The position numbers were made by a program, and so were the translations under genes. Of a DNA stretch of 42,084 nt, positions 1 to 42,084 are shown in pieces (within the stretch, counting starts at the first letter, position 1; each line of letters begins with the position of its first letter). This DNA comes from a virus. Location of the stretch: IMG/VR virus record IMGVR_UViG_3300006802_000187, positions 1 through 42,084 of that record, one strand, 5' to 3'. The notes beneath the pieces were generated by a model. It saw only the letters and a list, made by a program, of their open reading frames with translations, made no database searches and was not told where the DNA came from.

Positions 1-123
1 CCCGATTTTAATATGCCTAAACCCCAACTCAAATAATCTCTCAGCATATTTGAAAGAATAAACTGAGGTCATTGGAATTAGCCCATGCTCTCTGCACAAC
101 TCCACAAAAACCCTGTGCTGATC
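1..123. repeat. Left copy of 123-bp terminal direct repeat
   Basis: These bases are identical to 41962-42084 at the other end of the window. The NeuB-like reading frame continues without interruption from one copy into the other. An exact repeat of this modest length is what an assembler leaves at the overlap of a circular contig, so I read it as an assembly closure. The non-redundant genome is about 41,961 bp. A real short terminal repeat on linear virion DNA cannot be excluded from sequence alone. Confidence 0.93.
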
Positions 124-297
124 CCAATCCAATTCATAATCAGCGACCCGGTCTTTTTCATAAGACCAATTACAATCTGCAGCAAAATGAGTTTGGATCT
201 TTGCAATCGTCACCCCGCAATCCGCAGACTGTTTAACCATTTCTTTTAATAAACGAGTTTTGCCTTGATGGTTATGAGAGAATTCAGCGATAATCAT
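1..297 (-). CDS. neuB: NeuB-like sialic/nonulosonic acid synthase, N-terminal part (continues across the junction)
   Basis: ATG at 297-295 overlaps the TGA of the upstream Maf gene as ATGA. The N-terminus begins MIIAEFSHNHQGKT, the family's AE-x-NH-x-G strand, followed by AKIQTH where NeuB proteins usually have KFQT. The frame runs to base 1 and resumes at 41961 on the circle. The complete protein would be 269 residues; usual NeuB proteins are about 340-350. The enzyme condenses an N-acetylated hexosamine (ManNAc type) with phosphoenolpyruvate to form a nine-carbon nonulosonic acid in the cytoplasm. It is the last gene of the carbohydrate operon. Confidence 0.85.
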   Translation of the reverse strand, partial: MIIAEFSHNHQGKTRLLKEMVKQSADCGVTIAKIQTHFAADCNWSYEKDRVADYELDWDQHRVFVELCREHGLIPMTSVYSFKYAERLFELGFRHIKIG

Positions 298-2138
298 TTC
301 AATTCCTCATCTAGTCTTTCTAAAAGAAGACCCGAATAATAGTCGTGAATCCTATAAAGAGAAATATGCTGAGCAATGTATTTCTTCATTCTCTCATGAT
401 CCATAGGCTCCAGATTCTTAAGCGCATTACACTTGTTCATCGTTTGGAACACATCTAATTGAGAAAGATCCATAATGGTTTTTGAAAACCAATCCTTATT
501 CCAGTACTTATCTTTAATCGCATCAATCTCTTTTGAGGGTAGGGAGTAAATCTTAGATAATGTCCCCATTAAAGTATGCACACCTTTGAAAAACTCCTCC
601 CCCCATGGGTAAGACAGCATTTGCATGGAAAGCTTTTCTTCTTCTCTTTTAGTTGTGATTTGGGCATCGGAGACAATCTTAAAGCACTTCTCTAAGTCTT
701 TTCTGAATGTTTTTAGCTCCCCTCTGAGCATTTCCATTTGTCTCTTAAAACCCTCTGCCTTAGCGGGAGCGGGGAGTTTCTTATAATGCTCAATCCTCTC
801 TCCAGGGTCTTCATTTGACGTAGCATTCAAATCACTCCACGGGGTCGCTTGGGTTCCAATAATCTGCGCACCCTTCATTGACGTGTTGTAAACAGTGAAG
901 TTATGCCCCTTCTCCCTCCATTTATGAATGGAGGACTGGTACTCCTGTAAACATCTATTCCACACAGGAATAGTAGTTACAGGCTCACCACTGTTACCCA
1001 TAATCTTAGTCCACTGGGGTTTGGACTTCTCAACGTTGAACTCTACTTCTGTTCCCTTCGTATGCGACTGACCGTCAATAAAACAAAGGTCCACACCTGT
1101 TAGAACAACCTTTGAACACCCAAACAAAAACGCCAACTCCATTGCAGCGTTTGCAGAAGACACCCCACCGTTCACTTCTCCTGGTTCATACTGAGAGAAA
1201 TGACAGACACCATTCCCTCTAAACATCATGAAAGACTCAGGGAATAACTCGAAATACTCCCTGGGGCACCAGGGATAAGCGGCGTAGTAAATCCCATCTA
1301 AATCCTTTTTCTCAATGCCGTGGAAGATGGTTGTCACCTTCCTCTCACATCTCGTCACCAAATGAGGACGAATATCATGCGCCAGGAGTTTCTTTAACGC
1401 CGCGTCACAAGCAATAAGAAGTGAGCCCTTGGTTTTTCCTTCTTTATAGGCGTGGATGAAATCATCCATCGAAGGACCCGCTCCAATCACAATCGCTGGT
1501 ACGTCCTTGAACTTGTCAAAAAGAGATTTAATCTCGTAACTCTCTTGCAAAGATTGTCTATTGTTAAACAACTGTTCCCATCTGAAATGAGAATCACTCG
1601 CACATCCCATCGAGATGAACACTTGCTTAGCAGACTGAATCACAACATGAGTGATTCTTTCTGCCTCTGGGTGCTGCCTTCCTTCTACTGGAGGATAGGC
1701 AAATGGATCCACCACAATCTCTGGATTTTGTGAGTGCATAGCAGCATGACCAAATTCATCGATCTTGGTCATGATTTGATACAAATGAGGACCCATCTCC
1801 TCTGGTGGAATTCCAATTAAAACATCAACATCATGAGCCTGTAGAGTGTCTTTAATGTATTCCCGTTTAATCAAAGCATGGAATCTCTCTAAAGAAGGCT
1901 CAATAATCACTACTCGTGAGATTTGCTTCCCGCTTTTACGACACTGATTTAAAACGTTTAGCGTTGAAAACCCAACAATTACTAGATAATCAGGGTTCTT
2001 CAGACCGTGGACTTTTAATTCTGGGTCCACCTCAGCCGGAGTCTCTTTGTGCTTCATGAGTAAATCAATTAACGGTTTACCCAGCGCCTCTAGATTAGCC
2101 CTGTAAATTCCCTCAAAGGGTTTAAGTGTTTTTTTCAT
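294..2138 (-). CDS. Maf-type motility accessory factor glycosyltransferase (DUF115)
   Basis: A 614-residue protein with the DUF115/Maf architecture. An N-terminal Rossmann-like part (residues about 50-115, LVIVGFSTLN then VVIIEPSLERF) precedes the central DUF115 domain with its signature VIGAGPSMDD at about 217-226 and LIACDAALKKLL and RPHLVTRCER downstream. The C-terminal 150 residues are helical and charged. In flagellated bacteria Maf enzymes transfer CMP-activated pseudaminic, legionaminic or related acids to flagellin Ser/Thr. Here the gene sits between UDP-glucose dehydrogenase and neuB with 4-bp overlaps, so the donor is probably made by the same operon. The acceptor protein is unknown. 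Confidence 0.87.
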   Translation of the reverse strand: MKKTLKPFEGIYRANLEALGKPLIDLLMKHKETPAEVDPELKVHGLKNPDYLVIVGFSTLNVLNQCRKSGKQISRVVIIEPSLERFHALIKREYIKDTLQAHDVDVLIGIPPEEMGPHLYQIMTKIDEFGHAAMHSQNPEIVVDPFAYPPVEGRQHPEAERITHVVIQSAKQVFISMGCASDSHFRWEQLFNNRQSLQESYEIKSLFDKFKDVPAIVIGAGPSMDDFIHAYKEGKTKGSLLIACDAALKKLLAHDIRPHLVTRCERKVTTIFHGIEKKDLDGIYYAAYPWCPREYFELFPESFMMFRGNGVCHFSQYEPGEVNGGVSSANAAMELAFLFGCSKVVLTGVDLCFIDGQSHTKGTEVEFNVEKSKPQWTKIMGNSGEPVTTIPVWNRCLQEYQSSIHKWREKGHNFTVYNTSMKGAQIIGTQATPWSDLNATSNEDPGERIEHYKKLPAPAKAEGFKRQMEMLRGELKTFRKDLEKCFKIVSDAQITTKREEEKLSMQMLSYPWGEEFFKGVHTLMGTLSKIYSLPSKEIDAIKDKYWNKDWFSKTIMDLSQLDVFQTMNKCNALKNLEPMDHERMKKYIAQHISLYRIHDYYSGLLLERLDEELK

Positions 2139-2836
2139 CGTCTTCTCGCGTTTTCTTGCTGTGTGTGAACTAAACTGTTTGGAATGTCCTGCTCATTCAA
2201 ATAGGTAATAAATGCATCCAAGTCCTTTGGTAAACACTTACCTCCATATCCCTTTTTCCCATCGGGACCTGGAACAAAGGTGTGTTCTGCGTTAATGAAA
2301 TTCGTCAACGTCACCCCGCACCTAACATCCTCGTAATCAATATGAAGCTTTTCACATAGCTCATAAATCATATTGAAATAATTTACCTTTACTGCCCCAA
2401 AGCAATTGTGCGCGTACTTCATCACCTCGCACCCGGTATTAGTGGTGAAGTAAATTCTGTTTTCATCAAATATCTTTTTACCAACTTCGTTATATCCCAT
2501 GACAACAGGAAGGCGTTCCATGTCGCGATCAGCCTTTCTTTGGGTTAAAAACTCTGGACATGAAATCACTCCCAACGAATCCGCCGTACCAGGGAGAACC
2601 GTGGATCTCAGGAACGTGGGGACTTTGGGAAGCTTGTTCAATGCCCCCTCTACATGAGATAAATCCTGCCTTCCCCTTACCGTGGGAACTGGCACACAAA
2701 TAAACGCAGCATCAATACCATCTAGACTAGGAGCCTTCCCTTGCGGGGGGTCGTATTCCACAACCTCGTGATTATTTTTAAGGTGTCTTGAAAGCGCTCC
2801 ACCAATAATTCCAACACCCATAATTGCAATTCTCAT
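2135..2836 (-). CDS. Short UDP-glucose/GDP-mannose dehydrogenase family enzyme
   Basis: Residues 7-12 (GVGIIG) form the NAD-binding loop. STVLPGT, CPEFL with E95, the AVKVNYFN helix with K150, and GYGGKCLPKD with C201, K204 and D205 match the catalytic set of nucleotide-sugar 6-dehydrogenases, which oxidise UDP-hexoses to uronic acids with two NAD+. At 233 residues it keeps the NAD-binding and central helical domains but lacks the roughly 150-200-residue C-terminal UDP-binding domain (family length about 390-450). It could act on another substrate, need a partner, or be a relic. It overlaps both neighbours by 4 bp (ATGA). Confidence 0.85.
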   Translation of the reverse strand: MRIAIMGVGIIGGALSRHLKNNHEVVEYDPPQGKAPSLDGIDAAFICVPVPTVRGRQDLSHVEGALNKLPKVPTFLRSTVLPGTADSLGVISCPEFLTQRKADRDMERLPVVMGYNEVGKKIFDENRIYFTTNTGCEVMKYAHNCFGAVKVNYFNMIYELCEKLHIDYEDVRCGVTLTNFINAEHTFVPGPDGKKGYGGKCLPKDLDAFITYLNEQDIPNSLVHTQQENARRR

Positions 2837-4164
2837 TTGAACACAATCTCCTTGTCCGTAACTTTGTCGAATATTCTTTTGTTCTTAAGAGTGATTTTAA
2901 TTGGTGGAATAAGCTTTGTATTATCTGTCTTTCTCAGCTTATGCTTACGATATCGTTTCATCTGGAAATGATCGCCCCTGTAATCCACCCACAATGGATA
3001 ACTTAACGATGGTTTTCTGGATAACTGCAATGCGTCTATTTGAGAGGCAATATTAAATCCCGCTTGCCCCGCTCCATAGAGAAACGATCTCTTGAATGCC
3101 TTTTTATTCATCTGAATCTTCATGGCTTCAATGATTTCGTTGTGCTCGTAATCAGCGTCATACACATTCCATGAACGCTCTCTTAGTCCTTGTCTGTCCC
3201 CGATATTCACAGCAGGGACACCCAAGTAAGATGCCTCTCTAAAAATACAAGATGTGTTACCCACAATAACAGAGCACCGATTCAAGGATCGTAAGAAATC
3301 AGTAGGAGATAAGTTGGGTGCCTTTTTCATTACTGGATCAAACCTTTTTAAGGCATTGTCCAATAACTCTATAATCTCTGTTCTGCCTGGGTCTGGATTT
3401 GGCATATACCACTGCACGGTACAAGAATAAGTCAGACAAAACTCCATAACTGCTTTAATTACAATTTCTGTCTGATGATAGGCGTCCTCAACATTATCTG
3501 TTTCTGGATGAAAAATACAAATAATCTCTGATCTCTTGTAAGACGCCTTACCCTTTCTTTGAATCCCTATATCTTTAATAATATCCAACGAAGGACACCC
3601 AAAGTGAAACACCCTTGAGTCATCCTCACCCATTGCAATTAAGTATTGTTTGGCCAATCGAGTACAACAAAAGTGATAATCAGATAGCTTTGTAACTGCA
3701 TGTCTGACTCTGTCGTCAATGTTATTTGTAACTTCTCCACCCTGAATGTGAGCCAATGGAATATTCAAGTACGCCGCCGCAGTTGCCATGGGTAGCGTTT
3801 CAAATCTATCGGCAATGGCAATGACCAAATCAGGCCGCTCTTTAGTGAAAAACTCTGAAAATCTAGATGTGATTTCGCCCGCTGTACGACTCATCCCATC
3901 TAGTGATGGTTTGTAATTTAGCTCAATATTTTCAACTCTGATGCGATCACTATTGGCCTTGATGTATTCTGCTGATGCATCAAACTCTTTCCATAAAAGA
4001 GAATTAGAGACAACTAATACAACCTCATATTGTTGCCTTAATGATAACTCCCTCACCACCGATCCACATCTGGCTAGAGTGGCTCTATTAAATATTGGGA
4101 TGATGATTTTTTTAGGAGTAATGGTTCGACCCATCTTAGTCGATAATCTAGTATTGTTGTCCAT
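2833..4164 (-). CDS. neuC: NeuC-like hydrolysing UDP-N-acetylglucosamine 2-epimerase
   Basis: The GT-B fold enzyme family converts UDP-GlcNAc (or a derivative) to UDP and a ManNAc-type sugar, the first committed step of sialic acid synthesis. Diagnostic pieces are DRFETLPMA, HIQGGEVTNNIDDRVRHAVT followed by KLSDYHF, AMGEDDSRVFHFGCPSLD, and the C-domain IVGNTSCIFREASYLGVPA and NIGDRQGLRE. The protein is 443 residues against about 370-390 usually; the last 60 or so residues are a basic extension unlike the family. Start is either 4164 (overlapping neuA by 17 bp) or the internal Met at 4134. LegG-type epimerases acting on modified UDP-GlcNAc belong to the same family, so the exact product is uncertain. 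Confidence 0.9.
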   Translation of the reverse strand: MDNNTRLSTKMGRTITPKKIIIPIFNRATLARCGSVVRELSLRQQYEVVLVVSNSLLWKEFDASAEYIKANSDRIRVENIELNYKPSLDGMSRTAGEITSRFSEFFTKERPDLVIAIADRFETLPMATAAAYLNIPLAHIQGGEVTNNIDDRVRHAVTKLSDYHFCCTRLAKQYLIAMGEDDSRVFHFGCPSLDIIKDIGIQRKGKASYKRSEIICIFHPETDNVEDAYHQTEIVIKAVMEFCLTYSCTVQWYMPNPDPGRTEIIELLDNALKRFDPVMKKAPNLSPTDFLRSLNRCSVIVGNTSCIFREASYLGVPAVNIGDRQGLRERSWNVYDADYEHNEIIEAMKIQMNKKAFKRSFLYGAGQAGFNIASQIDALQLSRKPSLSYPLWVDYRGDHFQMKRYRKHKLRKTDNTKLIPPIKITLKNKRIFDKVTDKEIVFK

Positions 4165-4807
4165 ACATGGCTCTGGCTAAAAGCAAGTCTCGCTTGCAGT
4201 CTATGTTTACTGATTGATCTTCACTCATAATGTACGGAGTGCATGGCTTCATGTGAAACTCTCTTCTTTTCAAGAATTCACCAGCCTTCACGATATAAAA
4301 ACAACCATTCCTAATATAGATAGGTTTTAAGTCCTGTTTGTTTTGAAAATTTGTAAACCTTAACGGAAACAGATGATTGTTTTTAATCGTATAAGTTCTG
4401 TTTGGATGATTTGCACCAATATCAGTCACAGAAATAAGAGAGTCCGGCTTGTCTCTTTCTAGAATTTCTTTAATCTCATATGCGTTTGACTTGGTTCTAA
4501 AAGGTGATGTGGGTTGGAGTAACCATATGTATTGACCATCGTTTACATGATATGATTTGATTACATCCAACACCACATCGGACATCAAGGCTTCATCAGT
4601 GCACAACTCAGGTGGGCGAACCCTTTTATGTACCCCCAACTCCTCATCTAAAAGAGTAGGAATGTCTGTGCTTAAAATAACCTTTTCAAAAAATAACGAT
4701 TTTGCATACTCAATCGCGTGGTCCACCAACCTCTTCTTACCTAGAATTTGAAGATTCTTGTTGATAATGGACTTAGAGCCATCCCTAGCCGGTATAATTG
4801 CAATCAT
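4148..4807 (-). CDS. neuA: NeuA-like CMP-N-acetylneuraminate (nonulosonate) cytidylyltransferase
   Basis: A 219-residue protein with the N-terminal nucleotide-binding signature IIPARDGSKSIINKNL (residues 4-19; family IIPARGGSK-x-I-x-x-KN), VILSTD, LLQPTSPFRT and an RNGCFYI strand near the C-terminus. These are hallmarks of CMP-sialate and related synthetases, which activate the nine-carbon acid with CTP. Gly to Asp in PARDGS is a small departure from consensus. ATG overlaps the methyltransferase stop by 4 bp, and its own 3' end overlaps neuC, indicating translational coupling. It could activate Neu5Ac, legionaminic or pseudaminic acid; sequence inspection cannot separate these. Confidence 0.9.
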   Translation of the reverse strand: MIAIIPARDGSKSIINKNLQILGKKRLVDHAIEYAKSLFFEKVILSTDIPTLLDEELGVHKRVRPPELCTDEALMSDVVLDVIKSYHVNDGQYIWLLQPTSPFRTKSNAYEIKEILERDKPDSLISVTDIGANHPNRTYTIKNNHLFPLRFTNFQNKQDLKPIYIRNGCFYIVKAGEFLKRREFHMKPCTPYIMSEDQSVNIDCKRDLLLARAMYGQQY

Positions 4808-5679
4808 GATGCGATAGTAATAACTTTGTATCCTCTTTTATCGTCTAGGATTTTCTTTTCATGTGATGCAATCTCCTCTAAATCCCTCTCAATAAATACA
4901 GAGTGATCATAAGGATCATGACCCATTTGTTTTTTTAGAATAGGATAAATCTCTGGTTCAATACTCCACGACTCAGTATGTTTGAACTCATTCACCCGGA
5001 GTATCTTTTTTAATGAATCCTCATCAAAATACCAAAGATGCTGCGGACAAAAGGTAAAACACTCTTCTTTCAGTTCTTCCACAACAAGAGACTTCATATT
5101 AGGAACACAAATCACAACATAAGAAGCCATTCCTCTAATTCTAGACAATAATTCGCGTGGATCAGGAACGTGCTCCAATACTCCCCAAAGACATACAGCA
5201 TCAAATCTTTGCCGGTTAGAGTAAAAAAACTGTCCAAATGGAAGCTCTGCTACTGGAATATTATTATTTCTACATGCTTGTGCAGCGTTTTTGTTGGGCT
5301 CAACACCCAACACTTTCATTCCATGACAATGCTTTAGAAATACCCCATTTCCACAGCCAATATCTAAAACACTGCGAACATTTTTATCCTTCAGTCTCTT
5401 AATCGCAGGCCCAAACTTATAAAGCTGGTCCTGTTCTTCTTTCAATTCACTCCACTGGCGCATTGCATCTGATTCTTTGTAAAACTCCATCAGAGCCTTA
5501 GGAGTGGGAGGAGTCTTATTGTATACAGTTCCACACCCACCGCACCGCACCACTGTCATTTTGTTTTTTGTGAATAAAAGATGAGAATCTCTTTCCGAAC
5601 ACCAACAATTTACTTCATGGGTAGGGCGAGAATCAAAGAAGTCTTTGACACTACTTTCGTAGGTTCTGTATTTGTTCAT
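4804..5679 (-). CDS. SAM-dependent methyltransferase with N-terminal zinc-ribbon
   Basis: Taken from the ATG at 5679 the protein is 291 residues; a TTG at 5715 would add 12 residues, and neither start has a clear ribosome site. An N-terminal Cys cluster (CWC at about 25-27, CGGCG at about 46-50) resembles the zinc-ribbon of sugar C-methyltransferases. The class I fold follows: VLDIGCGNG (about 104-112), VLGVEPN, FDAVCLWGVLEHVPDP and VVICVPN. Methylation of a nucleotide sugar or of the finished glycan fits its place as first gene of the minus-strand carbohydrate operon, but the substrate is an inference. The 5' region abuts the divergent dehydrogenase gene. Confidence 0.82.
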   Translation of the reverse strand: MNKYRTYESSVKDFFDSRPTHEVNCWCSERDSHLLFTKNKMTVVRCGGCGTVYNKTPPTPKALMEFYKESDAMRQWSELKEEQDQLYKFGPAIKRLKDKNVRSVLDIGCGNGVFLKHCHGMKVLGVEPNKNAAQACRNNNIPVAELPFGQFFYSNRQRFDAVCLWGVLEHVPDPRELLSRIRGMASYVVICVPNMKSLVVEELKEECFTFCPQHLWYFDEDSLKKILRVNEFKHTESWSIEPEIYPILKKQMGHDPYDHSVFIERDLEEIASHEKKILDDKRGYKVITIAS

Positions 5680-5706
5680 TCCCGAGAAGTGTAATATGGA
5701 TTTGAT

Positions 5707-6531
5707 ATGAGTCAACTAGTTAATTTAGCGCGACCCACCCCAGGAGATAAAGACTTCTATACACGTTGGAATGAAATTGGACCCGTAGGTGAGAGATCCA
5801 TTGATACCAAGATCCTTATTGTAGACCACAGATGCAGAGTGACAGACGATCTCCTAGAGGGACTTCCTAATCTTAAATGTATTGTCTCTGCTAATACCGC
5901 ACACACTCACTTGAAGTTTTCACGTAAGAAATTTCCAATTAAAATCATTAGTCTCAAAAATGACATAGGATGCCCCATTCGCACCTCTGTTGCTGAGCAC
6001 GTCTTTAACCTTATTTTTAGACTCGTTCGCCCATTGGACACCTACGGCACAAGATTACATGGGAAATCCATTACTGTTGTTGGGCCTGGGAAAATTGGTC
6101 GCCAAGTCATTGATATCGCCGCTGCATTTGGAATGACTGTGATTATTGCTGATGAAAACTCAAAGTTAGAAAATTCTTGGGATACAGATTTTATTACATT
6201 CCACACTCCCGAAAAAGTGAGAGTGGGTACAAAAGAAGTCCTAGAGCGCTTCTCAGGTTATGTCATTAATACCTCTAGGCCTTCTTGTATCGATGAAGTT
6301 GCATTGTCGAAACTACTTAGGTCAGGTCAAATCAAGGGGGCTGCTCTTGATGTTGTTGGAACACCTAGTTTGTTTTGGGGATTAAATGTTGTGATATCAG
6401 ACCATATTGGTGGATCAACCCTAGAAGATAGAATTCTAACCGATGAGTATATGGTGCGTAAGACTAAGGCTTATCTCCAAGAGCAAAATATCGAATTGAC
6501 ACCGCAGCCGTCGTCACATCTGAGAAGTTAG
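5707..6531 (+). CDS. D-isomer-specific 2-hydroxyacid dehydrogenase-like protein
   Basis: A 274-residue protein with the Rossmann motif VVGPGKIGRQV (G126, G128, G131), VINTSRPSCIDEVAL carrying the expected active-site Arg (R191), ALDVVGTP and SDHIGGST with the catalytic His (H233). The family Glu expected in ALDVF-x-x-EP is absent, so the Arg/Glu/His triad is incomplete. It is the only plus-strand gene in this quarter of the genome. It starts about 28 bp from the methyltransferase ATG in divergent orientation and its 3' end overlaps the convergent 129-residue virion gene by 68 bp. A role in making or modifying the operon's sugar or its pyruvate-derived donor is possible but unproven. Confidence 0.8.
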   Translation: MSQLVNLARPTPGDKDFYTRWNEIGPVGERSIDTKILIVDHRCRVTDDLLEGLPNLKCIVSANTAHTHLKFSRKKFPIKIISLKNDIGCPIRTSVAEHVFNLIFRLVRPLDTYGTRLHGKSITVVGPGKIGRQVIDIAAAFGMTVIIADENSKLENSWDTDFITFHTPEKVRVGTKEVLERFSGYVINTSRPSCIDEVALSKLLRSGQIKGAALDVVGTPSLFWGLNVVISDHIGGSTLEDRILTDEYMVRKTKAYLQEQNIELTPQPSSHLRS

Positions 6532-6853
6532 CCGTTCCTGAAATTGTTCTTAATGTAACCGTAATCGACGATACGCCGAGTGAGGTCACATGCGCTGTAA
6601 TTTCACTGGAAAGCGCCTCTGCTTTAGCAAAGTAAATATTTCTATAAGATTCTGAGAGGTTCACCGTGAGCGCGACCGTAGGAGACCCGGTAGCTGATCC
6701 GGTTGTTGAGCCGGTTAGAATATAGGGGTATGTGACAGCAGCGGAATTGTGTAACGAGTGCTCCACTTTTTTTGTATAAATGTCCTGCAAAGCTCTCTCT
6801 AGCTGTGGGGCCTCTTCATTTAGTCTAGGAGAATAAACCTTCTTACGGGGCAC
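6464..6853 (-). CDS. Small Ser/Thr-rich virion-block protein
   Basis: 129 residues, last gene of the structural block, overlapping the ejection-type gene by 11 bp. The N-terminus is basic (MPRKKVYSPR) and the remainder is a beta-rich Ser/Thr/Gly stretch (LTGSTTGSATGSPTVALTVN). No family was recognised. Position and composition suggest a minor virion component. Its Ser/Thr content makes it one conceivable acceptor for the Maf glycosyltransferase, which is speculation. Confidence 0.72.
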   Translation of the reverse strand: MPRKKVYSPRLNEEAPQLERALQDIYTKKVEHSLHNSAAVTYPYILTGSTTGSATGSPTVALTVNLSESYRNIYFAKAEALSSEITAHVTSLGVSSITVTLRTISGTANFSDVTTAAVSIRYFALGDKP

Positions 6854-9800
6854 GCGGAGTAGTCCTTAATCTTTGCTGTTCTTCAAATTCTTTACGAGCC
6901 TGCTCTAGAAGTCTTTCTAGTTGGCGAGGTCTAGTTGCGTTGTCTCTTTGTTGCAAATACCAGTTGATGATTTTTCTATTCTCTTTAGTCCCGCCAAAGT
7001 AAATAGATCCACCGATTCCCCTGGCTGTGTTCGTCTCCAAAATAATGTCGTCTAGTTCTTTGGAGAATCTTTTTCTGGCAAAGGATAAAACCTTCTCCGC
7101 ATCTGGAGTGAGTCTTGTGACTCCTGTAGTAAAATTAAGAGCGGCGTCAAATCCTGTTTTCTCCTCATTTTCCAATTGCCCGACCATCGATTGAAATCTC
7201 GAGGTGAATGAGGATCTTAAAATATGCAGTTTATCTGGGTCTCCAATGACCTTCTTTGGGTTTGAGGGGTCTCGCTCTAGTTTTAAGAATTTCACCACCT
7301 CACCCATAGATTGTCTCACCACCCACGGCATCGTTTCATCATTAGCCATATCCAGTGCCATTGTGAATTCCTTGGCACCGTTGACTGATTTAATATCCCT
7401 GTCTGAGAAGAAATCCTTTTGTACTGCCCTCTCAAGTCCATAGCGAAACATGGGGTTGGTTCTAAGAATAACTTCCCTACCATCTGATCCGGCCAACTCC
7501 ATAATGTCCTCAAAAGGAAGACCAAAACCAGTTGAGAACGTGCCGTTTATCCTCGCTACAAACCGTCTTCTCACCCACTCAGGCATTTCCTCCCACTCAT
7601 CATCCGTAGGACCCAAATCCCTGAATGCTTTTAATTGCGCAGCTACCGCTCCAGGCCGGTGAGAAAATAATTTTGCCTGGGCTATTAAGTTGTTTTTGGT
7701 GAAAGAATAGAATGGGATTAAAAGCTTTGCCCCTTCTTCAAATCTTGTTAGTGCGCCGTAATCAAAAAGAGCAGCATCCACTTCTGCCTTTGCCAATTTA
7801 GGAGACAATCCCTTTTGTCTCCATGTCATGTAGTTCACTAATCTAGCTTGAGACTCAATCGCCTGACCCACTTTACGGCCTTCTCGGTACAAAACAAACT
7901 CATTAGCAGATAATGGGTTTAGCCTTTTAGTAATCGTCTCCCATAGATTTCTAGCTTCCCCAGATAACGCCTCACCACCCAAATCAGCCTGGTAGTTCTT
8001 AATGTCAATCACACCAATGTCAGCGGCTTCTCTTTTAAGCTGCTTTAATGTCAGCTCCTCACCGATATCGGTCTTGAAGATAACATCCATGCCCTTTTCC
8101 CTAATCATATTAAGAGCAAGTTTATGTTTTTTGGGGTCTACCGCATGTCTTCCAATACTCATTGAGTTTAAGACAATATTGGAGTTGAAGTTTCTGGCAT
8201 GAAACCCAGGAAAGGGGCCTGTCACCGCAGCTTTGAACAGTTGCGTGGCCGGGGAGATAATAGGAACGTGTATTTTTTGGTCTCTGACAATTTTATTATA
8301 CTGCTCTACGAATTCTTTTTTCGCGTATACAGGGGCGTCCTTGAATCTCTTTTGCGCGTGGTCTGATTCAAATAATAATTTATGCATCGGCCTACGAATC
8401 GGGGCATATCCCGCTGCGTCTGCCTCTAGTGGGGTTTTGAATGTTTTTACATCCCCAATTTTCTTTTTAACAATCGAGTCATATAGTTCGTCTTGTAGAT
8501 TGGCATAAGCAATTTGTGTTCTGCGAGTGGAAATGGCCTTGATGGGGTCTCTCACGTAATTTCTAGGGTCTACCCCCGGCTTACGTCTTAAGAGAAAATC
8601 CCTTCTGGCCGGGGTGAGCTTTGTTGGGACGGTAAGATTCGTGTGCTCAAACCTTCTATCAATCCCAGGAAACCAGTTTGCTAGTTTATTATCCTCTAAT
8701 AGTTTGGATTTCTCAGCTAACTGATCGGCAATCCCCCGGCCCTTGAATTGACCTTGGCCTAACCATTTATCTAGTCTTTTTTGTACAGCCCTAGAACCCG
8801 AAGACGATGTAACAATCACCTTCTTTGGATTTTGAGAGGCTTTAATGAGAAGGTCTGAAAACTCAAATCTCTCTGCCTTACTCATCCCACCAAACCATTG
8901 GGCAGTTCTATGCTCAATTCGTCTTTTAGTCGCTGCGGCTTTTCGCTCTACATCAATCCATCCATCGATTAACTCTTTGTCGAATTTATGCCTGTGAACA
9001 AATAATTTTCCAGCAAAGTCTTTAACCTCTTGAATTCCGCCTTTAACTGGATCAATGAGCTTCATTTGGGTGTACTGGCCGGGCTTGGTTTGAATTGCGG
9101 CCCTTGCCACATCTGTTACCCCTGCTTTATCAAGTACCTTCATGACCTGAGCACCAGTCACCACTTGCTTACCCGCGAACTTAATCCCGCCTGGGTCGTA
9201 AATTGTGTTAGGAAGTTTGGAGACTTCCTTTGAAATCTTAATTTTACTCGTGCCCTCTTGAATGGACTTGAACTTTTTAACAACGTCTTTCTCAACGTCC
9301 TCAATCATTCGTCTTGCAACAATGTTTCTTTGCTCTCTTGTCGCGGCCCCGCCCAATTTAGTCGCAATGAATTTTTCTGTTTTGTCTTTGGCTATTTTAT
9401 TAACAAGCGCTTTACCTTGTTTTGTTAACGCCGCCTTACCCACACCCTTTGCCGCTACCTTGACCGCTCCGCCTGTCCCAAACGTCAAATATGTAAGTGG
9501 AGACGCGAATATAGACAAGGCCAAGCCCATTGCGTCTAGGCTAATTGTGTCCGGAACAAGTGGAGATAACTCACCGTATGGAACCTTGATATCCTGACCG
9601 ATTTGTTTTCTCAGTAAATTAGTCCAAGTGTTTTCCGAAAAGTCCTCATGCGCTTCGTTTCCTAGAAGCTTATTCACACCCGCGACAATGGCGTGTTCAT
9701 CTACAGAAAGAATGGTCAATGCTGTTTTTGTGAACCCGGTTCCTGTTTTGGGTTCGTATGCGTTGGCCTTAAATTCTGTAGCGTCCCCAAGGAACTCCTC

Positions 9801-10079
9801 AAATAGGGCTCCTTGTTCTTGATCTTTTTTAATAGCGTTTGGTATTTCGTCTTGATCGTGAAGAATGATCGATTTTTCTTGGGGCTCTAGGAAATCTGCA
9901 AACAGATTGTCCTCTGGGGGTTTTGTGTCCCCCAATGACCCGGCCTGAGAGATGGCAAAATTCCCCTTAATGGAGAGTTTGGCTTCTTGTTCAATGTCTT
10001 TTTTTTTAAGCTTCGCTTCTTGTGGCTCGTCTGGAACGAGTCTTTCCTCTAAGAAGTCATCAAAAAGAAGTTCTGCCAT
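6843..10079 (-). CDS. Large internal virion/DNA-ejection-type protein
   Basis: 1078 residues, the longest gene. The first 150 residues are acidic and low-complexity. A Gly/Ala-rich hydrophobic stretch follows at about 180-215 (MGLALSIFASPLTYLTFG). Then come long helical charged regions, and a central GPFPGFHARNFNSN segment like the FHARN/LRN motif in large phage internal proteins. The size, helical content and place at the end of the structural operon, next to three Gln-rich proteins, match podovirus ejectosome proteins that form a channel through the envelope during infection. No lytic transglycosylase motif was seen. Function is inferred from context. Confidence 0.72.
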   Translation of the reverse strand: MAELLFDDFLEERLVPDEPQEAKLKKKDIEQEAKLSIKGNFAISQAGSLGDTKPPEDNLFADFLEPQEKSIILHDQDEIPNAIKKDQEQGALFEEFLGDATEFKANAYEPKTGTGFTKTALTILSVDEHAIVAGVNKLLGNEAHEDFSENTWTNLLRKQIGQDIKVPYGELSPLVPDTISLDAMGLALSIFASPLTYLTFGTGGAVKVAAKGVGKAALTKQGKALVNKIAKDKTEKFIATKLGGAATREQRNIVARRMIEDVEKDVVKKFKSIQEGTSKIKISKEVSKLPNTIYDPGGIKFAGKQVVTGAQVMKVLDKAGVTDVARAAIQTKPGQYTQMKLIDPVKGGIQEVKDFAGKLFVHRHKFDKELIDGWIDVERKAAATKRRIEHRTAQWFGGMSKAERFEFSDLLIKASQNPKKVIVTSSSGSRAVQKRLDKWLGQGQFKGRGIADQLAEKSKLLEDNKLANWFPGIDRRFEHTNLTVPTKLTPARRDFLLRRKPGVDPRNYVRDPIKAISTRRTQIAYANLQDELYDSIVKKKIGDVKTFKTPLEADAAGYAPIRRPMHKLLFESDHAQKRFKDAPVYAKKEFVEQYNKIVRDQKIHVPIISPATQLFKAAVTGPFPGFHARNFNSNIVLNSMSIGRHAVDPKKHKLALNMIREKGMDVIFKTDIGEELTLKQLKREAADIGVIDIKNYQADLGGEALSGEARNLWETITKRLNPLSANEFVLYREGRKVGQAIESQARLVNYMTWRQKGLSPKLAKAEVDAALFDYGALTRFEEGAKLLIPFYSFTKNNLIAQAKLFSHRPGAVAAQLKAFRDLGPTDDEWEEMPEWVRRRFVARINGTFSTGFGLPFEDIMELAGSDGREVILRTNPMFRYGLERAVQKDFFSDRDIKSVNGAKEFTMALDMANDETMPWVVRQSMGEVVKFLKLERDPSNPKKVIGDPDKLHILRSSFTSRFQSMVGQLENEEKTGFDAALNFTTGVTRLTPDAEKVLSFARKRFSKELDDIILETNTARGIGGSIYFGGTKENRKIINWYLQQRDNATRPRQLERLLEQARKEFEEQQRLRTTPRAP

Positions 10080-10858
10080 TACTTAGGTATCCCCAATGAT
10101 CCAATATCAGCCGGCGCTTGGCCAGGAAGGGCGTCCAGTGGTCCCTGGAGTTGTTGTTGCTCAGCCCTTTGTACATTGAGTCTGTCGATTTCTTTAATCT
10201 TAGCTGCCATTAATCGACCAAACACCCTGCCTATTTCGGTGCCTTTTCTAATCCCTGAGTTTACTAGCTGTTGGTTAAGAGCCATAATTTGCTCTCTTGT
10301 ATCGGCTACTTCAATACGGCTTTTTAAGTCTTCCTGAGAGGGTGAGAGTCTAACCTCATTTCCTTCCGGCGAGATTTGAATTGCTGCTGGGGCTTTTGAA
10401 TTAAAAGAATTAAGCTCAGTGATAATCATTGAGCGCTGTTGATCGATTTGGTCTTTTTGTTCTCTTACAGCCATTAATGAGTCTTGAATCTCACCTAGTT
10501 TTTGTGGGTCGTTCCTGAATAAATCCTGCTGCCTCTTAAGACCGTCTTCTGTTTCTTGAAGTTTACTTCTTGTTGTAACCAAGTCGTTAAATTGTTTTCT
10601 TAGGTCGCGTTTTTGTTGGGTCTCAACACTAACCTCTTTAGCTCCAAGTTTCCTCTCTTCAATGCCAAGCATCTTTTGCTTAACTAGAGAGTTAAACTCT
10701 GATCGATTCTTCTCTTGCTCAGCCCTGACTTCTAGCTCTCTTTGTTTCACTCTGAGGGCTTGTTGTTCCTGTTGGCGCTTCTCTCTTAACTCAAGACCTT
10801 GCCTGAGTCCTTGAGTTAAACCTGCCAAAATAGATGCTGCGGTGTTTTTATCTGCCAT
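10079..10858 (-). CDS. Gln-rich coiled-coil internal virion protein
   Basis: 259 residues, almost entirely helical with heavy Gln/Glu/Lys/Arg heptads (residues about 15-150) and a loose C-terminus. The stop shares a base with the start of the ejection-type gene, and the gene begins one base after the preceding stop. It resembles the small helical ejection proteins (P22 gp7/gp20 or T7 gp14/gp15 position) by location and composition only. Confidence 0.68.
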   Translation of the reverse strand: MADKNTAASILAGLTQGLRQGLELREKRQQEQQALRVKQRELEVRAEQEKNRSEFNSLVKQKMLGIEERKLGAKEVSVETQQKRDLRKQFNDLVTTRSKLQETEDGLKRQQDLFRNDPQKLGEIQDSLMAVREQKDQIDQQRSMIITELNSFNSKAPAAIQISPEGNEVRLSPSQEDLKSRIEVADTREQIMALNQQLVNSGIRKGTEIGRVFGRLMAAKIKEIDRLNVQRAEQQQLQGPLDALPGQAPADIGSLGIPK

Positions 10859-11434
10859 TTATAATTGCTTCAATTCTGGTAAAGTAAACTGTTGTTCCTG
10901 TGGCCCTTCTTGGACTTTAATTCCAACTCGTCTATTTAAGTCTGCTACCGCGTCTGAATCATCTACTCTTGGAGCGATCGATTGTGCAGATTGTTGTTGT
11001 TGCTGTTGTTGCGGCGCCACCCCAAATCCACTAATTGCCATTGAAGCCACATTACCGAATGTCTGCCCTAGGAGTTGATTAAACTGCTGTTGGCTTTCTG
11101 CGGATAATTGCTTTTGAACCATTTGGGATCTCGCCGCACCCGCTTGTTGAATGGCTACGGTTTGAAGCTGGTTTAGTTTCTTTTTTAATCCCGAACGAAA
11201 CTTAGAAGCCTGTAGTTGATCGGTAATATTTGCCTCTTTTAAAAGAGCGTTTACCGTGTCTTCAGTAGCCCGGTTGAAATCTGCCAATTCTTTTCTAGCT
11301 ATAAGTCCTTTTTGTGACCTCAGCGCTTTGGTCTCAAACCGACCCGAGCCTTCAATGCCAATTGATTCCTGCCCACCTCTTAGTTTAGCCTTTTGGCTCG
11401 CCAGATCAGACATAAGTTTTTTTCTTAATCCCAT
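10859..11434 (-). CDS. Gln-rich internal virion protein with polyglutamine run
   Basis: 191 residues, helical, with a run of seven Gln (about residue 145) encoded by an imperfect CAA/CAG repeat near 10995-11020. It contains a short hydrophobic Gly/Ala stretch (FGNVASMAISGFGVAPQ). It sits between two similar Gln-rich genes, touching both, as in podovirus ejection-protein clusters. The family is not recognised; the polyQ tract may vary in length between isolates. Confidence 0.66.
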   Translation of the reverse strand: MGLRKKLMSDLASQKAKLRGGQESIGIEGSGRFETKALRSQKGLIARKELADFNRATEDTVNALLKEANITDQLQASKFRSGLKKKLNQLQTVAIQQAGAARSQMVQKQLSAESQQQFNQLLGQTFGNVASMAISGFGVAPQQQQQQQSAQSIAPRVDDSDAVADLNRRVGIKVQEGPQEQQFTLPELKQL

Positions 11435-12372
11435 TAAAGTAGCCCTCCTGAAAAGATTTTAGCCGCTGCACCCGCTGCTCCACCTAGAAGGCTATTAAAC
11501 AAATCTCCCTGTGCAGCGTCCACTTGCAGTTGGTTAATCTGTGCATCAATTTGCTGTTGGAGTTGGTTTTGGTCAAACTGGAATCCCGCTTGTTCAATGG
11601 ATTCTAATTGTTGCAAAGACTGAGCGGTCTCAGCCTGTCTTCGTCTTTCTCTAATTCCTTCAATCGCCTGGTTAGTCGCTCTACGGGTTCCAGCAATTTG
11701 CTCAGAAGCCCTTAACCGCTCCTCTCCAGTTGCGGCAAACTCTCTAGCTGAAACCTCCCCTAGTTGATCCGCTGCCGCCGAAGACCTCAGCAACCCTCTA
11801 GATGCCGCTTCTCCCCCGACAATAGACCTTGAGGCATCGGCTTGTGCTCCGATTTGCTCGAGCCTCGCTTGTAAGAGCGCGTCAATCCCACCCTCTTGTG
11901 CAATACGGGCCTGGTTAACTTGGTCGCTTAAAAACCCCTCTCTGGCCCTTGTCCGGCCTAATTTAATATCTCTGACCTGACCCCCCAGGGCGCCTTCTTG
12001 TTTAGTGAGACCCGCAATCTGTCCACTTAATTGAGAGAGAATATCTGATCGCAGCGCTTCTGCGCCCCGTTTTTGATCTTGATTACCACCAATCAACCCA
12101 CCTATAAGACCGCCTAACCCTGTGCCTGTAGCCAAAGCCCCCAGTATCCCGCCGCCTACAGGGCTGCCCTTTTCGGTTAACGCAATCCCCCGTCTTCTCG
12201 CCTCATCTGTCAAAGATCCGTAGTCAGCTTGTTGAAGGTACTTCAACTTGTCCTGTTGTTGAGCGATGTCTTCTTGTAATGCTTTGAGTTTCTTTTCTTG
12301 CTCAGTCGTACCAGACTGTTCTGCTAGAGATTTACTTGGGTCAAAATTTGGATCTAATGCTTGTTCGGCCAT
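11434..12372 (-). CDS. Putative DNA transfer/ejection protein
   Basis: 312 residues: N-terminal coiled coil (about 20-60), a Gly-rich membrane-active-looking segment GGGILGALATGTGLGGLIGG at about residues 73-92, then long Ala/Gln/Arg-rich helices. This glycine-rich segment before helices is typical of phage DNA-transfer proteins. Stop and start codons are shared by one base with both neighbours. Assigned from composition and its position after the tail protein gene. Confidence 0.68.
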   Translation of the reverse strand: MAEQALDPNFDPSKSLAEQSGTTEQEKKLKALQEDIAQQQDKLKYLQQADYGSLTDEARRRGIALTEKGSPVGGGILGALATGTGLGGLIGGLIGGNQDQKRGAEALRSDILSQLSGQIAGLTKQEGALGGQVRDIKLGRTRAREGFLSDQVNQARIAQEGGIDALLQARLEQIGAQADASRSIVGGEAASRGLLRSSAAADQLGEVSAREFAATGEERLRASEQIAGTRRATNQAIEGIRERRRQAETAQSLQQLESIEQAGFQFDQNQLQQQIDAQINQLQVDAAQGDLFNSLLGGAAGAAAKIFSGGLL

Positions 12373-14186
12373 TATCTTTTACTCCGCCTTTTTAATTCTG
12401 CGTCAAAACCAGTGATCTTAAAACTCTGATTTGCCTGGTTGTTTGAAAACCTCAACGCCAGGTGTGTCCCGTTTAATGATTGCGTGGTGGTGGGCCTCAT
12501 TGAAATCTTACCCGTGATTGCTTTTTTCCTTCCCCATTTCGCACCACCCCACACCGATAGCCCCCACGTAAACCCTCCCCCAAAAAGAGAAAGGGCCTTA
12601 CACGTCGCCTCAGCCAGTTTCTTAAAATCAACAATATAACAAACGTTTAGGTTAAAATTACCTTCTTCTCTCGTTCGTATTCGCAAATTACGAAACAATT
12701 TTACAATGTCTCTTGCTCCAAAATCAAAATCTTTGGATTGCCAGTACCCATCAATCGCAGCAACGGAGTAAGTCGTAGCCGTAGTAAAGGTTGTAGTTGG
12801 AGCGGTTTCAAGTGTGAGCACTGCAGAGGTGTTTGACTCAATCACATACTCCTCGCCGTCCCCAGGCCCCCCAGTAATTCTAACCATGGCTCCCATTAAC
12901 CCATCACCTGTCGTTAAAAAGTCCGCGTCTGAATCGGTAATGGTAGAACCCGTGGCTGATTCAATAGTCCCGTTGTAACCAGTGACAAAACCGTCATTTT
13001 TCACCGAGGCGTTGTCTTCAAACAACTGCCCAAAGTAATCTCCGTAAATTAACCTCTCAGTTCCATTGGAATCTCGAAACTCAGACGCATAACTCACTTG
13101 TCTCCCGGTTACGGGGGGCTGCCATGCCTTGATTTTCAAATCATAAACCAAAGCCCTGTTGTTTCTCGTGGAAGAACCATGCGCGTAATAAAGCGTGTAC
13201 TGGTTCATTCGTTTGTTAAACACACCCTTGGCAAGAGAGAGTCTTGATCTATTGGAGTTATCCAACAAATCACTGTCTACGTCTCGGGATAAATGAGCAA
13301 ACCCATTCCCATCAAAAGCGTAAACTCCGCGCTCTGATAGAAAGATATGAAAGTCCCCTGTATCCACCAACGAGAAGGGGGCAAATAATCCTAGTGAGGA
13401 TTCAAGCTGTTGCAAGGACGCAGTATCAAGTGCGGTTCCCGCTCCAGGGGTGAGTTTCCAAACAGAGTTGCGAGTGTAAATCGCTATTTGGTCGTTAATG
13501 ACCCTCGCTCCCCTAATGTCCCCATCCGAACTAGCTCCACCACAATAAAATGTTTCTGTGAACCTATGGGGGTCTGGTGCCCCGTCCCCTCCAAAAGAGG
13601 AAATCTTTACCTTCACCGCAGCATCAGCGTCGGTGTCGTCAACTACATTAAACGCATAAAGACGGTTCTTGTGATTGAGCAAATACTTAGCAATCGGAAC
13701 TTGAGTGGCGCTGGTGAGAGAGGACAGATAAACCGCAGTCCCCGACCCATTCCATAAAGTCATGGAGTCATTTCCATTGGTCCCAACAACGATATCATCA
13801 CTGCCCGATCTTGGGTCTTGGATTTGATGAAACTGCCAAAAAGCTTCTGAGTCATCGGTGAGTCCCGATAAAATCTGTGTGGCAGTAGAGGAATTGTAAT
13901 TATACAAAACCCCACCCGCTGCGACTACGTGAGCGGTTCCAGAAGCTCCTAGTTTATCGAAATAAAAATGCCCTGTGATGGGTCTTACGCTCGTCCCTGA
14001 GCCGGTTAATCCTGTGTTGTACAGTCTTAACGACCCGTCCCGTTGATACAAATCCCCACCCGGGGAGTAGATTACGTTTGCTGCGTTGTTTGTTTCTGTG
14101 TCACCTAAATCGGTATAATTGGAAACCGATTTGTATCCCCCGCGAAAGTTATCAATTGTTACCGCTGGTGGATATCTAAACGCCAC
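12372..14186 (-). CDS. Tail/head-closure structural protein, beta-rich
   Basis: 604 residues with regularly spaced beta-strand repeats (GDLYQRDGSLRLYNTGL, HFYFDKLG, NHKNRLYAFNV, NDQIAIYTRNSVWKLTPG, RGVYAFDGNG), suggesting a beta-propeller-like fold. Podoviral tail hub or stabilisation proteins (P22 gp10/T7 gp12 position) show the same N-terminal pattern in which a platform opens with a D-x-x-G-G-x segment (DNFRGGYKS). It begins directly after four small virion genes and precedes the ejection genes. Exact role is inferred. Confidence 0.7.
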   Translation of the reverse strand: MAFRYPPAVTIDNFRGGYKSVSNYTDLGDTETNNAANVIYSPGGDLYQRDGSLRLYNTGLTGSGTSVRPITGHFYFDKLGASGTAHVVAAGGVLYNYNSSTATQILSGLTDDSEAFWQFHQIQDPRSGSDDIVVGTNGNDSMTLWNGSGTAVYLSSLTSATQVPIAKYLLNHKNRLYAFNVVDDTDADAAVKVKISSFGGDGAPDPHRFTETFYCGGASSDGDIRGARVINDQIAIYTRNSVWKLTPGAGTALDTASLQQLESSLGLFAPFSLVDTGDFHIFLSERGVYAFDGNGFAHLSRDVDSDLLDNSNRSRLSLAKGVFNKRMNQYTLYYAHGSSTRNNRALVYDLKIKAWQPPVTGRQVSYASEFRDSNGTERLIYGDYFGQLFEDNASVKNDGFVTGYNGTIESATGSTITDSDADFLTTGDGLMGAMVRITGGPGDGEEYVIESNTSAVLTLETAPTTTFTTATTYSVAAIDGYWQSKDFDFGARDIVKLFRNLRIRTREEGNFNLNVCYIVDFKKLAEATCKALSLFGGGFTWGLSVWGGAKWGRKKAITGKISMRPTTTQSLNGTHLALRFSNNQANQSFKITGFDAELKRRSKR

Positions 14187-14187
14187 A

Positions 14188-14640
14188 TCAAGCTACCTTT
14201 GCAATTGTAAAATAGCATCGTGCCCCAGCACCAGCCGCAGCACCATTGGTATGAGCGCGGATAATATCCCCACGTCTCAAGACACCAGTCCACGAAACAC
14301 TACCATTAGCAGACGCCGCATCTGTCGTTTCAAAGATTAATCTATCGTTTACGTTCGTTAATGAATCTATGTTGGTTGTTAGCTCACTTGAATTTAAGCT
14401 TACTCCTAAAACAGATCCAGCCGAGAAATTATCCAAAAAACTAATTGAATAAACACCATCCTCATTAATGGTAAAAGAATCCCCGCTTGCTACTGATTGT
14501 GTGAAAGAAATGGCTTTTCCAATATTGATTATCGTCGTAGAAAACCGTCTTATTTTTGTATTCGTACTCCCATACCCATTGGATGTATGAAGTCGAATCA
14601 TACTCTTAGCCTTAAGTATTTTGGCTAAGCTCCTTCTCAT
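14188..14640 (-). CDS. Small beta-rich (C1q/jelly-roll-like) virion protein
   Basis: 150 residues; start overlaps the previous stop as ATGA, although the internal Met of MIRLHTSNGYGS would fit better the usual N-terminus of this type. The pattern (NIGKAISFTQ, DSFTINEDGVYSISF, VLRRGDIIRAHTNG) resembles C1q-like trimeric jelly-roll domains of phage virions (a strand, then GxYxIxF, then L-x-x-GD-x-I-x). It is likely a surface-exposed head or tail decoration. Confidence 0.68.
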   Translation of the reverse strand: MRRSLAKILKAKSMIRLHTSNGYGSTNTKIRRFSTTIINIGKAISFTQSVASGDSFTINEDGVYSISFLDNFSAGSVLGVSLNSSELTTNIDSLTNVNDRLIFETTDAASANGSVSWTGVLRRGDIIRAHTNGAAAGAGARCYFTIAKVA

Positions 14641-14999
14641 GATTGATCAATCCTATTGATATGCCCGAACACACTAAAGGCATCGGTTGTAGAACAATAC
14701 GCAGAAATCACCAACGGTGTTGCGTTCCCTTGTAGTGGAAGTCCGTCTACTATTGGCGCTAAATCAAATGGCGCTACCTCTTTTTTTATAGTGTCCTTTG
14801 TGGCAGACGCGCCCCACTCCAATGTAATTAAATGCGCTTGTGAAGTACCGTTATAGGCCGTTAACCACACTTCCTCAATTGTTGTGGTAGTGGAGTTCCC
14901 GGTGTGAATCGTAATCACCCCTCCCGCTGTGGCTGAGTGAACTGAAATCCCCGTTCCATCTGTTGAACCAGATAGAATAGCTTTTGTGAAACTTGCCAT
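14637..14999 (-). CDS. Small virion protein of unknown role
   Basis: 120 residues, beta-rich and Thr-rich (TIHTGNSTTTTIEEVWLTAYN). It overlaps the next gene by 4 bp and shares a base with the previous one. The pattern of a nonpolar strand followed by E-x-x-L-x-A-x-NT is common among capsid decoration or connector-associated proteins, but I do not recognise a family. Confidence 0.65.
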   Translation of the reverse strand: MASFTKAILSGSTDGTGISVHSATAGGVITIHTGNSTTTTIEEVWLTAYNGTSQAHLITLEWGASATKDTIKKEVAPFDLAPIVDGLPLQGNATPLVISAYCSTTDAFSVFGHINRIDQS

Positions 15000-15250
15000 T
15001 AAGAAAAAACCTCCACCGCTATATAAATAGAAGCGTCAAATTTAGCCGGTGTTACTGCGTTATCATCCAATGCCCGTGTTACAACCGAACTCGTTTCCAA
15101 ATTCCCAGCCCCCACACCACTGTTGGCAATATTAGCTGAGTTGATGTTTCCGTTTTGCAGAGTGTAAAGGTCGTCAATGACTCTGTTGACACTTGAGGCT
15201 TCAGCCGTTGTCCCATCTGTTTCTGAATAGGCGCGGGTTATTACAGACAT
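14999..15250 (-). CDS. Small virion protein, fibre-like repeat pattern
   Basis: 83 residues; the middle (NINSANIANSGVGAGNLETS then DDNAVTPAKFD) has the Asn/Ala/Ser register seen in shafts of phage fibres (N-x-A-N-I, A-V-T-x-A-K). Stop and start codons are coupled with both neighbours by one base. It may be a minor appendage or neck protein. Confidence 0.62.
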   Translation of the reverse strand: MSVITRAYSETDGTTAEASSVNRVIDDLYTLQNGNINSANIANSGVGAGNLETSSVVTRALDDNAVTPAKFDASIYIAVEVFS

Positions 15251-15633
15251 TAAAACCTCTGGAAGCCTGCGACTCTAACAATGAGCCCATTTGTTGTTGC
15301 CGTGTTATCAATAATTGCCCGTACTCGAATATATTTAAAACAACTGTCAACTGCAGATGTCATGGCAACAGCGCTTGCTGACGCACCAAGTGCTGATGGG
15401 ACAGGAATTGTCGCTGTTGGAACGTCTACCCATGTTGACCATGACTCTGAAATAGACATTGCTGCTTGTACCTTCATATCCAGATAACTTGCAGATCCTG
15501 GGTTTTCATAGGTTAGACAGAACTTATCGTATCTAGATACGTCTATTGGATTAATAATAGTCGTAAACGTACTAGAGTTTAGAGTAAAACCGCCGTCTGG
15601 GAGTTGGTACTTTTCTAGATTAAATCCTGCCAT
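15250..15633 (-). CDS. Small virion protein of unknown role
   Basis: 127 residues, beta-rich, with paired strand segments (RYDKFCLTYENPGSASYLDM, CFKYIRVRAIIDN) and an Ala/Ser-rich middle. It lies between the adaptor gene and the fibre-like gene with almost no spacing, so a head-neck or tail location is likely. No family recognised. Confidence 0.65.
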   Translation of the reverse strand: MAGFNLEKYQLPDGGFTLNSSTFTTIINPIDVSRYDKFCLTYENPGSASYLDMKVQAAMSISESWSTWVDVPTATIPVPSALGASASAVAMTSAVDSCFKYIRVRAIIDNTATTNGLIVRVAGFQRF

Positions 15634-16305
15634 TTAGAAGTCCTTTGTCCTTGCTACCCTTCTTGGGCGTTGTACCTGTCTGTCTTCAGAAAAACCTACA
15701 ATCCGTTTCAAATGTTTTTCAAATTCACCTGCGGCTAGTTGATAGGTGTCGCCTTGTTCTTGAAACAAAGCCATTTTCACAATTCCCCATACTAATACGC
15801 GGTGGTGGTCTTGTGGGATCTCTGAAATGCTTGACGCAGAGGTGTACTCTACAATTCTCTTAACGTAATGAAGTTTAAGTCCAGAAGCATTGTTCACAGT
15901 TGGGGTATCGAGCAATACAATTTGATTGCCCTTAATGTAATACCCTTGAGGGTTAAGTGCTGAATTGCCAAGTAGATTGTAGTAGTTCCCCTTGTCAGAC
16001 CACTTAACAGGGAATATTTCTACCGCTGATCCAGTGGTGTCTTCTAGTCTTCTGATTTTAATTAAATCAGTTGGCAGAGTGTACTCTGCGGTACCATTTA
16101 CCATTGCAATTGCGGTTGAGGTCACAAAATAATCTTCAAAGGTTTGGACCATCTCGGCTTGCACCTCTTTTTCAATGAGGTGAAGATAGGTTCTAAGGTC
16201 ACTGTCTTTGAAGAAAGTAGAAGTGTCGTCTGGAAAAGAGCGCGTGGCTGATAGTGGCTCGCCTAGCATTACACGAGCAGCATCAATCACCTCAATAATA
16301 GTCAC
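15634..16305 (-). CDS. Head-tail adaptor/connector-like protein
   Basis: 223 residues: an N-terminal helix (MTIIEVIDAARVMLGE), a central beta part with the recurring phage-adaptor phrase GTAEYTLPTDLIKIRRLE, then a C-terminal helical region (HHRVLVWGIVKMALFQEQGD and a following amphipathic helix). This order matches phage adaptor proteins that sit under the portal. It overlaps the preceding gene by 4 bp. Confidence 0.72.
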   Translation of the reverse strand: MTIIEVIDAARVMLGEPLSATRSFPDDTSTFFKDSDLRTYLHLIEKEVQAEMVQTFEDYFVTSTAIAMVNGTAEYTLPTDLIKIRRLEDTTGSAVEIFPVKWSDKGNYYNLLGNSALNPQGYYIKGNQIVLLDTPTVNNASGLKLHYVKRIVEYTSASSISEIPQDHHRVLVWGIVKMALFQEQGDTYQLAAGEFEKHLKRIVGFSEDRQVQRPRRVARTKDF

Positions 16306-16841
16306 GCCTTGCCCCCAAAATAGTGAATCGCATTCATAGTACTTCTGGCGAAAGTACGTTTTGCCGTTTTAGATTGCAGGTCTGGTTTAACCCAATTGCC
16401 TGTGTGCAATTTTTTTCTTCCACGTTTAGCCAATGCTTGAGTTGGATTTTTGTTCTTCGATTGATACCGGCTGAAATGAAAGTTGTTAATGGCGTGATAG
16501 CTCTCAGCCGCCATGTGTCTGAAGTCTTCGGTTTGTTTTTTTCTTTGATTGATAATCTGTTCCTTCCAGCGATCTTCTCCCATTTTAATATGGTCCATGC
16601 GTGTTTTGGTACGCCAAGAATCAGCGTGGAAGATCCAAACCAGAAGTCTCTCATCTAGAGGTGTATAGACTTTTTTTCCGTGAGGTTTATAAATGGATTC
16701 GGTGACAGGCGTAATTAAACGCCTGCCCCAAACCATTTCTCTCCATAGCTCGAAATAACCCTTTTGGTTATTCCACTCTACGAACAACTTAGAATCATAC
16801 TCCCTAATCTTTCTGCATATGACTCGATCAGGTGTGTACAT
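16302..16841 (-). CDS. Conserved-looking basic phage protein, unknown function
   Basis: 179 residues, rich in Trp, Arg and Lys (YFELWREMVWGRRLITPVT, LLVWIFHADSWRT). Found between the capsid/decoration genes and the adaptor gene, a place where many podoviruses carry an uncharacterised head-completion protein. No motif allows a firmer call. Confidence 0.68.
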   Translation of the reverse strand: MYTPDRVICRKIREYDSKLFVEWNNQKGYFELWREMVWGRRLITPVTESIYKPHGKKVYTPLDERLLVWIFHADSWRTKTRMDHIKMGEDRWKEQIINQRKKQTEDFRHMAAESYHAINNFHFSRYQSKNKNPTQALAKRGRKKLHTGNWVKPDLQSKTAKRTFARSTMNAIHYFGGKA

Positions 16842-16855
16842 CCTAAGCCCTCCAT

Positions 16856-17290
16856 TTATCGACTTTCTCGGTGCTTATTGAATGTATACCGAACGTGGCA
16901 AACAACGCCAGAGATAGCCGCAGCCGATCCCGCAACTGTCGTTGTGAGATACAGTATGGAGCCCTGCGTTAGCGAGTTGTTTGAAGTCACGTTAATTCGA
17001 TAACGTGAATTTGCAATAAGATCGTCCGATGTCCCTGCAGTCGCCGATGTCCCACGAGAGGCAATCGTTGATGATGCAGTGGTCTGCGGATTTATCAGAG
17101 CAAATGCTACGTTTACATCTGAAGCACCTGAAACCCCCTGTAAGGAATAGATGTCAATTGTCTCTACCTTACAAGCATACGGAGCCACAAAAACAGCATC
17201 GTTACGCGTTGCGGTCAAATCACCCAACGACGCTTCGACGTGTCCCTTGAAATACTCCGTTTGCAGGTCTACGTTTTTAGCCCTAATCAT
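16856..17290 (-). CDS. Putative capsid decoration protein
   Basis: 144 residues immediately downstream of the major capsid gene (10 bp gap). It is beta-rich with FVAPYACKVETIDIYSLQG followed by Ala/Ser/Thr loops and a C-terminal beta strand ending in basic residues. Small beta-rich proteins placed right after the capsid gene are usually head decoration or head-fibre proteins. Assignment rests on location and composition. Confidence 0.65.
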   Translation of the reverse strand: MIRAKNVDLQTEYFKGHVEASLGDLTATRNDAVFVAPYACKVETIDIYSLQGVSGASDVNVAFALINPQTTASSTIASRGTSATAGTSDDLIANSRYRINVTSNNSLTQGSILYLTTTVAGSAAAISGVVCHVRYTFNKHRESR

Positions 17291-17300
17291 CTATGGCTCC

Positions 17301-18572
17301 TTACAGATCAGTCTTGATATCCCGAATCATTACAGCCAATTTCGGGTTCGCATCAAGTCCGATGTTTTTGTAACAACGCATGTATGCTTCGTAGCTATCT
17401 TGGTTAGAAACCCTAGATAGAATCGATCCATCATCGTCCGCCCACTCAAGATCAAGAAGCGTATACATTTTGAGCGCCATCTTATTAAAGATCAGCAACG
17501 AGTTAAATGGTGCGAGTCTATCGCGTTCAATTGCTACACCGTTGTATGACAGTCCTGAATGACCACCATCAAATTTAGGAGCCGGACCATTTGTTACATA
17601 ACGTCGATCTCCTGAAACGGAATCCAAGAAAGCACGAACAACTTCATGGTGACCCATGATCATGTCAGCTTCTTTACCCGTATCGGTGTGAATTTTATCG
17701 AAGGCAACCTGCATCAAATTGCCATCGATAATTCGCTCCGTTTGAGAGTTTCCAAGAATCGTTGCGTTCCATGCCGCAACAGTCTGACGGTTGACGTTTT
17801 GGATAGTGGTGCCAGCAAAGGCGTTTGAGCCCCAAATGTTTGATTCCGTGAAAACGTCAATCAAACCTTGAATGCCCATCATTTCTACACCAGATCCACC
17901 AGCGCCTCGGTTGAATACGAAAGTATCCGATTGAGACACAGTAACAGTTGAATCTGAAATGGTCAGAGTATCAACCGTGGTAGCTGGGTTACTTGAAAGC
18001 GCAACACTCACAACTGCCTGAGACGATGCTTGTGCAGTAGGTGATGCTACTGTGCCCAAATCAATCGACTGCCCAGCAGTCAAATAACGACCACCAGGCT
18101 GGCCTGGCTTTTGGAAGCGATTGAAAAGGCTGATTGCTGATGCTGAAGCGCCATCTGCACCCACCTGTGCAATTCGTCCATCCCCAACACCCCAGGTTTG
18201 ACGACCCAAGTCAACAGTGAGGTCATCTACCAACCCTTGCATTTCAGCTTGAGCCGCACCTACGAATGCGTTCTTACCAGCGGCGATAACCTGCCCGGTA
18301 AACTGAACACGTCCGTATTGGTACGTGGCTGAAATACGAACTTCACTGTAGGCTTGGTTACCTGCGGTTGGAAGCGTTCCACTTTCTCCACGAGCACCTA
18401 CACCCGAGTTACGTTGAGTATGAAGAGGGAACCGAACGTGACGACCTGCCCATTCCCGGTCAGATTCATCCAAGACCCGAAACATCTGGACTTGGTTGTT
18501 GACGGTTTCTCGCACCGCCCCTTCATAGAATTCTTTCAAAACTGCATCAAAATTACTTAGCGTCTGTGCCAT
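17301..18572 (-). CDS. Major capsid protein
   Basis: 423 residues following the scaffold gene. The N-terminal arm (LSNFDAVLKEFYEGAVRETV), an extended loop (GRHVRFPLHTQRNSGVGARG), a long helix with LVDDLTVDLGRQTWGVGDGR, and the C-terminal A-domain strands (ADMIMGHHEVVRAFLDSVSG, IERDRLAPFNSLLIFNK, MYTLLDLEWADDDG) match HK97-fold major capsid proteins of podoviruses. It would be the most abundant virion protein. Immediate neighbours (scaffold before, decoration after) support the call. Confidence 0.87.
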   Translation of the reverse strand: MAQTLSNFDAVLKEFYEGAVRETVNNQVQMFRVLDESDREWAGRHVRFPLHTQRNSGVGARGESGTLPTAGNQAYSEVRISATYQYGRVQFTGQVIAAGKNAFVGAAQAEMQGLVDDLTVDLGRQTWGVGDGRIAQVGADGASASAISLFNRFQKPGQPGGRYLTAGQSIDLGTVASPTAQASSQAVVSVALSSNPATTVDTLTISDSTVTVSQSDTFVFNRGAGGSGVEMMGIQGLIDVFTESNIWGSNAFAGTTIQNVNRQTVAAWNATILGNSQTERIIDGNLMQVAFDKIHTDTGKEADMIMGHHEVVRAFLDSVSGDRRYVTNGPAPKFDGGHSGLSYNGVAIERDRLAPFNSLLIFNKMALKMYTLLDLEWADDDGSILSRVSNQDSYEAYMRCYKNIGLDANPKLAVMIRDIKTDL

Positions 18573-18584
18573 TGATCCTCTCCG

Positions 18585-19319
18585 TTATCTGTTGAAAAAC
18601 CGCTTAGCGGCCTCCCCTGCATCTTTAATTGAGGTAATTGGCTTGTCCGGCTTGATTTCAATCCGTCCAGGTCCAGAAGGAATGCGTTGCTTAGCCTTCT
18701 TTTTTTTGTTTTCCAAAAGGTTTCGCAATGCACTCTCAACACGCCCTTTGTTTCTCGTGTGGCTTTCTCTCATGAGGTCGCCTAGATCGGCCTTAGGATT
18801 GACTTTCATCCATCCCAAAACAGCCAAATCATCGGCCTCTGGATATTCCACCTTGAGAGCCCTTAGTTTGGTCTCAAGTTGAGTTTCATTAAGCTGTGTT
18901 GTTACCCCGCCTAAATCACCCCTAAGACGATTAATTTCATCTTTTAGGGATCGAATCTCACGTTCTGATGGATCAAGAACAGAATCGTATTCTGCAGCTT
19001 CTTGTTCCCGCTTAATTCGATTCATGATTCTGAGTTCAGCAGTTTCTAATTCTCGCTGAAGATCAGATTGATACCGGCTCTTCCAACTCTGAAGTTCTTC
19101 CTCCAAAGCCTTGGATTTCTCGTTTACTTCCTTGAAACGAGAATATGGAATTTTTTTATCGTCTTTGGAAAACTCCTCCAAATCCGTTTCTTCTAATTCC
19201 AATTCCTGTTCATCGGTAATGGGCTCTTGAACCTCAGACGCTTCAGGTTCCTGTTTTACGTCACTTCCTTGTTTCTCAGACACATTACCGCGTGGTTTTG
19301 CCGATGCTGCCATTAGCAA
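18585..19319 (-). CDS. Capsid scaffold protein
   Basis: 244 residues, highly charged: a Glu-rich acidic N-terminal third (EVQEPITDEQELELEETDLEE), a long coiled coil at about 55-150, and a basic C-terminus (NKKKKAKQRIPSGPGRIEIK) that would contact the capsid protein. This composition, and its place between portal and major capsid genes, is typical of phage scaffolds. A likely ribosome site (AAGGGG) precedes the start, which lies 148 bp after the portal gene start region. Confidence 0.8.
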   Translation of the reverse strand: MLMAASAKPRGNVSEKQGSDVKQEPEASEVQEPITDEQELELEETDLEEFSKDDKKIPYSRFKEVNEKSKALEEELQSWKSRYQSDLQRELETAELRIMNRIKREQEAAEYDSVLDPSEREIRSLKDEINRLRGDLGGVTTQLNETQLETKLRALKVEYPEADDLAVLGWMKVNPKADLGDLMRESHTRNKGRVESALRNLLENKKKKAKQRIPSGPGRIEIKPDKPITSIKDAGEAAKRFFNR

Positions 19320-19467
19320 TCCCCTTTCTGATTTTTACGAGTATTTTACGCCGCTTCTCTCGTGGGCGATTGGTTCATGCTTTTAATCATGATGATTTGA
19401 CCTAGACTCGAATGGCCTAGATTGGATTTGGGTTTATATTGAACCTATTAAAAACCAATTGCAAGAT
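19320..19467 (-). other. Longest intergenic gap in the structural block, possible internal promoter
   Basis: 148 bp between portal and scaffold genes in a block otherwise packed with overlaps. On the minus strand it holds an AT-rich stretch with a TATAAA-like element (about 19429-19435), a pair of TCTAGG direct repeats 10 bp apart (about 19392-19418) and a 14-codon open frame beginning MIKSMNQSPTREAA. A promoter or processing site to raise scaffold and capsid expression would be reasonable, but no convincing -35 element at standard spacing was found. Confidence 0.35.
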
Positions 19468-21441
19468 TTATTGCACTGGTCTAACAGGCCCAAATTCTGT
19501 TCCAACTGCAGCTTGGTTTTGTTGAGGGACGGCTTGACCTTGTTGAGGTAAACCGCCCCCCTGAAGTGCTGCTATGTGGAGTTGCAGGAGTTGCAAAGTT
19601 TGTTGTTTTCTTTCTGGAATTAACGCCATAAATTCCGGCGTTTGAATGAACTTTGAAAGTTGGTTTACATAAACAATATGATTTTGGAACTGATTTATTT
19701 CAGGCATCTTGCCGTTTTTGAGTTGTTTAATATCCAAGTAAACGTTTTCTTTGAGTTGCTCTAGTTCTTCGGTGAGCTTATCCCAATTGCCAAATCTAAA
19801 TAATTCTAGGAATTGACCTGGATCCTGAATAATTCTCCTGTCCCACATATCAAAAAGAGTTTGTCGTTTGGATCCTCTGAAATCAGGAAACATTGATTCC
19901 ACTTCAATATGGACATCAGTGTGATTTCTAAAATCAGTCCCACGAAAGATATCCATTGAAATTTTTCCACCCGCTCCCATCACTTTCACCACTCGGGGAT
20001 CGGTGTATTCTTCAGTCATCAAAATAAGTTGTTGATTTCCAACGAGTTGAAGCCCTCTTGCGACGTGTCTTAAAATAGGACCAATTGCCTCATCTGCTAA
20101 CTCTGCAGCGTTTTCAATCGCTACACCCGCCGTGAGGTTAGGTGGAGGAGTGACAGAGGACTCTCTTTGACCCCCTACGTCACGAAAATCAATGATAAGC
20201 TCCCGAGGCAATTCCACACTGTACTGGGGCATCGGGGAGAGTCGCGCCTGTTCGGGTTTTGGAACAGCCGGGTTGTACTCAATGACTTCTCCTTCCTCAT
20301 CATTCAGTGCGTCATCTACAACTTGAGATCCCTTAGCCAGCAACCATTTTCCATTAGCAAGTAAACCGGCGTTTTTGACTTTTTGTTGTCGTAATTTATT
20401 AAAAGCCTTTTGAATGGGAATGAGTCGCTCAATTGTAGACTGTCCCCAGAAATGAAACCCGTCTTCTCTTTCGGTAAATTTCACATAAGGGTAGACGTTC
20501 TTTCCAAAATCATTTGGAAACTCGGTCATCATGGCGAGTTCGTTTTCAACCACAACAACCACTAACCCGTCCTCATACTGAGCGTTGGGTTTCATCATGA
20601 AGGTTTTGACGAGAACCGACCCATTAATGGAATCATCCTGAGAAATCTCCGCACCTCTTAGAGCGGTGAAAACCGGGGAAGCCATTCTATCAATAAGCTT
20701 CTCATACTCAGTTTTAATTTCTGATTTTGGTTTTCCTATCTTCCCTTTGAGATGAGGATAAATCGCCTCTACTTCTGCAATAGGAAGAAAGTTTCTCTCA
20801 ATAAGGTAGGGTTGATCGCGGGTTTTAGGAATCGCCTCACTACCAGGGAGAACAGCAAACGCACTTAAAGCATCTGATCTCACCTCACCCATGAAAATCT
20901 TTTCTAACTTTGGAATCCCCTCTTCATCTACAAGGGTCTCGCCATCTTCCTCTGCCTCTCGAATGGACTCGCCTGCAATGGGATCCCATACTGTACGGAC
21001 AAACGCCGTACCCGTAATGAGCATGAGCATAATCATGCGCTCATACTCCTCACTCATGTCAATTTTTCGCCAAAGGTAGGTTAGAGCTTTGTCTGCTCTT
21101 TTCGCCGCTGCTACGTCCTCATCGTCTGGGGTATTGGGGATGACTTTTGCAATCGGATTAGATTTAGTAATCTTTGCATGCCGTGCGTCAATAAAGGAAC
21201 CAATCCGATTAATGGTCAGGGGTTGTTCTTCCCTACTCATTTCCAAAGCACCCGAACGAAGATTATAAGAAAGATTCTGATAGCCTAGATAATAGGCAAG
21301 ATTCACAACCCATTGAAACTCTTTGGGTCTACGCTGGGACAACCTCTCATCATGAAGCGTATTAATGTATTTCACCCAGCCACTTTGAGTGACGGGAAGG
21401 TCGCCTTTTTTACTGTGCTTCGGTAACTTAATCTCTGCCAT
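19468..21441 (-). CDS. Portal protein
   Basis: 657 residues, the length of P22-type podovirus portals. Features include the N-terminal RPKEFQWVVNLAYYLGYQNL and REEQPLTINRIGSFIDAR helices, the wing and stem region with WGQSTIERLIPIQKAFNKLR and KNAGLLANGKWLLAKGS, and a Gln-rich C-terminal barrel segment. It forms the dodecameric DNA gate at the capsid vertex and docks the terminase. Upstream are terminase and a small membrane protein gene; downstream is scaffold. Confidence 0.86.
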   Translation of the reverse strand: MAEIKLPKHSKKGDLPVTQSGWVKYINTLHDERLSQRRPKEFQWVVNLAYYLGYQNLSYNLRSGALEMSREEQPLTINRIGSFIDARHAKITKSNPIAKVIPNTPDDEDVAAAKRADKALTYLWRKIDMSEEYERMIMLMLITGTAFVRTVWDPIAGESIREAEEDGETLVDEEGIPKLEKIFMGEVRSDALSAFAVLPGSEAIPKTRDQPYLIERNFLPIAEVEAIYPHLKGKIGKPKSEIKTEYEKLIDRMASPVFTALRGAEISQDDSINGSVLVKTFMMKPNAQYEDGLVVVVVENELAMMTEFPNDFGKNVYPYVKFTEREDGFHFWGQSTIERLIPIQKAFNKLRQQKVKNAGLLANGKWLLAKGSQVVDDALNDEEGEVIEYNPAVPKPEQARLSPMPQYSVELPRELIIDFRDVGGQRESSVTPPPNLTAGVAIENAAELADEAIGPILRHVARGLQLVGNQQLILMTEEYTDPRVVKVMGAGGKISMDIFRGTDFRNHTDVHIEVESMFPDFRGSKRQTLFDMWDRRIIQDPGQFLELFRFGNWDKLTEELEQLKENVYLDIKQLKNGKMPEINQFQNHIVYVNQLSKFIQTPEFMALIPERKQQTLQLLQLHIAALQGGGLPQQGQAVPQQNQAAVGTEFGPVRPVQ

Positions 21442-21493
21442 ATCAATCTCCAGACATGGCTGGGGTCTAGCCCCTTAGCTCTTAGGAAAGACT

Positions 21494-21700
21494 CTACAGT
21501 GCTACGTGATCTTTTTTGACTATTTTCGGTGGGATCACGGCAGTTTTCCTATTAATTTCTGCGGTGTGAAAATCCCCAAAGTGTTTGGCCATTATCCTAT
21601 CTAACAACTCGCTGCGCTCTTTTAGCGTAACAATTTCCTTAAAAACAATATACGCCAAAAGAAACCCCTCAACAACATAGTGCGTTATATATTGATCCAT
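21494..21700 (-). CDS. Small protein with one membrane segment, between terminase and portal
   Basis: 68 residues. The N-terminal half (HYVVEGFLLAYIVFKEIVTL) could form one transmembrane or amphipathic helix; the C-terminal half is basic (RKTAVIPPKIVKKDHV). It overlaps the large terminase stop by 16 bp. Small membrane proteins occur at this position in other podoviruses with unclear roles (holin-like or packaging accessory). Confidence 0.62.
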   Translation of the reverse strand: MDQYITHYVVEGFLLAYIVFKEIVTLKERSELLDRIMAKHFGDFHTAEINRKTAVIPPKIVKKDHVAL

Positions 21701-23163
21701 TTCTTCCTCTTAATCTTTCTTACTCCTAGTAACTTTACATGCTCCCACTCTTTTCTTTCAAGTGGGGTTAATGCCTCAATCTTTGGGTCTTTGGACGATT
21801 CAGGTTTTTTATCCGATGGGTATGTAATTTGTAATTGCATTTGTAGAGCGTCCAATACGTCGTCATGTTTCAACTGAGGGAAATGAGCGATTTGGTACTC
21901 AAGCTCAATGTGCTCTTTTTTGATGAAGATTTCTTTTGCCTCGAATTTGGGTTGAAGACCCTTAATTCTGGTCTCCTTGGATCTTCTATTATCCGTAGCC
22001 AGTTCTTTAACTGGAAAAACAAAATTCCGTTTCTCCATTTCGTAATTAAGTGTGTGCATAATGGCTTTTTCTAAAATGAATTTCTGCATTCCTACACACT
22101 GCATTGGGTAGCGTTCGGCTAACCTGAAAATCAGATCAATGACTTCGTTTAGATCAAGTTTTACCTCTAGGGCCTCTTGCACATACCAGTTGGAAAAATA
22201 GTCTACTCCCACCACGCAAATGCCAGTTGAGTCGGACTTGTACCCGCCTGACAAAGCGGGGTCCACGGTCATAAAGTAAATGAGTCCTGGTGGATTCTTA
22301 TCGTAGTACTGAATGTAATCTTGCTTAAAAGTTTGTAACTCATCACTAATAGGAAGATTCTGGTACTGACAATTGAAGATGTATTGACCCTGTGTGTCGC
22401 GTTGCTTTTCTAGAAACTCTTTTGTTAAAACTTTAGGCATCAAAAGAGATCCGGGCTTAATCTCCCCATTACCGTCTATTTCGCAGGCGCTTTTCACCAA
22501 TACGTCAAACTGGCTTTTTTCCTCCTCTAGAATATGCCCGTATAAATCGGCTACCGAATACCTAGTACCGTTAATGAAAATCTTTCCCCCTGGGTCTAGA
22601 ATGGATTGAAGCATCCGGTAGTAGTTTAGGGTTTTTCTGATTTGGTCAGGGGTGTTGATATTGTTAAGGGAAACCACGTCGTCCAGATAGATCTGGTCAA
22701 AGTGCATCCCCGTTAACATCCCTCTCTCGAGAGAGCCAGCCGTAACAGTGGGTTCTTTTTTAACCTTAATTCTTTTTGAGACTACAAACTCATCCGGGGT
22801 CCACTTTTGTTTGGAAACAAAATTCCCGTAAAGGGCTTTTAATCTTTGGTTTTTTTCAAAGTGGTTTTTAATTTCATCTACATACTTACGAGCGTTTTTT
22901 TGTGTTTCAGAAACAATCAAAATCCGTACATCTGGATTTTGAACAATTGTGTGTGTCGCGTGTGCGACTGTACCCACCGAGGACTTGAAAGAACCCCGAG
23001 GCATGAGTGTTAGTTTTTTTTCTTTTGAAGAAGGTTTAGTTAAATGCCGACACAGTTCTCTATGGGGTTGAGGGGTCATTTTTGAAAACCCCATTACGTC
23101 CTTAGCAAAGAAGTAAAAGTCTTTGTCGGCCTTATGCCGGACCTTTTCAAGTTTCGTCGTCAT
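21685..23163 (-). CDS. terL: Terminase large subunit
   Basis: 492 residues. ATPase part: Walker A-like LMPRGSFKSS at about 53-62, Walker B IYLDDVVS at about 158, and a following FINGTRYSVADLYG coupling region. Nuclease part: MTVDPALSGG followed by SDSTGICVVGVD at about 297-320 with the first catalytic Asp, and HDDVLDALQ near 450 with the later Asp pair. It powers DNA translocation and cuts concatemers. The start overlaps the small subunit gene end by 17 bp. Confidence 0.93.
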   Translation of the reverse strand: MTTKLEKVRHKADKDFYFFAKDVMGFSKMTPQPHRELCRHLTKPSSKEKKLTLMPRGSFKSSVGTVAHATHTIVQNPDVRILIVSETQKNARKYVDEIKNHFEKNQRLKALYGNFVSKQKWTPDEFVVSKRIKVKKEPTVTAGSLERGMLTGMHFDQIYLDDVVSLNNINTPDQIRKTLNYYRMLQSILDPGGKIFINGTRYSVADLYGHILEEEKSQFDVLVKSACEIDGNGEIKPGSLLMPKVLTKEFLEKQRDTQGQYIFNCQYQNLPISDELQTFKQDYIQYYDKNPPGLIYFMTVDPALSGGYKSDSTGICVVGVDYFSNWYVQEALEVKLDLNEVIDLIFRLAERYPMQCVGMQKFILEKAIMHTLNYEMEKRNFVFPVKELATDNRRSKETRIKGLQPKFEAKEIFIKKEHIELEYQIAHFPQLKHDDVLDALQMQLQITYPSDKKPESSKDPKIEALTPLERKEWEHVKLLGVRKIKRKKWINI

Positions 23164-23617
23164 CTGTATCTACGTCTTGAAAGAGTAGTTCGGCGTCTTC
23201 TGCTGGATCTTCTGAATCATCTTTAGATTGCATGATTTTAATCATCATCTCCAACGCCTTAATTCTCACCCTAAAGTCTACTAGTGTGTGCGGTTTTCCG
23301 TTTTTATCAAACTTTAGAACCTCTGCGTCTAAACAATCTTTTAACTTTTTAGCGACGTACTTCGCATCCACACCATGATCATTTAAGGCGGTTACTAGGG
23401 AGTTGGCTCGTTTCCACTCCTCTTTCATAGACTTTTTTACATAGTGTGAAATTTGGCTTTCTTCTGCGGCTTTTTTGAAATCTCCCTTGGTAACAAGTTC
23501 TGACACAAACTGTCTTTGCCATTCAGGGAGAGAATCAAATTTTGTTTGTTTCGCTTTTGTATTTAAAATTTCCTGAGACAGTGGAGCGCGCTTGAATGTT
23601 GGAACGTTATCAGACAT
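23147..23617 (-). CDS. terS: Terminase small subunit
   Basis: 156 residues from the ATG at 23617 (an upstream start at 23647 would overlap the divergent SSB-like gene). The segment LPEWQRQFVSELVTKGDFKKAAEESQIS is a helix-turn-helix of the small-terminase type; residues 75 onward are helical with an acidic C-terminus (EDPAEDAELLFQDVDTDDD). It recognises the packaging site and regulates TerL. Location directly upstream of terL supports the call. Confidence 0.78.
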   Translation of the reverse strand: MSDNVPTFKRAPLSQEILNTKAKQTKFDSLPEWQRQFVSELVTKGDFKKAAEESQISHYVKKSMKEEWKRANSLVTALNDHGVDAKYVAKKLKDCLDAEVLKFDKNGKPHTLVDFRVRIKALEMMIKIMQSKDDSEDPAEDAELLFQDVDTDDDET

Positions 23618-23641
23618 ATACGGAGTATAGGAGAAATAGAA

Positions 23642-24151
23642 ATGCAATTCAAAGCTAAATCAAAAGCAGACCCTAATGTCATTAGGCTCAAAGATGGTGA
23701 GTCCGTTACGGGTGTCTTTCGTGGTGAACCCGTTGAATACTATCAACACCGTACTCCAGATGGCCAATACGTCCAGGCTGTACAAGGAGAAATGATGAAT
23801 GGAAAGAAGCCTCAATTCCGATTTCGCTTAAATCTTTGCGTTAGAGGAGAAAATGGAGGTTTTGAAGCGAAAGTTTTTGAGAATGGATGGAAGGTTTACG
23901 AACAACTCGCTGCGCTGCAGGAGAGTGGTTATGATTTGGAAACAACTGTCATTAGGCTATCTCGTAAGGGTTCTACGGTCAGTGATACCGTATATACTGC
24001 TTTGCCTGTACCTAATGTCGTGCTTAGCAATGATAATCTTGCTAGCTTGGGGGCAGTTGAGCTAAAGGATTTAACCCCTGCGTTTGCAACTCCATCCCAA
24101 CCGTTGAAACAACCTAATCCAGTTCACACAGAAAGTGACGTTCCTTTTTAG
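23642..24151 (+). CDS. Single-stranded DNA-binding-like protein
   Basis: 169 residues with a beta-rich OB-like body (VIRLKDGESVTGVFRGEPVE, PQFRFRLNLCVRGEN, VYEQLAALQESGYDLETTVI) and a Pro-rich linker ending in ESDVPF. This C-terminal tip closely resembles the DDIPF tail of bacterial SSBs, which recruits replication and repair partners. The start follows a GGAG ribosome site and lies 24 bp from the divergent TerS start. Likely coats ssDNA during phage replication or recombination. No confident family match beyond the fold pattern and tail. Confidence 0.68.
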   Translation: MQFKAKSKADPNVIRLKDGESVTGVFRGEPVEYYQHRTPDGQYVQAVQGEMMNGKKPQFRFRLNLCVRGENGGFEAKVFENGWKVYEQLAALQESGYDLETTVIRLSRKGSTVSDTVYTALPVPNVVLSNDNLASLGAVELKDLTPAFATPSQPLKQPNPVHTESDVPF

Positions 24152-24469
24152 ATGGATTCTAGACTAGAGCACAGACTCACGCTTTGGCATAAACAGATTG
24201 AAAAGATCCGAGAGTTGGAGACGGCATATCTCGAGTTAAAGGCTTCTGAGAAGGCTTTATATTCGGAGATGTTTCTCAAGACTCATGGGAAGAATCTGGC
24301 TGAGCGTGAGGCTCTAGTCCGCTGCTCAGATGAATGGGAGATGTTTATGAAAGGGCGTATTGAGGCTGAGAGTGCCTATAACCATGCAATGCGTCAATTA
24401 GAGTTAAAGAAACAGGCTTTCCAGGCAGAGTATCTTAGTTTGAAGATTGAAGCGGACGGCGTGAGGTAG
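24152..24469 (+). CDS. Coiled-coil protein following the SSB-like gene
   Basis: 105 residues, almost fully helical with heptads (HKQIEKIRELETAYLELKAS and QLELKKQAFQAEYLSLKIEA). It starts immediately after the SSB-like stop without spacing, so translation is probably coupled. Its 3' end overlaps the convergent 77-residue gene by 35 bp. No family recognised; partner function with the SSB-like protein is possible. Confidence 0.65.
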   Translation: MDSRLEHRLTLWHKQIEKIRELETAYLELKASEKALYSEMFLKTHGKNLAEREALVRCSDEWEMFMKGRIEAESAYNHAMRQLELKKQAFQAEYLSLKIEADGVR

Positions 24470-24668
24470 TCTCGAGTCTTTCTAAACGTTTGTCGTGTTT
24501 GTCTAATTCTCTGCCTTGCCAGTTTGTTCTTTCAATCACTACAGCCACGTTTTGATTCAAATCCTTCACTGAGGCCGTTAAATCATCCAATGTCCTCATC
24601 CCCATGTACCCTAAAGCTGAAATCACTACATAAAACAATAGATGTATGTATTGATCCAACTTTTCCAC
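24435..24668 (-). CDS. Small membrane-anchored coiled-coil protein
   Basis: 77 residues: transmembrane helix at about 8-24 (IHLLFYVVISALGYMGM), then a coiled coil (LDDLTASVKDLNQNVAVVIE followed by LDKHDKRLERLET). The layout resembles inner-membrane spanins or XhlA-like proteins, but the lysis genes are elsewhere (39.8-41.5 kb), so the role is open. Confidence 0.58.
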   Translation of the reverse strand: MEKLDQYIHLLFYVVISALGYMGMRTLDDLTASVKDLNQNVAVVIERTNWQGRELDKHDKRLERLETTSRRPLQSSN

Positions 24669-24708
24669 ATATTGATAATATCACCCGAGTGCGCTTAAGA
24701 TAACCCCA

Positions 24709-24897
24709 ATGGAATTATTGGTTGAATATATTCAAGATTCTCGGGCTAGAGAGGTCATTTTCTGGACTGTGATTGCGGTATCTCTTTTAGGATCAACCAT
24801 GGATATTATTCAGTTTATTCAAATGATTAATGAATGGAGACGAAATGGAAGAAAAAAGACAACTCGTAATTGCCCTTCTACCCGCAGTAAGCGCTAA
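24709..24897 (+). CDS. Small single-span membrane protein
   Basis: 62 residues with one hydrophobic helix at about 17-39 (VIFWTVIAVSLLGSTMDIIQ) and a basic tail (WRRNGRKKTTRN). Its last 53 bases overlap the next gene, whose ribosome site (GGAG) lies within it. The ribosome site of this gene itself is weak. Could be a holin-type or membrane-anchor protein; no family recognised. Confidence 0.5.
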   Translation: MELLVEYIQDSRAREVIFWTVIAVSLLGSTMDIIQFIQMINEWRRNGRKKTTRNCPSTRSKR

Positions 24898-25069
24898 ACA
24901 TTCTGGCTGGGGACCTCGGTCCATTTACCATGAGGCGTGTAAGTGGGCTAAAGAGATTGAGCGGTACATGAATAAGGACTTTCCTACTTCTTCGGATACG
25001 CCCGAAGTTGAGTCCCCCCAGAAAGAGAAGCGCCGGGGATTTTCTGACCGCTTTCAAGCGCGGACTTAA
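24845..25069 (+). CDS. Small hypothetical protein
   Basis: 74 residues starting at the ATG preceded by GGAGACGAA. The first half is helical with SGWGPRSIYHEACKWAKEIE; the C-terminus is charged and Ser/Pro-rich. It overlaps the convergent Gp157-like gene by 86 bp at the 3' ends. No recognised domain. Confidence 0.5.
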   Translation: MEEKRQLVIALLPAVSAKHSGWGPRSIYHEACKWAKEIERYMNKDFPTSSDTPEVESPQKEKRRGFSDRFQART

Positions 25070-25484
25070 TCCGCTCACGGTCGGGCTCCCAGGTGACTAA
25101 TTGTAGCTTATACTCTTGGGGGAGCAGGTTTTCATCAACCTCTAGGCGCTTCTTGCCGCCTGTAAGCTTAAATACTACCTGAGAGCCTTCAACTTGTGTC
25201 TTGTTGGATTGTTCAATAGCTTGCCTAATTCTTTCTTTCAACCGTTTTTGAAAGTTTTTACAGGCCCTAGAAACCTTTGCCATGTAATCGGCTTGCTTCT
25301 TCCAATGCTCCTCTGCGGTTTTCATTCTGCCTAGAATGAATTGTAAGTTATCCGCTTTGGTTGTTAGTTCTGAGGAAACTTGGTCTAGAAGTTGTTCCAC
25401 CTCTGGAGACAACTCACCGTTATTTTCTAAAATGTTTTCTTCTAGTTTATTGGCTTCGTGTAATAGGGTTGCTAAGTCACTCAT
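24984..25484 (-). CDS. Gp157-like phage protein
   Basis: 166 residues with the Gp157-family layout: an N-terminal helix (LATLLHEANKLEENILENNG), a long coiled coil with KADNLQFILGRMKTAEEHWK and RLKERIRQAIEQSNK, and a C-terminal beta piece with ENLLPQEYKL where Gp157 proteins have D-x-x-x-IP-x-x-Y. This siphovirus-named family is linked to replication or anti-abortive-infection genes; its exact function is unsettled. Stop of the next gene overlaps its start by 4 bp. Confidence 0.72.
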   Translation of the reverse strand: MSDLATLLHEANKLEENILENNGELSPEVEQLLDQVSSELTTKADNLQFILGRMKTAEEHWKKQADYMAKVSRACKNFQKRLKERIRQAIEQSNKTQVEGSQVVFKLTGGKKRLEVDENLLPQEYKLQLVTWEPDRERIKSALESGQKIPGASLSGGTQLRAYPKK

Positions 25485-25804
25485 GGCTTATCCTTTAAAA
25501 TAGTGTTGAGGTTGTTGGACATATCAGTCAACTCGGCTATTCCACATGTACAACCATCCATATCCATTGCTTCACATTCGTAGTAATGGTGCCCTTTTTT
25601 AATATGCAGTGATTTATTTAGCACTTCTGCGATGTATTCCAATGAATATTGCCGGTTCATTCTTTTGGTGCCCTTTTTTGGTCTCCATACTCCGCGCTTA
25701 ATCGCACTCTCTCGTAACCACTTCTCGTGATTTGGACAAAGATTAGTTTTCTCTGCGTAACCGGATTCATACTTGCACTTAGGACACTCATCGATGGATT
25801 TCAT
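25481..25804 (-). CDS. Zinc-ribbon-like small protein (paralogue of the 36.2-kb gene)
   Basis: 107 residues. The N-terminal half reads DECPKCKY, then LCPNHEKWLRESAIKRGVWR, giving a C-x2-C and C-x2-H cluster before a GVWRPK strand. The 50-residue protein at 36176-36328 has the same plan (IECPKCQY, MCDDHREEAIRLLTEIGVWK), so the two are paralogues. The C-terminus adds CEAMDMDGCTC, a second possible metal site. Function unknown. Confidence 0.68.
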   Translation of the reverse strand: MKSIDECPKCKYESGYAEKTNLCPNHEKWLRESAIKRGVWRPKKGTKRMNRQYSLEYIAEVLNKSLHIKKGHHYYECEAMDMDGCTCGIAELTDMSNNLNTILKDKP

Positions 25805-25810
25805 ACTTCC

Positions 25811-26158
25811 TTACACGGCCAGCTTGGCTTTTCGTTCTGCTCTGGTTTTTTTACCATGACATTTTTTGCACAAAGCTTGTAATCGGTCAGAGGGAACAAA
25901 TAATCTTTGTATGTAGTCGGGGCCACCGACTTGCCCGACAGGTTCAATGTGGTCAATGGTGACTTGAGGTACTGGAGAGCCCTTTGAATCGCAATCTTTT
26001 CCTTCACAGTAGTAAAATCCGTCATCTCTTAATGCCCGTTTTTTTGCTAGCCGTCTAGGGTAAGACCAAGACCATACCTGTCTTACTGCCTTGTGTATTT
26101 TTTTTAGGTCATCTGGAGAGAGACCATCAATTTTCTCAACTGCCTTTTTTTTGGCTAT
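25811..26158 (-). pseudogene. HNH endonuclease, frame interrupted at an A6 tract
   Basis: Two overlapping frames encode one HNH protein. Upstream frame: KIDGLSPDDLKKIHKAVRQV then WSWSYPRRLAK. Downstream frame: RALRDDGFYYCEGKDCDSKG, VTIDHIEPVGQVGGP and LQALCKKCHGKKTRAE, with zinc-binding Cys pairs and the catalytic DH/CH residues intact. They join at 26039-26045, which on the minus strand reads A AAA AAC in the correct phase for a -1 slip, or the run may simply lack one A. No ATG precedes the first frame; an ATA at 26158 has AAGGAT upstream. It could be a decaying gene, a sequencing or assembly error, or programmed frameshifting. Confidence 0.6.
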
Positions 26159-26370
26159 TTTTCTATCCTTGTAAACAAGACATGAAGACCTTTTGCCAGA
26201 TTCTCAATATTGTTATCTGTCCAACCCTCAGATTTCAACACATCCCCATAAACCGTAAGAAATACTTTTCCATTCAAACGCATATTAATATCTGACCCAC
26301 CATTATCGATTCGCTTCAAAGTGCCTTCCATGTGTGGTGTTTTAGTTTGTTCAATTATTTCTTCTTTCAT
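26155..26370 (-). CDS. Small hypothetical protein
   Basis: 71 residues from the ATG that overlaps the previous stop as ATGA, with GGAGG upstream inside the previous gene. Alternating strands and helices (MEGTLKRIDNGGSDINMRL, VFLTVYGDVLKSEGW) suggest a compact alpha/beta protein. Neighbours are replication-like genes. No recognised family. Confidence 0.62.
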   Translation of the reverse strand: MKEEIIEQTKTPHMEGTLKRIDNGGSDINMRLNGKVFLTVYGDVLKSEGWTDNNIENLAKGLHVLFTRIEK

Positions 26371-26714
26371 CTCATCCTCCGTAGATTCACATAATAATCC
26401 CCAGCCCTGCAATCACATCTCCAAACAGTCATTACGATGGGATCTGGCTTCATTATCAACCCCGGGGTTTCCTCGCAAGCCATACACCCTTGTTGTGGAA
26501 AATTCTCAGAACTCACTTGTTTGGTTTTGAAGTCTGAGAGCTTAGGCGCAGTGCGCATTTCACAAATAAAGTAAGTCACTAATTGTGCGAGTTGATAAGC
26601 GGGTTGATACTCAAATCTTCTCCAAACCTGTTTCATGAATTCTTCAGGAAAGTATTTAGGGCCAAAATGGTTTTGGAGTTTGGTCATGTTTTCTTTGAAT
26701 TCGATTTCAGTCAT
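26367..26714 (-). CDS. Putative replication helicase-loader-like protein
   Basis: 115 residues. The N-terminal 60 residues (FKENMTKLQNHFGPKYFPEE then VTYFICEMRTAPKLSDF) resemble phage helicase-loader or replication P-like proteins with helices followed by a R-x-APKL-x-DF turn. The C-terminal part has CMACEETPG and VWRCDCRAG, a four-Cys metal site. It is the middle of three overlapping genes likely concerned with replication start. Similarity judgement is weak. Confidence 0.52.
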   Translation of the reverse strand: MTEIEFKENMTKLQNHFGPKYFPEEFMKQVWRRFEYQPAYQLAQLVTYFICEMRTAPKLSDFKTKQVSSENFPQQGCMACEETPGLIMKPDPIVMTVWRCDCRAGDYYVNLRRMR

Positions 26715-27016
26715 TTTAGGAATCCAAACACGTCTGGGGTTTCTTCTTCGGGCTGTAGCCAGTCAGTCCATTGTCCCATGAAGGTTCCAAAGTACATTAT
26801 TTTGTCTTTCTCGCGATTCTCTTTTTTCATGGCTAAGTTGAAGTTCTCAATTGCCTTCAAACAACTCTCATACTGTGCTCGTGACTTGATTGTTTTACGA
26901 GCCACGCGAAGCCCTTGGCTTTTACCTCTCTTGCGAGGGAAGGCTTTATAAAGCGCTTCGTAATCAAATTGCTCAGTTATCTCTTTCCATTTATAGCTAC
27001 ACCTAGGGCACTGCAT
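26711..27016 (-). CDS. Putative replication-initiation protein fragment-like gene
   Basis: 101 residues. It begins with a zinc knuckle (MQCPRCSYKW), followed by YKAFPRKRGKSQGLRVARKT and a long helix, then IMYFGTFMGQWTDW. The YPRK-x-GK...STFL-x-x-W-x-DY pattern is common at the C-terminus of phage replication O/DnaD-like proteins. First gene of the leftward operon after the 27.2-kb control region and promoter candidate, consistent with an early replication role. Confidence 0.55.
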   Translation of the reverse strand: MQCPRCSYKWKEITEQFDYEALYKAFPRKRGKSQGLRVARKTIKSRAQYESCLKAIENFNLAMKKENREKDKIMYFGTFMGQWTDWLQPEEETPDVFGFLK

Positions 27017-27201
27017 AATCTCATCCTTTTTTTATCAGGTAAGCTTGAGTAGTTGATTTTTTTTATTTAAGCCAACGGGGCTTTACCCTAAAGAAAAAAA
27101 ACAGAAAAAAAAAGAAATGACTGGTGAGGGAGCAAAGCGACCGAATGAGCGACGCCGCCTAAAGGCGGAGCGAAAACACCTTACTGGAGGTACTAGATTG
27201 A

Positions 27202-27232
27202 TTTATACACAACTTATTTTTTAGCCTGTCAA
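27202..27232 (-). promoter_or_regulatory. Leftward sigma70-like promoter candidate
   Basis: On the minus strand TTGACA (27232-27227) is followed 19 bases later by TATAAA (27207-27202). Spacing is 2 bases longer than ideal. It would drive the replication-type genes starting at 27016. The -10 overlaps the TTATACACA site on the plus strand, so DnaA binding could affect it. Confidence 0.45.
27203..27211 (+). promoter_or_regulatory. DnaA-box-like site
   Basis: TTATACACA matches the 9-base DnaA box consensus TTATNCACA. Only one clear copy was seen, within the 390-bp control region. A single 9-mer can occur by chance. Confidence 0.35.
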
Positions 27233-27351
27233 TCTAAACCAGACTGTTAACACTTCTTAACAATTCATATCCAATCAAATCAAAGACTTATTGATGCGCA
27301 GCGTGTTTACTCGGCGAGTTCTTTTTGCTATTCAATCCTCTACTCATCCTT

Positions 27352-27388
27352 CACCCCCGGTAGCCCATTAGACCAATTGCCGGGGGTG
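27352..27388 (+). promoter_or_regulatory. 9-bp perfect inverted repeat upstream of the rightward gene
   Basis: CACCCCCGG (27352-27360) and CCGGGGGTG (27380-27388) form a perfect GC-rich stem with a 19-base loop, ending 18 bases before the ATG at 27407. No T-run follows, so it is not a standard terminator. It could be an operator or an RNA hairpin controlling the downstream gene. Confidence 0.45.
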
Positions 27389-27406
27389 TCCTATTTAGGG
27401 GGAATA

Positions 27407-27668
27407 ATGGATCCATTATGGTTTTTAATAGGGCATACTACTTCAGTGCCTAATATGCAGAAGCCCATCAGAGAATCATCACCTAAAGACGCGGGGATCC
27501 GGCGGACCAAACGAGACGTGGAACCTCATCCCAGTGTGCAGAAGGCACCATCAAGAGTTTCACCAAAAGGGCATAAACTACATGTCCGAAACGTACCCAT
27601 GCGTTCTGAAGTTTCTCGAGGAGAATAAATGGCAGAAATGTCCCTTAAGGAAACGGTGGATTCATTAA
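27407..27668 (+). pseudogene. HNH nuclease split between two frames
   Basis: The ATG at 27407, with AGGGGGAATA upstream, opens MDPLWFLIGHTT. The +1 frame then reads CLICRSPSENHHLK, TRGSGGPNETWNLIPVCRRH with HQEFHQKGINYMSE, and FLEENKWQ up to the TAA at 27666-27668. This is the layout of a common phage HNH-type nuclease (CxxC...HHL...NL-x-LCR-HH-x-E-H). The HNH frame has no ATG/GTG/TTG after its upstream TAG (27429-27431). A one-base indel between about 27432 and 27460 would restore one gene. Sequencing error, decay or recoding are all possible. Confidence 0.6.
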
Positions 27669-27868
27669 TCGGAATATTAAGCGAAATTAACATTGTGGCT
27701 CAAAACAACCACCCACCATCTAATCAGTTTGCGACTTGGGTGGAGAACAGGACTGAAGTTGCCTTGAAGAGGTTTTCACCGTCACGCCAGATACGTCATC
27801 AAGATTCGCATAATACAAATCTCCAGAATCCAACTCACACTCATAAAACAAAACCCCATACTCCATAA
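27629..27868 (+). CDS. Possible small protein following the HNH gene
   Basis: 79 residues from an ATG with GAGGAG 6 bases upstream. The first 45 residues (MAEMSLKETVDSLIGILSEI then NIVAQNNHPP) look like protein; the rest is His/Thr/Pro-rich and lies opposite the convergent 79-residue gene on the minus strand over about 149 bp, so the true coding part may be the 5' half. Low certainty. Confidence 0.35.
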   Translation: MAEMSLKETVDSLIGILSEINIVAQNNHPPSNQFATWVENRTEVALKRFSPSRQIRHQDSHNTNLQNPTHTHKTKPHTP

Positions 27869-27959
27869 CCACATCTAAAACGCGACAATCCAAAGGACCA
27901 TCAGCCAGAAGAAGAATAACGTTTTTACCCTTAAAGCGGGATGAACCTGGGTTGGCCAT
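27720..27959 (-). CDS. Small hypothetical protein
   Basis: 79 residues. ATG at 27959 lies within the last codons of the metallophosphoesterase (29-bp overlap). The sequence RFKGKNVILLLADGPLDCRV and YGVLFYECELDSGDLYYANL is beta-rich with a good coding look. Similar small SH3-like proteins occur in phages, but no family can be named. Confidence 0.58.
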   Translation of the reverse strand: MANPGSSRFKGKNVILLLADGPLDCRVLDVVMEYGVLFYECELDSGDLYYANLDDVSGVTVKTSSRQLQSCSPPKSQTD

Positions 27960-28605
27960 GCTCGATTTCAGTAATCCCCTGCGTCCATTTGAAATATTTT
28001 GTTAATGGTCGATAAGAAAGCCCCTCCGAGTATGGAGAGGCAATATAACCACAACAATGAGCCCATAGAGTTAATCGATCTGAAATCCTTTCATAATGTG
28101 TCTCTGCTCTGTGTAAATGTCCAATGACAACGTTGTAGTTAAATCCAAAATCTTGAAGATGAGGAGCAAGCTTGGTGCGATGCCCATGAGTGAAAACAAT
28201 ATTCCCTTCAATAAAAGGCTCTCTACAATCATGAATCACTTCAACTCCAGGGAAATCCCAAAATTGTTTTGTAGAGATAAAGGGAAGTAACTCAGGAGCC
28301 TTAGACTTGACTAACTTATCTATGCGTGGCGTGTCATGATTTCCCACAAGTTGAATGAGTTTTGCTTTTGGACGTTTCTTTCTTAATTGTTTCCAAAACT
28401 CCGTAAGAACACCATAGGCTTCTAGAATCTCATCTTGAGGATTAATGATTCGGTGAGGAAACCTTGACCAGGAAAAGCCGTCATACGCATCCCCCATCTG
28501 AATAATTAGCTGAGGCTTAAAGATAGATATTCTGTCAAGTATTCTTGAGAAAACACGTTTGTCTATGAACGGAGCATGTATATCTCCGATGCACAGAATT
28601 CTCAC
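27931..28605 (-). CDS. Calcineurin-like metallophosphoesterase
   Basis: 224 residues with the full metallophosphoesterase ligand series: GDIH (7-10), MGDAYDG (G38 D39), VGNHD (88-91), THGH (139-142) and IGHLH (161-165). These bind two metal ions and hydrolyse phosphomono- or diesters. Phage members include Ser/Thr phosphatases and DNA-processing nucleases; the substrate here cannot be told. It is transcribed leftward, divergent from the tail-fibre-like genes. Confidence 0.88.
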   Translation of the reverse strand: MRILCIGDIHAPFIDKRVFSRILDRISIFKPQLIIQMGDAYDGFSWSRFPHRIINPQDEILEAYGVLTEFWKQLRKKRPKAKLIQLVGNHDTPRIDKLVKSKAPELLPFISTKQFWDFPGVEVIHDCREPFIEGNIVFTHGHRTKLAPHLQDFGFNYNVVIGHLHRAETHYERISDRLTLWAHCCGYIASPYSEGLSYRPLTKYFKWTQGITEIEHGQPRFIPL

Positions 28606-28695
28606 ACACTCATTGTGAATGGAACTTACAAATAAATCACCTAATGGATTTTTGACGATCTATACAAGGAAAGGCTTTTATTGTAATTTTTTTTT

Positions 28696-29007
28696 GTGAC
28701 TAATCTTTCTAACGCCGCTAAATCATCCTGGTTAGTTTTAGATGGCCAAACGCCTGGGTCAGCCAGCATTACTAATGCTGCATCAGAAGTTTTACCTCGA
28801 AACCCTCAGCGAAGGGGTTTGATTTTAACGAATAGAAGTGCAACTGAAATCTTTATTGCCATCGGAGAAACCGCCCAAGCAAGTAAAGGGATTGTACTGG
28901 GATTAAATGGATCTTTAGTCATGAATGCTGATTTTTTATCTACTGAAGCCATTTCCATTGTTACAGCATCCGGTGCATCGACAGTGACCTATCAGGAGTT
29001 CCATTGA
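28696..29007 (+). CDS. Small fibre-associated virion protein
   Basis: 103 residues from a GTG start in a T-rich context with AAGGAAAGG about 20 bases upstream, so the start is uncertain. The stretch NPQRRGLILTNRSATEIFIA then SKGIVLGLNGSLV is a common phage beta-sandwich phrase (NP-x-R-x-G-L-x-I-x-N-x-S) found in small proteins beside tail-fibre genes. It overlaps the next gene by 4 bp (TTGA). Confidence 0.65.
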   Translation: MTNLSNAAKSSWLVLDGQTPGSASITNAASEVLPRNPQRRGLILTNRSATEIFIAIGETAQASKGIVLGLNGSLVMNADFLSTEAISIVTASGASTVTYQEFH

Positions 29008-29765
29008 ACTACAATTATGGAGTTCAACTTGAAGGACACGATAACTTTGTTGATGGGCTTAATCTCACTCGAACTGGAGCGTCTACAGTTGCTATTTCTA
29101 CAGGATCTTGTCGAGACAGTACAAATTCAGACGTAATTGAAGTCACTGCAACCATCAATCTAGATATGAGAATTGTTGGATCTGCCACTGGAATTATCAG
29201 TGGGACTCAAATTGCATCAGCTTGGTATTGTTGTTGGCTTCTTAAAAATTCCACAACAAAAGCAGTAACTGGGATTTTGGATTTAAGTTTTTCTAATCCA
29301 ACCTCATCTTCAAACATTAGTGGATTTGATTTGAAAAAAAGAGTGGGTTCTGTTTATCAAGATGCAAATGCTGATATTCAAAGATTCCATCAATCAGGTC
29401 CTAATGAGGTGAAGATTTATTCCTGGGATACATCAAATAATCCTGTAGAGGTTTTATCTGGTGGGAATGCCACAGCAACCACTTCTGTTGGAATATCCGC
29501 TACTGCCCCACCTTCAAACATGATGGTGATGTGTACTTTGCAGTTTACAAACGCTGCATCAGTATCATCTGACAGCGGGTATGTTACGGGTCCTTCTTGG
29601 AATCAAAATGCAATTAGAAGAACTAAGCCAGGTATATTGGCAACCAATCATAGAGAAGCGGGAATCCCAATTTTGACAAAGGGATCTCAAAGCATCGGAT
29701 ATCAAGTGACCGATGGGAATGATAGTTTGGATATTATTATTACTGATTATTACGAGCTTTTATAA
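29004..29765 (+). CDS. Putative tail fibre/receptor-binding protein
   Basis: 253 residues with a TTG start 6 bases after AGGAG. The N-terminal GLNLTRTGASTVAISTGSCR with following VIEVTATINLDM pattern (G-L-x-L-x-x-x-x-x-x-T-V-x-I-x-x-G) and the later AWYCCWLLKNSTTKAVTGIL resemble N-terminal parts of phage fibres. The C-terminus is beta-rich. Because the leftward structural block lacks a clear fibre gene, this three-gene module may encode the host-recognition apparatus. Confidence 0.62.
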   Translation: MNYNYGVQLEGHDNFVDGLNLTRTGASTVAISTGSCRDSTNSDVIEVTATINLDMRIVGSATGIISGTQIASAWYCCWLLKNSTTKAVTGILDLSFSNPTSSSNISGFDLKKRVGSVYQDANADIQRFHQSGPNEVKIYSWDTSNNPVEVLSGGNATATTSVGISATAPPSNMMVMCTLQFTNAASVSSDSGYVTGPSWNQNAIRRTKPGILATNHREAGIPILTKGSQSIGYQVTDGNDSLDIIITDYYELL

Positions 29766-30040
29766 TGCCAACATATACAGGTGTCATTGAAACCAGCAGC
29801 GGCGATTTGTTAAGGTGTGGATTTTCTGATTTTACAATTAACTCAGCCACAGAAGAATTAAGAACCGATGTCCCTTTTCCGGGGAAAAGAAAAAACAACT
29901 CTAGTCATTCAACATTTCACCGATGGACTGGATCCGCTTGGATTGAGGTTTCAAATACACCGGCACTTAGTCCACTGGAGTCTTTACAGGTACAACTTAA
30001 CGCCCTAGAGGCAAGAGTAGATGCCTTGGAGAATCCTTAA
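29765..30040 (+). CDS. Small fibre-module protein with C-terminal coiled coil
   Basis: 91 residues; beta-rich start (YTGVIETSSGDLLRCGFSDF), RWTGSAWIEVS (a common phage W-x-G-x-x-W phrase), then a short trimer-forming-like coiled coil (SLQVQLNALEARVDALENP). Start overlaps the previous stop. Probably an accessory or terminal part of the fibre. Confidence 0.62.
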   Translation: MPTYTGVIETSSGDLLRCGFSDFTINSATEELRTDVPFPGKRKNNSSHSTFHRWTGSAWIEVSNTPALSPLESLQVQLNALEARVDALENP

Positions 30041-30047
30041 TTTCACA

Positions 30048-30218
30048 ATGAAATACCGCATTAAATATAACCCAATCATTTCTCAGTACATCGCCCAAAG
30101 GCGATTTTTGTTTTTCTTCTGGATTAAACTAGGGTTATTTAGTTCTCAGCAAGGTGCTGAGAGGTGTTGTTTGAATCACCAAAAAAAAATAAAACCACAG
30201 ATTATTTGGAAAAGTTAA
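30048..30218 (+). CDS. Possible small protein overlapping the terminator hairpin
   Basis: 56 residues beginning MKYRIKYNPIISQYIAQRRF, with an aromatic FLFFFWIKLG segment and a basic tail. Short phage proteins with a similar K-Y-x-I...YNP...Y-x-x-Q...FW plan exist, but the same DNA forms a strong terminator and another hairpin, so the frame could be fortuitous. Ribosome site is weak. Confidence 0.4.
   Translation: MKYRIKYNPIISQYIAQRRFLFFFWIKLGLFSSQQGAERCCLNHQKKIKPQIIWKS
30090..30116 (+). terminator. Rho-independent terminator candidate
   Basis: ATCGCC-CAAA-GGCGAT forms a 6-bp GC-rich stem with a tetraloop, followed by TTTTGTTTTT. It lies 50 bp after the fibre module and would end that transcript. 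It overlaps a 56-codon open frame (30048-30218). A second perfect 8-bp hairpin (TCTCAGCA-AGG-TGCTGAGA) follows at 30144-30162. Confidence 0.55.
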
Positions 30219-30263
30219 CACTTCTTTTCTAGCTTTTTATTTGTTCATTAGTAGAACGAATAA

Positions 30264-30401
30264 ATGGCAAAAAAACTAACAGAAAAAAAAGCAAAGAAAA
30301 TTCTCAAAGACAATTCCATAAAAGGAAAACCTTTAACCAAAAAACAAAAGGGATTTTTTGGTGCAGTAGCCGGTGGTAATAAACCCATTAAAAAGAAGTA
30401 A
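30264..30401 (+). CDS. Small basic phage protein (KQKGFFGAVAGG motif)
   Basis: 45 residues, about one third Lys, ending KPLTKKQKGFFGAVAGGNKP plus a Lys tail. The L-T-x-K-Q-x-x-(F/L)-F-G-A-V-A-G-G phrase recurs in many short phage proteins of unknown function. It follows a 45-bp intergenic stretch with the 13-mer also found at 27246 and is followed after 3 bp by the next gene. Confidence 0.68.
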   Translation: MAKKLTEKKAKKILKDNSIKGKPLTKKQKGFFGAVAGGNKPIKKK

Positions 30402-30404
30402 ATA

Positions 30405-30698
30405 ATGAAGTGCCCCACATGCGGTAGCCCGGTTCGGGTTGAAGGGAAAACAACTCAGTATTATGTGCCGGTAACATCCGATGGATCTGTTGCTCGGGAC
30501 GTTGAGCGGGCGGCTGAGAACTGGGCAGACGCAAACTACAATCACAGCATGACATCTCTCGCTGAATCAACATGGGGTCCAATCGCAGCTAAAGAAGGCT
30601 TTATCGCAGGCGCAAAGTGGGCCACAGAGCACCAGTCAGTTGATCGGTGTCCTTCATGTGGTTTAAAAAACAATACCCAAAGCGGGTCTGGGCAGTGA
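30405..30698 (+). CDS. Zinc-ribbon protein
   Basis: 97 residues with CPTCG at the N-terminus and CPSCG near the C-terminus, likely one four-Cys zinc site bridging a helical middle (WADANYNHSMTSLAESTWGP). AAGAAG precedes the ATG. It contains the TEHQSVDR phrase, a translated copy of the repeat element found before many neighbouring genes. Confidence 0.62.
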   Translation: MKCPTCGSPVRVEGKTTQYYVPVTSDGSVARDVERAAENWADANYNHSMTSLAESTWGPIAAKEGFIAGAKWATEHQSVDRCPSCGLKNNTQSGSGQ

Positions 30699-30931
30699 TT
30701 TATGTCGCGGACGATCTTAAAAGTTTTTGTGAGAAATGGGGCCTTGAACTCTTCGACCCAGCGAATTGCTCGGTCTGCCAGAAACCACGTGAACTCAACC
30801 GGCCCTTCCTCACCAAGAAAATGGCGGGAGTCATGATAACCCAGTGCTGCAAGTTCGAGCGCGTGATGGTAGTGGTGAGCCGGACCGGCGGCTTGCCAGA
30901 ACCTTTTGAGGATATTCCGATATGCGACTAA
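30695..30931 (+). CDS. Small Cys-containing protein
   Basis: 78 residues from GTG at 30695, overlapping the previous stop as GTGA; longer in-frame starts exist at 30647 and 30656. Cys residues (NCSVCQKP, TQCCKFE) could bind zinc. Nothing further is recognisable. Confidence 0.55.
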   Translation: MIYVADDLKSFCEKWGLELFDPANCSVCQKPRELNRPFLTKKMAGVMITQCCKFERVMVVVSRTGGLPEPFEDIPICD

Positions 30932-30946
30932 CAGAGGAGAAGTCAG

Positions 30947-31453
30947 GTGAGCAGGATTAAGAGAATACGTGAGGCAAACGAACGTAAGAAATATGTTGAA
31001 CGTTGCGCCGATGATTCCGCTAGTTGGCAGAGTCAGATGACTAAAGACACCGATTTCCTCCTGGCCGAGATCGACCGCTTAACGGCAGTTGATCGGGAAA
31101 GGCCAGATGTTTACAAAATGGCGTTTGAGCAAATGGCAAGCGATGTTCTTTGTGCTCTATCTGGTTTGGGTCACTCTACGCCCGAAGAAGGGTACGTCAA
31201 TTCGCCATGGCTTGTTAAGGGCGATATTGAGCGGGCTTTGCGCTCAACAGATTCCCCATCAGTTGATCGAAAAACCGTTCAAGAGGCAATTGACAAACTG
31301 AATGACCTTGGACACTCAAATCTTGAGAGTGATTCTGAATTTAACCACAATTTCGGTGCTGGTATTTTGTGGGCCGCATCTCATTTTAGAGTTCGTGTTT
31401 TGGGTAAGAGAGAAACAGATTCGAAGTCAGTTCATCAGAAGGAGAAGGAATGA
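30947..31453 (+). CDS. Hypothetical helical protein
   Basis: 168 residues, GTG start after AGAGGAGAAG. N-terminal helix with SASWQSQMTKDTDFLLAEID is a common phage phrase (D-x-x-x-L-L-x-x-I-D-R-L); the middle carries SPSVDRKTVQEAIDKLNDLG. The AACAGATTCC element occurs inside it (31246) and again at its end. No function assigned. Confidence 0.62.
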   Translation: MSRIKRIREANERKKYVERCADDSASWQSQMTKDTDFLLAEIDRLTAVDRERPDVYKMAFEQMASDVLCALSGLGHSTPEEGYVNSPWLVKGDIERALRSTDSPSVDRKTVQEAIDKLNDLGHSNLESDSEFNHNFGAGILWAASHFRVRVLGKRETDSKSVHQKEKE

Positions 31454-31776
31454 ATCTAGCAATATTATTTACAGCCCATTGGCTTGGTGACTTCGTTCTA
31501 CAGACCGATGCAATGGCTCAAGGAAAAAGCAAATCAAATGCGTGGCTTACAAAGCACGTTTTAACCTACGGCGCTCTCATGACCGTGGTAGGCATTCTAA
31601 TCGGTCATCCATGGATTGGTTCGATCAACGCCACGGCCCATTGGGTGACTGACTATTTCACGTCCAGGTGGACCTCGAAACTCTATCAGGCTGGAAAGCG
31701 GCATGATTTTTTTGTAGTGATTGGCCTAGATCAACTTCTACACGCGCTTGTGTTGATTTGGTCTTTGAGTGTGTAA
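31450..31776 (+). CDS. DUF3307 membrane protein
   Basis: 108 residues with the DUF3307 signature HWLGDFVLQTDAMAQGKSKS (residues 10-29), WLTKHVLTYGALM and a C-terminal HDFFVVIGLDQLLHALVLIW helix. Three to four membrane segments. The family occurs in phages and bacteria, function unknown. ATG overlaps the previous stop (ATGA) with GAAGGAGAAGG upstream. Confidence 0.8.
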   Translation: MNLAILFTAHWLGDFVLQTDAMAQGKSKSNAWLTKHVLTYGALMTVVGILIGHPWIGSINATAHWVTDYFTSRWTSKLYQAGKRHDFFVVIGLDQLLHALVLIWSLSV

Positions 31777-31811
31777 CAGATCTGCAACCTGTATCCAGAA
31801 AGAGGTAGGTA

Positions 31812-32135
31812 ATGGAATTCAACGAAGGTGACCACGTCATCATAAAGCTGGAATTACAGGGCATCAAAGCTCAAGTTAAAAAGGCAATCATGTCTCAGGC
31901 TGAGGGGCTTGCCGCCATGGTGGACCAGGAAGTAGAGAGAATGTGTCAACCCAATGTGATCCAGTCTTTAATGAGGGACGAGATCAAAAAGTGTATCGAG
32001 CATTCTCTTGCATATGGAGACGCTCACAGATTAATCAGAGAGCAGGCCGAGGCCGCTGCCAGCGAAGCTGTAAGGAAAAGTTTTGGATTATCCCGCAAAA
32101 CAGATCCCAAATCACTTGAGCAGGAGAAGAAATGA
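31812..32135 (+). CDS. Hypothetical helical protein
   Basis: 107 residues, Ala/Glu/Lys-rich helices (EGLAAMVDQEVERMCQPNVI, REQAEAAASEAVRKSFGL). AGAGGTAGGTA lies upstream. The C-terminal KTDPKSLEQEKK is the translated form of the repeated boundary element that supplies the next gene's ribosome site. Confidence 0.6.
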   Translation: MEFNEGDHVIIKLELQGIKAQVKKAIMSQAEGLAAMVDQEVERMCQPNVIQSLMRDEIKKCIEHSLAYGDAHRLIREQAEAAASEAVRKSFGLSRKTDPKSLEQEKK

Positions 32136-32602
32136 GGCTAGCTCGTGATGTAAACAAGAAAGACTTTTCCCGCAAAGACATCGCCAGACTGAAAGCGAAA
32201 ATCGCGATCAGGCAAAGCGGATGTTGGGAGTACGTTGGCTCTGTCGACAAGATCGATGGATATGGCAATTTTTATATTAACGGTCGTAAATTCCGGACAC
32301 ACCGAGTGATGTTTGCGTATTACAAGCGCGACATTCCGGCCAAAAAGATCATATGCCACAAGTGTGACAACAGGCGTTGCTGCAATCCCGATCACTTATT
32401 TATTGGGACGTCGAATGACAACTATCTTGATGCCCTTAAGAAAGGGAGAATAAAGATCAAATTGAAAAGTAAAAAAGCGTGGGCGGTTCGACGCATTGTA
32501 GCCGTCGCCAGAGAGATTTCTGAAAAGAAATTGCGTGGTTCTATTTATGACGACTTACGGGCGGCAATAGTTGAGTACGATCGTTACACAGGGAATATAT
32601 GA
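32132..32602 (+). CDS. HNH endonuclease (HNH_3-like, homing type)
   Basis: 156 residues. CWEYVGSVDKIDGYGNFYIN (31-50), RTHRVMFAYY with H57, and IICHKCDNRRCCNPDHLFIG (73-92) form the classical HNH_3 fold with zinc and catalytic residues; DNYLDALKKGR follows as usual. The C-terminal third looks like a DNA-recognition helix region. Such nucleases are often free-standing homing endonucleases in phages. Unlike the two HNH genes near 26 and 27.5 kb, this one is intact. Confidence 0.88.
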   Translation: MRLARDVNKKDFSRKDIARLKAKIAIRQSGCWEYVGSVDKIDGYGNFYINGRKFRTHRVMFAYYKRDIPAKKIICHKCDNRRCCNPDHLFIGTSNDNYLDALKKGRIKIKLKSKKAWAVRRIVAVAREISEKKLRGSIYDDLRAAIVEYDRYTGNI

Positions 32603-32652
32603 TTATGAAACGTACGCGTGATTCCGAAACTGTGGGGCAGGAAAAGTTATGA
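32599..32652 (+). CDS. Possible 17-codon micro-ORF between HNH and next gene
   Basis: ATGA overlaps couple it at both ends: its ATG overlaps the HNH stop and its TGA overlaps the ATG-ATG at 32649-32654. It encodes MIMKRTRDSETVGQEKL, whose last codons carry the next ribosome site (CAGGAAAAG). It may serve mainly as a translational bridge. Confidence 0.35.
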   Translation: MIMKRTRDSETVGQEKL

Positions 32653-32792
32653 TGGGGGTATGTCAGCCCAGAACTATGGATTCAAGTTCGCATTGGGAAG
32701 GTGACAGACCGGCGCCGGTTCCTCGTTCGACTCGGGGTGCCCTCTCCAAACGTACGACAGGCGTCAATACAGTTAAGCGAGGTGAGGGGTGA
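32649..32792 (+). CDS. Small hypothetical protein
   Basis: 47 residues, ATG after CAGGAAAAGTT. It ends TVKRGEG, exactly the same last codons as the 113-residue protein at 33609-33950, because both end in the same ribosome-site module. The middle is basic and Pro-rich. Part of it mimics a tRNA 3' half (see rejected items). Coding status moderate. Confidence 0.45.
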   Translation: MMGVCQPRTMDSSSHWEGDRPAPVPRSTRGALSKRTTGVNTVKRGEG

Positions 32793-33616
32793 ACCATATT
32801 GACCTACTTTTGGATTTAGAACGCCATGTACGGGATTACGATAAAATAGTCTGGCGCGAACCAAATTTGAGTGGCTGGGGCGGGAAGGGAGGTCTCGGGA
32901 GCCCGGACCTTTTGGCGGTGAAAAAATCCTACTCGCGTCCCGATTGGCACGTTTATGAGGTAAAAGCCACGCAAAGCGACTTACTCTCTGATCTCAGGAA
33001 AAATAAATTTGAACGCTATTACCCGCTGTGTGAGCGTTTGACATTTGCCGTGCACCATTCAGTGGACTGGAGGAAACACCTAACTCCAGTCCCCGGCGTC
33101 GGGATCATGGTGTTCACCGAAAAAGGCAGATGGCATACGAAGCGCGCAGCTCGCAAGCACGGGGGGCCGTATCCCGACATTGATGGCGTTGCAATGTCTC
33201 TCATGTTCGGTCGCATGTCCGAGAACGCCAGGGACGCAAACGGACCGAGACTGAGCCGGTTAGAAGCCGAGAGAGCGCGTCTTGCAAAAAGGGACATCGA
33301 TAGCTTGTGGTGTGCCGCTAATAAGTTTATTTCCGAAAAAGCGCGAGACATTCGAGCCAAGGATGCTGAAGTCGAATTTAAACTCAACAAACTGGAGCGA
33401 CTACAGGAAAATACAAACAAACTAGCGAAAGAGAAGGCGCTTCGTGACATTCAAAAACTGCTGGGGCTTGAGCATCGATGGCGGATTCTGGAACCAAAAG
33501 ATGCGCTCGAAGAGGTAATCAACGAAACACTTGGAGCTAAGTTCAAGGAAATACGAGAAAAGGTAAAAACCGCAATGCGCCTAACAGCCAACAACTCTGG
33601 AGGACGGGATGAGTGA
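32789..33616 (+). CDS. MmcB/VRR-like PD-(D/E)xK nuclease-type protein
   Basis: 275 residues from GTG at 32789 (GTGA overlap). The N-terminal 110 residues read LGSPDLLAV (D40), HVYEVKATQSDLLSDLRKNK (E57, K59, D69) and YYPLCERLTFAV, the pattern of MmcB-family DNA repair proteins with a restriction-nuclease-like core. The C-terminal 130 residues are a charged coiled coil. It may act in DNA processing or degradation of host DNA; this is inferred from the family. Confidence 0.72.
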   Translation: MNHIDLLLDLERHVRDYDKIVWREPNLSGWGGKGGLGSPDLLAVKKSYSRPDWHVYEVKATQSDLLSDLRKNKFERYYPLCERLTFAVHHSVDWRKHLTPVPGVGIMVFTEKGRWHTKRAARKHGGPYPDIDGVAMSLMFGRMSENARDANGPRLSRLEAERARLAKRDIDSLWCAANKFISEKARDIRAKDAEVEFKLNKLERLQENTNKLAKEKALRDIQKLLGLEHRWRILEPKDALEEVINETLGAKFKEIREKVKTAMRLTANNSGGRDE

Positions 33617-33950
33617 AACGATGTACTTAGTTTATGACCCATTAGATGGTGATCACCAAGAGTGTAAAACGCTCAAGGAAGCTCAAGAAAAAGCCAAAGA
33701 ACTTATCGAGAGTTACATTGAATGTTGTGATGGCTGGCCTCAGGAAATGGAATCGGACGGTGTAAAAATATACCTGCTCCTAGAACAGTCTGAAAAGTAC
33801 GACGTAAAGAAGCGCGAGGACTACGATCCAGATGATTGGATCAACATCGGTGCAGATCCAGAATGGTCTGAAATGTGCAGTTATCAGATGGAGCCAGTCA
33901 GCAAGAATCGCACAACAGACGTTAAAACTGTTAAGCGAGGTGAGGGGTGA
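33609..33950 (+). CDS. Hypothetical acidic protein
   Basis: 113 residues; ATG preceded by GGAGGACGGG. Starts with beta strands (MYLVYDPLDGDHQECKTLKE) then a helix and an acidic Trp-containing C-terminal part. Terminates in TVKRGEG, the repeated module. No family recognised. Confidence 0.6.
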   Translation: MSETMYLVYDPLDGDHQECKTLKEAQEKAKELIESYIECCDGWPQEMESDGVKIYLLLEQSEKYDVKKREDYDPDDWINIGADPEWSEMCSYQMEPVSKNRTTDVKTVKRGEG

Positions 33951-34129
33951 GATTTAAAGAAGCGATTGTTCAATGCAAATTCTGCAAGCGGGACATTCAC
34001 CTAAAAAAGATATGGGGGAAGGTCTTTGGGGAGTTCTGTATCCAAGGTAAATGCAAATGCGGAGCCGACATATCTTTCGGAGTCGAGTTCGACGTCATGG
34101 GTCGTCCGCCAGAAAAGCGTAAAAAATGA
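33947..34129 (+). CDS. Small zinc-ribbon protein
   Basis: 60 residues, GTG start overlapping the previous stop. CKFCKRD and CKCGAD give a four-Cys site in a beta-rich fold. GAGGTGAGGG in the preceding gene is the ribosome site. Confidence 0.58.
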   Translation: MRFKEAIVQCKFCKRDIHLKKIWGKVFGEFCIQGKCKCGADISFGVEFDVMGRPPEKRKK

Positions 34130-34422
34130 CCGATCAGGACCGCATCAACACAAAAATACTAGGACTTCTTCAGTGGGCGACTCAACATCTCAAACCTATG
34201 AAGAATGTCCGCGAGTCTATTCAATATAAAGACATTATGCGGGTATTGGCGGTATTTCCTGATGATATGACAGCAATGATGTCTGGAACTAAGGCCCGCG
34301 AGGCCCTAATTGCGGACATCGAAAAATGCATGGACATGAACTCAGATAACGAGTCGGCGTACCGATGGATTCATGACCGACTAACAGACCACAAATCAGG
34401 AGTACGGGAAAATGACAGTTAA
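34126..34422 (+). CDS. Hypothetical helical protein
   Basis: 98 residues, ATGA overlap with the previous gene. Helical with KILGLLQWATQHLKPMKNVR and a C-terminal LTDHKSGVRENDS, the latter translated from the AACAGACC element at 34383 that also carries the next ribosome site. Unknown function. Confidence 0.6.
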   Translation: MTDQDRINTKILGLLQWATQHLKPMKNVRESIQYKDIMRVLAVFPDDMTAMMSGTKAREALIADIEKCMDMNSDNESAYRWIHDRLTDHKSGVRENDS

Positions 34423-34726
34423 AGCATGGATAAAAAAGAGAAAAATCAGAGCTTTATTTGAGGCCGAGATTTCCGACTGGGATTTAGAATTTTGGAATGA
34501 AAAACGCATAGCCGAAAATCTTCGCATAGAAGCTGAGATCGTCGCACAAAAAAAACTACGTTCATATATTGAAGTTGAAATGAACCGCGGAGAGATTGAA
34601 GCTGCAGCAAAAACCGCTCTGTATGAAATCTTAGAGGATGCTGAGTTTAAGACCGGGCTCAAGCAAGCGGTTCGAGATTCGATTAAGAACAAATTCATGA
34701 ACTATTTGGACAACCTGGGTAGATAG
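34412..34726 (+). CDS. Hypothetical charged helical protein
   Basis: 104 residues, ATG 7 bases after GGAGTACGGGA. Long charged helices (FEAEISDWDLEFWNEKRIAE, FKTGLKQAVRDSIKNKFM). It ends one base into the GTG that could start the HTH gene. Function unknown. Confidence 0.6.
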   Translation: MTVKAWIKKRKIRALFEAEISDWDLEFWNEKRIAENLRIEAEIVAQKKLRSYIEVEMNRGEIEAAAKTALYEILEDAEFKTGLKQAVRDSIKNKFMNYLDNLGR

Positions 34727-34758
34727 TGAGTAACAGACCTGAAGTCAGGAGTACGGGA

Positions 34759-34938
34759 ATGATTGGCGAATTGCTCAGGCTATATAGAAATGTCCACAAC
34801 ATCGGTGTAAGAGAGTTCTCGAAGCGTATTGGTGTATCAGCCGCGACCATTAGCCGAATAGAACGAGGCAAGCCAATGAATCATTACACTATGCTCAAAT
34901 TAATCATGTGGTTGTTTAATAAACGGGCAACAGGCTAA
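34759..34938 (+). CDS. Cro/C1-type helix-turn-helix regulator
   Basis: 59 residues from the ATG placed right after the GGAGTACGGGA ribosome module (a GTG at 34726 would add 11 residues). LLRLYRNVHNIGVREFSKRI then GVSAATISRIERGKPMN is a textbook XRE HTH. Only the DNA-binding domain is present. It may regulate early genes; the tandem palindromes at 35617-35661 are possible targets, without evidence. Confidence 0.78.
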   Translation: MIGELLRLYRNVHNIGVREFSKRIGVSAATISRIERGKPMNHYTMLKLIMWLFNKRATG

Positions 34939-34968
34939 TCGTCTGTTTAATAAATTAAGGAGAAACGA

Positions 34969-35199
34969 ATGGCACAAAGACGAGAATTGGGACGAATTGA
35001 GGCAATTAGCGATGACGACACCGGAATGTACCGGATGAATGAAATCGACAGCCTACCAAACTGGGTTGACGACTATGTGAAGTCGGATTTCACATTCAAT
35101 GAAGCAATGGATTACGCGGGGGCAATAATCGAACGCGCCCGTAAAGCCCGACGCAAGTACAACGAGGCGAAGCACCACGATGCGCAAGCAGGGGTGTAG
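34969..35199 (+). CDS. Hypothetical protein
   Basis: 76 residues with AAGGAGAAACGA before the ATG. Acidic first half (ISDDDTGMYRMNEIDSLPNW) and helical, basic second half (IIERARKARRKYNEAKHH). Its 3' end overlaps the next gene by 20 bp. Confidence 0.6.
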   Translation: MAQRRELGRIEAISDDDTGMYRMNEIDSLPNWVDDYVKSDFTFNEAMDYAGAIIERARKARRKYNEAKHHDAQAGV

Positions 35200-35422
35200 G
35201 TGCGAATGCGGGTACCGCTGTGGCGGACCTGGGCGTTGTGAATTGTCGATTGATGAGTGTCTATTGAAGGACGACGGCAAGCACTTTGTCAGGGACTGTG
35301 AACACGATTTTTCAGGCCCACTGGTAGAGTTCAAAATGCCCGGAGGAGGCGGAGGGGCCTCAGTCCATTGTCAGAAATGCGATATGAGCGCCATGACCCA
35401 TGATGAGTGGTGTGGGCCGTAG
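35180..35422 (+). CDS. Cys-rich zinc-binding protein
   Basis: 80 residues with ten Cys: CRCECGYRCGGPGRC at the N-terminus and VHCQKCDMS with HDEWCGP at the end, suggesting two metal sites around a GGGGG loop. Ribosome site is weak. Last recognisable gene before the non-coding stretch. Confidence 0.52.
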   Translation: MRKQGCRCECGYRCGGPGRCELSIDECLLKDDGKHFVRDCEHDFSGPLVEFKMPGGGGGASVHCQKCDMSAMTHDEWCGP

Positions 35423-35457
35423 AACAGTTTGTCCCACAGGTGTACGGTAAGTTTTTA

Positions 35458-35617
35458 TGAGGCGGCAGCACGGAAGGACGTGCAGACAGGGTTGTAAGCT
35501 GCAATGGGGTCATGCCCAGAGAGTCACCCCGACGGGGTAAAAGTGGCGACAGACGACGGTCGATAAAGCCTGTAGTGACTCAAGCCGGTATCAAGCCCGG
35601 CCCGCCTCACCCTTTTT
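35458..35617 (+). ncRNA. Candidate structured RNA of about 155 nt
   Basis: TGAGGCGG (35458-35465) pairs perfectly with CCGCCTCA (35602-35609), closing a region that contains further perfect stems: GCACG/CGTGC, GAGTCAC (35521-35527) with GTGACTC (35575-35581), ACCCC-GAC-GGGGT inside it, and GCCGG/CCGGC just before the closing stem. CCCTTTTT follows directly, as at an intrinsic terminator. No convincing gene covers it. I do not recognise the class; it lacks tmRNA, RNase P, 6S and group I intron hallmarks. Confidence 0.55.
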
Positions 35618-35661
35618 ACAGCATTGGCTGTAGGTCAGTGTTCAGCGACAGCATATGCTGT
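35617..35661. promoter_or_regulatory. Tandem ACAGC-palindromes
   Basis: TACAGC-ATTG-GCTGTA (35617-35632) and ACAGCATATGCTGT (35648-35661) are two near-identical palindromes whose centres are 30 bp apart (about three helical turns). That arrangement suggests a dimeric repressor operator pair. The first could also extend the terminator of the structured RNA. Confidence 0.45.
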
Positions 35662-36067
35662 ACACCAGATCATACCCCTGTTACCCGCGACCAACAGTTC
35701 TAATCTCTGCTAAACAACCTTAATCCTATTTTTTTTTGTAAATTTTTTCTAAGTCACTAACTGACTATAATGTATATATAACTAATATAGTTAACTATTG
35801 GGAATCGTTATTTTTTTGTGGGGAGTTGAGGAGGAGCGGTGTCTTATATTAAGAGTAGCGGTATTCATCCTAGGTGGGGTAACTGCAGGGCGGGGCGTCA
35901 TGGGATTGCTGGTCGATAACTATTCACCCAACCAAAACTAACGCACATAGGTCATTCTCGAATACGCCTCTGGGAGCGCACAAGCGCGCGTCTTGGATAT
36001 AATATACACCTATAGTCATAGGATTAGTCATCTCGCCAGTAGACTGTGTTCTAAATGACACACATCC
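35662..36067. other. Gene-poor AT-rich region
   Basis: About 400 bp without a supported gene. It contains T-rich runs (35729-35751), a TATAAT sequence in CTGACTATAATG near 35765, a 12-bp palindrome ATAGTTAACTAT (35787-35798) and, after AGGAGGAG, a 26-codon open frame from GTG at 35839 to TAA at 35919 (starting VSYIKSSGIHPRW). The rest shows nothing I can identify. It could hold an origin or early control sites. Confidence 0.4.
35839..35919 (+). CDS. Possible 26-residue peptide with strong ribosome site
   Basis: GTG start three bases after GAGGAGGAG, one of the best ribosome sites in the genome. The peptide begins VSYIKSSGIHPRWGN and is basic. It stands alone in the gene-poor region; it may be a leader peptide or chance. 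Confidence 0.3.
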   Translation: MSYIKSSGIHPRWGNCRAGRHGIAGR

Positions 36068-36189
36068 TCAGTTGTCTTCTTCTTTAGGTAACAAGGATCC
36101 ATCAATACTGAAGTGGTCTAGATACATTTGCTTAGGTCTATAGCTAGTTGAGCTATACGTTTATCGGTATCCACCTCAGTTGTCTTCTT
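36066..36189. repeat. 16-bp direct repeat pair
   Basis: CCTCAGTTGTCTTCTT occurs at 36066-36081 and 36174-36189. On the minus strand each copy encodes the end of an open frame (KEEDN and KKEDN, then TGA). The left copy ends a 19-codon frame (36068-36127, starting MYLDHFSIDG), perhaps the remnant of a duplicated gene end. Confidence 0.5.
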
Positions 36190-36328
36190 TCTTTTCGGGG
36201 CGAGTATGGCTTGATAACACAGGCTTCCACACGCCTATCTCGGTCAATAATCTAATGGCTTCTTCTCGATGATCATCACACATAGGACTAGGATACTGAC
36301 ATTTAGGACATTCAATAGGATCACTCAC
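36176..36328 (-). CDS. Small zinc-finger-like protein (paralogue of the 25.5-kb gene)
   Basis: 50 residues from GTG at 36328, with AGGAG upstream inside the preceding gene and a GTGA overlap. IECPKCQYPSPMCDDHREEA has C-x2-C and C-x2-H ligands, followed by LLTEIGVWKP. The protein at 25481-25804 has the same layout. Function unknown. Confidence 0.55.
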   Translation of the reverse strand: MSDPIECPKCQYPSPMCDDHREEAIRLLTEIGVWKPVLSSHTRPEKKEDN

Positions 36329-36417
36329 CAATACACTCCTATTAATAGTCCTACAATCAATCCAAAGGAATATACTCCAACATTCCAGGCTACATCTGTC
36401 CAACTCTCAAGTCTCAT
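36325..36417 (-). CDS. 30-residue membrane protein
   Basis: ATG preceded by AAGGAGAGAG. MRLESWTDVAWNVG then a hydrophobic helix (VYSFGLIVGLLIGVYW) to the end. GTGA overlap with the zinc-finger-like gene forms a two-gene leftward unit. Small single-span phage proteins of this sort may be holin-related or superinfection-related; nothing specific can be said. Confidence 0.52.
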   Translation of the reverse strand: MRLESWTDVAWNVGVYSFGLIVGLLIGVYW

Positions 36418-36554
36418 ATACTCTCTCCTTAGCTGTCTAAGTAATGTAAAGTGACTAAAAGATCTACAAGTTTAATATCTTATTGTAATCTCAGGGGTTT
36501 CTCTCTTTTCGGGCCAAGTATGAGTAGGACTGTCAAACTGTTTAACATTATGCG

Positions 36555-36583
36555 TTGACGTATGGCATTCAGAATGGCATAAC
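36555..36583 (+). promoter_or_regulatory. Rightward sigma70-like promoter candidate
   Basis: TTGACG (36555-36560), 17-bp spacer, CATAAC (36578-36583). The -35 is good and the -10 has four of six consensus bases. It would start the second early gene group beginning at 36629. Three ATGGCAT repeats lie in and after the spacer. Confidence 0.42.
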
Positions 36584-36628
36584 GCATGGCATTCAATATG
36601 CAATAACCCATGTGAAGGATGAGTAACA

Positions 36629-36739
36629 ATGAAATACCTAATGACACACTGTAACCGACCATTATTGAACGTTATTATATTACTGTATGCGTCATGGTTG
36701 TCAGCTGCAGTGATTCTACTGGTTAGGAGTATGGGATGA
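36629..36739 (+). CDS. 36-residue membrane protein
   Basis: ATG after AAGGATGAGTAAC. Basic start (MKYLMTHCNRPLLN) then one hydrophobic helix (VIILLYASWLSAAVILLV). The TGA overlaps the ATG of the next gene and its last codons carry the AGGAGTATGGG ribosome site, the arrangement used throughout this region. Confidence 0.5.
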   Translation: MKYLMTHCNRPLLNVIILLYASWLSAAVILLVRSMG

Positions 36740-36948
36740 AAGAACTAGAACCTACCCGATATGGGATTGAAACGGTCATCAAGCTGTATTCAGACAATTT
36801 TGAAGGGGCATTGATGTCTTGGTCTGCCTATAAAGAAGTCAGACTCCAGATGTCCACCGGAGACTTCCACACACATCGCATTGAAGTCACCACAATCGAC
36901 CTTAATGAAGACGATGTCTTAACCCTTGCAGACATAATTGAGGAGTAA
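36736..36948 (+). CDS. Hypothetical acidic protein
   Basis: 70 residues starting directly after AGGAGTATGGG. Alpha/beta with ALMSWSAYKEVRLQMSTGDF and an acidic end (LNEDDVLTLADIIEE). No family recognised. Confidence 0.6.
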   Translation: MKELEPTRYGIETVIKLYSDNFEGALMSWSAYKEVRLQMSTGDFHTHRIEVTTIDLNEDDVLTLADIIEE

Positions 36949-36951
36949 ACA

Positions 36952-37533
36952 ATGAGCATACGTTCAATAATTATATTCACAGGAAATAGAGAGATGTACG
37001 GGGCCCAGACTTTCCGAATTTATAAACACTCGGACGGCTATCCCACTGGAGTCTTGCCTCAACTAGCTCAAGCCATTGAAAAGGCTCTAACTCAGTGTCA
37101 CCTAGACACCCTCCGCTGGAAGCGGATCGGCGGGAGAGAGTCTAAACCTAATGCCGGTCAATTAACTTCTCTGTTTATTGGGGAATGTGCCTCAGTCCAC
37201 GGTCTAGGGGCTATTCTAGAGGGGCAGAGCGAGAAATTCACACCTAAAGCTCTAGGCATTCAAGAAGACCTAGAATGGATTTACATTGTAGACCTCAATA
37301 AACGCACTGTCGGGGTTTACGGGGGGGGATATACAGGAAAGCCTCCTCAGCATGCCTATAAACAAGGCGTAGTTGATCCACTAAAATACGCCGAAAGTAT
37401 TCGTGATGAGCATCAAGCACGCGAACGGTCGAAAATTGAGAGCGCTATAAGCGACCTTCGTTTCCTTGGGTTCACTGTCTTAGAAAAGAAAAAACGCAAA
37501 AATAAAACAAAACTGAAAGCGGTGAAAGCATGA
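36952..37533 (+). CDS. Conserved phage protein with YKHSDGYP motif
   Basis: 193 residues. The N-terminal MSIRSIIIFT, FRIYKHSDGYPTGVLPQLAQ and the later LEWIYIVDLNKRTVGVYGGG match a widespread uncharacterised phage/bacterial family with a (Y/F)-x-(I/V)-Y-x-H-x-DGYP core. The C-terminus is a basic tail (LEKKKRKNKTKLKAVKA). It starts 4 bases after the previous stop. Biochemical role is unknown. Confidence 0.68.
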   Translation: MSIRSIIIFTGNREMYGAQTFRIYKHSDGYPTGVLPQLAQAIEKALTQCHLDTLRWKRIGGRESKPNAGQLTSLFIGECASVHGLGAILEGQSEKFTPKALGIQEDLEWIYIVDLNKRTVGVYGGGYTGKPPQHAYKQGVVDPLKYAESIRDEHQARERSKIESAISDLRFLGFTVLEKKKRKNKTKLKAVKA

Positions 37534-37601
37534 CCCTACCCATACTATTCAGCGTACTGATTTTAATATCCGCCCGGTGCAATGGGCTTGTGAAGGAGTG
37601 A
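37530..37601 (+). CDS. 23-residue hydrophobic peptide
   Basis: MTLPILFSVLILISARCNG looks like a short membrane anchor or signal peptide. ATGA overlap at the start; GAAGGAG at its end is the ribosome site of the next gene. Coding status uncertain because of size. Confidence 0.4.
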   Translation: MTLPILFSVLILISARCNGLVKE

Positions 37602-37607
37602 AGAACG

Positions 37608-37925
37608 ATGTTTCATCTTAAAGTTTGGAGAATACCTAATCCACCAACGGCAAACGGTGATCAAAGACTTGTTTTTGAAATATCAGACGAGACACCGGAA
37701 CAGTGCTTCGACGAATTTCAAACTCGAATGTGTGATCGATATTCTAACTGGAAGTTTGTCGAAGAGATCGGGTCAGACGACGGTGTTTATCGCGTAGCCG
37801 GAAAGGCGGGGTTCTGTCCTGCAGGACATCGAGATCGACCTATTAAACAAGTAACTATTGACCTTGAATTCTACTGCGTTGGATTGATTGACGCCGTAAA
37901 CAAGGTCATTGGAGCGAAGGAGTGA
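37608..37925 (+). CDS. Hypothetical protein
   Basis: 105 residues, ATG after GAAGGAGTGAAGAACG. Beta-alpha pattern (FHLKVWRIPNPPTANGDQRL, KQVTIDLEFYCVGLIDAVNK). The same GAAGGAGTGAAGAA leader occurs before the next gene at 37915. Family not recognised. Confidence 0.6.
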   Translation: MFHLKVWRIPNPPTANGDQRLVFEISDETPEQCFDEFQTRMCDRYSNWKFVEEIGSDDGVYRVAGKAGFCPAGHRDRPIKQVTIDLEFYCVGLIDAVNKVIGAKE

Positions 37926-37930
37926 AGAAA

Positions 37931-38272
37931 ATGAGTAAACTAAAACACACGCCAGGACGATGGAATATTAAGACTGAAATATTCAACGACAGAAATCATC
38001 CAGTCTTATCTATTGAATGTGGCGACGTAGCAATAGCGCATGTTTTTTGCAATGACCAAAGCGATGATGGTATGGACGAAGCAAACGCCCGACTCATCGC
38101 CGCGGCACCTGAGATGCTCGAAATGTTGAACACTGTCGCCGAGGGCATGAACACCGTAGCCGACAACGCTCCTTATTGGACTAAGGAGCAAATCGTGGAA
38201 CATGCAATGCAGATACAGTCTTTAGTTTGCGAACTGGAAGCCAAAGCAGAAGGACAAGAAGAAAATGACTAA
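37931..38272 (+). CDS. Phage protein with HTPG and ANARLIAAAPEM motifs
   Basis: 113 residues from the ATG at 37931, chosen because GAAGGAG is 8 bases upstream (a GTG at 37922 would add 3). The N-terminal HTPGRWNI, a short beta domain, then DEANARLIAAAPEMLEMLNT is a very common small phage protein plan whose function is still unknown. The C-terminal helix is acidic. Confidence 0.78.
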   Translation: MSKLKHTPGRWNIKTEIFNDRNHPVLSIECGDVAIAHVFCNDQSDDGMDEANARLIAAAPEMLEMLNTVAEGMNTVADNAPYWTKEQIVEHAMQIQSLVCELEAKAEGQEEND

Positions 38273-38579
38273 ATCAAAAAACACCCTGCTCCATGATCTC
38301 CGAAACGAGCTTCAATGCATCCTATACGGAAAGGGCTCAGTCGCTCGAGTCAACAAACTTAGAACTGAATTCGAAAGAATCGGAGCAATAGAAGACTATC
38401 GAATCGAAATCCTGAATGCTGCAGAGATCTCTCGAGACAACGAGCGCTTTGCTGCAGTCATGGAATACGAAGCTGCAGAATTCGCCCTTTGCGAAAGCTG
38501 TCAGTCTCAAGAAGCCGAACACAATGGCCTATGTAATGAATGTGAATCAAATAAAGGAAGGGATGATAAATATGCGTAA
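38265..38579 (+). CDS. Hypothetical protein with C-terminal zinc ribbon
   Basis: 104 residues. Helical N-terminal two-thirds, then CESCQSQEAEHNGLCNEC, a four-Cys zinc site. Overlaps both neighbours by 8 bp. AAGGACAAGAAG is the ribosome site. Confidence 0.6.
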   Translation: MTKSKNTLLHDLRNELQCILYGKGSVARVNKLRTEFERIGAIEDYRIEILNAAEISRDNERFAAVMEYEAAEFALCESCQSQEAEHNGLCNECESNKGRDDKYA

Positions 38580-38829
38580 CTTAATACTAATTCTGTTTAT
38601 AGCGACAGGATGTGGGACTGCAAAAGTGGATGAATGGGATCGTGATGATCACATCGCTATGGAAAACTATCGCAGGGATATCCACGAATGCCGATTGACC
38701 CTACATGAAATGGGATACAAGGAGCTATCCCGGACCATGGTGGACGACTGTTTAGGATACAAAGGCTATAGAGATGAGTTTTTGACTCCTAGACTCTACA
38801 CGGGAGCGCGTGGTGATAAAAAAAATTAG
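38572..38829 (+). CDS. Small lipoprotein
   Basis: 85 residues from ATG at 38572 (alternative ATG at 38563). MRNLILILFIATGC is a short signal peptide ending in a lipobox with Cys14. The mature part is charged and contains two further Cys (HECRLTL, DDCLGY). An envelope location with a role such as superinfection exclusion is possible. It overlaps the next lipoprotein gene by 20 bp. Confidence 0.65.
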   Translation: MRNLILILFIATGCGTAKVDEWDRDDHIAMENYRRDIHECRLTLHEMGYKELSRTMVDDCLGYKGYRDEFLTPRLYTGARGDKKN

Positions 38830-39373
38830 TCTAATATTACTTTTATGCACAGGATGTAATGACTTCACTATTACTGATTTCAATGGTGAGAGTATTCCCT
38901 GTGATTATCAATTCACTGAAAACGAGACGGTTAAAAACGGTGTTGTTGAATGCGAGTATTTACAAGTTAATGCCGATTACGTGACTATTGAAAACGTAAC
39001 ATTCCACACTAAATACATAGGTCTAAACGGTGGGTTTAGAGGGTTAGTTGTTAGAAATTCTTTATTTGAAAACATCTCTGGCACTGATCAAGACTCAGCC
39101 TATGCAGTAGGGATAAACAACCCGGGTAAAGATTGTGAAATTTACGACAATACTTTCAAGAATATCTACCGTCAACCCCACCGAAATGGAGTAGGTGAGG
39201 GGGTTGGAGTGTTGGTCTCTAAAGGTTCGAGTTGTGTGATTAGGAATAATCGTTTCATAAATGACGTATTTGAGGACCATTCATACGGTATATGGGTCGC
39301 TGGCGGAGCTTATGCTGACATTTACTCAAATTACATTGAAGGGTTTGAATACCCTATTGCGAGGGTTAAATGA
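38810..39373 (+). CDS. Lipoprotein with right-handed beta-helix repeats
   Basis: 187 residues from GTG. Signal MVIKKISLILLLCTGC with lipobox Cys16. The mature part has beta-helix coils (VTIENVTFHTKYIGLNGGFR, LVVRNSLFENISG, CEIYDNTFKNIYR, CVIRNNRFINDV, ADIYSNYIEGFEYPI), resembling NosD/pectate-lyase type helices. The fold is typical of polysaccharide-binding or -cleaving proteins, yet the signal places it in the host envelope rather than on the virion. Its role is unknown. Confidence 0.7.
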   Translation: MVIKKISLILLLCTGCNDFTITDFNGESIPCDYQFTENETVKNGVVECEYLQVNADYVTIENVTFHTKYIGLNGGFRGLVVRNSLFENISGTDQDSAYAVGINNPGKDCEIYDNTFKNIYRQPHRNGVGEGVGVLVSKGSSCVIRNNRFINDVFEDHSYGIWVAGGAYADIYSNYIEGFEYPIARVK

Positions 39374-39549
39374 TTCATAAGAGACTAAAAAGTAAACCCG
39401 AACCAGAGGATAAAGAACTAGTCCAAGGAAAGGTGCCCGTCTCTTTGAAGCGTGAAGTGGAAAAGAGTTTGGGTGCCTCCACTTGGTCTGAATTCTTGGA
39501 AGCTTGTATGGAGGAGTTTTTGAATGAAATCCGAGAAAAGAAAAATTGA
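39370..39549 (+). CDS. Ribbon-helix-helix-like small protein
   Basis: 59 residues, ATGA overlap with the beta-helix gene. VQGKVPVSLKREVEKSLG then ASTWSEFLEACMEEFLNE fits a beta strand plus two helices as in Arc/CopG regulators. A DNA-binding regulator is plausible, not certain. Confidence 0.52.
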   Translation: MIHKRLKSKPEPEDKELVQGKVPVSLKREVEKSLGASTWSEFLEACMEEFLNEIREKKN

Positions 39550-39814
39550 AGCCTGTCCTCAATGCCTCAAATACAAACAATATTGGATTAATGAGGTCTG
39601 CTCCGCTTGTGCGAAAAGAAATGAGCTATTTGGTGGGGTAAAAGTGATAGCTGAGGCTCCGCGTTTTGAATACCGAAAACCCCTCTGGGAGAGGATTGAC
39701 GATAATGGGATGGCCATTCTTATTGCGTTTTGGATCTTTTGGGCTTGTGTACTGTATTTTGGAAACAATCATGACCCAGAAATTCACGTTTTAGAACAAT
39801 CGGTTCAAAATTAA
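39524..39814 (+). CDS. Zinc-ribbon membrane protein
   Basis: 96 residues. CPQCLKY and CSACAKR form an N-terminal zinc ribbon, and a transmembrane helix follows at about 63-80 (MAILIAFWIFWACVLYFG). Last gene of the rightward early region; its stop overlaps the convergent o-spanin-like gene by 24 bp. Ribosome site TATGGAGGAG lies in the previous gene. Confidence 0.6.
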   Translation: MKSEKRKIEACPQCLKYKQYWINEVCSACAKRNELFGGVKVIAEAPRFEYRKPLWERIDDNGMAILIAFWIFWACVLYFGNNHDPEIHVLEQSVQN

Positions 39815-40054
39815 ACGACGTGACTTTTGATCGAGTTGATCGAGTAGAAACTGAAAGTCATCTGGGTTAGTGCAGATATAAAGGTCCATTTGTTCTGGAG
39901 TTAAGGAGTAGTCTTCTTCATCTTTTCTTGGATCATTACACTCTCCCCCAGACGGATGGACATAAGTACATAATTCAATTTGGAGGTTAGCTGTCTTGCA
40001 AGAGCTTATTAAGAGACTCAATAGCAGAACGAGCACGCTTGCGTTTTTCTTCAA
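39791..40054 (-). CDS. Outer-membrane spanin-like lipoprotein (Rz1-type)
   Basis: 87 residues from a TTG start. KKNASVLVLLLSLLISSC is a lipoprotein signal with lipobox Cys19. The gene begins inside the Rz-like gene in another frame and extends past its stop, the overlapping Rz/Rz1 architecture. O-spanins join with an inner-membrane partner to fuse the two membranes at lysis. The mature part is acidic rather than Pro-rich, so the assignment relies on architecture. Confidence 0.6.
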   Translation of the reverse strand: MKKNASVLVLLLSLLISSCKTANLQIELCTYVHPSGGECNDPRKDEEDYSLTPEQMDLYICTNPDDFQFLLDQLDQKSRRLILNRLF

Positions 40055-40208
40055 GAGGAAGCTCCTTTGTTTCTTTGAGTTTTTTAATGGCAGTGTGAAC
40101 AGAGTTTTTGAATTCTTTTTTCTCTTCCTCAGGAGACTTTTTGAGATCCCTTAGAAAAGGTAAAAGTTGTAACAATAACTTACCAATGAGAATGATTACC
40201 TCAATCAC
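39987..40208 (-). CDS. Inner-membrane spanin-like protein (Rz-type)
   Basis: 73 residues from GTG with AGGACGG upstream. N-terminal transmembrane helix (EVIILIGKLLLQLLPFL) followed by a charged coiled coil (KKSPEEEKKEFKNSVHTAIK then KLKETKELPLEEKRKRAR). Short for an Rz but with the right topology, and partly overlapped by the lipoprotein gene in another frame, 0.8 kb downstream of the amidase. Confidence 0.58.
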   Translation of the reverse strand: MIEVIILIGKLLLQLLPFLRDLKKSPEEEKKEFKNSVHTAIKKLKETKELPLEEKRKRARSAIESLNKLLQDS

Positions 40209-40476
40209 TTACTTACCCGTCCTTGTGTGGCTTCTCCTTCGTGGAGATATCGCTGCGTTTAAGTTTACCACATGGATCCCGTTTAACTATTGGTGGTTAG
40301 ACAGTCAGTTGTCTTTATTAATCCCATTAGTGAACCACCTATGTGGGATCCAAATGGTTTATGCCCCTATTGATTTGCATGTGGATTTAGAGGACTTGGG
40401 TCTGACTGTCATTTTAACAGTCAGTTGCCTATTGACTTCGGCGCTTTTTCGCAGCGCGACCAAAAGATTCATTTAG
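40186..40476 (+). CDS. Possible plus-strand multi-span membrane protein in the lysis region
   Basis: 96 residues filling the 220-bp gap between minus-strand genes, with three hydrophobic segments (YLPVLVWLLLRGDIAAF, LSLLIPLVNHLCGIQMVY, LGLTVILTVSCLLTSALF). No ribosome site is visible and the strand is opposite to its neighbours, so it may be a shadow. The stretch also holds CTGACTGT-N7-ACAGTCAG (about 40401-40423), an 8-bp perfect hairpin. Confidence 0.28.
   Translation: MRMITSITYLPVLVWLLLRGDIAAFKFTTWIPFNYWWLDSQLSLLIPLVNHLCGIQMVYAPIDLHVDLEDLGLTVILTVSCLLTSALFRSATKRFI
40401..40423. promoter_or_regulatory. 8-bp perfect hairpin in the lysis region gap
   Basis: CTGACTGT and ACAGTCAG pair across CATTTTA. 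A copy of ACAGTCAGTTG also occurs about 117 bp away (near 40302). No T-run follows on either strand, so it is not a classical terminator; it might slow transcription or bind protein between the small basic gene and the spanin genes. Confidence 0.35.
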
Positions 40477-40644
40477 TTGATCGCCAAGGGACTTTGTTGG
40501 CTTTTCTGGAGCAGAAGGTCGTTTCTTTTTCTTCTTTGGGGGCTGATATTGATCAGCATTGCCTGGAGTGAGCAGACCCATACTTGCGGTCTTCTTGTTA
40601 ATGGTCTCTCTCATGTCTTCCCAAAAACCCTTTTTCTTTCCCAT
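40429..40644 (-). CDS. Small basic protein
   Basis: 71 residues with AAAAGGA before ATG. Lys-rich (MGKKKGFWEDMRETINKKT, then PPKKKKKRPSAPEKPTK) with a basic end (AAKKRRSQ). Several short phage proteins of this composition are virion- or DNA-associated. No family recognised. Confidence 0.6.
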   Translation of the reverse strand: MGKKKGFWEDMRETINKKTASMGLLTPGNADQYQPPKKKKKRPSAPEKPTKSLGDQLNESFGRAAKKRRSQ

Positions 40645-40665
40645 CTACAATTCCTTTTGTAATTA

Positions 40666-40681
40666 GGGGGCCTAAGCCCCC
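40666..40681 (-). promoter_or_regulatory. GC-rich intergenic hairpin
   Basis: GGGGGC-CTAA-GCCCCC, a 6-bp all-GC stem between the 59-residue and 71-residue genes. It is not followed by a T-run on the minus strand. It may stabilise or pause the late transcript, or isolate translation of the downstream gene. Confidence 0.45.
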
Positions 40682-40688
40682 CAACAAA

Positions 40689-40868
40689 CTAATCTACAGG
40701 AAGCAATTTATCGAGGAATCCCTCTGCTGCCCCAATCAAAGTATCATCCCACGTTTCTGAAGATGATTCAGCTAGTGCCTTAAGAGGAGGAAGAACAACG
40801 TACTTCACTACTCCGTTATAATACTTGGTTGACTTAAACACACTTAGGAGTGCTTCTTTAGCGTCCAT
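40689..40868 (-). CDS. Small hypothetical protein
   Basis: 59 residues; ATG overlaps the previous stop by one base (TAATG). Helical, MDAKEALLSVFKSTKYYNGV then an acidic C-terminus. It is in the lysis cluster but has no obvious membrane span or catalytic motif. Confidence 0.58.
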   Translation of the reverse strand: MDAKEALLSVFKSTKYYNGVVKYVVLPPLKALAESSSETWDDTLIGAAEGFLDKLLPVD

Positions 40869-40960
40869 TAAAATCCCCGTTTCTTTGTTTTCTTCTTACG
40901 CATGACCTTTTTGCGTTTCGCTACTTTCTTCTTTGCTACTTTCTTCTTTTTTCGTGGCAT
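40868..40960 (-). CDS. 30-residue protamine-like basic peptide
   Basis: ATG after AAGGAGACGTT. MPRKKKKVAKKKVAKRKK is typical of the whole peptide: about two thirds Lys or Arg, with internal KKKVAK repeats. It overlaps the end of the holin candidate in another frame. Such composition implies nucleic-acid binding, possibly DNA condensation in the capsid; this is inference. Confidence 0.58.
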   Translation of the reverse strand: MPRKKKKVAKKKVAKRKKVMRKKKTKKRGF

Positions 40961-41093
40961 AACGTCTCCTTATTTTTTTGTCTGCCGAATGAAAACTATC
41001 CAACAAATACAATATAAAAACAACAACTACCCAGACCCAACCGGGATCAGATACGGCTTTATACAATTCAACTCCCCCCCCTGGATCCAACAT
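40896..41093 (-). CDS. Holin candidate (single span)
   Basis: 65 residues: short N-terminus, one strong transmembrane helix (GWVWVVVVFILYLL, about 18-31), then a highly charged tail (KKIRRRYATKKEESSKEE). This topology is like small class II/III phage holins, and it overlaps the amidase gene by 67 bp, where a holin is expected. The ATG lies within the amidase. Could instead be another small membrane protein. Confidence 0.55.
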   Translation of the reverse strand: MLDPGGGVELYKAVSDPGWVWVVVVFILYLLDSFHSADKKIRRRYATKKEESSKEESSETQKGHA

Positions 41094-41470
41094 AACAACC
41101 TCTTCATATTAATTATGGGACACGTTTTGTTAGGGTCAAATTCATAGTGTCCATAGATCTCCCAATTAGGAATGTCATAGGAGTATTGAATCGATTGAAT
41201 GAAATAAGACAAAGCTAGAAATTGTCTAAAGTAGTATTTGCCGTTGCCCACTAAACACACACCAATGGAATCGTTGTGCCCCTTAGTATGTGCGCCTTGT
41301 TCATTCAATGCACGACAAAATGGATACTTCACCGTCTCACCATTCGATAAAATCACCGCGTGGTAGCCGATTTTTCTAAATCCTCTTTTTTTATGCCAAT
41401 CCTCTATTTCCTGTGCAGTTGTTCCATGTTTCGACGCGGAGCAATGAATTATGATTCGCTTAGGTTCCAT
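41027..41470 (-). CDS. Endolysin: N-acetylmuramoyl-L-alanine amidase (Amidase_2/T7 lysozyme-like)
   Basis: 147 residues. IIIHCSAS (H9), IGYHAVI (Y36, H37) and GHYEFDPNKTCP (H108, K115, C117) reproduce the zinc ligands and catalytic residues of T7 lysozyme-type amidases, which cut the bond between N-acetylmuramic acid and L-alanine in peptidoglycan. No cell-wall-binding domain and no signal peptide, so it needs a holin. It starts inside the neuB 3' end, so it is probably cotranscribed with the sugar genes. Confidence 0.9.
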   Translation of the reverse strand: MEPKRIIIHCSASKHGTTAQEIEDWHKKRGFRKIGYHAVILSNGETVKYPFCRALNEQGAHTKGHNDSIGVCLVGNGKYYFRQFLALSYFIQSIQYSYDIPNWEIYGHYEFDPNKTCPIINMKRLLCWIQGGELNCIKPYLIPVGSG

Positions 41471-42084
41471 CGGCTCTCGTATTTTTTAATTAAATCCTTT
41501 TCGTCCTGACCCTGAGGATAAGCCCACATCCCCACCTTAGGACACTCGAGTAGTTTCTCCTGAGGAGTAAGCCTATTAAACCTCCCCAACTCCTTTAACT
41601 GGTCCACACACACACTCACAGGCCCGTCCTTCGTCTCTGAGGGCTCAAGTAGGCTGAAGTGTACCTCTATCATCTCCGCAATCATTAGAGAGGCTTTGAG
41701 CGGCTTATCCCAATCTGGATGCAAAGGATTTACATGAGAGGAAAATCCAGTCAACGCATTGGGCCATTTCTTTTTTATTTCCACTATTCTACTCAGGTTA
41801 GATTCATAGGGGCTATGTGGGTATTTAGACACACAATGCAGCACACCCCACTGAGGCATAACCTTAGGCACCTCCCTAATGAGCCGTCCCCCCGTAGAAA
41901 TACAGGTCTTAAACACAGCCGAATATTTTTGAATCAACTCCTGGTCATGAGACTGAGCAGACCCGATTTTAATATGCCTAAACCCCAACTCAAATAATCT
42001 CTCAGCATATTTGAAAGAATAAACTGAGGTCATTGGAATTAGCCCATGCTCTCTGCACAACTCCACAAAAACCCTGTGCTGATC
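41449..42084 (-). CDS. neuB: NeuB-like synthase, C-terminal part (starts at 297 across the junction)
   Basis: This part carries the rest of the TIM barrel: HIKIGSAQ, then CISTGGR at the STGM position, LHCVSKYPHSPYESNL (family LHCTS-YP-P), GFSSH in place of GFSDH, and MIEVHFSL (family E-x-HF), which supply the usual metal and PEP residues. The protein ends soon after the barrel, so the C-terminal antifreeze-like SAF domain of cellular NeuB enzymes is missing. In those enzymes the SAF domain reaches into the partner subunit's active site, so its absence is notable. The 3' end overlaps the amidase gene start by 22 bp, linking sugar synthesis and lysis genes in one transcript. Confidence 0.85.
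   Translation of the reverse strand, partial: DQHRVFVELCREHGLIPMTSVYSFKYAERLFELGFRHIKIGSAQSHDQELIQKYSAVFKTCISTGGRLIREVPKVMPQWGVLHCVSKYPHSPYESNLSRIVEIKKKWPNALTGFSSHVNPLHPDWDKPLKASLMIAEMIEVHFSLLEPSETKDGPVSVCVDQLKELGRFNRLTPQEKLLECPKVGMWAYPQGQDEKDLIKKYESRWNLSES
41962..42084. repeat. Right copy of 123-bp terminal direct repeat
   Basis: Exact duplicate of positions 1-123. It lies inside the NeuB-like gene, which is therefore split by the arbitrary cut point of the circle rather than truncated. Confidence 0.93.

Follow-up and report, generated by a model that had tools for sequence, protein, structure and literature searches.

Why should a small phage carry genes predicted to make a sialic-type sugar, together with an enzyme of the kind that attaches such sugars to flagellin, and what would that enzyme modify? 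The question is raised by IMGVR_UViG_3300006802_000187, a phage record of 42,084 nt whose two ends share an exact direct repeat of 123 bp that closes the record. This whole stretch is called the window below. A preliminary description, made from the sequence, had read an operon at its ends as a nonulosonate pathway (NeuC, NeuB and NeuA) joined to a Maf protein glycosyltransferase, acting late in infection on the phage's own virion proteins or on the host flagellum.

The operon and its surroundings

The window virus is a small tailed phage of the short-tailed type. The operon is surrounded by phage genes, those for the terminase, portal, SU10 adaptor, major head protein and amidase (Table 1), and no tRNA genes are found in the window. 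All the genes of the preliminary description are present. They lie on the strand of the virion genes, in the order methyltransferase, NeuA-like, NeuC, UDP-sugar-dehydrogenase-like, Maf/MptE-like and neuB, with the amidase (endolysin) gene next. The end point given for the operon, 5679, is the ATG of the methyltransferase, and the claim that the operon runs across the contig ends holds as well: 297..1 joined to 41961..41449 gives an intact neuB of 269 codons. Four junctions within the operon are 4-bp overlaps (ATGA), the NeuA and NeuC genes overlap by 17 bp, and neuB overlaps the amidase gene by 22 bp. The operon does sit between the virion and lysis blocks, as described. One gene had been overlooked, that of a D-2-hydroxyacid dehydrogenase. 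It is kept in five relatives, making it part of the conserved module.

Table 1. Features of the window, with coordinates, strand and supporting matches
Feature	Position	Strand	Evidence or remark
Direct terminal repeat, first copy	1-123		100% identical to second copy
neuB, 5' part	1-297	-	Joined ORF over circular junction, 269 aa total; PF03102 2.8e-26
Maf-type (MptE-like/DUF115) candidate protein nonulosonyltransferase, 614 aa, three domains	294-2138	-	PF01973 8e-28
Short UDP-sugar-dehydrogenase-like protein, 233 aa	2135-2836	-	PF00984, PF03721; UDPG_MGDP_dh 4.6e-18
NeuC-like hydrolysing UDP-sugar 2-epimerase, 443 aa	2833-4164	-	TIGR03568; human GNE epimerase 4zht 1e-44
NeuA-like CMP-nonulosonate cytidylyltransferase, 219 aa	4148-4807	-	PF02348; PDB CMP-Neu5Ac synthetase 1eyr 1.1e-21
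SAM methyltransferase, N-terminal Cys-rich segment, 291 aa; first operon gene	4804-5679	-	Methyltransf_23 1.2e-20
D-2-hydroxyacid dehydrogenase family protein, 274 aa, divergent from operon	5707-6531	+	PF02826 1.2e-18
Small Ser/Thr-rich virion protein, predicted H-type-lectin-like beta domain; first candidate acceptor	6464-6853	-	25% Ser/Thr
Major head protein with Ser/Thr-rich patch; second candidate acceptor	17301-18572	-	phrog_14242 3.6e-60
Portal protein (phage context)	19468-21441	-	phrog_156 1.1e-36, P22_portal 2.3e-20
Large terminase (phage context)	21685-23163	-	phrog_38 4.4e-85
Amidase (endolysin)	41027-41470	-	Amidase_2 1.1e-11, phrog_822 3.1e-30
neuB, 3' part	41449-41961	-	Joined ORF; SAF-less nonulosonate synthase; catalytic positions kept
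Direct terminal repeat, second copy	41962-42084		100% identical to first copy

A probable route to an activated nonulosonic acid

Profile searches place the genes in the families expected of them and not in unrelated ones. NeuC exceeds the cut-off of TIGR03568 (NeuC_NnaA, hydrolysing UDP-GlcNAc 2-epimerase) with 268.6 bits against 235.9, as do the proteins of three relatives. NeuA matches CTP_transf_3 (PF02348, 4.2e-15) with 56.6 bits against a cut-off of 22.6, and falls below the cut-off of the pseudaminate cytidylyltransferase equivalog (PseF, TIGR03584; 7.9e-27, 94.3 bits against 205.7). NeuB scores 92.9 bits with PF03102 (cut-off 22.1) and lies below the cut-offs of the synthase equivalogs for N-acetylneuraminate (81.6 against 399.65 bits) and pseudaminate (77.6 against 340.25). 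It is a short form of the enzyme, ending without the C-terminal SAF domain that helps substrate binding in characterised NeuB enzymes. Residues E5, K33, K97, H175 and H200 of NeuB are invariant in four phages.

Judged by these gene identities, NeuC would convert UDP-GlcNAc (or a bacillosamine-type UDP-sugar) to the free 2-epimer, NeuB would condense the 2-epimer with PEP to form a nonulosonic acid, and NeuA would activate the acid to its CMP form. The methyltransferase, which is conserved in five other phages, and the 2-hydroxyacid dehydrogenase, which has lost one catalytic Glu, would probably tailor the sugar.

The UDP-sugar dehydrogenase is another matter. It consists of the N-terminal and central domains and has nothing that matches the third domain, the C-terminal one that binds UDP, and its absence from five of the six phages with the module rules it out as a core step of the pathway; the window phage is the one that has it. 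A short homologue, 42% identical, is found beside NeuC in an alphaproteobacterial MAG. The earlier interpretation is upheld for NeuC-NeuB-NeuA plus a Maf-type transferase, a reading supported by profiles, a full-length fold match and syntenic conservation, and must be amended for this dehydrogenase, which is accessory and truncated.

The putative transferase

The central Maf_flag10/MptE-like domain of the transferase (PF01973) scores 97.8 bits against a cut-off of 34.6 and is present in all five relatives. The predicted structure (pLDDT 79.5) has as its top PDB match in Foldseek the Magnetospirillum Maf flagellin glycosyltransferase 5mu5, over the full length (E 1.2e-16, prob 1.00); the placement of domains in the model is uncertain, since TM to 5mu5 is 0.47-0.48. 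Pfam's current name for PF01973 would make the protein an MptE-like pterin kinase. That identity is rejected, because the fold of the whole protein is that of Maf and MptE-type HPPK matches only at about 1e-3. With the curated flagellin-modification model NCBIfam NF050051 (PseD), the protein scores 60.8 bits, below the cut-off of 670. On the predicted structure, then, the phage transferase is Maf-like in fold and is not a PseD equivalog.

The known Maf flagellin glycosyltransferases (Magnetospirillum 5mu5, Aeromonas Maf1, C. botulinum Maf) have in common with the phage protein the central PF01973 domain, an N-terminal Rossmann-like domain, a C-terminal helical bundle and a linkage to nonulosonate synthesis genes. 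The phage protein differs from them in being encoded by a phage, away from flagellar genes, and in its sequence, which is 13% identical in structural alignment. Maf modifies Ser/Thr in the cytoplasm (PMC4065374), and one Maf accepts CMP-Neu5Ac (PMC11339370). The phage enzyme would likewise transfer the activated sugar to Ser/Thr of an acceptor in the cytoplasm.

Among 85,000 species of bacteria and archaea scanned with a Maf profile, no relative was found within the motif limits of the scan, and a search for relatives among phage isolates gave no Maf match in 50,697 phage records. The single NeuB match in those phage records is a bacterial Moritella capsule contig filed as phage.

Distribution in phages and bacteria

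The module is not confined to the window contig. It occurs in at least five other phage contigs, from distant relatives, at 31-52% identity and with virion genes around it, which excludes chance and rules out an assembly chimera of host DNA. In three other IMG/VR phages the genes follow the same order and are flanked by the same virion genes, with proteins 34-52% identical; two further phages have a rearranged version of the module with GroEL.

Might the operon nonetheless be a decaying host cluster, or a passenger without function in the phage? Its GC content (39-43%) is slightly below that of most virion genes, and the two dehydrogenases, one truncated and the other short of a catalytic residue, could be seen as signs of decay. 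However, the ORFs of the operon are all intact and tightly overlapped, active-site positions are conserved across six phages at 31-52% identity, synteny is held over deep divergence, and the six phage NeuCs form one separate clade in the tree (support 100). Independent syntenic phages largely refute the notion of a relic, which can be considered very improbable.

Bacterial loci, in Flavobacterium and others, link the same four families of enzyme: NeuB, NeuC and NeuA are found there with a hydroxyacid dehydrogenase. Unlike the phage module, these loci are chromosomal and have no Maf. The dehydrogenase occurs next to NeuA in bacterial loci, and bacterial NeuA proteins with such a neighbour are closer to phage NeuA (34-40% in most; Mann-Whitney p 2e-8, a value overstated because the loci come mostly from related Flavobacterium). 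A second phage family has a dehydrogenase-methyltransferase-NeuB-NeuC-NeuA cassette between terminase and portal, partly interrupted by small Ser/Thr-rich proteins. No Maf was found by profile in that family.

The bacterial loci probably serve surface polysaccharide, and both they and the lack of Maf in the second phage family invite the view that CMP-nonulosonate made by the phage goes into the host's lipopolysaccharide, its capsule or some other glycan of the cell surface, to exclude superinfecting phages. O-antigen is altered by phage glycosyltransferases, and genes of this sort occur in pelagimyophages (PMC7029224). However, the operon's transferase has the fold of Maf and not the profile of a lipopolysaccharide sialyltransferase, the window proteins scanned include no flippase, polymerase or further glycosyltransferase, and exclusion of superinfecting phages is less useful late in infection. 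A role in the host's surface glycans is unlikely.

What would be modified?

I propose that late in infection the phage makes CMP-nonulosonic acid and that Maf attaches it to Ser/Thr of one or more of the phage's own virion proteins, and I would give this a somewhat better than even chance of being right. Late expression is suggested by the location of the operon. A virion acceptor is suggested by the same location and by the cassette of the second family, set between terminase and portal.

The substrate of all characterised Maf enzymes, though, is flagellin, and the phage Maf model keeps a C-terminal helical domain resembling flagellin chaperones (PMC11339370). Perhaps flagellin of the host is the target during infection, with the module modifying it or adding to the host's own glycosylation of it, so as to alter motility, for example, or block flagellotropic competitors. 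Against this, late expression beside lysis would leave little time for filaments to be replaced, and no member of the Maf clade turned up in the bacterial genomes scanned, within the motif limits already given. Nor are there flagellar families among the window proteins scanned by profile, and so no link to flagellin or flagellar genes. The related cassette in the second phage family lies inside head genes, which speaks for a target in the virion rather than for host flagellin. On the whole the evidence tilts towards virion proteins of the phage itself, and flagellin seems a distinctly unlikely target. If virion proteins are the target in the second family as well, another transferase is needed there, since that family has no Maf.

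Which virion protein might be the acceptor? One candidate is the small fibre-like protein adjacent to the module, which is conserved in four relatives and whose model (pLDDT 72.6) weakly resembles tail fibres, tailspikes and H-type lectins. Another is the major head protein, where a patch at about residues 179-218 is 42.5% Ser/Thr. The patch is not proof of an acceptor: the comparison is weak, with four sequences against two and the state of the module assigned for only three of the four. For both candidates the Ser/Thr enrichment is weak and the evidence positional.

Implications

The fuller picture is of a short-tailed-type phage lineage that makes its own activated nonulosonic acid, tailored by methyltransferase and dehydrogenase, with a Maf clade found only in phages that O-glycosylates the virion. 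Taken as a whole, it stands at about an even chance. I know of no bacterial virus that puts sialic-type sugars of its own making on its own particles. No description of a phage NeuC-NeuB-NeuA-Maf module was found in the literature searched, which took in few subscription journals.

Genes for NeuB and NeuA, of the same enzyme families as in the phage module, have been counted as reads in viral metagenomes, with a warning of cellular contamination (PMC3877843). Unlike those counts, the present case offers a complete route and a transferase inside the late genes of phages, in several genomes. Virions are also glycosylated in mycobacteriophages, where no phage-made nonulosonic acid is known among the sugars donated and the transferases are not known to include Maf. 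Their capsid and tail proteins are modified by phage-encoded glycosyltransferases (Freeman et al. 2023, as cited in PMC12619734). There glycosylation is reported for virions, whereas in the window phage it is deduced from genes.

If the proposal is true, the synthesis and transfer of an acidic sugar of nine carbons take up about 6 kb of a 42-kb phage genome, a share that implies a strong benefit: possibly escape from defences that recognise surfaces, altered adsorption or stability of the particle. Maf would be a general protein nonulosonyltransferase, separated from flagella, and its operons would be compact, self-contained systems of protein glycosylation, testable in laboratory E. coli. With the cassette of the second family between terminase and portal, the sialylated virion would be a recurrent strategy of phages.

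Layout of the operon

The two ends of the window share an exact 123-bp direct repeat, so the 42,084-base IMG/VR virus record closes to a circle of 41,961 bp, and by its genes this is a true phage genome. The preliminary description claimed an operon with NeuC-, NeuB-, NeuA- and UDP-sugar-dehydrogenase-like genes, Maf and a methyltransferase, set between virion and lysis blocks. It is indeed present: a tight minus-strand operon flanked by virion genes and an amidase. The 4-bp overlaps ascribed to it exist at four junctions (ATGA), but those of NeuA/NeuC and neuB/amidase are 17 and 22 bp.

Elsewhere in the window, repeated 32-nt and 45-nt motifs, which include stretches resembling ribosome-binding sites, lie ahead of several gene starts on the early side, and a protein with a right-handed beta-helix domain behind a signal-like start is possibly secreted or an envelope protein.

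Features of the window (unprefixed positions) and of other contigs
Feature	Location	Strand	Match or remark
Large terminase			phrog_38, 4e-85
Portal			phrog_156; P22_portal 2e-20
SU10-type adaptor			8e-22
Major head protein			phrog_14242, 4e-60
Amidase	after neuB		phrog_822, 3e-30
Small virion protein, 129 aa	6464-6853
2-hydroxyacid dehydrogenase	5707-6531	+	divergent
Methyltransferase	4804-5679	-	first gene of operon
NeuA-like	4148-4807	-
NeuC	2833-4164	-
UDP-sugar-dehydrogenase-like, short	2135-2836	-
Maf-like, 614 aa	294-2138	-	PF01973 8e-28
neuB	297..1 and 41961..41449	-	spans circle junction; amidase follows
Repeated motifs	30926-34759
Beta-helix protein	38810-39373		Beta_helix 2.1e-6
GroEL in operon	L006:5769-7635
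GroEL in operon	L106:3407-4930
MptE/Maf-like, 438 aa	L075:4571-5887
Short UDP-sugar-dehydrogenase-like	L177:9182-9937

A module shared among phages

When 2.9 million viral contigs were scanned with profiles, the operon proved to be present in other phages, in the same order in three and rearranged in two. The three (L004, L005 and L023; IMGVR 3300020045_021065, 3300002460_002708 and 3300012039_000021) have the same gene set, running small virion protein, divergent dehydrogenase, methyltransferase, NeuA, NeuC, Maf, NeuB, with module proteins 34-52% identical to the window's. In L004 and L023 an amidase again lies 3' of neuB, and both share the window's capsid protein (55-59%) and further virion genes. 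The rearranged pair, L006 and L106, have dehydrogenase, GroEL, methyltransferase, NeuA, a divergent NeuB, NeuC and Maf, all on one strand; L006 also has a GroES-like gene. The UDP-sugar dehydrogenase was found in none of these five. A NeuC tree of 117 proteins unites all six phage NeuCs in one group (support 100). The module is a conserved phage unit. It was not found in the stretches examined of L191-L199, which share one virion protein at a greater distance.

L177, L033, L042, L049 and L055 have short UDP-sugar-dehydrogenase-like proteins of 251-286 aa that lack the third domain; such proteins recur next to NeuB/NeuC in viruses and one alphaproteobacterial MAG. One phage-collection entry, FPLJ01000048.1 (L202), is a bacterial sequence from Moritella viscosa that includes a capsule locus and was apparently misfiled.

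The 2-hydroxyacid dehydrogenase, too, is to be reckoned a member of the module. Its start lies 28 bp from that of the methyltransferase; it runs antisense within the late operon, overlapping the 3' end of the small virion gene by 68 bp, and L004, L005 and L023 share this divergent arrangement. A dehydrogenase of this family often comes after NeuB, NeuC and NeuA in bacterial genomes as well, Flavobacterium among them; NeuA is closer to the phage NeuA where the dehydrogenase adjoins, although the loci are related and the p-value overstates the association. All 29 aligned homologues retain the catalytic Arg and His. Glu is gone from the catalytic Glu position in the window's subgroup, probably also in L106, and the reaction may therefore be changed there.

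Identity of the enzymes

Profile searches of each protein support the NeuC-NeuB-NeuA pathway reading. NeuC scores 268.6 bits where the curated family model demands 235.9, and among solved structures the human GNE epimerase domain is closest to it. NeuB and the cytidylyltransferase lie above Pfam cut-offs but below NCBIfam equivalog cut-offs, and so can be assigned to family, not to exact sugar. The window's NeuB is short, lacking the C-terminal SAF domain. It keeps the residues aligned to the catalytic Glu25, Lys53, Lys129 and His215 of the meningococcal enzyme; E5, K33, K97, H175 and H200 are invariant in an alignment of four phages.

Because PF01973 has its Pfam name from MptE, the 614-aa protein was modelled from five phage sequences (mean pLDDT 79.5). 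In Foldseek against the PDB, the predicted fold matched Magnetospirillum Maf (5mu5) best, over its full length (1.2e-16), whereas MptE-type HPPK structures reached only about 1e-3, and that identity was rejected. Together with the PF01973 match, this agrees with the Maf-type enzyme first described. In the model a four-stranded domain at the N terminus is followed by the central domain and, at the C terminus, a helical bundle, with relative domain placement uncertain at TM-scores of 0.47-0.48; a matching three-part architecture is described for Maf (PMC11339370). When the genomes of 84,980 bacterial and archaeal species were scanned with a Maf profile, no relative turned up; the scan requires one of two conserved motifs, and so rules out close relatives only. 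A different MptE/Maf-like protein lies near a full-length NeuB in L075, a 49.9-kb viral contig with the sample code of L005.

A proposed function

By analogy with named pathways, NeuC would yield ManNAc or its legionaminic counterpart, which NeuB would join with PEP to form a nonulosonic acid; NeuA would activate this as the CMP sugar, and Maf would move it onto Ser/Thr of a protein in the cytoplasm, the way Maf treats flagellin ahead of export (PMC4065374). A Maf accepts CMP-Neu5Ac (PMC11339370). From the operon's location on the virion-lysis strand and its overlap with the endolysin gene, I infer late expression.

The acceptor and the purpose of the module I likewise infer. A virion protein is favored over host flagellin, the other suggested acceptor, by a second, unrelated phage family, in which a cassette of dehydrogenase, methyltransferase, short NeuB, NeuC and NeuA repeatedly lies among head genes, between terminase and P22-type portal. 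Both flanks are visible in four contigs (L009, L026, L027, L038), and three partial ones (L007, L008, L051) are compatible; small Ser/Thr-rich proteins break up the cassette in L026 and L038, and a profile search found no Maf in this family. The first candidate acceptor is the window's 129-aa neighbor, 25% Ser/Thr, predicted to form a helix and a beta domain resembling H-type lectins, with weakly scoring matches to tail fibres and tailspikes; the second is the capsid protein, with its Ser/Thr-rich patch.

Maf O-glycosylation, nonulosonate synthesis and mycobacteriophage virion glycosylation were known already. Their union in a conserved late module of phages turned up in none of the phage records or papers searched.
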